In this document: positions 1-35,594 of the stretch, one piece after another
Numbering within the stretch: position 1 is the stretch's first letter
How the letters are laid out: each line of letters begins with the position of its first letter
NCBI GenBank assembly: GCA_017433615.1
Contig: JAFRGW010000003.1
Span: forward strand, 1 to 35,594
Direction: 5' to 3'
DNA: 35,594 nt
From: Eubacterium sp.
GTDB taxonomy: Bacteria > Bacillota > Clostridia > Lachnospirales > Lachnospiraceae
Notes under the pieces: model-generated
Database searches by the model: none
Seen by the model: the letters and a program-made list of their open reading frames with translations, nothing else
Told to the model about the DNA's origin: nothing
Made by a program: the position numbers and the translations under genes

Positions 1-310
1 AGAAATAATCCGGCGATTCACCGAAGAAGCTGTCGAGTCCGAAGATTCCGCGGAGGCTCCAGTCAATGTCATCCTCTTTTCCCTCAAAGTAATACGCTTC
101 TTCTCCCTGTTCCGCTTCATCCTCTGACAGCAGCGGAATATCACCATCATTGTCGACAATCCGGTTCATAATATGTCTTGCTTCATTCCGGATTGTGATT
201 GTGCTGAAAAGATAGACAAAACCGCCCATCAGCAGCATCACTGCACAAAATGACAGTGTAGAAATGATGATAAACTTTTTCCGGATTGAACTGATCTGAT
301 GTTCCGGCAT
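1..310 (-). CDS. Sensor histidine kinase, N-terminal part only (cut by window edge)
   Basis: An open frame starts at an ATG at 308-310 behind a GGGAGAG ribosome binding site and runs 103 codons to the window edge without a stop. It opens with a short cytoplasmic head, then one hydrophobic membrane segment at about residues 13-35, followed by an acidic, extracytoplasmic-looking stretch rich in Glu and Asp. No kinase domain is inside the window. The call rests on position: it begins 49 bases after the stop of an OmpR-type response regulator on the same strand, the usual order for a two-component pair, and its start (membrane anchor then sensor loop) is typical of such kinases. The stimulus cannot be inferred. 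Another single-pass membrane protein is possible but less likely. Confidence 0.65.
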   Translation of the reverse strand, partial: MPEHQISSIRKKFIIISTLSFCAVMLLMGGFVYLFSTITIRNEARHIMNRIVDNDGDIPLLSEDEAEQGEEAYYFEGKEDDIDWSLRGIFGLDSFFGESPDYF

Positions 311-359
311 ATGTACTCTCCCGTGAATCTTAGCCTTTCGTCCTTATATACCTGCTGTT

Positions 360-1043
360 TTACTGTGCCTCCAGGCAGTACCAGCCGCCCCGCTCCCCGG
401 CAATTTGAACAGCAGCGGCAACACCCGACAGCTTGCGCCGGAGGTAGCTGACATACAGAAATACCGTATCGCCATCTGCTTCCGGCTCATCTGCCCAGAT
501 CCGCTCCAGAACGTATTCTGTCGTCAGCTGCTTTCCCGGATTCAGGGTCAGGAGCTGCAGCAGTTCAAACTCTTTGATGGAAAGCCGCATCGTGTTTTCC
601 GCCTTCAGTTCAAGCGTATCCGCATCCAGCGAATAATTTGCAAACGTCACTTTCTTATTATCGTAGCGGGTGCGCCTGCGTGTCATGGCATTGACACGGG
701 CCAGCAGTTCCTTCATTGCAAACGGCTTGGGAAGATAATCATCCGCGCCGGCATCCAGCCCCTCTACCCGGTCGTTTACTTCTGCTTTTGCTGTCAGCAG
801 TAATACCGGAAGATTTATATTCTGCCCGCGCATCCTCCGAAGGACACTGATCCCGTCCAGTTTCGGCATCATGATATCCAGAATGACTGCGTCATATCCG
901 TTTTCTGCAAGGCACTCCAGAGCTGCCTCTCCGTCAAACACTGCATCCACACTGTAACCGGCATGTTCCAGCATCGCCTTTACAACACGGTTGAGATCCT
1001 CTGTATCTTCGGCAAATAACAGCTTCAATTGCGTCTCCTCCAT
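360..1043 (-). CDS. OmpR/PhoB-family response regulator
   Basis: This 227-residue protein has a receiver domain (about 6-118) and a C-terminal winged-helix DNA-binding domain (about 130-224). The receiver shows the acidic pair E12-D13, the phospho-acceptor D56 in the ILDIMMP context, T84, and K106 followed by proline. It would be phosphorylated by the partner kinase encoded directly downstream (1-310) and bind promoter DNA. The start is placed at ATG 1041-1043, behind AAAGGA with about 7 bases spacing; an upstream in-frame ATG at 1073 has no such site and would add ten unlike residues. The alarmone synthetase gene ends 57 bases upstream on the same strand with no terminator visible, so the three may be co-transcribed. 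Target genes are unknown. Confidence 0.9.
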   Translation of the reverse strand: MEETQLKLLFAEDTEDLNRVVKAMLEHAGYSVDAVFDGEAALECLAENGYDAVILDIMMPKLDGISVLRRMRGQNINLPVLLLTAKAEVNDRVEGLDAGADDYLPKPFAMKELLARVNAMTRRRTRYDNKKVTFANYSLDADTLELKAENTMRLSIKEFELLQLLTLNPGKQLTTEYVLERIWADEPEADGDTVFLYVSYLRRKLSGVAAAVQIAGERGGWYCLEAQ

Positions 1044-1100
1044 CTCAAATCCTTTACAGATCCAAAAGTACACATCTCCGGGCCTGCTGCAGCACTCTGA

Positions 1101-1682
1101 TTACAACTGATTAATCATATCCCGCAGCGTCTGCATTGACTCATCTGTCGAAGCCAGTTCATCTGCACAGCGCTTCAGCTCCCGCTCGATCAGGTCGGTG
1201 TTGCCGGTGATCGTTTTCTTGTAACTCATGTGATGCTCAAGCGCAGCCCACGTATCCTGCGAGATCGTCCGCAGCTGAATCTCTACATAGTACAATTCCG
1301 AGACCCGCAGGATCATATGAAAGCTGCGGTAACCATTTGGCTTTACATGGCGGATATAATCACGCTCCTCAACCAGAACAACGTCCGGCAGCGCCAGCAG
1401 GTGTCTGCGGATCGTATAGATATCATCGAGAAATGCACAGACAATCCGGATGCCGATTGCATCACGGATAATCTGCGTCGCAGACTCCTGCGTCTCCGGA
1501 ATTCCCTTCCTTCGGCATTTTTCCCGCATGCTTTCATCCGACTTGATCCGCGCACGGATATGCTCGATCGGATCCATGCCGATCTCCTCTGTCATTTCCG
1601 CACGGATGGCCGTAATTTCATCCGTCAACTGCCGCAGAATTTTTTTCATTTCGGGGTAGGCATCGCCATATATTCTTTCCAT
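1101..1682 (-). CDS. Small alarmone synthetase, RelQ/RelP type (GTP pyrophosphokinase)
   Basis: A single RelA/SpoT-type synthetase domain without the HD hydrolase or the TGS/ACT regulatory domains of long Rel proteins, so it should make (p)ppGpp from ATP and GTP/GDP in the cytoplasm. Family motifs are visible in order: ARIKSDESMREKC near residue 43, DAIGIRIVC, RDYIRHVKPNGYRSFH, and VEIQLRTISQDTWAALEHHMSYK, matching the layout of Bacillus YjbM/RelQ. The start is set at ATG 1680-1682 (193 aa) because a GAGGAAGG site lies 4 bases upstream and it gives RelQ-like spacing to the first motif. An upstream ATG at 1730 would add 16 residues, but its ribosome binding site would sit in the T-tract of the preceding gene's terminator. 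It probably shares a transcript with the response regulator downstream. Confidence 0.88.
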   Translation of the reverse strand: MERIYGDAYPEMKKILRQLTDEITAIRAEMTEEIGMDPIEHIRARIKSDESMREKCRRKGIPETQESATQIIRDAIGIRIVCAFLDDIYTIRRHLLALPDVVLVEERDYIRHVKPNGYRSFHMILRVSELYYVEIQLRTISQDTWAALEHHMSYKKTITGNTDLIERELKRCADELASTDESMQTLRDMINQL

Positions 1683-1735
1683 ACTGCCTTCCTCATATTT
1701 TTGCAGAAATCTGATTGTTTGCAGTTCCATGTAAC

Positions 1736-1768
1736 GGAAAAACAGGCTGCCGCTCAGCGGCAGCCTGC
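1736..1768 (-). terminator. Rho-independent terminator after the SH3-domain gene
   Basis: On the minus strand an 11-base perfect GC-rich stem (1743-1753 with 1757-1767) with a three-base loop is followed by five Ts. It lies 26 bases after the stop of the SH3b-domain gene and ends that transcript; it also separates it from the alarmone synthetase gene. Confidence 0.9.
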
Positions 1769-1793
1769 TTCTGATGATTCTTGCTTATGGTTC

Positions 1794-2795
1794 TTACTTA
1801 AAGTATCCGTTCTTTACGAATCCGGTGACGCCGCTGTATCTTACCTTCAGCCAGTTGTTCGCTTCTCTTCCGATTACTGTCACAGTCCGGCCTGCAGGAA
1901 TTGCGGTTATAATATTGGTTCTGGTTCCCGAAGCAGGTGTACTGCGCAGGTTCAGAGCGGTTCTGGTTACTTTGTTATACGGTTTCACGGCACCGATTCC
2001 CATCCGTGACTGGTCATCTGTGAAATGGCCGCCCCGGATGTAGCCGGTTTTCTTCTTGTATTTGATTTTATACCAGTTGTTGCTCTTCTGTGCCTTGATT
2101 GTTACGGTGGCTCCCTTCGGGATGATCCTGATGACATTGTCATTGTTTGCAGTGCTCATGGAACTGCGCATCTTGATCGCCTCAGCCATAACCCGCTTCT
2201 TCTTGCTGCTTTTCGTTGTGGTGGTCGTCTTTGTCGCCTTAATGCTGGTAGAACTGCTGCTCTTGCTGGCGGCGCTCATTCTGGATCTGTCATCCGTGAA
2301 ATGGCCGCCCCGGATGTAACCGGTTTTGCCGTTTGCACGGACGTAATACCACAGGTTTGCTTCAATGGACAGCACACTGACCGTCTGTCCTTTGTGTACC
2401 ACGCCGATAATATTTGACCTGTTTGCAGTACTTCTGGAGCTGCGAATATTCAGGTCTTCTGCCATCGTCTTGTAACCGAGCACCGTTGCACCGGACCGCA
2501 GATATTTACTGTTGACATAGCCCGTTCTCCCATTGTACATGACCTTAAACCAGGTTCCGGGCTTTGCGAGTACCTGTACCTGATTGCCGGCCGGGATCGC
2601 AAGGATCACTTTATAATTTGTCCCTGCTCCGGTGCGCATGTTAAGTGCTGTCGTCGTTGTTCTGTATTCTGCCGCCTGTACATTCTCTGCACGGATTCCC
2701 GGTACGGCTATCCCTGCCGGTGAGAGGATTCCGACTGCCAGTGCTGCAATGAGACAGAACAGAATCAGGACGCTTCTCTTTGTTCGTTTACACAT
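1794..2795 (-). CDS. Secreted protein with four SH3b (SH3_3) domains
   Basis: The 333-residue product has a Sec signal peptide (basic MCKRTKR head, hydrophobic core, cleavage probably after VQA near residue 41) and then four bacterial SH3 domains at about 44-107, 113-172, 206-265 and 275-333. Each shows the pattern LN(M/I)R...G.V..I..G..V.V......W.KV...GKTGYV. Domains 2 and 3 both end in TGYIRGGHFTDD.SRM, and a 30-residue Ser/Thr/Lys linker joins them. No catalytic domain is present, so the likely role is cell-wall binding or decoration; this is inferred from the family. The start is ATG 2793-2795 behind AAGGAGGAGG; an upstream in-frame ATG at 2819 precedes that site. It is a single-gene unit with its own promoter and terminator. 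Confidence 0.88.
   Translation of the reverse strand: MCKRTKRSVLILFCLIAALAVGILSPAGIAVPGIRAENVQAAEYRTTTTALNMRTGAGTNYKVILAIPAGNQVQVLAKPGTWFKVMYNGRTGYVNSKYLRSGATVLGYKTMAEDLNIRSSRSTANRSNIIGVVHKGQTVSVLSIEANLWYYVRANGKTGYIRGGHFTDDRSRMSAASKSSSSTSIKATKTTTTTKSSKKKRVMAEAIKMRSSMSTANNDNVIRIIPKGATVTIKAQKSNNWYKIKYKKKTGYIRGGHFTDDQSRMGIGAVKPYNKVTRTALNLRSTPASGTRTNIITAIPAGRTVTVIGREANNWLKVRYSGVTGFVKNGYFK
2020..2318 (+). repeat. Exact 23-bp direct repeat inside the SH3b gene
   Basis: The same 23 bases occur at 2020-2042 and 2296-2318, 276 bp apart, at the ends of SH3b domains 2 and 3 (the TGYIRGGHF segment). Flanking bases are also close. This indicates a fairly recent internal domain duplication or gene conversion, and would allow deletion or duplication of one domain by recombination. 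Confidence 0.85.
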
Positions 2796-2830
2796 ACTGT
2801 CCTCCTCCTTTACATACAATCTCGTTTGTT

Positions 2831-2870
2831 TGACCCGCCTCCTTCACTGACGGGAACTCCCCCACTTTAT
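2831..2870 (-). repeat. Dispersed GGGGAGT-type hairpin element, copy A
   Basis: In the untranslated leader of the SH3b gene, the minus strand reads CAATAAAGTGGGGGAGTTCCCG and then a GGAGGCGGG block and TCAAAC. A closely similar block (CAATAGATGGGGGAGTCCCCG) occurs in the fabD-fabG gap near 28.2 kb. The shared part forms a short GGG-AGT-CCC hairpin. It looks like a small dispersed repeat or a decayed insertion-sequence end. Confidence 0.5.
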
Positions 2871-2891
2871 TGGTGTTTTCTGTGTGTCTTT

Positions 2892-2920
2892 ATTATGCAC
2901 GAAATACATGATTTCGTCAA
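2892..2920 (-). promoter_or_regulatory. Promoter of the SH3b gene with an inverted repeat in its spacer
   Basis: Reading on the minus strand: -35 TTGACG (2915-2920), a 17-base spacer, -10 CATAAT (2892-2897); each box is 5 of 6 to the vegetative consensus. The spacer is largely filled by a perfect 7-5-7 inverted repeat, ACGAAAT-N5-ATTTCGT at 2899-2917, which overlaps the -35 box and is placed where a repressor would block polymerase. The transcript would start near 2885, giving a leader of about 90 bases. Confidence 0.75.
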
Positions 2921-2978
2921 TTTTTTTCTGAATACTCCTCGTTTTTAATGCGTTTTTACGAGAAATATTACATATTGT

Positions 2979-4355
2979 TTACAATTCCAGTCCCATGTTT
3001 TTCAGGTCGGCAACAACTTCATCATACATCTGCTGCCATTCCGGAACCGGTTCGATTGTCTCCATATTATAGGAAACATCAAACGGCTGGCCGTCATTGC
3101 CGCCTTTCTGCTCAAATATATGTTCATATTTTGCCAGCAGCTTCAGTACCATCTCATTCGCCTGCCCGCGGGTCATTCCCATGCGCGCAACCGCCTTGCC
3201 GACCTCGCCCATCAGCCGGCATTCCAGACCGGTTCCATGCGGTACTCTTCCGTTCGCTGCACCCAGTCCTTCCAGATGGCCGCCGCTGACCGTAACGACA
3301 ATGGAATTAGCCGCAACTTCATACAACAGTTCTTTTGTCAGACTGCCGCTTGCCGGCCAGAGGTCGCAGACAATGATCGCCGGCGCCTTCTTTGCAAATG
3401 TCTGGCAGAGTACCGACTGCAGCCACAGACATCCGCGTGCCGTTGTCGCCACGTCGCGGATATGAATCGGATGGCAGAGGTGGTAGTCTGCCGCAGCAAA
3501 CCAGTTGGCTGCCATGATGGAAGCAATCATGATCATGCAGCTGCCGGGCGCATCTCCGCCGAGACCGCCGACCATGGTACAGGCGAGTGAAGCATTTTTC
3601 ATTCCATAGTCCAGCGAATTCGCAGTACGGATCAGGTTGCCGTTATCCATGATCAGCTCATTAAACAGCGCGACCAGGTGTGAGTCACACGGCCGCAGAT
3701 ATTTCTCCGCTGCCGCCGACAGATCCCCGAGCTCCGTCACGGCACTCTCTGCTGCCAGCAGTCCAAGACCCGGCCTGCCGACCTTTTTCAGTGCCTTATG
3801 CAGATACTGCATTTCCCGGCGCACTGCAATGATTTCTGTCGGTTCACCGCTGGCCACCTGAAACCCATCCACATCCACCAGCGAACCACAGGTCAGAAGA
3901 TCAATTACCGGCTCTTTCGCAACACTTTCGATAATCGGGTAATACAGACGCTCCGGCGTCGGACATCCCGGATTGCCTGCCCAGACTGCCGGCGGACGAC
4001 GGTCTTCAATTCCGCGCGCCACAAGCGTATAGGCATCCCTGCCCTCGCCCATCGTCAGTTCCGTCTTCATATTTGCAATGCCTTCGTCGATCTCTTCGGG
4101 CGTCAGCTTCATGATCCGTCCGGTCGTCATATTGTAAATACCTGTCCGGATCAAAAGTTCACGCGCCGCTGTAAACATATCATCCAGCAGCTGATCATCC
4201 TGCGGAATCAGCACATCCTTATCCCAGTCAAACTCATAATCCCCGACCAGTTCCATGACATTATCAATGATATAGTCCATGTCCCAGTCTTCCTTGGCGA
4301 CCTTCTCGCCTGTTTTACTGCGCTCGTAAAGATTCAGAAACTGCTTTGTATCCAT
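2979..4355 (-). CDS. MtmB-family corrinoid methyltransferase homologue without pyrrolysine
   Basis: The 458-residue protein matches methanogen monomethylamine:corrinoid methyltransferase MtmB along its whole length (MtmB is also about 458 aa). Shared landmarks include GEK...DDW near the start, GIY..(T)..RI.K.T..EI near 72-90, G.GRDA at 104-108, GRPG.G at 193-198, CDSH...LNEL at 223-233, WH.HPIHIR-like region near 290, and the C-terminal TGLE.R.MGEV. In MtmB the pyrrolysine (residue 202, UAG) follows GRPGMGV; here the aligned residue is Leu200, read from a normal sense codon. The enzyme would be expected to demethylate some methylated amine onto a corrinoid protein, but without Pyl the substrate may differ, as seen for MttB-family relatives such as MtgB. 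No corrinoid protein, activase or pyl gene is in the window. The start has AAGGAG 10 bases upstream. Confidence 0.8.
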   Translation of the reverse strand: MDTKQFLNLYERSKTGEKVAKEDWDMDYIIDNVMELVGDYEFDWDKDVLIPQDDQLLDDMFTAARELLIRTGIYNMTTGRIMKLTPEEIDEGIANMKTELTMGEGRDAYTLVARGIEDRRPPAVWAGNPGCPTPERLYYPIIESVAKEPVIDLLTCGSLVDVDGFQVASGEPTEIIAVRREMQYLHKALKKVGRPGLGLLAAESAVTELGDLSAAAEKYLRPCDSHLVALFNELIMDNGNLIRTANSLDYGMKNASLACTMVGGLGGDAPGSCMIMIASIMAANWFAAADYHLCHPIHIRDVATTARGCLWLQSVLCQTFAKKAPAIIVCDLWPASGSLTKELLYEVAANSIVVTVSGGHLEGLGAANGRVPHGTGLECRLMGEVGKAVARMGMTRGQANEMVLKLLAKYEHIFEQKGGNDGQPFDVSYNMETIEPVPEWQQMYDEVVADLKNMGLEL

Positions 4356-4415
4356 ACAGTGTGATCTCCTTATTGTTCTATTCTATCAGCTGTTATACTG
4401 CTGTAACTGATTTTC

Positions 4416-4444
4416 AGTATACCTTACCGAAGGGCTTTCGTGAA
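4416..4444 (-). promoter_or_regulatory. Promoter of the MtmB-like gene
   Basis: On the minus strand, TTCACG (4439-4444), a 17-base spacer and TATACT (4416-4421), followed by a leader of about 55 bases to the ATG at 4355. The -10 box is 5 of 6 and the -35 box 4 of 6 to consensus. Together with the terminator at 4495-4538 this makes the gene a separate unit from the transketolase genes. The GntR-type operator word of the neighbouring locus is not found here. Confidence 0.6.
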
Positions 4445-4494
4445 GTAGGAGACAGAGGAAATCATGTGTAATGCAGCAAAAGTGATTTGCGGCA

Positions 4495-4538
4495 TAAAAA
4501 AAAGCCGGCGGATTCATTGTCGTGAATCTCGCCGGCTC
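4495..4538 (-). terminator. Rho-independent terminator after the transketolase genes
   Basis: Downstream of the C-terminal transketolase subunit the minus strand has AGCCGGCG...ATTCA pairing with TGAAT...CGCCGGCT (arms about 4503-4516 and 4522-4536), followed by eight Ts. Strong stem and long T-tract. Confidence 0.92.
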
Positions 4539-4544
4539 TTTTCT

Positions 4545-5501
4545 TTATGCCGCTTTCTTTCTTATAAAAGTGCACACTTCGCCCGCGATATGTGCCGGGC
4601 TCAGGTTGTATTTATCCAGAAGTTCGGCGTGAGGACCGGATTCAGTAAATACATCATCGATACCGATTCTTAAAACCGGAACCGGAACGGTATTTGTAAC
4701 AACCTCACAAACTGCAGAACCGAGTCCGCCAATGACACTGTGTTCCTCGGTAACAATGATTCTTCCGCAGTCTTCCGCCGCGCGGATGATTTCCACCTCA
4801 TCAATTGGTTTTACACACGGCATCTCAATAATTCTCACGCGGATACCCTGCTGCTCCCAGAGCTCTTTCGCGCGAAGCACACGCGCGACGGCTGTACCAT
4901 TGCAGATGATTGCGGCATCGGTTCCTGCCTCATCCAGAACATTTGCTTTTCCGATCTTAAACTGGTAGGATTCATCAAATACTTTTTCGACAGGACCGCG
5001 GCCGATTCTGAAATAGACCGGTCCCTTATAGTCAAGAATCTCCCTTGCCATTACAACGCAGGATGCAGCGTCTGCGGGAACGGCTACGACAAGATTCGCG
5101 ATACTGCGCATCATACCGACATCTTCTATTCCCTGATGGGTGACACCCTCAATATTACCGGACAGACCGGAAAGGCCGCTGATGATCTTGACATCCAGAT
5201 TCGGATAGCAGATAAAGGTACGGATCTGCTCTGCAATCCGCATAGAGGCAAACGGTGCGTAGGTTGCGATAACTGCTTTGCCGCCGCAGGAAGCGATACC
5301 CGCGCCAATCAGAGCCATATTCTGCTCCGCGATGCCGTTATTGATGACACGGTCCGGGAATTCTGCCGCCATCGGCTTGCAGCCCATTGACTTTGTCGTG
5401 TCTGCGCCGACCGCAAACAAATTATCGTATTCTTTTGCCTTTTCCAGAAGCGCGATTCCAAATGCATCTCTTGTAGAAATCTTATCATATGTTACAGCCA
5501 T
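4545..5501 (-). CDS. Transketolase, C-terminal subunit (split transketolase)
   Basis: The 318-residue protein contains the pyrimidine-binding (about 5-170) and C-terminal (about 190-315) domains of a transketolase. The catalytic glutamate that activates thiamine diphosphate is E59 in NNGIAEQNM; phosphate/sugar-contact sequences such as THQGIED near 120 and the EEHSVIGGLG segment near 252 are present. It must pair with the N-terminal subunit encoded immediately upstream; the two frames overlap by 10 bases, so translation is coupled. The start follows GAGGAGGAACGGTC. Split transketolases of this size are common in Firmicutes catabolic clusters (for example apulose-4-phosphate transketolase) as well as in some central pathways; the link to the TRAP transporter locus argues for a catabolic, substrate-specific role here. 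Its acceptor and donor sugars are not known. Confidence 0.93.
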   Translation of the reverse strand: MAVTYDKISTRDAFGIALLEKAKEYDNLFAVGADTTKSMGCKPMAAEFPDRVINNGIAEQNMALIGAGIASCGGKAVIATYAPFASMRIAEQIRTFICYPNLDVKIISGLSGLSGNIEGVTHQGIEDVGMMRSIANLVVAVPADAASCVVMAREILDYKGPVYFRIGRGPVEKVFDESYQFKIGKANVLDEAGTDAAIICNGTAVARVLRAKELWEQQGIRVRIIEMPCVKPIDEVEIIRAAEDCGRIIVTEEHSVIGGLGSAVCEVVTNTVPVPVLRIGIDDVFTESGPHAELLDKYNLSPAHIAGEVCTFIRKKAA

Positions 5502-6331
5502 GACCGTTCCTCCTCCAATTCTCTGATTGCCTGTTCATACTGCTCTGCAGTCGGTACTTTCTGGTGCCATGCATTGTCAAATTCCATATAGCTGACACCT
5601 TTTCCTTTAATTGTGTTCGCCATAATACAGGTTGGCTTGCCGCGGAATCCTTTTGCCATATCCAGAGCACTGACAATCTCTGCCATGTTATGCCCGTTGA
5701 TGGTAATTACATTCCAGCCAAGGTTTTCCCAGGCGGCTGTCATGCCCGGAATGTGCTGGATGTCATAAACCGCACCACAGCTTTGCAGATGATTACAGTC
5801 AACAATTGCCGTTAAGTTATCAACCTTCATGGCCGGTGCCGCGAGTACAGATTCCCACACGGTTCCTTCCTGAATTTCTCCGTCTCCGAGGATGCAGTAT
5901 ACCTGCGCATTGGATCCTCTGTTCTTTAAGTAAACCGACATCCCAAGTGCTGCGGAAAGCCCGTTTCCAAGCGAGCCGCTGGTCATGTCAACGCCCGGGG
6001 TTTTCTTCATATCCGGATGTCCCTGCAGCTTGCTTCCGGTTCTTCTTACGGTTGTCAGCCATTCCTTTGGAAAATATCCCTTCTCAGCCAGCGCGGAATA
6101 GATGACCGGGCAGGCATGCCCTTTTGAAAGCACCAGGCGGTCGCGGTCTTCCATATCCGGATGTTTCGGATCCACATTCATTGAATAGAAGTAAAGTGCG
6201 GTAACGATGTCTGTGCAGGAAAGAGCCGGTCCTGGATGGGAAGGTCCCTGTGCCTTAAAAGCGATGTCGACGATGTCTTTCCGGATCGTGTTTGCCATTA
6301 GTTCCAGATCACGGATTTTTGATTCTCGCAT
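5492..6331 (-). CDS. Transketolase, N-terminal subunit (split transketolase)
   Basis: This 279-residue protein is the diphosphate-binding half of transketolase. The thiamine diphosphate/Mg motif runs from GDG at 149-151 to N180, and the conserved histidines H32 (SHPGP), H72 (KGHA) and H105 (GHPD) are in place, as is GSLGNGLS at 119-126. With the next gene's product it forms a complete transketolase. The start is ATG 6329-6331, six bases after AAGGAGG; an in-frame upstream ATG at 6412 would add an Arg/Lys-rich head unlike the family and would lie inside the operator and promoter region. It is the first gene of a two-gene operon facing away from the dehydrogenase and TRAP genes and sharing their operator word. 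Confidence 0.93.
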   Translation of the reverse strand: MRESKIRDLELMANTIRKDIVDIAFKAQGPSHPGPALSCTDIVTALYFYSMNVDPKHPDMEDRDRLVLSKGHACPVIYSALAEKGYFPKEWLTTVRRTGSKLQGHPDMKKTPGVDMTSGSLGNGLSAALGMSVYLKNRGSNAQVYCILGDGEIQEGTVWESVLAAPAMKVDNLTAIVDCNHLQSCGAVYDIQHIPGMTAAWENLGWNVITINGHNMAEIVSALDMAKGFRGKPTCIMANTIKGKGVSYMEFDNAWHQKVPTAEQYEQAIRELEEERSWL

Positions 6332-6403
6332 AACGCGCCTCCTTAATAAGATAGAACTGTTTTGATATTGCTTTCGCTTTCGTCTCCGTCGCGCTTTGTT
6401 ATG

Positions 6404-6413
6404 CGACGTCATA
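6404..6413 (-). promoter_or_regulatory. Putative GntR operator, transketolase side
   Basis: The minus strand reads TATGACGTCG here, just downstream of the -10 box of the transketolase promoter (over the likely start of transcription). The same ten bases occur at 6605-6614, and with one change at 10870-10879. A repressor bound here would block the transketolase promoter. Confidence 0.6.
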
Positions 6414-6425
6414 TGTTATGATGCA

Positions 6426-6454
6426 ACAATATCGTACCTTGCGCTGAAAGTCAA
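6426..6454 (-). promoter_or_regulatory. Promoter of the split transketolase operon
   Basis: On the minus strand, -35 TTGACT (6449-6454), 17-base spacer, -10 TATTGT (6426-6431). The operator word at 6404-6413 follows directly. The leader to the ATG at 6331 would be about 90 bases. Confidence 0.6.
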
Positions 6455-6566
6455 TAGGTAAATGTAGATAAAACAAATGCTGAAAATTATACAAACTGCA
6501 CAATTACAGCTTGTTTTTGTCGGTATTGCACAAATTAATTCGAATTATATTGGCTGTTTTTCAGTA

Positions 6567-6595
6567 TTGCAAAACCAGGAGACAAAAGATAGAAT
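6567..6595 (+). promoter_or_regulatory. Promoter of the dehydrogenase-TRAP operon
   Basis: -35 TTGCAA (6567-6572), 17-base spacer, -10 TAGAAT (6590-6595). The operator at 6605-6621 begins ten bases later, over the expected transcription start. Confidence 0.6.
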
Positions 6596-6604
6596 GTTCT
6601 TAAA

Positions 6605-6621
6605 TATGACGTCGGACGTCA
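6605..6621 (+). promoter_or_regulatory. Putative GntR operator, palindromic, dehydrogenase side
   Basis: TGACGTC-G-GACGTCA (6607-6621) is a perfect 15-base palindrome, preceded by TA to give the TATGACGTCG word, and followed by a second small palindrome CACATGTG. It sits directly after the -10 box, the position of a classical repressor site. It is the best of three related sites in the locus. Confidence 0.7.
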
Positions 6622-6705
6622 CATGTGATGAGCTTGTAACCGGATCCGGCATTTACGAAAAAAAACAATCTATATTTACACAAAAAAAGAAAGAGGTTCT
6701 TCATT

Positions 6706-7755
6706 ATGAAAGCACTGGTAAAAGAAAACAGAGACCGCGGATTTACATTTAAAGAAACAGAAAAGCCCGTACCGGGACCAGGAGAAGTCCTGATCCGCGT
6801 CAGAGCCGCGGCAATCTGCGGAACAGACATGCACTATTATTTATGGAATGATGCAGCAGAAGGTTTTTCAAGTAAATTCAATCTTCAGTTCCCGATGATT
6901 CCCGGCCATGAATGTGCCGGCGATGTCGAGGAAGTCGGAAGCGGCGTTACTTCTATAAAGAAAGGCGACAGAGTAACACTGGAAACACACATCCCCTGCG
7001 GACACTGCTTTAATTGTATGAATGATGAGCCGCACAACTGTCAGAATATGAAGATTTACGGAACCAGCTGTGACGGGTGCTTTGCAGAGTACGCAGTCGC
7101 ACCGGAGTCAATCGTATTCCGTCTTCCTGACGAAGTTTCCTATGAAGACGGTGCACTGTTCGAACCGGCCGGCGTCGCAATGCGGGCGGTTGAGCGTGCG
7201 GATCTGCTCCCCGGAGATACCGTTCTGGTTTCAGGCAGCGGACCGATCGGTCTTTTAACAATCCAGATGCTGTATTCGAGCGGCGCGGGCAAGGTCATTG
7301 CGACAGATCTGGATGAATACCGCCTGAAACTCGCGAAATCACTCGGGGCAATCGCAGTCAATTCCGCAAAGGAAAATCTCGCAGACGTAATCAGGCGGGA
7401 ATGTGCACAAAGAGGCGGTGTGGATGTTATTATAGAAACAACAGGTGCGGCGGTTGTCTATCAGGATCTGTTTTCTTATCTGCGAAACGAAGGACATATC
7501 GTGACAGTCGGGCACCCCGGCAAGCCGGTTATGATCAATATTATGGAAGCAATCAATCTGAAGGGGGCGACGATGCGGGGTGTGTTTGGCAGAAAAATCT
7601 GGGGTACCTGGTGGAAGGTTGCTTCACTTGTGAAGAACAAAAAGGTTGATCTGTGTAAAGTTGTCACACATCGCTTCGCGCTGCGCGATGGAAATCAGGC
7701 GTTTGAACAGGTTCCGAAAGGATCCGGAAAAATTTTGTTCACGGATTTTTCCTGA
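6706..7755 (+). CDS. Zinc-dependent medium-chain dehydrogenase (threonine/polyol dehydrogenase-like)
   Basis: The 349-residue protein is a classical zinc alcohol dehydrogenase of the MDR superfamily. Catalytic zinc ligands are C38, H68 and E69 (ICGTD, GHE), with E153 nearby; the structural zinc lobe has the four cysteines C98, C101, C104 and C112. The NAD-binding fold begins at GSGPIG (177-182). The overall pattern (MKALVKE..., CGTDMHYYLW, GDRVTLETHIPCGHC) is closest to L-threonine 3-dehydrogenase and sorbitol/polyol dehydrogenases, so it should oxidise a secondary alcohol of a polyol, sugar acid or hydroxy-amino acid with NAD(P). The ribosome binding site is AAAGAGG. It is the first gene of the TRAP operon, so it probably acts on the imported compound or its first product. 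Threonine itself is less likely given the TRAP partner. Confidence 0.88.
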   Translation: MKALVKENRDRGFTFKETEKPVPGPGEVLIRVRAAAICGTDMHYYLWNDAAEGFSSKFNLQFPMIPGHECAGDVEEVGSGVTSIKKGDRVTLETHIPCGHCFNCMNDEPHNCQNMKIYGTSCDGCFAEYAVAPESIVFRLPDEVSYEDGALFEPAGVAMRAVERADLLPGDTVLVSGSGPIGLLTIQMLYSSGAGKVIATDLDEYRLKLAKSLGAIAVNSAKENLADVIRRECAQRGGVDVIIETTGAAVVYQDLFSYLRNEGHIVTVGHPGKPVMINIMEAINLKGATMRGVFGRKIWGTWWKVASLVKNKKVDLCKVVTHRFALRDGNQAFEQVPKGSGKILFTDFS

Positions 7756-7862
7756 AAAGAAAAGCCCGCAGGACTACGGAAGCATTGATTTAAAAGAAGG
7801 ACAAAATCAATGTATGCCGATGTATCATTTGTCCTTTTATGACGAAACAGGAGGAATCTGTC

Positions 7863-8873
7863 GTGAAAAAGAAAACACAACTGCTGGCCTTACTGCTGGC
7901 CGTTTCACTGCTGACAGGGTTGCTGACAGGCTGCTCCGGTCAGGAGAAATCAAAAGAAAGCGTGACGCTTACAGTCGCGCATGTACTGACAGAGACACAC
8001 GCCTACCACCAGGCGTGGCTGAAGGTGGCCGAACTTGTTGAAGAAAGAACTAACGGAGGCCTGAAGCTGGAGGTCTTTGCAAACAGTACGCTCGGAAACG
8101 AGCGGGATGTCATTGAGGGAATGCAGCTTGGAATTGTAGATCTGAGTTGTATGTCAACCGGTGCGCTGGCCAGTTTTTCGCCGGCTTTTATGGCACTTGA
8201 CCTGCCATTCATATTTGACAGCCGCGAAAACGCATATAAAGTACTGGACAGTGAAATCGGCGATGAGCTTCTTGCCAGTCTGGATGAAAGCATGCTGGTC
8301 GGTGTGACCTTCTGGGAAAACGGATTCCGCAATATCAGTAACAGCAAACGTGATGTCGTGACACCGGAAGATGTCAAAGGACTGAAAATCCGCACGCTTG
8401 AAAACGAACTGCAGGTAGCCGCGTTTACGACACTGGGCGCCAATGCCATTCCCATGGCCTGGGGCGAAGTCTATACAGCGCTGCAGCAGGGAACGATCGA
8501 CGGACAGGAAAATCCGCTTGCCATCATTTATCAGAATAAAATCCATGAGGTCACGAAACATGTGTCGCTGACCGGGCATTTTTATGCGGCCGCGCCGGTG
8601 GTTATGAGCAAAAAAAGTCTGGAAAAGCTGAGTCCTGAATACCAGAAGATTTTACTTGAAGCAATTCGTGAAGTGACTTCTTACGAAAGACAGCTGAGTC
8701 TGGACAGCGATTCCGAATATCTGGAAAAGCTGCAGGCGGAGGGTGTGAAGGTTATCACTGAGATCGATAAAGCTGTCTGGAAAGAGGCGGTTCAGCCCCT
8801 GTACGATCAGTACCGGGAGCGAATCGGTGCGGATCTTCTGGACCGGATTGAATCAAAGATGAAGTCAGACTGA
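7863..8873 (+). CDS. TRAP transporter substrate-binding lipoprotein (DctP family)
   Basis: The 336-residue product starts with a basic head, a hydrophobic segment and a lipobox LLTGC, so it is a lipid-anchored extracellular binding protein. Family features are GNERDVIEGMQLGIVDLS near residue 80, DVKGLKIRT with the carboxylate-binding arginine, and EVYTALQQGTIDGQENP. It binds an organic acid, usually a sugar acid or dicarboxylate, and passes it to the DctQM membrane complex encoded next. The start is the GTG at 7863, eight bases after AGGAGG; an upstream in-frame ATG at 7839 precedes that site and has none of its own. A weak stem (GGACAAA with TTTGTCC) lies in the 107-base gap before it and may raise or lower its level relative to the dehydrogenase. 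Confidence 0.93.
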   Translation: MKKKTQLLALLLAVSLLTGLLTGCSGQEKSKESVTLTVAHVLTETHAYHQAWLKVAELVEERTNGGLKLEVFANSTLGNERDVIEGMQLGIVDLSCMSTGALASFSPAFMALDLPFIFDSRENAYKVLDSEIGDELLASLDESMLVGVTFWENGFRNISNSKRDVVTPEDVKGLKIRTLENELQVAAFTTLGANAIPMAWGEVYTALQQGTIDGQENPLAIIYQNKIHEVTKHVSLTGHFYAAAPVVMSKKSLEKLSPEYQKILLEAIREVTSYERQLSLDSDSEYLEKLQAEGVKVITEIDKAVWKEAVQPLYDQYRERIGADLLDRIESKMKSD

Positions 8874-8934
8874 AAATTCAGAATCCGAAAGATGTCCCAT
8901 AATATGTGAAGCTGCATAAGGAGAATCTCCGATT

Positions 8935-9438
8935 ATGAAAAAAATAGATTTTGTACTGGATAAAATTGAAAACTTCCTCTGTACGTTCTTCGCCTGTGTC
9001 ATGGCGGTTTCCATCCTGATTCAGGTCATCAACCGCAATACCGTGCGTATGCCGGTCACATGGTGTGAAGAGCTGGCACGCTATTGCATGGTATGGCTGA
9101 TTTTTGTAGGAATCAGCGCCGGAGTAAAAAAAGGATCCCATATCGGCGTAGACGCGCTGGTTAATTTACTGCCGGATGCACTGAACCGGACAGTCCGGAT
9201 CGTGGTTAATGTCGCTGTGACAGTTCTGTATGGATACCTGACGGTTCTGGCTGTGCAGATCACCGCGGGTATCAAAGAGACAGGACAGGTGTCTCCGGCA
9301 ATGCAGATTCCGATGTATCTGATCTATGCGGGAATGATCGTCGGACTGCTGATGAGTACACTTCGCTCGATTCAGGTGACGGCCGGCGTCATTTCCGGAC
9401 ATGAGGCAACAGAAGACAATCCCATGAGCGATTTTTAG
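8935..9438 (+). CDS. TRAP transporter small membrane subunit (DctQ family)
   Basis: The 167-residue protein has four predicted membrane helices (about 15-37, 50-68, 85-108 and 125-147) and the DctQ landmarks: an early R/N-rich turn (INRNTVRMPVTWCEELARY) and GVKKGSHIGVDALV. It forms the small integral subunit that bridges the binding protein and the DctM translocation channel. AAGGAG lies about 11 bases before the ATG. It follows the binding-protein gene by 61 bases and precedes the large subunit by 78, the standard TRAP order. Confidence 0.92.
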   Translation: MKKIDFVLDKIENFLCTFFACVMAVSILIQVINRNTVRMPVTWCEELARYCMVWLIFVGISAGVKKGSHIGVDALVNLLPDALNRTVRIVVNVAVTVLYGYLTVLAVQITAGIKETGQVSPAMQIPMYLIYAGMIVGLLMSTLRSIQVTAGVISGHEATEDNPMSDF

Positions 9439-9516
9439 AATCTATATCATTGAAGTTCATTCTGGAGAACTTTCAAAAAACTGATCGTTTTTAATAGATT
9501 AAGAAGGGAAAGAAAT

Positions 9517-10797
9517 ATGAGTATCGTTTTATTTGGTGTACTGGTTCTTTTGATCGCGCTTGGTATGCCCATCGCGCTGTCGCTTTCCGGTGCGACACTT
9601 GCAGCGCTGATCAGCACAACAGACGTGACACCGATTGTAGTCACACAGCGGTTTTTTACCGCGGTAGATTCATTTTCATTGATGGCAATTCCTTTTTTCA
9701 TGCTGGCAGGACTGCTTATGGAAAAAGGCGGCATCTCAAAACGGCTGATTGCGCTCGCAAATCTGCTTCTGGGAAATTTGCACGGCGGTCTTGCGATTGT
9801 TGCAATCATCGTTTCTGCATTTTTCGGTGCGCTGACCGGTTCCTCTGCCGCAACGGTAGCAGCCATTGGCGGAATACTGGTTCCTGCGATGATTAAGAGC
9901 GGATACGAAGAAGAGTTTGCACTGTCAACAAGCGCCAGTTCCGGGTTTCTTGGCTGCATCATTCCGCCTTCCATTCCGATGATCACATATGGTGTGGCCA
10001 CCGGCGCTTCGATCGGCGCAATGTTCATGGCGGGGGTCATCCCGGGAATTCTGCTGGCGCTCGGAATGTGCCTGTATGCATTCTGGCTCGGACGGAAACG
10101 AGGATATAAGGCAAGCAACAAGCGGGCAACAGCCGGTGAGATCTGGAACGCATTCCGGGAAGCGATATGGGCACTCCTGATGCCGGTCATTATTCTCGGC
10201 GGCATTTACGGCGGATTCTTCACGCCGACAGAAGCATCCTGCGTCGCGTTGTTCTACGGATTGTTAATCAGCATATTTGTATTCAAAGAGCTGAAGATCC
10301 GTGATCTTCCTGGCATGATCAAACAGGCAATGGTCAATTCTGCGATGGTCATGTTCATCATCGCCGGTGCGGCAGCATTTGGCTATCTCATGACACGCGG
10401 TCTGATTCCGACCCGCATCGCGAATGCGATCATTAACATGACAGACAGCTCAGTGATCTTCCTTTTGATTGTTAACCTCATGCTGCTGGTGATGGGTACG
10501 TTCATGGAAACCAATGCCGCAATCATGATTACCGCACCGATCCTGCTGCCGATTGTTAATGCAATGGGGATCAATGTCGTACATTTCGGTATTATAATGA
10601 TCGTCAACCTGGCAATCGGACAGATTACTCCTCCACTTGGTGTCAACCTGTTCGTAGCAGCGGGAATTCATGGCGGCGCGATTGAGAATGTAGTCAATAA
10701 ACATTTGATCCGTTATCTGGTTATTTCGATCCTGATTCTGCTGATAATTACTTATATCCCGGGATTTTCAATTGCACTGCCGAATCTGCTGGGATAA
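9517..10797 (+). CDS. TRAP transporter large membrane subunit (DctM family)
   Basis: The 426-residue, very hydrophobic protein has about twelve membrane segments and the DctM landmarks: PFFMLAGLLMEKGGI near 60, GALTGSSAATVAAIGGI near 105, GIIPPSIPMI-like CIIPPSIPMITYGV, FFTPTEAS near 235 and GQITPPLGVNLF near 370. It is the ion-coupled translocator (sodium or proton symport) for the substrate delivered by the lipoprotein at 7863. The ATG is preceded by AAGAAGGGAAAG. A small stem-loop (GAAGTTC with GAACTT) lies in the gap upstream. No good terminator follows; the next 180 bases hold the promoter of the GntR gene. Confidence 0.95.
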   Translation: MSIVLFGVLVLLIALGMPIALSLSGATLAALISTTDVTPIVVTQRFFTAVDSFSLMAIPFFMLAGLLMEKGGISKRLIALANLLLGNLHGGLAIVAIIVSAFFGALTGSSAATVAAIGGILVPAMIKSGYEEEFALSTSASSGFLGCIIPPSIPMITYGVATGASIGAMFMAGVIPGILLALGMCLYAFWLGRKRGYKASNKRATAGEIWNAFREAIWALLMPVIILGGIYGGFFTPTEASCVALFYGLLISIFVFKELKIRDLPGMIKQAMVNSAMVMFIIAGAAAFGYLMTRGLIPTRIANAIINMTDSSVIFLLIVNLMLLVMGTFMETNAAIMITAPILLPIVNAMGINVVHFGIIMIVNLAIGQITPPLGVNLFVAAGIHGGAIENVVNKHLIRYLVISILILLIITYIPGFSIALPNLLG

Positions 10798-10869
10798 CAT
10801 ATTTGTTTCGATATATCTCAGTGGAAGATGACCTGCGCCAGGTCCTGCAGGTACGGGATTTGAAAAAGG

Positions 10870-10899
10870 TATGACATCGGACGATAACTGTGATAAAAT
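10870..10899 (+). promoter_or_regulatory. Autoregulated promoter of the GntR gene
   Basis: -35 ATGACA (10871-10876), 17-base spacer, -10 TAAAAT (10894-10899), each 5 of 6 to consensus. The operator-like word TATGACATCGGACG (10870-10883) covers the -35 box and spacer and matches the 6605 site (TATGACGTCGGACG) at 13 of 14 bases; both are followed by a TGTGAT block. Binding of the encoded GntR protein would repress its own gene. Confidence 0.65.
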
Positions 10900-10903
10900 C
10901 AAT

Positions 10904-10960
10904 GCAGGAGCTCAGGCTGCTGAACATGTATCAGCCGTGCTCCTGTATTCTTTTATCAGA
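10904..10960 (+). terminator. Strong hairpin with T-rich tail in the GntR leader (attenuator-like)
   Basis: CAGGAGC (10905-10911) pairs with GCTCCTG (10939-10945) and inner GGCTG with CAGCC, followed by TATTCTTTT. It may end transcripts reading out of the TRAP operon, but because it lies after the promoter at 10870-10899 it would also be in the leader of the regulator's own mRNA. Confidence 0.55.
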
Positions 10961-10977
10961 TAATCAGGAGATTTATT

Positions 10978-11697
10978 ATGGCAGACTATATCAATTCTAA
11001 TGAGAGCAGACGATCAACCCTGGCAAATCAAATTGCCAATCAGCTGGTTGACTATATTCAGGAAAATAAACTGCAGGCCGGAGACCGGCTTCCCAGTGAA
11101 TTTGAACTGGCGGAGCTGTTCAATGTCGGACGCGGGACAGTCCGTGAGGCGGTAAAAATTCTGGTTTCGCGAAATATCCTGGAGATTCGCAGAGCGAAGG
11201 GAACCTTTGTCTGTGAAAACATTGGTGTAACGGAGGATCCGTTCGGATTTAACTTTGTACCGGACAAAACAGAACTTGTAGATGATTTGTTCGAGATCCG
11301 CTTTATTCTGGAGCGGTATTTTGTCAACAAGGCAGCAAATTATATTACTAAAGAAAAGCTGGAAGAGATGCGGCAGATCGTGCGGCAGATCGATGAACAC
11401 GTAGATGATCACGATTTCTGCGTAAGCTGTGATATAAAATTCCATCAGTGCATCATGGAAAGCAGCCAGAATCTGGCAATCCCCGTTGTCCTTCCGGTTA
11501 TAACATCTAATATCAATTACTTTAACCAGACGCCGTTTGTGCGGCGATGGGAAGTCGCAAACAATGGTCATAAAGCAATTCTGGATGCACTGGAAAAACG
11601 GGATGGCGAACTTGCTGAAGAAGAAATGATCCGGCATCTGGCGTATGTTCTGGAGCGCAGAAAACGCCCGTCGGTTGATCCGCGTGCTGTCCCGTAA
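10978..11697 (+). CDS. GntR-family transcriptional regulator, FadR/FCD subfamily
   Basis: The 239-residue protein has an N-terminal winged-helix domain (about 13-78; LPSE.ELAE.F.VGRGTVREA..IL is the GntR signature) and an all-helical FCD ligand-binding domain (about 97-230). The metal-site residues typical of FCD domains are visible: D152, H156, H198 and H220. Such regulators are usually repressors released by a small carboxylate or sugar acid. It lies just after the TRAP genes, and its probable operator occurs at its own promoter and on both sides of the divergent region at 6.4-6.6 kb, so it very likely controls the transketolase, dehydrogenase and TRAP genes. Start ATG has AGGAG seven bases upstream. 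Confidence 0.93.
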   Translation: MADYINSNESRRSTLANQIANQLVDYIQENKLQAGDRLPSEFELAELFNVGRGTVREAVKILVSRNILEIRRAKGTFVCENIGVTEDPFGFNFVPDKTELVDDLFEIRFILERYFVNKAANYITKEKLEEMRQIVRQIDEHVDDHDFCVSCDIKFHQCIMESSQNLAIPVVLPVITSNINYFNQTPFVRRWEVANNGHKAILDALEKRDGELAEEEMIRHLAYVLERRKRPSVDPRAVP

Positions 11698-11768
11698 TTT
11701 GTTTAGCGATGTTATAGCTCAATGGCGGGTTTCAACTCAGATGGGACGCAGAAGCGGGACTTGAATAT

Positions 11769-12377
11769 TCACGCATGGTTTTCTTTTAAGAAGTAATATA
11801 GCAATTCCGCCGTCATTCCCCAGATCACGCCGTGTTCTGTCTCATAGAAATAGAATCTGCGGGGAATGCTCCGCATCGGATAATTCCTGCCGCCGGGAAT
11901 CAAATGATAAGGAAAGTCCGCTTCTGTTTCCAGCCGCATACGCGCGCTGTGAATCAGCGGCGGATGCTCCGCAAACCAGGAGAGCGGGATTGTAAATACC
12001 TCAGCGACTTCTGAAGCCGCAAACATTCCTCCGTAGCCATGCAGAACGCCAAGAAAAGACGTGACTTCAGCGCCGCCCGGCCCTGGCATGCAGTGCATGG
12101 GGGCGATGACTTCAATCTGCTCCGCCGGAAGCAGTAGCTCCTCCGCGGTCTCGCGGACAGCGGCATCCGCCGGCCGCTCATGCGGCTCAATCATCCCGCC
12201 TGGAAAACAGATCTCCCCGCCCTGCCGGACATCCGCGCTGCGGCGCTCAAACAAAACCCGGACACTGCCGTCCCGCTCCAGCAGAGGGATCAAAACCGCC
12301 GCGCTTTTCGCGCCGGGCGGCTGAATCCGTTCCGCCGTCCGCCCGGTCAGATTTTTCTTAATCTCTTCCAGTTTCAT
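11769..12377 (-). CDS. Nudix hydrolase, CoA-diphosphatase-like
   Basis: The 202-residue protein contains a Nudix box at about 61-83: G61, E67, R75-E76 and the metal-binding E79-E80; the final glycine of the consensus is replaced by leucine. The preceding stretch VLFERRSADVRQGGEICFPGG resembles the extra motif of CoA pyrophosphohydrolases (NudL/NUDT7 group), which split CoA to phosphopantetheine and adenosine 3',5'-bisphosphate. The start is ATG 12375-12377, with GGAGG nine bases upstream; a longer frame to 12443 would run through the terminator of the neighbouring lipoprotein gene. It is a single gene, convergent with the GntR gene. The substrate assignment is by family resemblance only. Confidence 0.82.
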   Translation of the reverse strand: MKLEEIKKNLTGRTAERIQPPGAKSAAVLIPLLERDGSVRVLFERRSADVRQGGEICFPGGMIEPHERPADAAVRETAEELLLPAEQIEVIAPMHCMPGPGGAEVTSFLGVLHGYGGMFAASEVAEVFTIPLSWFAEHPPLIHSARMRLETEADFPYHLIPGGRNYPMRSIPRRFYFYETEHGVIWGMTAELLYYFLKENHA

Positions 12378-12401
12378 CCCCGTCAACCTCCATCTCTGCA
12401 G

Positions 12402-12431
12402 AAAAAGCTGCCGCTGATGCGGCAGCTTTTT
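12402..12431. terminator. Bidirectional-type terminator after the BMP lipoprotein gene
   Basis: A perfect 13-base stem AAAAAGCTGCCGC / GCGGCAGCTTTTT with a four-base loop. On the minus strand it gives a GC stem followed by five Ts and ends the ABC importer operon, 32 bases after the lipoprotein stop. Confidence 0.92.
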
Positions 12432-12463
12432 CAATATACACATACAACCAGCTTTCGGAATCT

Positions 12464-13783
12464 TTACTGACCAATCTGCCAGGATGTTGTAACATTTTCT
12501 ACGAAGAAGTTCTGCAGAATGATGTCATCATCTGCCATGACTTCGCCGTCAGCAACCAGAACGTTGCCAGCGTTGTCCTTCAGCTCACCTGCAAATACAT
12601 TGACCTCGCCGGACTCGATCTTAGCCTGCAGATCTTTCACCTGACTGACAACTTCTTCCGGAACAAAGTCAGCAAAGGCAGTCAGCTTTGAGCAGTCGCC
12701 GCCCCAGTAGTAAGCGTCGTTCTGTGTTGCGGTGCCTTCTGCGACATTGATCATGATGTTCTTGAAGATCGGCGCGAAGTTCCAGGTATGAGATACAAGA
12801 ACTGCTTCCGGTGCAAGGTAGGACATGTCATTGTGATAGCCGACGACAAATGCGCCGTTCTTCTCACAGGTCTCCGGGATTGCCGGGGAGGATGCCTCCA
12901 TACCCATGTATTTGATGCCTGCATCGATCAGAGACTGTGCACACTGGGTCTCTTTGTCAATATCATACCAGCTGTCAGCAGATGCAACCTTGACAGTTGC
13001 TTCCGGATTTGCATACTTTGCGCCGAGTGCATATGCATTGATCGCTGTACGGACTGAGAACTCGTTATAAGATGCAGAGAAACCGAGCTCTGTATTTTCA
13101 TCCTGTGAAAGCAGCTCACTTGCATAACCTGTCAGGAACATACCTTCATAACTTCTGATCTCATATGCAATCAGGTTATCTACCTTGTTGCCCCACTGTG
13201 CAAAATACACATCCGGGTTTGCTGCTGCGATTTCCGGCAGGAACGACGCATAACCTGTAGATGCGCCGAAGATCAGATTGCAGCCTTCATTGATCAGTTC
13301 TTCTGCCGCTGCCTGTGTGGTAGCCTGATCGGTATCATCGATCTCCTCAAGAACGATCAGGTTCTCTTCCGGAATACCCAGTTCATCCATAGCAGCAACA
13401 ATGCTCTCGTGTGTCGCCTGGCACCATCCGCCGTCGTTGATGACGTAGGACTCGATCTCACCGATCTTGATGTTTGAGAAATCAGTATCCGCTGCCGGTG
13501 CCTGACTCTCTGCATCCTGAGAAATCCAGTTGATCTCTCCGGCGGCAGCTGCCTCTTCGCCTGCAGCCTCTGATGCAGCTGCTGTCTCTTCTGCTGCGGA
13601 CGATGCTGCCTCTGCTGCCTCTTCTACTGCAGAAGATGCTGCTTCTGCTGCAGATGACGATGCTGCGGACGATGCTGCTGCAGATCCTGCAGAAGCTGCA
13701 TTCTGGTCGCTCTCACCACATCCTGCAAAAACAGATGCTGCAAGAACCGCTGCAAGGCAAACGCTTACGACTTTCTTTTTCAT
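12464..13783 (-). CDS. BMP-family (nucleoside-type) ABC transporter substrate-binding lipoprotein
   Basis: The 439-residue protein begins with a lipoprotein signal ending in the lipobox VFAGC, followed by about 60 residues made almost only of Ala, Ser and Glu, an unusually long flexible tether. The rest (about 100-435) is a BMP/PnrA-type binding domain: motifs such as GEIESYVINDGGWCQATHESI, IFGASTGYASFLPEIAAANPDVYFAQWG and AYEIRSYEGMFLTGYASELL are typical. Relatives (Bacillus NupN, Treponema PnrA) bind purine or pyrimidine nucleosides; some BMP proteins bind other ligands, so nucleoside is the best guess only. It is the last gene of a four-gene operon and the most downstream placement may give it the separate high level usual for binding proteins. 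Confidence 0.9.
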   Translation of the reverse strand: MKKKVVSVCLAAVLAASVFAGCGESDQNAASAGSAAASSAASSSAAEAASSAVEEAAEAASSAAEETAAASEAAGEEAAAAGEINWISQDAESQAPAADTDFSNIKIGEIESYVINDGGWCQATHESIVAAMDELGIPEENLIVLEEIDDTDQATTQAAAEELINEGCNLIFGASTGYASFLPEIAAANPDVYFAQWGNKVDNLIAYEIRSYEGMFLTGYASELLSQDENTELGFSASYNEFSVRTAINAYALGAKYANPEATVKVASADSWYDIDKETQCAQSLIDAGIKYMGMEASSPAIPETCEKNGAFVVGYHNDMSYLAPEAVLVSHTWNFAPIFKNIMINVAEGTATQNDAYYWGGDCSKLTAFADFVPEEVVSQVKDLQAKIESGEVNVFAGELKDNAGNVLVADGEVMADDDIILQNFFVENVTTSWQIGQ

Positions 13784-13825
13784 GTTTCTTTCTCCTCCTG
13801 AAGCTCTGGTTAAAATTATCTTTCC

Positions 13826-14758
13826 TCACCGGCTCTCGCGATCGTACGGGATCGTGAGAGCAGCCGGTGCACTGGAACGTCGTTTCCGGAAATTTCCGGT
13901 TGTAAAAATCAGTGCGATAATGGTCGCAACATACGGAAGTGCCGAGAAAAACTGTGAAGGCACCTGCGGAAAATACATCTGAATATCAATTCCAATGATA
14001 CTGATCGCACCGAACAGCAGGCCGCCAAATACTGCAATCAGCGGATTCCATGCAGCAAATACAACGAGCGCGACCGCGATCCAGCCCTTGCCGCTGGTCA
14101 TGCCGTCGCTCCAGAAATTTGTGTAATCCAGAGAGATACACGCCCCGCTGACGGCTGTCATTACGCTTCCGAATATGACATACGCATAGCGCAAAGCATA
14201 CACGTTATAGCCCGCGGAGTCAAGTGCTGCAGGATTTTCTCCAAGCGCACGTAAAATCATACCTGCTCTTGTCTTGTACAGATAGATCATGGAAACCGGT
14301 ATAATAATATACATAATGTACACCAGAATACTCTGGTTAAAGAGTGACGGACCAATCACCGGAATCTTTGAGAGTCCCGGAATCGCGATCGGGCTGAATG
14401 CCAGATTTGCATTCACGCCGCTGACTTCCTTGCCGATAAATCCGGAAAGTCCGGTACCAAAGGTCAGCATCGCCATACCGGCAACGGTCTGATCTGACTG
14501 CAGACTGACGGTCAGAAATGCAAACACCAGACCCAGCGCCGCGCCGACAACGATAACGGTCAGCATGGCCAGCGCAAGATTCTGCCGGTGAACGGCAACC
14601 AGATAACCGGATACCGCGCCCATCAGCATAATCCCTTCCAGGCCAAGGTTCATGACGCCCGCACGCTCTGCGAAGATTTCGCCGATCGCCGCGTAGAGGA
14701 CGGTTACGGCATAGACAACCGCGGTTGATATAATCGAAACCAGAAGTGTTGTACTCAT
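13826..14758 (-). CDS. ABC transporter permease, NupQ-like (BMP importer)
   Basis: The 310-residue polytopic protein belongs to the BPD_transp_2 permease family; the sequences GEIFAERAGVMNLGLEGIMLMGAV at 26-49 and ALGENPAALDSAGYNVYALRYAYV near 190-213 are hallmark cytoplasmic and membrane stretches of the Bacillus NupQ/YufQ group. It forms half of the membrane channel with the product of the gene upstream, with which it overlaps by four bases (ATGA), so the two are translationally coupled. Its stop is 42 bases before the binding-protein gene. Confidence 0.92.
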   Translation of the reverse strand: MSTTLLVSIISTAVVYAVTVLYAAIGEIFAERAGVMNLGLEGIMLMGAVSGYLVAVHRQNLALAMLTVIVVGAALGLVFAFLTVSLQSDQTVAGMAMLTFGTGLSGFIGKEVSGVNANLAFSPIAIPGLSKIPVIGPSLFNQSILVYIMYIIIPVSMIYLYKTRAGMILRALGENPAALDSAGYNVYALRYAYVIFGSVMTAVSGACISLDYTNFWSDGMTSGKGWIAVALVVFAAWNPLIAVFGGLLFGAISIIGIDIQMYFPQVPSQFFSALPYVATIIALIFTTGNFRKRRSSAPAALTIPYDRESR

Positions 14759-15834
14759 GCGTCCGCACCTCCTTCCGCCGTTTCCCGCCGGGCAAACCGG
14801 TAGCGGATAAAGAATTCACCTGCAATGACAAACAGCATGATGCTGCCCTGAATCATCATGGCAACCTGTGACGGTACACCGGTAATCTGCACTGCGACTG
14901 CTGATATCTGCAGGGCGCCGAAGAAGAACCCGACCAGCAGACAGACAAGCGGATTCAGTCCTGCAAGAAATGCGACGACGATACCTGTGTAGCCGGCATT
15001 GTTTGGCAGATCCGCCTGTACCCGGTGAATGATGCCGGCAACCTGCGCGAAACCTGCAAGTCCGGCGATCGCGCCGCTGACGCCGAGTACCATCAGAATG
15101 TTTTTTGCAACCGACATGCCCGCGTACTGCGCGGCGCGGGGACTTCTGCGGATGACCTCCATCTGGTACCCGCCGGTCGTCTTTGTGTGGAAAAACTGAA
15201 GTGCGACAGCGATCAGAATTACGATAATCAATACCGAATTGATCCCTGTATGGCCGATTTCCGGCAGCCAGTACCGCTCGTCAATGATCCGGGTCTGCGC
15301 AACCATCTGATTCAGCATTTTCCACGGCCCGTACATCAGGAAGTTCAGGACATACAGGAAAATGTAATTCAGCATCATCGTCAGGATGGTCTCATTTACC
15401 CCCCAGAATGCTTTCGGAATTGCCGCAAGCAGTGCGGCCGCTCCGCCGCCCAGGACAGCTGCAATAAACATCCCGAGTATTTTCAGAGGCGGCGGCATCA
15501 CCGGTCCGTACAGCGCAAAGCCGACACAGAACACCGCGCCCAGCGCGTACTGCCCCTCTGCTCCGATATTGTTCAGATTCATCCGGTAGCCGAAAGCAAC
15601 CGCAAGGCCGGTAAGCATCAGCGGAATTCCCGCCTCGATGCTTCGCTTCAAACCGCTCGCAGAACAGATGGTCTTCAGCATTTTTCCGTAAACAATCACC
15701 GGATTAAATCCGACTGCCACAAGGAAGATCCCGCTGAAAAGCAGGGCAAGGATTACGAAAAGAACCGGATTGAGCACCCTGTACCAGACGGGCACGCCAA
15801 TTCGCTTTTTGAGATAGATCCGGCCGCGCATCAT
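14755..15834 (-). CDS. ABC transporter permease, NupP-like (BMP importer)
   Basis: A 359-residue membrane protein of the BPD_transp_2 family, NupP/YufP type. The sequence ILTGLAVAFGYR.N..NIGAEGQY near 75-95 is the characteristic loop, and AARTAQYAG.S-like SPRAAQYAGMSVAKN appears near 235. It pairs with the 310-residue permease encoded next. It overlaps the ATPase gene upstream and the second permease gene downstream by four bases each, which fits tightly coupled synthesis of a heterodimeric channel. Confidence 0.92.
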   Translation of the reverse strand: MMRGRIYLKKRIGVPVWYRVLNPVLFVILALLFSGIFLVAVGFNPVIVYGKMLKTICSASGLKRSIEAGIPLMLTGLAVAFGYRMNLNNIGAEGQYALGAVFCVGFALYGPVMPPPLKILGMFIAAVLGGGAAALLAAIPKAFWGVNETILTMMLNYIFLYVLNFLMYGPWKMLNQMVAQTRIIDERYWLPEIGHTGINSVLIIVILIAVALQFFHTKTTGGYQMEVIRRSPRAAQYAGMSVAKNILMVLGVSGAIAGLAGFAQVAGIIHRVQADLPNNAGYTGIVVAFLAGLNPLVCLLVGFFFGALQISAVAVQITGVPSQVAMMIQGSIMLFVIAGEFFIRYRFARRETAEGGADA

Positions 15835-17372
15835 CTGTCCCCTCCTTTCTGACTTTCCCCGGGCTCTCTTTCTCCGGTCATCATTCTTCCGATTTCCATA
15901 ATATCCGTCTCATCGATATCCCGGATCCCCATCAGCTCTCCGTCACAGAGAACACCGACCCGGTCACACATATCGAAAATTTCTTCCAGTTCCTCTGAAA
16001 TAAAGACAACCGCTGCGCCCTTCCAGCTTTGCTCATTCAGAATCCGGCGGATTACCTCCGCCGCGCCAATGTCAAGCCCGCGCACAGGATATGCCGCGAC
16101 GATCAACTGCGGATTTCCCGCCACTTCACGGGCAAACAGGAGTTTCTGCTGGTTTCCGCCCGACATCAGGCCGACCGGATACGATACGCCTGCGTGCTTT
16201 ATTTCATAAGCATCCGTATAAGCGTCAGCGTCTTTCTGCATCTGCTCTTCCTGCAGAATGCCCGCCCTGCTGTATTTTTTCTGATTATATTCCTTCAGAA
16301 TCAGGTTGTGTTTCATATCCAGTTCGAGAACCAGACCTGTCGTTCTCCGGTCCTCCGGAATAAATGCAACGCCGCGTCTGATCCGGTCCCTGACAGAAGC
16401 TTTTGTAATATTGGAACCCTGCAGCAGGATCCTGCCTGCTGTCACCGGCCGCAGTCCTGCAATGACTTCAGAGAGCTCGCGCTGTCCGTTTCCGGCGACA
16501 CCGGCAATGCCGAAAATTTCCCCTTTCCGGATGGAGAGCGAGATATCTTTGAGCGCCGGCAGATTTCTGTCATTCCTGGCAGATACACCTTCCATGGTAA
16601 ATACAATCTCATCCCCGGGCTCACGGTCCAGAGACCGCTTCTGCGTTCCCATGCTGGTGCCGACCACAGCCTCTGTCAGACGCTCCACGGTGGCATCCGC
16701 GGCCAGCATCGTGTCCGCGACGGTTCCTCCCTTGAGTACGGTAATGCGGTCCGCGTTGTTCATGACCTCATTCATCTTGTGGGAGATCACGATCACCGCC
16801 TTGCCGCTGTCCGCCATCCTGCGCAGTGTATCAAACATATGCTGCGCCTCCTGCGGCGTAAGAACCGCAGAGGGCTCATCCAGTATCAGAATCTCCGCTC
16901 CCTGGTAAAGCAATTTTACGATCTCGACGCGCTGCTGCTCGCCGACAGAAAGCTGCCACACATAGGCGGATGCATCCACTTCCAGATTGAATTCTTTTGC
17001 ACATGCGTCAATTTCGCGCTCAATTTGTTCCTTCTTCAGGAAAAAGCTTTTATTTTCAGAATATAAAAAGACATTCTCGGCCACAGTCAGCGTCGGAATC
17101 AGGCGGAAATGCTGATGCACCATACCGATTCCGAGCGCGACCGCATCTTTTGGCGTACGAATGTCTGCTCGCTTTCCCTTATAATAAATTGCACCGCCGT
17201 CCGGGGCATAGATCCCCGTAAGGACGTTCATCAATGTACTCTTTCCCGCACCGTTCTCACCGAGCAGCGCGTGGATTTCGCCCGGATAGATCTCCAGATT
17301 GACCCCGCTGTTTGCAGTGATCAGGCCGAAGGTCTTCTTGATCTGCCTCATTTCAATAATCGGAGACGCCAT
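15831..17372 (-). CDS. ABC transporter ATPase with two nucleotide-binding domains, NupO-like
   Basis: The 513-residue cytoplasmic protein carries two ABC domains in tandem. The first is complete: Walker A GENGAGKST near 38-46, signature LSVGEQQR, Walker B LILDEPSAVL. The second is degenerate in the way usual for this family: GVAGNGQRE replaces the Walker A and LIVAAYPVRGLD the Walker B, while LMSGGNQQK is intact. So one ATP site is probably catalytic. It energises the NupP/NupQ-like channel and is the first gene of the importer operon; the ATG follows TGAGGAAAAAAT. Confidence 0.94.
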   Translation of the reverse strand: MASPIIEMRQIKKTFGLITANSGVNLEIYPGEIHALLGENGAGKSTLMNVLTGIYAPDGGAIYYKGKRADIRTPKDAVALGIGMVHQHFRLIPTLTVAENVFLYSENKSFFLKKEQIEREIDACAKEFNLEVDASAYVWQLSVGEQQRVEIVKLLYQGAEILILDEPSAVLTPQEAQHMFDTLRRMADSGKAVIVISHKMNEVMNNADRITVLKGGTVADTMLAADATVERLTEAVVGTSMGTQKRSLDREPGDEIVFTMEGVSARNDRNLPALKDISLSIRKGEIFGIAGVAGNGQRELSEVIAGLRPVTAGRILLQGSNITKASVRDRIRRGVAFIPEDRRTTGLVLELDMKHNLILKEYNQKKYSRAGILQEEQMQKDADAYTDAYEIKHAGVSYPVGLMSGGNQQKLLFAREVAGNPQLIVAAYPVRGLDIGAAEVIRRILNEQSWKGAAVVFISEELEEIFDMCDRVGVLCDGELMGIRDIDETDIMEIGRMMTGEREPGESQKGGDR

Positions 17373-17467
17373 ATTTTTTCCTCATACACTATGCCGGTCT
17401 TCAGTTACGAATGTCTGTATCATATGGCCGCTGCATCGGGCATCTTCACGCGGCAAATCCACATGCA

Positions 17468-18142
17468 TCAGAATCTTCTGTAGCGGTATTTCACCGCCGC
17501 CCGGTAACCCTCGCAGAGTGCCGTCGCCAGCAGAATACTCCCGATGATATCCGTCGTCCAGTGGACACCGGACAGAAAACGTGCCAGGACCGTTACGGAT
17601 GCGAGCACCCACGCACCGATCTCAAGGATATGCCGTGTTCCCGCATCCTTGACCCGGAGTCTGATCTGCGCCGTAATTGCACCGATTACTGAAATCGAAA
17701 GCAGCGTGTGTGATGACGGATACGAGAGTTCCAGTCCCTTTTCCGCATCCAGAATCACCGGTCTCCAGTTGATGGAAAAATGCTCTGTTACAAGATAGAT
17801 CACAAGCACTGCGATCCCGTACAGAATATAAACCTTCAGATCCCAGTTTACCTTCCGGATGCTCCGCTTATGTACTGCCTGAATGACTGTCAGAAGTGCG
17901 ACACAGAGTCCGCCCAGCAGGACAATTGCGCCGAGTATATTCGAAAGTGTGTAAAATCCCTGATGGAACCCGCCGAGCCGGTTAAACACTGCCCCGTTCA
18001 GCTTCGCGAGTCCGACAGATGTTCCCTCGGGCCCGATCGGCTCCACATTCACAAACCGCACGATGATTGTAAAAATGAGAAAGGCGGCGAGAAAAATGCA
18101 GCCCCGTATAAAATATTTTCTGGATCTTTGTCGTAATGCCAC
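17468..18142 (-). CDS. PAP2-family membrane phosphatase
   Basis: The roughly 224-residue protein has about six membrane helices and the PAP2 acid phosphatase motifs: WRP at 126-128 (the lysine of the first motif is not obvious), YPSSH at 141-145 with H145, and ARFLSGVHWTTDIIGS with R188, H194 and D198. Such enzymes dephosphorylate lipid phosphates (phosphatidic acid, undecaprenyl pyrophosphate) at the outer membrane face. The start is taken as the GTG at 18140-18142, behind AAAGGAAG at 8 bases; an in-frame ATG at 18172 has no ribosome binding site. It lies between copA and the BMP importer genes on the same strand with short gaps, but no functional link is evident. Confidence 0.82.
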   Translation of the reverse strand: MALRQRSRKYFIRGCIFLAAFLIFTIIVRFVNVEPIGPEGTSVGLAKLNGAVFNRLGGFHQGFYTLSNILGAIVLLGGLCVALLTVIQAVHKRSIRKVNWDLKVYILYGIAVLVIYLVTEHFSINWRPVILDAEKGLELSYPSSHTLLSISVIGAITAQIRLRVKDAGTRHILEIGAWVLASVTVLARFLSGVHWTTDIIGSILLATALCEGYRAAVKYRYRRF

Positions 18143-18193
18143 TGTTTGTACTTCCTTTCTCAAATGTGACATCAATCAGCACATTCGTATTCC

Positions 18194-18403
18194 TTACAGA
18201 ACACCCACAAACGTATAATCCTTATCCTCGACCGCTTTTTTCACAGCAGCCTCATCGAAGTCTCCGGATAGTTTCAGTACTGCGCGGTTTTCTTCGTGGC
18301 TGGGCACTGCTTCTGCCACGAAGTCGAGTGCTTCGAGTGCTTTTTTAACGGTTGCCTCGCAGTGTGTGCACATCATTCCTTCAATCTGTACTGTTTTTTC
18401 CAT
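18194..18403 (-). CDS. Nested CopZ-like copper chaperone (internal in-frame start in copA)
   Basis: An in-frame ATG at 18401-18403 (codon 814 of copA) is preceded by AAAGGAG seven bases upstream, as good as any start in the window. Translation from it would give a free 69-residue heavy-metal-associated protein with the Cu site GMMCTHC and the usual CopZ length. So the same mRNA could make both the fused ATPase and a separate chaperone. Whether the internal start is used cannot be told from sequence; the fused reading is continuous with no stop or frameshift in between. Confidence 0.45.
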
Positions 18404-20842
18404 CTGGCTGCTCCTTTCTTCTGCTGTTGTTGTTATGTTGTTTTGATCTGCGGCCGCATGGCTGCCGTCATTCTGTATGTCATCGGCCGTCGTTCCGGCT
18501 TCGCCGTTTTCATTTGTCCTGCCTGTGTCTTTTGTTTCCGTCCTTTTCCGCCGGGGTCTGTCATGGGATGCATCATGCAGACGGAACAGGTTCAGCCGCA
18601 GTGCATTCATGCAGACAGTGAAACTTGATAAACTCATTGCCGCTGCGCCGATCATGGGATTCAGTTTCCACACAAACAGGCCGGCTGCCAGCGGAATGCA
18701 GATCACATTGTAGAAAAATGCCCAGAACAGGTTCTCGTGGATGTTGCGCAGAACAGCCCGGCTGAGCCGGATTGCCGCCGCAGCGTCCTTTAACGAACTG
18801 TTCATCAGTACGACGTCTGCACTGTCAATGGCCACATCCGTTCCTGCGCCGATCGCGATGCCGGTATCGGCCCGTGTCAGCGCCGGGGCATCGTTAATAC
18901 CATCGCCGATCATAATTGTGCGTCCCTGTTTCTGCAATTCCCGGATCACAGCTTCTTTTCCGTCCGGCAGAACGCCTGCCACGACGTCGTCCACGCCGGC
19001 TGCCGCGCCGATCGCGCGGGCCGTCCGCTCGTTGTCGCCTGTCAGCATAACAACGCGGAGGCCGAGATTCCGCATCTCGCGAATTGCCTCTGCCGAATCC
19101 GGTTTGATCACATCTGCGACTGCAATGACGCCAAGCAGCTTCCCGTCTTCCTCAAAGTAGAGCGGCGTCTTGCCTGCTTCTGCGAGCTTTGCAGCTTCTT
19201 GTTCAAACTGACCGGAAATGCTGCAGAATTCCTGTATATAACGGCTGTTGCCGCCATGCAGGCGTTTCCCGCCCACAACAGCTTCCAGGCCTTTGCCCGG
19301 CTGCACGAGGAAATCCTCTGTTTCTGCTGCCGGGATCTGATCTGCCTCTGCCCGCGCGACAATCGCTTTTGCGAGCGGATGTTCACTCTTCTGCTCAAGG
19401 GCATATGCCGCCGCAAGCAGCTTTTCTTCCGGAATATGTTCTGCCGGGAGCAGATCTGTTACCGCCGGTTCCCCGGAAGTGATGGTACCTGTTTTATCCA
19501 GCGCTACAACATCGGTTTTGCCTGTATTTTCCAGTGCCTCACTGGTTTTAAACAAAATACCGTTCCGCGCGCCGAGTCCGTTTCCGGCCATAATGGCCAC
19601 AGGTGTTGCCAGACCCAGTGCGCACGGGCAGGAAATCACAAGCACGGAAATACCGCGCGCAAGTGCAAAGCTCAAGGATTCGCCGTGCAGCAGCCACCCG
19701 ATTACAACGACTGCGGCGATTCCGATCACGGCCGGCACAAACACGCCTGACACGCGGTCTGCAATCCGGGCAATCGGTGCCTTGGTCGCCGCCGCATCCG
19801 ATACCATACTGATGATCTGCGCCAGCGTCGTATCTGCGCCGACGCGCTCCGCCCGGCACTGCAGATAACCGGACTGATTGATTGTCGCGGCACTGACGTG
19901 GTCGCCGGGGTTCTTATCCACCGGAATGCTCTCACCGGTCAGTGCGGACTCATTTACCGCGCTGATGCCTTCCAGCACCGTGCCGTCCACCGGGATGCTC
20001 TCACCCGGCCGCACAACAAATATATCGCCAGCCGCAACCTCACCGACTGCAACCTCTGTCTCTTCACCGTTCCGCAGAACCACTGCCGTCTGCGGCGCGA
20101 GCTTCATCAGGCTCTTCAGGGCATCCGTCGTCCTGCCCTTGGACATGGCCTCGAGCATTTTCCCGACGGTGATCAGGGCAAGAATCATGGCTGCCGACTC
20201 GAAATACAGCTGATTATGATACAGCTCCATCAGCTCCATGTTATCTGCGCCTTTTGTAATCATGCCGCACATCTCATAAAAGACGAAAACGCTCCACCCG
20301 AAAGACACGCCGGATCCCATTGCCACAAGGGTATCCATATTCGGCGCGCCGTGCCGCAGCGACCCGAATCCGCTGACGAAGAATTTACGGTTGATGATCA
20401 TAACAATGGCTGCAAGAACCATCTGGGTCAGTGTCAGTCCCAGATGATTGTGGTGAAAATACGCCGGGAGCGGCCATCCCCACATATTGTGCCCCATTGT
20501 GATATACATGAGTACGGCAAGAAATGCCGCCGACAGAATCAGACGCCGTTTCAGCAGCGGCGTCTCCCGGTCACGCAGCGCCTCCTCCTGCGCCGCAAAT
20601 GCGGCAGCCGCCGAAGCTTTTTCTCCGCTTTCTGCCGCCTGTACACCCTGCATCTCTGCGCCATAGCCGGCGTCCGTCACCGCCCGGATCACTTCCTCCG
20701 GCGCGGCACTTCCCTCAACACCCATGGAATTGGTCAGCAGACTGACCGCCACGGATGTGACGCCCGGCACCTTCGCCACCGCTTTTTCCACGCGCGCCTG
20801 GCAGGCCGCGCAGCTCATTCCTGTTACTGTATACTTGTCCAC
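18194..20842 (-). CDS. copA: Copper-exporting P1B-type ATPase with N- and C-terminal metal-binding domains
   Basis: The 882-residue protein has an N-terminal heavy-metal domain (CAAC, C11 and C14), eight membrane helices, the actuator motif TGES (302-305), the membrane metal site CPC (405-407), the phosphorylated aspartate D449 in DKTGT, an SEHPLA motif and GDGIND. The closing helices contain YN and MSLSS, the Cu(I)-specific signature. After the last helix comes a 50-residue hydrophilic linker and then a second heavy-metal domain (about 814-882) with CTHC. It should export Cu(I). The C-terminal domain resembles the free chaperone CopZ and has its own internal start (see the nested entry). No CsoR or CopY gene is in the window. 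Confidence 0.93.
18411..18417 (-). promoter_or_regulatory. Internal ribosome binding site within copA
   Basis: AAAGGAG on the minus strand, seven bases before the in-frame ATG of the CopZ-like domain. It lies in the poorly conserved linker, where no protein constraint would be expected to keep it. Confidence 0.55.
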
Positions 20843-20896
20843 TCTGATGCCTCTTATATCTGTGTCGCAGCTATATTAATGTTGGACGGAATTGCT

Positions 20897-20936
20897 TTTG
20901 AGCGGATATCCTGACGTGAAGTCACATCCGCTCAAA
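20897..20936. repeat. Perfect 11-bp inverted repeat between lysyl-tRNA synthetase and copA
   Basis: TTTGAGCGGAT and ATCCGCTCAAA face each other across 18 bases that themselves contain TGAC-GTGAA-GTCA. It forms a strong hairpin 30 bases after the synthetase stop, but no T-run follows on the minus strand, so it is not a standard terminator. It might be a weak terminator, an mRNA 3' end stabiliser or a regulator site for copA. It does not match the CopY box. Confidence 0.7.
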
Positions 20937-20965
20937 TCAACCCGTTTCGACCTGAATCTCAATAA

Positions 20966-22978
20966 TTACTTAATCCGAGTTCCCTCCGGAACGATATCAT
21001 CCACAAAGACCACCTGACAGCCGCACGCATTGTTTGTCGCCGCCAGCAGCATACCCTCGCTCTTGACGCCGGTAATACGGGCCGGCTCCAGGTTTGCGAT
21101 GACAATAATCTTCTTCCCGACCAGCTGCTCCGGCTTGTAATCATGCTTAATGGAAGACACGATCACACGCTCCTTCAGACCATCGTTGAGGGTCAGCTTG
21201 TAGCAGCTGTGTGATTTTCTGATTTCCTGACACTTCAGGATCTTGCAGACGCGCAGATCCAGCTTGTCAAATACATCCAGCGGAATCTCTTCCTTAACCG
21301 GCTCAACCGGATCCGGCTCGCCGTACTCGACAACCTGCTCTTCCTCTTCCGGCTCTTTGTTCAGTTCGGAAATCGGTGTCTGTTCCTCCTCTGTCTTCGG
21401 CGTGGAGAAATCCAGCAGACGCAGGTAGCTTTCCTTCTCGATCGCATACAGGAACAGATACAGGCGCGGTCCCTTCTCCTTGTTCAGGAGCAGCTTGTAT
21501 ACCGCCTTGAAGAATGCGCCCTGCAGCTTTTTCAGATTCTCTGCATCCTCGCCGAATACCTGTTTCGGGATCGCATACAGTTCCTGGTTCAGCTCATCAA
21601 GGCTGTATTCCTGTGTGCTGAGGTATTCATACAGAAGCGTGATTTCCTTCTTCTCATCCTCATTCAGCGCCTCATAGACTTCCCAGTTGCGGTACGGAAT
21701 CAGCTTGTTTGCATTTTCCGGCGCACAGTTCTCCAGCCAGTATTTTGCAAGATCCAGACGCTCCTTAAATTCTTCATATTTATATGGCTGATTGATCTTC
21801 TCAAAAACGGTCTCCAGCATCGGCACGTTAAAGTCGACAATCGAACCCAGCTGTACCAGAAGCGACATCGGCACCGTATGGATCTTCTCATCTGTCAGCA
21901 GACAGTTTTCGATGATCGTCTTAACACGCTCATCCGCCTCGCCGCTGATGTACTGGTTGTACTGCTTGTCGAACTCAAAATACTGCCGCAGAATGCCGTC
22001 GTCAAAGCAGAGATCAAATGCCTTGTTCGGCTCGACGCGGGAGTACAGCCACAGCAGAATCTGCGGCTGATAAATCTTCAGCAGTGTATCCGGTGTCAGA
22101 TTCAGACCTGAAGAGCCGGACATCTTGCCCGTCGTTCCTTTGATGCCGATAAACTCATAGCCCTTGAAGACCGGTGCCTTGATGCCGTAGATCTTCTCAG
22201 CAATCACGCGGCTGGTGTCATAGGAACCGCCCGGTGCAGCATGGTCCTTGCCGCCCGGCTCGAAGTCAACCTGTTCATACTTCCAGCGCATCGGCCAGTC
22301 GATCTTCCAGGCAAGCTTGCAGTTGGTATCTTTGTGGAAATCAAATGTCCCGGTGTGGCCGCATTTGCAGGTAAACTGCGCGACCTTATCCGCGTCGCTG
22401 TATCCGGTAATCTTTGTTGTGTCGCGCTTGCATTCCGGACAGTAAATGCTGACCGGATAGTATGCTTCTTTCTCGCCCTCTGCGGCATCCTGTGTCCGGA
22501 AGCTGTTCAAAATATCAAAAATCTCCGCGCGCTTGTCCAGAGCGGTAATAATGTCATCACGATAAGCACCGGAGCGGTACAGCTCGCCCTGGTGACGGTA
22601 GTCCAGCTTAATGCTGAACTTCTCAATTGCCTGCTCAAATTCCTTCTCAAAATATTCCGCGTAAGTCTTCTCTTCTGTCGGAAACGGATTCGGAACATCG
22701 ACATATGGATATCCAATGTACTTCTCAAACCCTTCCGTAATCTTCTCAACATTGACCGGCACCTTGCGCAGACGGTCAAATTCATCCCACGAAAACAGGA
22801 GACGGGCCTTTTTGCCTCTGCGCTCCAGTGCGCGGACGACAAACAGACTGGTGGCAATGTCACGGAAATTTCCGATATGAATGGAACCGGACGGGCTGAT
22901 TCCCGCCGCACAGACATATTCTTCCTTATCCGGACTTCTCTTAATTAATTCTTCAGCGATCACATCTGACCAATGCAT
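20966..22978 (-). CDS. lysK: Class I lysyl-tRNA synthetase with C-terminal tRNA-binding domain
   Basis: The first 520 residues match class I (archaeal-type) LysRS and not the usual bacterial class II enzyme: HWSDVIAE at the start, ITPSG-like ISPSGSIHIGN with HIGN 34-37, SWDEFDRLRKVP at 63-74, a zinc knuckle (C180, C183, C204, C206), WPMRWKYEQVDFEPGGKDH (228-246) and KMSGS (285-289). These are close to the Borrelia enzyme. A Glu/Pro-rich linker (about 525-565) leads to an EMAP/Trbp111-type tRNA-binding fold (567-670), as found on MetRS, which lengthens the protein from the usual 520-530 residues. It should charge tRNA-Lys. It is easily misread as MetRS because of the tail. GAGGAAA precedes the ATG. 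Whether a class II LysRS also exists cannot be judged here. Confidence 0.92.
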   Translation of the reverse strand: MHWSDVIAEELIKRSPDKEEYVCAAGISPSGSIHIGNFRDIATSLFVVRALERRGKKARLLFSWDEFDRLRKVPVNVEKITEGFEKYIGYPYVDVPNPFPTEEKTYAEYFEKEFEQAIEKFSIKLDYRHQGELYRSGAYRDDIITALDKRAEIFDILNSFRTQDAAEGEKEAYYPVSIYCPECKRDTTKITGYSDADKVAQFTCKCGHTGTFDFHKDTNCKLAWKIDWPMRWKYEQVDFEPGGKDHAAPGGSYDTSRVIAEKIYGIKAPVFKGYEFIGIKGTTGKMSGSSGLNLTPDTLLKIYQPQILLWLYSRVEPNKAFDLCFDDGILRQYFEFDKQYNQYISGEADERVKTIIENCLLTDEKIHTVPMSLLVQLGSIVDFNVPMLETVFEKINQPYKYEEFKERLDLAKYWLENCAPENANKLIPYRNWEVYEALNEDEKKEITLLYEYLSTQEYSLDELNQELYAIPKQVFGEDAENLKKLQGAFFKAVYKLLLNKEKGPRLYLFLYAIEKESYLRLLDFSTPKTEEEQTPISELNKEPEEEEQVVEYGEPDPVEPVKEEIPLDVFDKLDLRVCKILKCQEIRKSHSCYKLTLNDGLKERVIVSSIKHDYKPEQLVGKKIIVIANLEPARITGVKSEGMLLAATNNACGCQVVFVDDIVPEGTRIK

Positions 22979-23082
22979 AATGTTTTTTCCTCTTTCATTC
23001 TTACTTTTTTATATAGCCTTTTTAAGAATCCTCATCCGTTCTTTCCGGGAGAATAATCAAAAGTGCTTCTGAGTCGTGTCCA

Positions 23083-23111
23083 ATTATGAAGGAAACAGCC
23101 CAAAAAATCAA
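23083..23111 (-). promoter_or_regulatory. Possible promoter of the lysyl-tRNA synthetase gene
   Basis: On the minus strand, TTGATT (23106-23111), 17-base spacer and CATAAT (23083-23088). It overlaps the end of the phosphatase gene and gives a leader of about 98 bases, too short for a T-box; no T-box bulge sequence or terminator is seen. Confidence 0.4.
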
Positions 23112-24829
23112 CATCCTTTATACGTTACGCAAAGCATCGTCAAATCGTCAAACTGCGGTGCCCCCTCTGCGAACTGGTCCACATCCCCGCGGACTTTCTG
23201 CAGGATCTCCTGCGCAGTCATATTTCCGGTCTGATTCAGTGCGGCCAGCATCCTTTCACAGCCATAGAATTTCTCCTGCCTGTTTGCCGCCTCTGCGACC
23301 CCGTCGGTATACAGGAACAGTGATGCACCCGGTTCCAGCGTGAAGGTATATTCTTTGTATTTTATACCAGCCATGCCGCCGATCACAAAGCTGTGTTTGT
23401 CATGCAGCAGCTCAAATTCACCTTCCGGATGCCTCACTGCCGGATACTCATGTCCGGCATTTGCAGCCGTCACGACACCGGTCTTCAGATCCAGAATGCC
23501 GAACCAGACCGTCACAAACATATCCACCTTCGAGGATCTGCTGATTTTCTCATTCGCACGGCGCAGTACCTCTGCCGGTGAATATCCTTCAGATGCGAAG
23601 TTATTCAGAACAATCATGGCAGCCATCATAAAGAGCGCAGCCGGAATTCCTTTTCCCGAAACGTCCGCGATCACCAGCGCAAGATGATCTTCATCAATCA
23701 GGAAGAAGTCATAGAAATCGCCGCCCACTTCTTTGGCAGGATCCATCATCGCATAGATGTCAAATTCCTGCCGCTCCGGATACGGCGGAAAAACCCGCGG
23801 CAGCATGCCCAGCTGAATGCCGGCTGCAAGGCTGAGCTCTGTCTGGATCCGCTCTTCCTCCGCTGCGGCCTTTGTCAGGTTTTCCTCATATACAGTAATC
23901 TCCTGTTCCATCCCGGCCATCACATGGCTCAGTTCTTCCAGCTCATCTCCTGTATGGACATTCAGCTGACTGAAATATTTTTTATCACTCCTGTCATCCG
24001 TACGGCTTAAAGTGTACTGCTCAGCCGCATTGGAAATTTCCCGGATCGGTTTCATCAGACGCCGTCTCATAACGGCGCGGATGATCAGGAAAAGAATCAC
24101 AAGCGCAATTGTCATGACAATCGCATATAAAATCGTGAAGATCGCAGAAGATGCATTGACATAAGCAAACGGAATGTCCGACATTGCAAATGCAATTATT
24201 TCACCTTCATCATTTATCAACGGGTCTGCAATGGTAAGCAATTCCCCATATCGCTCTGAGATATTCCTGTGTCTCAGAATAATCTCGTCCTTCGAAAAGA
24301 AGGCATCCATCTCCTCCTGATCTGCCTGTTCCCACTCACCGACCTGCGCATTCCACTCCTGGTCCGATTCCTTTGGATCCAGTAAATAGACCAGTGTCAT
24401 CTGCTCCCGGTCGTACATGGCCAGATAGACATCCTTTTCCAGAAACGTATACCGGCTTTCGTCCTTTTCCAGAACCGCAGTTGTCTCCTTATAAAAATCA
24501 CTCTCCAGGAATGGAGCGAAATAAGCGCGATAAGCGTCTGAATCAGGCTTCCTGCGGATTTCATCCGGAATACTGTTATACGTATCCATCACGCCGGACA
24601 CGTATTCTTCCAGTCCGTCGGCCATTTCAACGGTGTGTCTGAAACCGACTGCCGCATTGGAACCGCTCATAGACAACAGTGCCGTAACGCCTATTTTCAT
24701 AAAGCTCCAGTTCAGCATGGTCGAAATTGCCAGCATTACCAGTACGGCTGCTGCAAGAATCCACAGAACCGCTCTGGAGATGGACCTATTCTTTTTTTCC
24801 TTTTTCGCAGCTTTCTCTTTCCGGGTCAA
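23108..24829 (-). CDS. Membrane-bound PP2C/SpoIIE-type serine phosphatase with HAMP domain
   Basis: The 573-residue protein has a lysine-rich head, a membrane helix at about 20-42, an extracytoplasmic sensor region of about 180 residues, a second helix at about 228-253, a HAMP-like segment, a coiled coil (about 300-345) and a C-terminal SpoIIE/RsbU phosphatase domain. Metal-binding acidic motifs are clear: VGGDFYDFF, IADVSGKGIPAAL, YTDGVAEA and FDDLTML. It should sense something outside and dephosphorylate an anti-sigma antagonist or similar partner; no such partner gene is nearby. The start appears to be a TTG at 24827-24829, eight bases after GGAGG; the ATG four bases upstream is out of frame. 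Confidence 0.88.
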   Translation of the reverse strand: MTRKEKAAKKEKKNRSISRAVLWILAAAVLVMLAISTMLNWSFMKIGVTALLSMSGSNAAVGFRHTVEMADGLEEYVSGVMDTYNSIPDEIRRKPDSDAYRAYFAPFLESDFYKETTAVLEKDESRYTFLEKDVYLAMYDREQMTLVYLLDPKESDQEWNAQVGEWEQADQEEMDAFFSKDEIILRHRNISERYGELLTIADPLINDEGEIIAFAMSDIPFAYVNASSAIFTILYAIVMTIALVILFLIIRAVMRRRLMKPIREISNAAEQYTLSRTDDRSDKKYFSQLNVHTGDELEELSHVMAGMEQEITVYEENLTKAAAEEERIQTELSLAAGIQLGMLPRVFPPYPERQEFDIYAMMDPAKEVGGDFYDFFLIDEDHLALVIADVSGKGIPAALFMMAAMIVLNNFASEGYSPAEVLRRANEKISRSSKVDMFVTVWFGILDLKTGVVTAANAGHEYPAVRHPEGEFELLHDKHSFVIGGMAGIKYKEYTFTLEPGASLFLYTDGVAEAANRQEKFYGCERMLAALNQTGNMTAQEILQKVRGDVDQFAEGAPQFDDLTMLCVTYKGC

Positions 24830-24868
24830 TCATCCGGCCTCCGTATTCCTCTGCCTGCAGGTTCCTTC

Positions 24869-25333
24869 TTATCCGTTATTTCTGTCTTTCTTATAGGCCG
24901 GAACCTCATCCATCAGTTCCGTCGTCATGATCACCAGCGCACGGCGGAGTGCTTCCAGCTCGTCCGGTGCCAGCCGCTCTTCCAGGCGGTCCCAGACAGC
25001 ATGCTCGTATTTGCTGCTGATATTAAAATAATCCTCATATTTCTTTGTCGGCTTCAGGTAAACTTCACGCTTATCCTTTTCCGAGGGAATCCGTTCCAGA
25101 TATCCTTTCTTAACCAGATTATTGACCTTATAGGCCGCATTTGGCGGCGAAATATTGATAAAGGAAGCGAATTCATTTACCGTCGGCATGTTCATGGCAT
25201 GAATCACTTCCATACAAAATGTCTCGACCGTTGTCAATGTCGCCTCGCGGTTGCTGAACCGCCCGAACACCTCTCGGTAAAAATGAAGCTTAAATTTGGT
25301 GTATACTTCTTCAAAAGCGTCAACTACATTCAC
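24869..25333 (-). CDS. MarR-family regulator, FabT-like candidate
   Basis: The 154-residue protein is a winged-helix MarR repressor: the recognition region INISPPNAAYKVNNLVKKGYLERIPSEKDKREVYL (about 60-93) carries the typical helix-turn-helix and wing with the conserved D-R pair. Start is a GTG at 25331-25333 with GGGGA seven bases upstream. It lies right after the terminator of the acc/fab operon, with its own near-perfect promoter. MarR proteins linked to fab genes (FabT in streptococci) repress fatty acid synthesis when acyl-ACP is plentiful; by position this is the same role, but that is inference. Confidence 0.82.
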   Translation of the reverse strand: MNVVDAFEEVYTKFKLHFYREVFGRFSNREATLTTVETFCMEVIHAMNMPTVNEFASFINISPPNAAYKVNNLVKKGYLERIPSEKDKREVYLKPTKKYEDYFNISSKYEHAVWDRLEERLAPDELEALRRALVIMTTELMDEVPAYKKDRNNG

Positions 25334-25347
25334 AATCGTATCCCCGT

Positions 25348-25361
25348 TTATCTATTGATAA
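25348..25361. promoter_or_regulatory. Inverted repeat in the MarR gene leader (possible operator)
   Basis: TTATC-N4-GATAA, a perfect five-base inverted repeat, about ten bases downstream of the expected transcription start of the MarR gene. MarR proteins often bind such A/T-rich palindromes near their own start. The acpP upstream region has A/T-rich palindromes but no exact copy. Confidence 0.45.
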
Positions 25362-25376
25362 GATGCTCCGATTTTA

Positions 25377-25405
25377 ATTCTATGCAATCCTGTAAGATCT
25401 GTCAA
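25377..25405 (-). promoter_or_regulatory. Promoter of the MarR gene
   Basis: On the minus strand, TTGACA (25400-25405, perfect), a 17-base spacer, TAGAAT (25377-25382, 5 of 6). It is the closest match to a vegetative promoter in the window and drives the MarR gene separately from the fab operon. Confidence 0.85.
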
Positions 25406-25428
25406 AACAATTCCAGTTTTTTATGCAC

Positions 25429-25473
25429 AAAAAAAGAAGAGGCTGTCACATTGTGAGTCACAATGCAGCAGCC
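25429..25473 (-). terminator. Rho-independent terminator of the acc/fab operon
   Basis: On the minus strand, GGCTG and CATTGTGA pair with TCACAATG and CAGCC in one long stem, followed by TCTTCTTTTTTT. It begins eight bases after the fabZ stop and separates the operon from the MarR gene. Confidence 0.93.
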
Positions 25474-25480
25474 CCGGATA

Positions 25481-25906
25481 TCAGGAAATTGCAAAGGTCA
25501 GTTCTGCAGTGACAGCAGTCTCACCGTCTACTTTTGCAACAGCAGTTCCTTTGCCGACCGGACCCTTGCGGGCGGTGATTTCGCAGTGGAGTTCAAGCAC
25601 ATCACCCGGCACGACCTGGCGCCGGAACCGCGCATTGCGGATGCCGCCGAACAGTGCGGTTTTTCCTCTGTTTTCTTCCTCTGTCAGGATCGCGACTGCG
25701 CCGGTCTGGGCAAGTGCCTCAATGATCAGTACGCCGGGCATGATGTGCTGTCCCGGAAAATGCCCGCAGAACTGCATTTCATTGGCGCTGACACATTTCC
25801 GTCCGTCTGCGTATTTCCCGGGTTCACACGCTGTGATCCGGTCTACGAGCAGGAACGGGTAGCGATGCGGAAGAATCTGTTCGATTTCATTGGAATTCAG
25901 CTGCAT
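25481..25906 (-). CDS. fabZ: 3-hydroxyacyl-ACP dehydratase FabZ
   Basis: The 141-residue hot-dog fold protein shows [13 protein letters not shown] at 12-24, the catalytic H49 in GHFPG, and E63 in [12 protein letters not shown]. It removes water from 3-hydroxyacyl-ACP to give trans-2-enoyl-ACP in fatty acid elongation. It is the last gene of the operon. A 143-base gap without a gene separates it from fabF; AGGAG precedes the ATG by nine bases. Confidence 0.96.
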
Positions 25907-26049
25907 TTTTATTTTCTCCTGTTATTTGATTTATGACGCACATCTGATGCGCGTAAATCGGTCCGTTTAATTATATTCTCCGATCGTGAGCGGTCTGTGC
26001 AGTGCGCATGCGCGTTCTTCTCTGCAATCCGCCGAATCTGCATAAAAAG

Positions 26050-27324
26050 TCAGATGCATTCACGAAGGACCAGCGTCACGTTGTGTCCGCCGAATCCGAA
26101 TGAGTTCGAAAGTGCGGTATGTATAGGATGTGCATATCCTTTACCCGGTACGACATCCAGATTACATGCAGGATCTGGAACCCGGTAGTTGATCGTAGGC
26201 GGCAGGAACTGCTCCTGAAGTGCCTTCACAGTTATAATGGCTTCGACCGCCGCACTTGCTCCGAGCAGATGTCCTGTCATGGATTTGGAAGAGCTGACTT
26301 TCAGACAACCTTCGCTTTCAGGATCTGCATGACTGCCAAAAACTCTCCGGACGGCCGCTGATTCACAGCTGTCATTCATCTGCGTTGATGTACCATGCGC
26401 ATTAATATAATCAACCACTGAAGGATCTGTAATGCCTGCGTCCGCAAGCGCCATCTGCATGCAGGCTGCCGCACCGGTTCCCTCCGGCATCGGCGCCGTC
26501 ATATGGTACGCGTCACAGGTCATACCGCAGCCGGCGACTTCCGCGTAGATCTTCGCTCCGCGCTGCCTTGCGTGTGTGAGAGATTCCAGGACCAGTGCCC
26601 CGGCACCCTCTCCCATGACAAACCCGCTGCGTTCCTGATCAAATGGAATGGACGCGCGCGCAGGATCCTCCTCGGATGTCAGTGCTTTCAGAGAGGTAAA
26701 CCCGCCCATGCCCAGGGGTGTCAGGGCTGATTCCGCGCCGCCTGCAAGGATCAGATCCGCGTATCCGTCCGAAATCATGCGGTACGCATCACTGATTGCA
26801 TTTGCCGCACTCGCGCACGCAGTAACCGCACAGGTGCAGACACCGTGCAGTCCATAACGGATTGCGATATGTGCGGCACCCATATTGGCAATGGTCTTCG
26901 GAATAAAAAACGGAGACACACGGTCAAAGCCTTTCTCCACACCCCGCATCTGTTCCTCTTCAATCGTGCGTAAACCACCAATTCCGCTGGCCATCATACA
27001 GCCCCAGCGGATCCGTTCTTCAAAAGGCGTGCCGGACTCCGGCTCCGTTACACCCGCATCCTGCATCGCCTGTACAGCCGCCGCAACAGCATATTTTGAG
27101 TAGCGGTCCATCCGTCGTTCTTCCTTACTGTCCATATATAAGGACAGATCAAGATCCCTGACCTCGCCGGCCAGCTTTACCTTTCTGCCTGCAGTATCAT
27201 AACGCGTAATCGGTGCAATGCCGCACCGCCCTGCCACAACAGAATCCCACAGCGCAGCTACTGTATTGCCAATCGGGGAAACCACTCCCATTCCTGTGAT
27301 TACGACGGTTTCTTTCTCTCTCAT
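26050..27324 (-). CDS. fabF: 3-oxoacyl-ACP synthase II FabF
   Basis: The 424-residue thiolase-fold enzyme has the Cys-His-His triad C170 (VTACASA), H310 (NAHGTST) and H352 (MTGHLLGA) and ends in the SNSFGFGGHN signature, as expected. It condenses malonyl-ACP with a growing acyl-ACP. It starts 56 bases after fabG, with AGAGGAA before the ATG. Length is slightly above the usual 410-415, from short insertions near 97-103 and 330-340. Confidence 0.96.
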   Translation of the reverse strand: MREKETVVITGMGVVSPIGNTVAALWDSVVAGRCGIAPITRYDTAGRKVKLAGEVRDLDLSLYMDSKEERRMDRYSKYAVAAAVQAMQDAGVTEPESGTPFEERIRWGCMMASGIGGLRTIEEEQMRGVEKGFDRVSPFFIPKTIANMGAAHIAIRYGLHGVCTCAVTACASAANAISDAYRMISDGYADLILAGGAESALTPLGMGGFTSLKALTSEEDPARASIPFDQERSGFVMGEGAGALVLESLTHARQRGAKIYAEVAGCGMTCDAYHMTAPMPEGTGAAACMQMALADAGITDPSVVDYINAHGTSTQMNDSCESAAVRRVFGSHADPESEGCLKVSSSKSMTGHLLGASAAVEAIITVKALQEQFLPPTINYRVPDPACNLDVVPGKGYAHPIHTALSNSFGFGGHNVTLVLRECI

Positions 27325-27380
27325 AGATCTATTCCTCTTTTTCCTTTACAAAGGAGTCAATGGACAGTTTTCTGTCTCCT

Positions 27381-28124
27381 TCACATTGCCATGCCGCCGT
27401 CAACACACAGAACCTGCCCGGTGATATACCTACTTTCCGGCTGTGCCAGGAAACATACTGCGTTTGCAATGTCTTCCGGCTTTCCGGGATGGCCAGCGGG
27501 AATTTGTGCCAGAAATGCAGCTTTTGCCTCATCACTGACCGCATCACTCATCTCTGTTTCAATCCAGCCTGGCGCCACTGCGTTCACGGTGACTTGTTTT
27601 GCCGCCAGTTCTTTTGCGAGGGATTTTGTCATGCCGATGATGCCGGCTTTCGCCGCCGCATAGTTGATCTGTCCGGCATTGCCGCGCACGCCCACCACGC
27701 TGCTGATACTGATAATTCTGCCGTAACGCTGCCGCAGCATCATGCGGGAAACTTCTTTCATACAGTGGTAAGTGCCGGTCAGATTTACATCGATGACGCG
27801 CTGATATTCTTCTTCTTTCATCCTGAGTAGCAGCTGATCTCTGGTGATACCTGCGTTGTTGACGAGAATATCAATTCTTCCGCCGAATTCTTTGGCCTTT
27901 ACAAACATCTCGCCGCAGGCCTGTGCATCGGCGATATCCGCCTGAATGCACAATGTACGGACGCCGTATGTTTCACACATTTTTGCTGTTTCTTCCGCGC
28001 CGGAAATATTTCCCGCACAGTTAATAACAAGATCTGCACCCTCCTGTGCCAATCTGATACAGATCGCACGTCCGATTCCGCGGCTTCCGCCGGTCACCAG
28101 CGCTGTCTGTCCCTGCAAAGACAT
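27381..28124 (-). CDS. fabG: 3-oxoacyl-ACP reductase FabG
   Basis: The 247-residue short-chain dehydrogenase has the NADP-binding GGSRGIG (12-18), NNAGIT at 89-94 and the catalytic S142, Y155, K159 in their standard spacing. It reduces 3-oxoacyl-ACP with NADPH. GGGAGGAAG precedes the ATG. The 184-base gap upstream, to fabD, holds two copies of a small hairpin repeat. Confidence 0.96.
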   Translation of the reverse strand: MSLQGQTALVTGGSRGIGRAICIRLAQEGADLVINCAGNISGAEETAKMCETYGVRTLCIQADIADAQACGEMFVKAKEFGGRIDILVNNAGITRDQLLLRMKEEEYQRVIDVNLTGTYHCMKEVSRMMLRQRYGRIISISSVVGVRGNAGQINYAAAKAGIIGMTKSLAKELAAKQVTVNAVAPGWIETEMSDAVSDEAKAAFLAQIPAGHPGKPEDIANAVCFLAQPESRYITGQVLCVDGGMAM

Positions 28125-28170
28125 GATTACTTCCTCCCTCTTTCAATCGAGACATATGCACTTCATCTGG

Positions 28171-28250
28171 AAAGGCAGGGGACTTCCCCACTAAGTCAAG
28201 TTTGATACAATACCCTCCGCCTGTAGAGGCGGGGACTCCCCCATCTATTG
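28171..28250 (-). repeat. Dispersed GGGGAGT-type hairpin element, copies B and C, in the fabD-fabG gap
   Basis: Two related hairpins lie here: GGGGAGTCCCC (28231-28241) next to a CCGCCT/AGGCGG stem (28217-28232), and GGGGAAGTCCCC (28178-28189). Copy B, with flanking CAATAGAT, matches copy A at 2831-2870. They interrupt an otherwise compact operon and could act as RNA processing, pausing or partial termination sites. Confidence 0.55.
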
Positions 28251-28308
28251 CGTTAAATCAGGCTGTTTTCGTAAGCACAGTCATCGCAGAACTGCAGACC
28301 CGTCCGAT

Positions 28309-29355
28309 TCAACCCTGTTCCAGAACTTTCTTCAAATCTTCCGCGGTATCAATACTGACTGCCCGGATCCGTTTATCCGTCTTGCGCACAAAACCGCTGA
28401 TGGCGGATCCCGGGCCAATCTCTATAATTTCTTCCACACCACTGTCCGCCAGATACCGGATCGTGCCGGCCATCTGCACCGATGACTTCACCTGCCGTTC
28501 CAGAAGGGCCGGAATTGTCTCGCCGGAAGCTTCGGCAAGCGGACGGGCAGTTGTGTTAAAGATGACAGGAAACTGCATGTTTCCAAATACAATATTGTTA
28601 AAATAATCATGCAGTGCCCGTGAAGCCGGATTCATCAGTTCTGTGTGAAATGCACTGCTTACATCCAGACGGATACATCGTCTGGCCCCTGCCTCTTTCG
28701 CCAGCGCTTCCGCTCTCGCAACCGCACTGCTGTAACCGGCAATAACCGTCTGCACCGGTGTGTTGTAATTTGCTACCGAGACCGCGCCCTGCGGAGAAGC
28801 TGCTTCACAGATGTGCTGCACCGCTTCTGCCGGAAGTCCGAGCACCGCACTCATACAGGTGTCTTTTCCTGCCCCGGCCTCCTGCATTACCTTCCCTCGA
28901 AATGCCGTCAGACCAATCAGTGTATCTACGTCAAATACACCTGCTGCGTGCAGCGCGCTGTACTCCCCGAGACTCAGTCCTGCCGCATAATCCGGCTTGA
29001 TTCCGGCATCATAGAGAACTGCAGTCACGCCCGCCGCAAACGCAGCCAGTGCCGGCTGTGTATTCTGTGTCTGAGACAATTCCGGCATCAGGTTCTGCCT
29101 GTCATTTTCCGGCAACGGGTTCTGTCTGCTGTTTTCCAAAAACCGGTTCTGCCTGTCATTTTCCGGCTGCCGCTTCTCCATACTGATTTCCGAATCTGTG
29201 CTGCTGTATCCGGTGAACATCATTTCCTTCAGGCCGGGTCTGACACGCTCTGCCCGGTCCAGTACCTCTGCAAATAACGGGAACTGCTCATACAGATCCT
29301 GCCCCATGCCGGGCCGCTGACTTCCCTGGCCGGCATACATAAATGCTCGTTTCAT
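28309..29355 (-). CDS. fabD: Malonyl-CoA:ACP transacylase FabD with an internal repeat insertion
   Basis: The 348-residue enzyme keeps the acyltransferase motifs: GQGSQ at 9-13, the nucleophile S129 in GLSLGE (leucine replaces the usual histidine of GHSLG), R154 in TAFRGKVMQ and H238 in SSAFHTE. It moves malonyl from CoA to ACP. Between TDSEIS and SQTQNTQPAL, where most FabD proteins have only a few residues, there is an insertion of about 35 residues (about 59-93) built from a 9-residue repeat with ENDRQN/ENSRQN. This explains the length above the usual 310. Start is ATG 29353-29355 after GGGAGGG; the longer frame to 29445 overlaps fabK. Confidence 0.94.
   Translation of the reverse strand: MKRAFMYAGQGSQRPGMGQDLYEQFPLFAEVLDRAERVRPGLKEMMFTGYSSTDSEISMEKRQPENDRQNRFLENSRQNPLPENDRQNLMPELSQTQNTQPALAAFAAGVTAVLYDAGIKPDYAAGLSLGEYSALHAAGVFDVDTLIGLTAFRGKVMQEAGAGKDTCMSAVLGLPAEAVQHICEAASPQGAVSVANYNTPVQTVIAGYSSAVARAEALAKEAGARRCIRLDVSSAFHTELMNPASRALHDYFNNIVFGNMQFPVIFNTTARPLAEASGETIPALLERQVKSSVQMAGTIRYLADSGVEEIIEIGPGSAISGFVRKTDKRIRAVSIDTAEDLKKVLEQG
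29091..29171 (-). repeat. 27-bp tandem repeat (three units) within fabD
   Basis: Units at 29091-29117, 29118-29144 and 29145-29171 share GGTTCTG(C/T)CTG...TTTTCC on the plus strand; units 1 and 3 are nearly identical and unit 2 has drifted. More diverged partial copies may flank both sides. The unit is nine codons, so changes in copy number stay in frame. Confidence 0.85.
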
Positions 29356-29371
29356 AGCGCCCTCCCTTAGT

Positions 29372-30310
29372 TTATACCGCAGCCGCGCACATTCCTGCCA
29401 TAACCGCATCCGCTTCTTCTGTAATACGTGAAAAGATTTTCTCAAGCGGCTGAATTTCCTTCAGCTGGCCGCACACCTGTCCCGCCATCAGTGATCCTTC
29501 CTGCGTATTGCCGTCAAATACAGCCTTCCGAAGGGAGCCCAGTGTGTACTGCTCAAGCTCTTCCTGCGTTGCGCCCGCGCGCTCACGCCGGAGATACATG
29601 CGTGCCATTCTGTTTTTCAGAATACGCACTGGTGCATTCACACTACGTCCGGTTACAACCGTACTGTTATCACTTGATTCCAGAAGCGCCTGCTTATAAT
29701 TCTCATGAATCGGACACTCCTCACTGGCAAGGAGAACCGTTCCGATCTGCGCGCCGCAGGCGCCGAGTGCATAAGCAGCTGCCAGCTGACGGCCGTCCGC
29801 AATACCCCCGGCTGCAATCACCGGAATGGAAATTCTGTCAGCCATCTGCGGAACCAGCGCCATCGTCGTCATTTCACCGACATGACCGCCGCTTTCAGTT
29901 CCCTCTGCGATAATGGCATCCGCACCGATCCGGACCATCCGCTGCGCCAGCAGCACACTTGCGCACACCGGAATCACCGTCATACCGTGCGATTTCCAGA
30001 GCTCCATATACTTTCCGGGATTCCCGGCACCTGTCGTCACGATCTGCACGCCCTCACGCGCGGCAACTTCTGCCATGGCATCGATATCCGGCATCATCAG
30101 CATCATATTGACACCGAATGGTTTATCCGTCAGTGATCTTGCAATGTGAATCTGCTCCTCAAGCTTTTCTGCATCCAGTCCGCCTGTCGCAATCATGCCG
30201 AGTGCACCCGCATTGGAGCAGGCAGCTGCAAATGCACCTGTCGCAATGTTGGCCATGCCGCCCTGAATCAGGGGATAACGAATATTCAGCAGCTCATTCA
30301 AACGTTTCAT
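29372..30310 (-). CDS. fabK: Enoyl-ACP reductase II FabK (FMN-dependent)
   Basis: The 312-residue TIM-barrel flavoprotein of the nitronate monooxygenase/FabK group shows PLIQGGMANI at 13-22, GVNMMLM at 66-72, AEGTESGGHVG with H143, and AAGGIADGR near 166-174. It reduces trans-2-enoyl-ACP with NAD(P)H through FMN. FabK enzymes are the triclosan-insensitive alternative to FabI. No fabI is in the operon. AAGGAG precedes the ATG by eight bases; fabD follows after 16 bases. Confidence 0.95.
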   Translation of the reverse strand: MKRLNELLNIRYPLIQGGMANIATGAFAAACSNAGALGMIATGGLDAEKLEEQIHIARSLTDKPFGVNMMLMMPDIDAMAEVAAREGVQIVTTGAGNPGKYMELWKSHGMTVIPVCASVLLAQRMVRIGADAIIAEGTESGGHVGEMTTMALVPQMADRISIPVIAAGGIADGRQLAAAYALGACGAQIGTVLLASEECPIHENYKQALLESSDNSTVVTGRSVNAPVRILKNRMARMYLRRERAGATQEELEQYTLGSLRKAVFDGNTQEGSLMAGQVCGQLKEIQPLEKIFSRITEEADAVMAGMCAAAV

Positions 30311-30332
30311 CTGTATTCTCCTTTTTCACCGG

Positions 30333-30390
30333 ATGATTCCCGGATTCCTCTGCAGATTCCTTCCGAACCCCCGGAGCATTCCGGGATCAT
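30333..30390. repeat. Inverted repeat in the fabH-fabK gap
   Basis: ATGATTCCCGGA (30333-30344) and TCCGGGATCAT (30380-30390) can pair with one bulged base across a 35-base loop, filling most of the 87-base gap. A hairpin in this place could tune downstream fab expression. Confidence 0.45.
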
Positions 30391-30397
30391 TTACCAC

Positions 30398-31348
30398 TCA
30401 GAATTCCATATATGCAGCACCTGTCGTTAACCCTCCGCCAAATCCGAGGAGGAACAGACGCACGCCGGGCTTCAGCAGTCCCGCTTCTTTCATATCTGCC
30501 AGTGCCAGCGGAATGCTGGCAGCACTCGTATTCCCGTATTTCTGCAGATTCATGAAAAATTTCTCATGCGGCAGCTTCCGTTTTTTCTGTACATGCTCGA
30601 TAATCCGCTGATTTGCCTGATGGCAGACAATATAATCCACATCTGCTGCCTGCACACCGCTCTCCTGTTCCAGCAGCGCAATGCCGGAAAGAATGGTCTC
30701 TGTGGCAAAGCGGAAGACAGCTCTGCCATTCATATGAAGAAATGGCTCCTGTTTTTCTTTCGTCGGTCCGTATAGTACTTCCGTATCACCACGCACCCCG
30801 AGTCTGCAGAAAAACCGCTTTGCATCAGATGCGCGGATCACCGCCGCTGCCGCACCGTCACCAAACAGCACATACGTGCTGCGCTCAGCCGGATCAATCA
30901 CGCCCGACAGACGCTCCGCGCCGATTAATAAAACGCAGGGATGCCGCAGCGTACCGGAATTCAACATGGCAGCCGACAGCTGCAGGCCGTAAACAAAACC
31001 GGTACAGGCTGCGTTCAGATCAAATGCAGGGATATCCTCCTGCAGTCCGAGACGCTTCTGCACAACTGCAGCCGTCGCCGGCGTCACATACTCCGGTGTC
31101 GCTGTCGCCACAATACACATGCCGATCTCTTCAGGCCGGATTCCGGCATCCGCAAGCGCATTTGCCGCCGCGCCGGCTGCCAGATCTGTCTGCGTCTCAC
31201 CATCCCCGCAAAAATAGCGGGTTCGGATCCCGGATCTCGTACGGATCCATTCGTCACTGGTATCGGTCTTCTCAGCGATCTGCTGATTCGTCACACACGC
31301 AGCAGGCAGCTGCTTCCCCAGACCGATTATTTCGATTCCAATACTCAT
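30398..31348 (-). CDS. fabH: 3-oxoacyl-ACP synthase III FabH
   Basis: The 316-residue initiating condensing enzyme has the triad C115 (NAACTGF), H243 (CHQANQRI) and N273 (GNTSAAS), and the closing GFGGGLTTGA. It condenses acetyl- or branched acyl-CoA with malonyl-ACP. An AAAAGGAGCC site lies upstream of the ATG. In many Clostridia fabH heads the fab cluster; here it follows the acc genes. Confidence 0.96.
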   Translation of the reverse strand: MSIGIEIIGLGKQLPAACVTNQQIAEKTDTSDEWIRTRSGIRTRYFCGDGETQTDLAAGAAANALADAGIRPEEIGMCIVATATPEYVTPATAAVVQKRLGLQEDIPAFDLNAACTGFVYGLQLSAAMLNSGTLRHPCVLLIGAERLSGVIDPAERSTYVLFGDGAAAAVIRASDAKRFFCRLGVRGDTEVLYGPTKEKQEPFLHMNGRAVFRFATETILSGIALLEQESGVQAADVDYIVCHQANQRIIEHVQKKRKLPHEKFFMNLQKYGNTSAASIPLALADMKEAGLLKPGVRLFLLGFGGGLTTGAAYMEF

Positions 31349-31440
31349 ACCCTCTGCGGCTCCTTTTCCTCTTTCCCGGCATTATAAAATACAGATTCCT
31401 GGTCCTGCCAGATATTACAGCGCCGGAAACAGACCGTTAT

Positions 31441-32250
31441 TTATAAATCTCTCCGGATTCCGCGGAATTTCTGATATCGGCGTTCCAGCAGCTGTTCCGT
31501 CGGGACTTCCGCCAATTCTCTGACCGTCCCTGCAAGTGCATTCTTCAGCGCCGCGCAGCTGCCGGCAAAATCATTCTGGATGCCGCCTTCCGGCTCACTG
31601 ATTACCCGGTCGATCAGACCGTCTTCATATAAATCTGCAGCCGTCATGCGCATCAGCTCACTCGCTTCACTGCTCCTGGCCGCATCCTTCCACAGAATGC
31701 TTGCAAATCCCTCCGGTGAGAGAATCGAAAATACGGCATATTCCAGCATCCAGATCTGGTCGGCAACTCCCAGCGCCAGCGCGCCGCCGCTGCTTCCTTC
31801 TCCGGTAATCAGCGCAATCACCGGTACCTTCAGATCACTCATCTGCGCCATATTCTCCGCAATCGCCGTGCTGATGCCGTTCTCCTCCGCCTCCATCCCG
31901 GGATAGGCCCCGGGTGTATCAATCAGCGTAATAACCGGCCTGCCGAATTTCTCTGCCTGTTTCATCAGTCGGAGCGATTTCCGGAACCCCTCAGGACCCG
32001 GCATGCCGAAATTGCAGGCGACATTTTCCTCCAGGGTCCTGCCCTTCCGGTGACCGACAACTGTGACGGGCATTCCGTCCAGAAGTCCGATGCCGCCGAT
32101 CACAGAGCGGTCTTCCCTGCCGGTCCTGTCGCCGGATAATTCCAGAAAATCATCAAACAGTCCACTGATCAGATCCGTCACTTTGGGGCGGTTCCGGTCC
32201 CGCGCAATCTGCACATGCCCGAACGCAGATATTTTTTTCTGTTTTCTCAT
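31441..32250 (-). CDS. accA: Acetyl-CoA carboxylase carboxyltransferase subunit alpha AccA
   Basis: The 269-residue protein has the crotonase-like fold motifs of AccA: GHRKGR at 66-71, NFGMPGPEGFRKSLRLM near 80-97, DTPGAYPG at 111-118 and GEGSSGGALALG near 149-160. With AccD it moves the carboxyl group from carboxybiotin to acetyl-CoA. It is shorter than the E. coli protein (319 aa) because it lacks much of the N-terminal helical extension, as is usual in Firmicutes. The ribosome binding site is weak (AGGA, four bases from the ATG). Confidence 0.95.
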   Translation of the reverse strand: MRKQKKISAFGHVQIARDRNRPKVTDLISGLFDDFLELSGDRTGREDRSVIGGIGLLDGMPVTVVGHRKGRTLEENVACNFGMPGPEGFRKSLRLMKQAEKFGRPVITLIDTPGAYPGMEAEENGISTAIAENMAQMSDLKVPVIALITGEGSSGGALALGVADQIWMLEYAVFSILSPEGFASILWKDAARSSEASELMRMTAADLYEDGLIDRVISEPEGGIQNDFAGSCAALKNALAGTVRELAEVPTEQLLERRYQKFRGIRRDL

Positions 32251-32379
32251 TTATCCTGTTCCACTTTCCTCATCTTTTAACTGTCCGACGATCCCGGGCG
32301 GCGCACACAGTGCAAAGCACTCTTTGCTTTATGCATCTTCATTCCCGCGGATCCACATATTCAGGGTCACCCACCTCTG

Positions 32380-33150
32380 TTAACTTCTGTCCTGCGTTCT
32401 TCCGTCCGCACGACAGTGCAGCCGCAGAATCTGCTGCAGTACCGGACGCATCTCCCCGCGCTCCACAATCCTGTCAACAAAACCATGTTCCAGCTGAAAT
32501 TCCGCCCGCTGAAATCCCGGCGGCAGCTGCTCACCAATCGTCTGCTCGATCACGCGCGGTCCTGCAAATCCGATCAGTGCCCCCGGCTCTGCCAGGATAA
32601 TGTCGCCAAGCATCGCAAAACTCGCACTGACGCCGCCTGTCGTCGGATGCAGCAGGACAGAAATATACAATCCGCCTTCTCTTCTGAACCGCTCAATTGC
32701 CGCGCTGGTTTTTGCCATCTGCATCAGTGAGAACATTCCCTCCTGCATTCTGGCACCCCCGCTGGCTGAAAAAATAATCAGCGGTGTGTGTTTTTCAGCT
32801 GCCAGTTCAACGACCCGCGTAATCGTCTCGCCGACTACTGTTCCCATACTCCCCATCAGAAATGTCCGGTTCAGCGCCGCCGCACAGACCGTCATTCCGC
32901 CGATTTTTCCATATCCCGCCTGCACTGCATCAGACATTCCGGTCACCCGCCGGAGTTCTTTCAGTTTCCGGCGGTAGCCCGGAAAATGGATCGGATCATC
33001 CGATTCGATCGTCGGAAACAATCCGTGAAATGTATCAGGATCAAATAGTTTCTGCAGAAATGCAGCAGACTGTTCCTGTACATCCCTGTTATGTTCCCGG
33101 TGCCTTTTAAAGGAAAGCATCGTTCTTCTTCTGTCAGAAAACCCGCTCAT
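32380..33150 (-). CDS. accD: Acetyl-CoA carboxylase carboxyltransferase subunit beta AccD, lacking the zinc ribbon
   Basis: The 256-residue protein has the carboxyltransferase core: DPIHFPGYRRKL at 52-63, GGARMQEGM near 130-138, HPTTGGVSASFAMLGD near 167-182, GFAGPRVIEQT near 193-203 and the C-terminal GFVDRIV. It pairs with AccA. Typical AccD proteins (about 285-305 aa) begin with a four-cysteine zinc ribbon (two CxxC pairs); here the first 50 residues contain no cysteine at all. accC ends only 12 bases upstream, so there is no room for a displaced zinc ribbon. GAGGAA precedes the ATG by about ten bases. Confidence 0.93.
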   Translation of the reverse strand: MSGFSDRRRTMLSFKRHREHNRDVQEQSAAFLQKLFDPDTFHGLFPTIESDDPIHFPGYRRKLKELRRVTGMSDAVQAGYGKIGGMTVCAAALNRTFLMGSMGTVVGETITRVVELAAEKHTPLIIFSASGGARMQEGMFSLMQMAKTSAAIERFRREGGLYISVLLHPTTGGVSASFAMLGDIILAEPGALIGFAGPRVIEQTIGEQLPPGFQRAEFQLEHGFVDRIVERGEMRPVLQQILRLHCRADGRTQDRS

Positions 33151-33162
33151 TTATACCATTCC

Positions 33163-34545
33163 TCATACCGGCTCTTTCCTGCTGGCTTTATTCCATGCAA
33201 GAATACCGGCTGTATTTGTCTCAATAAACGAAGTATCAACGCGGCCGAGCATGTAGTCTGTGTTGTACATCATCAGCAGCAGAAATTCGACATTCGTCTT
33301 CACTCCGTCAATGATGGTCTCCTCCAGTGCAGTCCGCATGCGCCGGATAGCCTCCAGACGTCCGGGCGCGTGGACAATGATCTTGGCGATCAGATTGTCA
33401 TACAGCGGACTGATGGTACAGTTCTGATACAGGACCGTCTCTACCCGCACGCCCGCGCCGCCGGGAAGATGCAGAAAATGAACCGTTCCCGGAGACGGCA
33501 GGAATCCGTGTTCCGGATCTTCCGCATTGATCCGGCACTCAATCGCATGCCCGGAGAAATGCACATCTGCCTGTCCCACTGAAAGTTTCTGTCCCGCTGC
33601 AATCCGGAACTGCTCCTTTACCAGATCAATCCCAGTCACAAATTCTGTCACCGGATGCTCTACCTGAATCCGGGTATTCATTTCAATAAAATACGGATGG
33701 CCCTTCTGGTCCAGCACAAATTCAACGGTTCCGGCACTGTAATACCCGGCAGCCTTTGCCGCCCGGACCGCATACGCCAGAATCTGTGTACGCTGTTCAT
33801 CTGTCAGACAGCGCGCCGGCGATTCCTCGATCATTTTCTGATTGCGCCGCTGCATAGAACAGTCACGCTCTCCGAGATGAATCACATTACCATGCATATC
33901 CCCGAGAATCTGCACCTCAATATGACGCGGGTGCAAAATCAGCTTCTCCAGATATAAATCCCCGTTGCCGAATGCACTCTCCGCTTCAGCCTGTGCCTCG
34001 CGGTAAGCCGCTTCCAGATCCTCTGCGCGCTCTGCGATCCGCATGCCGCGTCCGCCGCCGCCCGCAGTTGCCTTCAGCAGCACCGGATAGCCGACACGTT
34101 CAGCTGCGTCCGCTGCCTCCTGAACAGAATCTACGATCCCGTCTGATCCCGGCACACACGGCACGCCGTTTTTCTGCATCAGCTGTCTGGCAGTCTGTTT
34201 ATCACCCATCATCCGGATAATCTCCGCGGAAGGGCCGACAAACCGGATCCCCGCCGCTTCGCAGTTCTCCGCAAACGCTGCATTTTCCGCCAGAAATCCA
34301 TACCCCGGATGAATTGCCTCGCATCCGTGTGCGACAGCCGCCTGCAGGATACTCTCCCATTGGAGATAACTGGTTCTGGCACTTCCCTGTCCGATACAGA
34401 CCGCTTCATTGCAGAACTGCACCGGCATCTCATTTGCATCTTCTTTTGAATAAATGAGAACCGTCTCCATTCCCATCTCACTGCAGCAGCGCTGGATACG
34501 CATCGCGATCTCTCCGCGCGCCGCAATCATGATCTTACGGAACAT
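33163..34545 (-). CDS. accC: Acetyl-CoA carboxylase biotin carboxylase subunit AccC
   Basis: The 460-residue ATP-grasp enzyme has the biotin carboxylase layout: N-terminal IMIAARGEIAMRI, the glycine-rich ATP lid KATAGGGGRGMRI near 158-170, EKLILHPRHIEVQILGD near 197-213, ERDCSMQRRNQK near 225-236 and EMNTRIQVEHPVTE near 285-298. It carboxylates the biotin on AccB using bicarbonate and ATP. TGAGGAGG precedes the ATG. Confidence 0.97.
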   Translation of the reverse strand: MFRKIMIAARGEIAMRIQRCCSEMGMETVLIYSKEDANEMPVQFCNEAVCIGQGSARTSYLQWESILQAAVAHGCEAIHPGYGFLAENAAFAENCEAAGIRFVGPSAEIIRMMGDKQTARQLMQKNGVPCVPGSDGIVDSVQEAADAAERVGYPVLLKATAGGGGRGMRIAERAEDLEAAYREAQAEAESAFGNGDLYLEKLILHPRHIEVQILGDMHGNVIHLGERDCSMQRRNQKMIEESPARCLTDEQRTQILAYAVRAAKAAGYYSAGTVEFVLDQKGHPYFIEMNTRIQVEHPVTEFVTGIDLVKEQFRIAAGQKLSVGQADVHFSGHAIECRINAEDPEHGFLPSPGTVHFLHLPGGAGVRVETVLYQNCTISPLYDNLIAKIIVHAPGRLEAIRRMRTALEETIIDGVKTNVEFLLLMMYNTDYMLGRVDTSFIETNTAGILAWNKASRKEPV

Positions 34546-34577
34546 AGCCGCCTCCTCATACTTTCATTATCGTAAAT

Positions 34578-34655
34578 CGCGATCTCTGATCGCGCGCATG
34601 CCGCCGGATACTTCCCTTCCAGTGGACCGGCACACGGCACGTATGGACACTGGAA
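34578..34655. repeat. Two inverted repeats in the accB-accC gap
   Basis: CGCGATC-tct-GATCGCG (34578-34594) and TTCCAGTG (34617-34624) with CACTGGAA (34648-34655). Both would form hairpins in the operon mRNA between accB and accC; neither is followed by a T-run on the minus strand. Confidence 0.5.
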
Positions 34656-34665
34656 TCAGTTTGCT

Positions 34666-35274
34666 TTACTCTGCCGTCCGGATCCGGAACAGCGGCGCAT
34701 CAAACTCCGCAAAGGCCGCATCCTCCAGCATGACGCTTTCCACCGTTCCGCTCACCGGAGCCGTGATTTCACTGATCACTTTCATTGCCTCAAGCAGTCC
34801 AAGGGTATCGCCTTTGGAAACACGGCTTCCTTCCTTAACATAGGGTGCTTCCCCGGGTTTCGCAGACGTATAGAAGGTACCGGCCATCTGCGCCTTTACC
34901 ACCGCTGCATCAGCTGCGTCTGCGGCGGCTTTCTGCACGCCTTCCGTGCCGGCATTCAAATCTGCTCCGGCACTCGGTTCTGTTCCGGTGTACAAGCCTG
35001 TCGCTGTACTCATGCCTGCCCCGGCATTCGCTCCTGCTGCATTGCCCGCATACAATCCTTTTCCGCCATCTGCTCCTGTCCCGGCACCGGAAACCATTCC
35101 GCCGTCAGCCTTCCCGGCATCTCCATTCCCGCCCGGTATAGCTGCACCTGCCTGCACAGATTCCGGAACTGTCCGCTTCAGTTCGAGCGTAATACCAGCC
35201 TCACACAGACGGCATTCACTGAATCCCGATATCCGGAAGTCATCCATAATTCTTTTCAAAATATTCAGATCCAT
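34666..35274 (-). CDS. accB: Biotin carboxyl carrier protein AccB with a long Gly/Ala linker
   Basis: The 202-residue protein has the short N-terminal helix (MDLNILKRIMDDF), a linker of about 75 residues (about 40-115) very rich in Gly, Ala and Thr, and a C-terminal biotinyl domain (about 123-200). The biotinylated lysine is K165 in EAMKVISEI (the last M of EAMKM is valine). Most bacterial AccB linkers are Pro/Ala-rich and 30-40 residues. GGGAGG lies six bases before the ATG. It swings biotin between AccC and AccAD. Confidence 0.94.
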   Translation of the reverse strand: MDLNILKRIMDDFRISGFSECRLCEAGITLELKRTVPESVQAGAAIPGGNGDAGKADGGMVSGAGTGADGGKGLYAGNAAGANAGAGMSTATGLYTGTEPSAGADLNAGTEGVQKAAADAADAAVVKAQMAGTFYTSAKPGEAPYVKEGSRVSKGDTLGLLEAMKVISEITAPVSGTVESVMLEDAAFAEFDAPLFRIRTAE

Positions 35275-35307
35275 TGTCTGCCTCCCGTCTCCGGACCGCC
35301 ATTGCCT

Positions 35308-35535
35308 TTACGCAATTTTCTTCTCAATAAATGTAACGATATCGCTGACCTTCTCCAGCGCTGCTGCCTCTTCATCGGCAATCTTGACATCATAGGCCTC
35401 TTCCAGTGCCATAACCAGTTCCACTGCATCGATGGAATCAATCCCGAGATCCTTCAGTGTCGCCTCTAATTTAATATCAGCCTCATCCAGGTTCAGTGTT
35501 TCCGCCATGATTTCTCTTACTTTTTCGAATGTCAT
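35308..35535 (-). CDS. acpP: Acyl carrier protein
   Basis: The 75-residue acidic helical protein carries the phosphopantetheine site S34 in GIDSIDAVEL. It is the first gene of the acc/fab operon seen here and carries the growing acyl chains. GGAGG lies upstream of the ATG. Its place at the head of the operon, before accB, differs from the common clostridial order in which it sits between fabH and fabK. Confidence 0.96.
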   Translation of the reverse strand: MTFEKVREIMAETLNLDEADIKLEATLKDLGIDSIDAVELVMALEEAYDVKIADEEAAALEKVSDIVTFIEKKIA

Positions 35536-35574
35536 CGTAATTTCCTCCTGACAAAATTCTCTTTATAAATTTAT

Positions 35575-35594
35575 TTAATAAGTTTCTTTATTAA
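35575..35594. promoter_or_regulatory. A/T-rich inverted repeat upstream of acpP, at the window edge
   Basis: TTAATAA-N6-TTATTAA, a perfect seven-base inverted repeat about 40 bases before the acpP start, reaching the end of the window. It is placed where an operator of the acc/fab operon could be; the promoter itself is probably outside the window. Confidence 0.35.

Follow-up and report, generated by a model that had tools for sequence, protein, structure and literature searches.

The window, by which we mean the whole stretch of 35,594 nucleotides analyzed here, carries a gene for a relative of the monomethylamine methyltransferase MtmB and, on the far side of a block of other genes, an operon for an ABC transporter of the BMP type (Table 1). 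The block looks like a recently inserted catabolic cassette. It is missing between the NUDIX gene and the MtmB gene in a locus 95% identical to ours (L002), and NUDIX relatives 65-66% identical to that of the window adjoin MtmB in both L002 and L017. The PnrA/BMP-type ABC transporter at 12464-17372 has been moved away from the MtmB gene by the insertion. Rfam at gathering score found nothing in the window. Elsewhere in it, at 20966-22978 on the reverse strand, a candidate class I lysyl-tRNA synthetase with a C-terminal tRNA-binding domain was read by eye.

Table 1. Coordinates of the features around the gene of the MtmB relative, as positions of the window.
Feature	Positions	Strand	Remark
MtmB relative, 458 aa, Leu200 at the Pyl202 position	2979..4355	-	
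Codon 200, CTG (Leu), aligned with the amber/Pyl codon of MtmB	3756..3758	-	
Two promoter-like sites upstream of the MtmB gene	4380..4444	-	consensus matches only; 2 found against 0.5 expected
Block with split transketolase, zinc alcohol dehydrogenase, TRAP transporter and GntR/FCD regulator	4545..11697		parts the MtmB gene from the transporter
NUDIX hydrolase gene	11769..12443	-	
BMP/PnrA-type substrate-binding lipoprotein	12464..13783	-	
ABC permease 1 (BPD_transp_2)	13826..14758	-	
ABC permease 2 (BPD_transp_2)	14755..15834	-	
ABC ATPase of the BMP-type transporter	15831..17372	-	

The first-pass annotation had described the protein as an end-to-end relative of MtmB with leucine in the place of pyrrolysine, and both parts of this description were upheld. 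The PF05369 (MtmB family) profile is matched with 323 bits against a curated cut-off of 25 and is covered from position 4 to 450 of 450, and the predicted model superposes from end to end on MtmB, so that the fold is that of MtmB at a sequence identity of 31-32%. PF05369 is the sole family reported at E 0.001, with no match to the MttB superfamily profile (MttB, MtgB; 7xcl, 2qne, 9yce), which is a different family, and an NCBIfam search with the protein gave no match at E 0.001. The residue aligned with Pyl202, which in MtmB comes from an in-frame TAG, is Leu200 from CTG. A misplaced Pyl position was rejected, since two analyses agree and the model superposes end to end. Amber suppression or a decayed Pyl gene was rejected as well, because there is no TAG, Leu is found in all 26 Leu-type loci where the position is visible (L020 is without that part) and the PylS profile has no match at E 0.001 in the assembly the window comes from (G000, 94% complete). 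In the 12 genomes checked PylS was over its cut-off in G050 alone, a genome with a TAG-containing MtmB. An MtmB relative with Leu for Pyl is therefore confirmed, while the interpretation first attached to it is partly supported.

To what extent the Leu type is shared among bacteria was seen from a scan of one genome per species over 84,980 species, which reaches close relatives only. It gave 19 loci in Lachnospiraceae, Eubacterium, Clostridium, Roseburia and similar, with Bilifractor porci as the named species; two of the loci are from roe deer gut and one from goat gut. PF05369 was present in 12 of 299 genomes sampled from the family (ten with the Leu type, G050 with its TAG MtmB and G291 with two other non-Pyl types) and in 28 of 398 sampled from the phylum, 27 of these over the cut-off. 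A second family sample, probed with the query protein, had 15 positives among 397 genomes, 13 of them Leu-type. The suggestion that the Leu form might make a clade of its own was borne out: it groups apart in the 21-row and 23-row analyses, and a tree of 64 rows places all 23 full-length Leu rows in one group and the 9 Pyl rows in a second, with 100/100 for each versus the other. Sister to the Leu group is L207 (52% identical, also Leu), followed by L148 with Ile and L151 with Tyr, in a tree whose deep branches are long and whose program warns on joins among them. Loci repeating one genome were taken out ahead of the main alignment, rows covering at most 250 query residues (L020, L131 and one piece of L130) were kept out of it, and a further six rows that are partial or odd were kept from the trees (L018, L019, L136, the second piece of L130, L097 and L129).

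The 23 Leu rows and the 9 Pyl rows have the same unvarying residue in 68 alignment columns, among them those of Asp-Ser-His 224-226, while 50 columns are invariant within both groups and differ between them. The latter include (Leu-type/Pyl) Leu200/Pyl, Leu227/Glu229, Leu257/Glu259, Cys259/Met, Thr260/Pro, Asp331/Gln333 and Trp333/Tyr335. The shared columns together with those fixed but different make the Leu type look like a conserved enzyme with a different substrate and not like a product of decay. Glu229, Glu259, Gln333 and Tyr335 of MtmB are presumably the residues that bind methylamine or Pyl, and Leu227, Leu257, Asp331 and Trp333 take their places in all 23 full-length Leu rows. In relation to MtmB of Methanosarcina barkeri (1nth, 1l2q, 1tv2; PF05369) the protein thus has Leu for Pyl202 and Leu, Leu, Asp and Trp for the four, and the Leu type is moreover without a PylS match, without an adjacent MtmC and linked to transporters of the purine type. 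A monomethylamine methyltransferase that works without pyrrolysine, as the fold and the 31-32% identity would allow, is highly improbable when Pyl and all four presumed methylamine partners are replaced by other residues that are themselves fixed, and the genome has no PylS match. Of the earlier proposal of a different substrate or mechanism it is upheld that the protein is no methylamine enzyme of the established kind and that a different substrate is likely.

It had also been stated that the gene stands alone, with no corrinoid protein beside it. An isolated gene whose surroundings give no hint of its role is not supported: a transporter of one or the other of two types is linked to the MtmB gene in 24 of 27 Leu-type loci, and a chance solitary gene was rejected on this linkage. 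Of the 23 Leu loci fetched, 15 have a BMP-type ABC operon upstream of MtmB and in the same orientation, with the NUDIX gene in between in L002 and the operon cut by the contig end in L007; such an operon is linked in L206 too, and in L207 the order is reversed, MtmB lying 9 bases before the ATPase gene. In 6 of the 23 fetched loci an unrelated permease (d7) is found directly downstream of MtmB. It has no NCBIfam name and no significant Pfam match, and its low-confidence model best matches NCS2-fold structures (SVCT1 18.9, UraA 17.9, UapA 17.4, AZG1 16.8), the fold matches also including vitamin C and anion transporters. Members of this NCS2-fold-like family were seen in L014, L016, L020, L040, L041, L043, L045 and L120, near MtmB of two clades. 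Rfam at gathering score, applied to 9 of the 23 Leu loci, found one T-box in L043 and otherwise nothing.

Two enzymes of adenine metabolism accompany some of these loci. An adenine deaminase (TIGR01178, 595-624 bits vs 472.5) sits beside MtmB and d7 in three loci, in convergent orientation in L016 and L020 and in divergent orientation in L041, whose enzyme is 38-39% identical to the others. Adenine phosphoribosyltransferase (Apt; TIGR01090, 232-234 bits vs 185.85) is encoded ahead of the ABC operon in L018 and L206, in the latter at a distance of 12 bases. Further upstream of the apt-ABC-MtmB operon of L206, at 16557-19459 on the reverse strand, there are UbiD-family decarboxylase genes, one recognized by NCBIfam and the other by eye. 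The frequent company of purine-type transporters in relatives suggests that the gene takes part in a so far unrecognized, oxygen-free demethylation of methylated purines, and the explanation to which we give about an even chance is that the enzyme demethylates an N-methylated purine, possibly a methyladenine, in a corrinoid-dependent way. It counts against this reading that adenine genes occur at 5 of 27 Leu-type loci, of which L018 and L206 represent one genus and L016 and L020 one arrangement, that L205 has no transporter beside MtmB, and that a further congener (G775, 90% complete) has no MtmB copy. No PucR, xanthine dehydrogenase or guanine-deaminase-type gene was found within 8.5 kb of any Leu locus.

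The binding protein matches PF02608 (Bmp) with E 2.7e-37, and its closest solved relatives are the BMP protein of Brucella (3s99, E 2.6e-33) and AtzT (6pi5, 6.9e-33). In the passages available, AtzT is described to hold guanine between Tyr45 and Trp194 with a KD of 0.11 uM (2.5 uM for adenine), and 3s99 to have adenine modelled (PMC6834077). The two sandwich positions are occupied by Trp120 and Trp272 in the protein of the window, and Ser97 is kept. At the guanine edge, Glu165, Asn218 and Asn220 of AtzT are changed to Ser243, Glu296 and Ser298, which makes guanine itself an improbable ligand. All 17 Leu-linked binding proteins aligned, out of 18 (that of L003 was left out), keep the two Trp as well as the Ser and the Glu, and the best-scoring binding protein outside this set, with 374 bits, belongs to L048, a purine cluster with an MtmB of clade B. 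It is known that eIF4E likewise holds 7-methylguanine by an aromatic sandwich plus Glu. Judging from these residues the ligand is likely planar, and it may be a methylated purine.

The same corrinoid chemistry could also have as its substrate an N-methyl heterocycle other than a purine, or some further methylated small molecule, imported by the BMP transporter, for example N-methyl pyridinium compounds, a B6-like ring or methylthioadenosine, with the purine neighbours being incidental. BMP-type and NCS2-fold proteins carry other ligands too, as the vitamin C and anion transporters among the d7 fold matches illustrate, and this possibility would suit the polar residues of the binding protein, which are unlike those of AtzT, as well as the low count of adenine genes. 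The nearest named NCBIfam models of the binding protein and of the two permeases are those of putative vitamin B6 transport; the scores, however, fall far short of the cut-off (the binding protein reaches 48 of 400). A purine is indicated alike by the two mutually unrelated transporter types, by the two adenine enzymes and by the purine-related surroundings of many other non-Pyl loci. We regard this alternative as rather unlikely.

A corrinoid demethylase needs partners, and the first-pass annotation had proposed to search the genome for a cognate corrinoid protein, an activase and the pyrrolysine genes. In the window's own assembly this search ended without a stand-alone MtxC, RACo/RamA or PylS, the B12 proteins there being one MetH-like and one other B12-binding protein, while MtxC and RACo were present in the nine other Leu genomes of the family sample. 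On contig 127 of the same genome (L022) a 590-aa protein with a C-terminal B12-binding domain was noticed beside a sugar-acid isomerase read by eye. No MtxC, activase or methyl-tetrahydrofolate transferase of its own lies within 8.5 kb of any Leu locus; the single MtxC/MeTr match near one, in L016, is MetH, which was dropped as methyl acceptor as L016 is the only Leu locus with MetH nearby. Stand-alone MtxC and RACo thus each occur in 9 of 10 Leu genomes and are both missing only from our assembly. All 9 MtxC-bearing genomes have a member of one 17-row corrinoid clade (fragments below 160 aa and four truncated pieces were excluded). This clade is also found in G050 and G291, both without Leu-MtmB, and in G230 the only PF02607 protein is near RACo and two URO-D methyltransferases, so the clade may serve other enzymes. 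RACo is present in 174 of 299 family genomes (Leu vs rest, p 0.049), and since it is that common its co-occurrence is weak support. In the congener G081 two MtxC genes and RACo lie together within a 13.7-kb stretch, to which our assembly shows only four short and weak DNA matches; because the stretch includes the EF-Ts gene, a gap in the assembly is more likely than loss.

The lack of a dedicated MtxC near any Leu locus, and of a stand-alone one in our assembly, could be attributed to the Leu clade having left corrinoid chemistry, its barrel being repurposed to bind or convert the imported ligand without cobalamin. We consider this quite improbable, given the 68 invariant columns in common with Pyl-MtmB, Asp-Ser-His 224-226 included, the finding that 9 of 10 Leu genomes have both MtxC and RACo, and the fact that the absence from our assembly coincides with that missing stretch.

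The wider family was surveyed at 30 non-Pyl, non-Leu loci from 19 genomes, within 8.5 kb of MtmB, with 10 Pyl-MtmB loci from 9 genomes as control. As purine markers we took the PucR regulator, the 8-oxoguanine-/guanine-deaminase family, xanthine dehydrogenase subunits, the BMP protein and the NCS1 permease. At least one marker was present in 19 of the 30 loci (13 of 19 genomes) and in none of the Pyl-MtmB loci, even with the whole fetched locus counted; the p values of 0.0005 by locus and 0.0008 by genome are descriptive only, because the choice of markers was made on the non-Pyl loci, ahead of retrieval of the Pyl control, and the loci are not independent. In both sets of loci the reach was shortened by ends of contigs or loci (e.g. 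L143, L144 and L138; L156, L159 and L161), and continuations and short pieces (L124, L129, L131, L134, L136) and unfetched matches were omitted. The queries were drawn from non-Pyl and Leu loci. A BMP protein seen by Pfam in L146 was missed and stands outside the 19. Of five deaminases profiled, three exceed the cut-off for 8-oxoguanine deaminase and two narrowly miss it (523-646 bits vs 532); in L048 XdhA is over its cut-off and guanine deaminase under its own. PucR was assigned by Pfam in L119 and L151 and NCS1 by Pfam in L135, and the remaining markers by similarity to profiled ones. Eleven of the 30 loci are without a marker (e.g. L126, L127, L128), which indicates that the purine link does not span the whole family.

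A stand-alone MtxC lies within 8.5 kb in 29 of the 30 loci, including L148 and L151, the near relatives of the Leu clade. L151 has PucR and glycine-cleavage genes besides MtxC, and L148 has MtxC, MtrH and an ECF-like transporter with no purine marker; a PocR-type regulator also lies there, and with it and the ECF-like transporter (2373-7473, forward strand) another importer type accompanies MtxC, MtmB and MtrH. L120 combines a partial d7 relative with a BMP protein, MtxC and PucR. Rfam at gathering score, for 8 of the 30 loci, gave cobalamin riboswitches in L047 only, one at 10476-10664 on the reverse strand upstream of an MtxC-MtmB (non-Pyl) pair and a second at 13167-13347, and a tRNA in L148. 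In L111/L145, L112/L122, L141 and L146 an upstream corrinoid frame runs into MtmB if TAG is read as a residue, possibly by chance; G406, a host of such frames, also has a TAG-containing MtmB.

That non-Pyl relatives of MtmB are far less described than those of MttB, as was stated at first, is outdated. The passages of one study give MtqB of Methanococcoides methylutens Q3c as a non-Pyl MtmB that demethylates tetramethylammonium, a quaternary amine, and choline, and a figure legend there calls the remaining non-Pyl MtmBs of a 1,061-sequence tree of unknown function (PMC13044021, 2026). By this published description MtqB is, like our protein, a non-Pyl member of the family; unlike the Leu type it has a cognate MtqC, a methanogen host and quaternary-amine substrates (PMC13044021). 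A quaternary-amine methyltransferase of this kind is unlikely here. It would have in its favour that MtqB is the one non-Pyl MtmB with a demonstrated function that was found, with sulfur and aromatic residues lining its modelled site according to the same passages (PMC13044021), and that Cys259, Met261 and Trp333 of the Leu-type pocket could, together with Leu, also make a quaternary-amine cage. The linked transporters, however, come from purine-binding families, and reading by eye brought up no quaternary-amine transporter among the neighbours. Another bacterial example, of unproven function as here, is Ga0180325_111810 of strain DCMF, a non-Pyl member of the MtmB superfamily that is reported to rise more than any other protein on dichloromethane and for which the passages hold no purine link (PMC9768040). 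In passages of a further article mtmB is listed among gut methylamine genes with no purine role given (PMC10653893). Searches of the open-access literature found, by title or passage, no tie of MtmB or monomethylamine methyltransferase to purine, xanthine or Lachnospiraceae, and, by title, nothing on corrinoid- or cobalamin-dependent anaerobic demethylation of methylpurine, methylxanthine or caffeine and nothing on PF05369 that bears on the Leu type.

Returning to the methylated-purine reading, the protein would be an MtmB-fold corrinoid-dependent methyltransferase that has given up pyrrolysine and methylamine. A dedicated importer, the BMP-type ABC transporter or in some relatives the NCS2-fold-like permease, would take up a purine base that carries an N-methyl group and is probably of the adenine type, and the enzyme would bind it in a remodelled barrel pocket formed by Leu200, Leu227, Leu257, Cys259, Thr260, Met261, Asp331 and Trp333. 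The methyl group would pass to the cob(I)alamin of an MtxC-type protein whose gene lies elsewhere and which a RACo/RamA-type activase maintains in its active state, and then to tetrahydrofolate, while the freed base would be deaminated by adenine deaminase or salvaged by Apt. In ring N-methyl purines the leaving group is no worse than the phenolates released by the known O-demethylases. Substrate, corrinoid partner and direction of the reaction are what we infer from the neighbourhoods and the pocket. Extended to the family, with somewhat less confidence and as a tentative proposal, bacterial non-Pyl MtmBs may be oxygen-independent corrinoid N-demethylases of methylated purines, with the Leu clade as a gut branch for imported bases of the N-methyladenine type.

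The genomic context offers a specific and testable substrate class for many bacterial non-Pyl MtmBs, and the Leu type is a natural comparison for the role of pyrrolysine. If the proposal is true, the MtmB barrel acts on ring N-methyl groups once pyrrolysine is gone, and anaerobes would own a cobalamin route, a counterpart to oxidative methylpurine demethylation, that strips N-methyl groups from purines of nucleic-acid turnover and from plant methylxanthines. Purine metabolism in the gut and rumen would then be tied to one-carbon metabolism.
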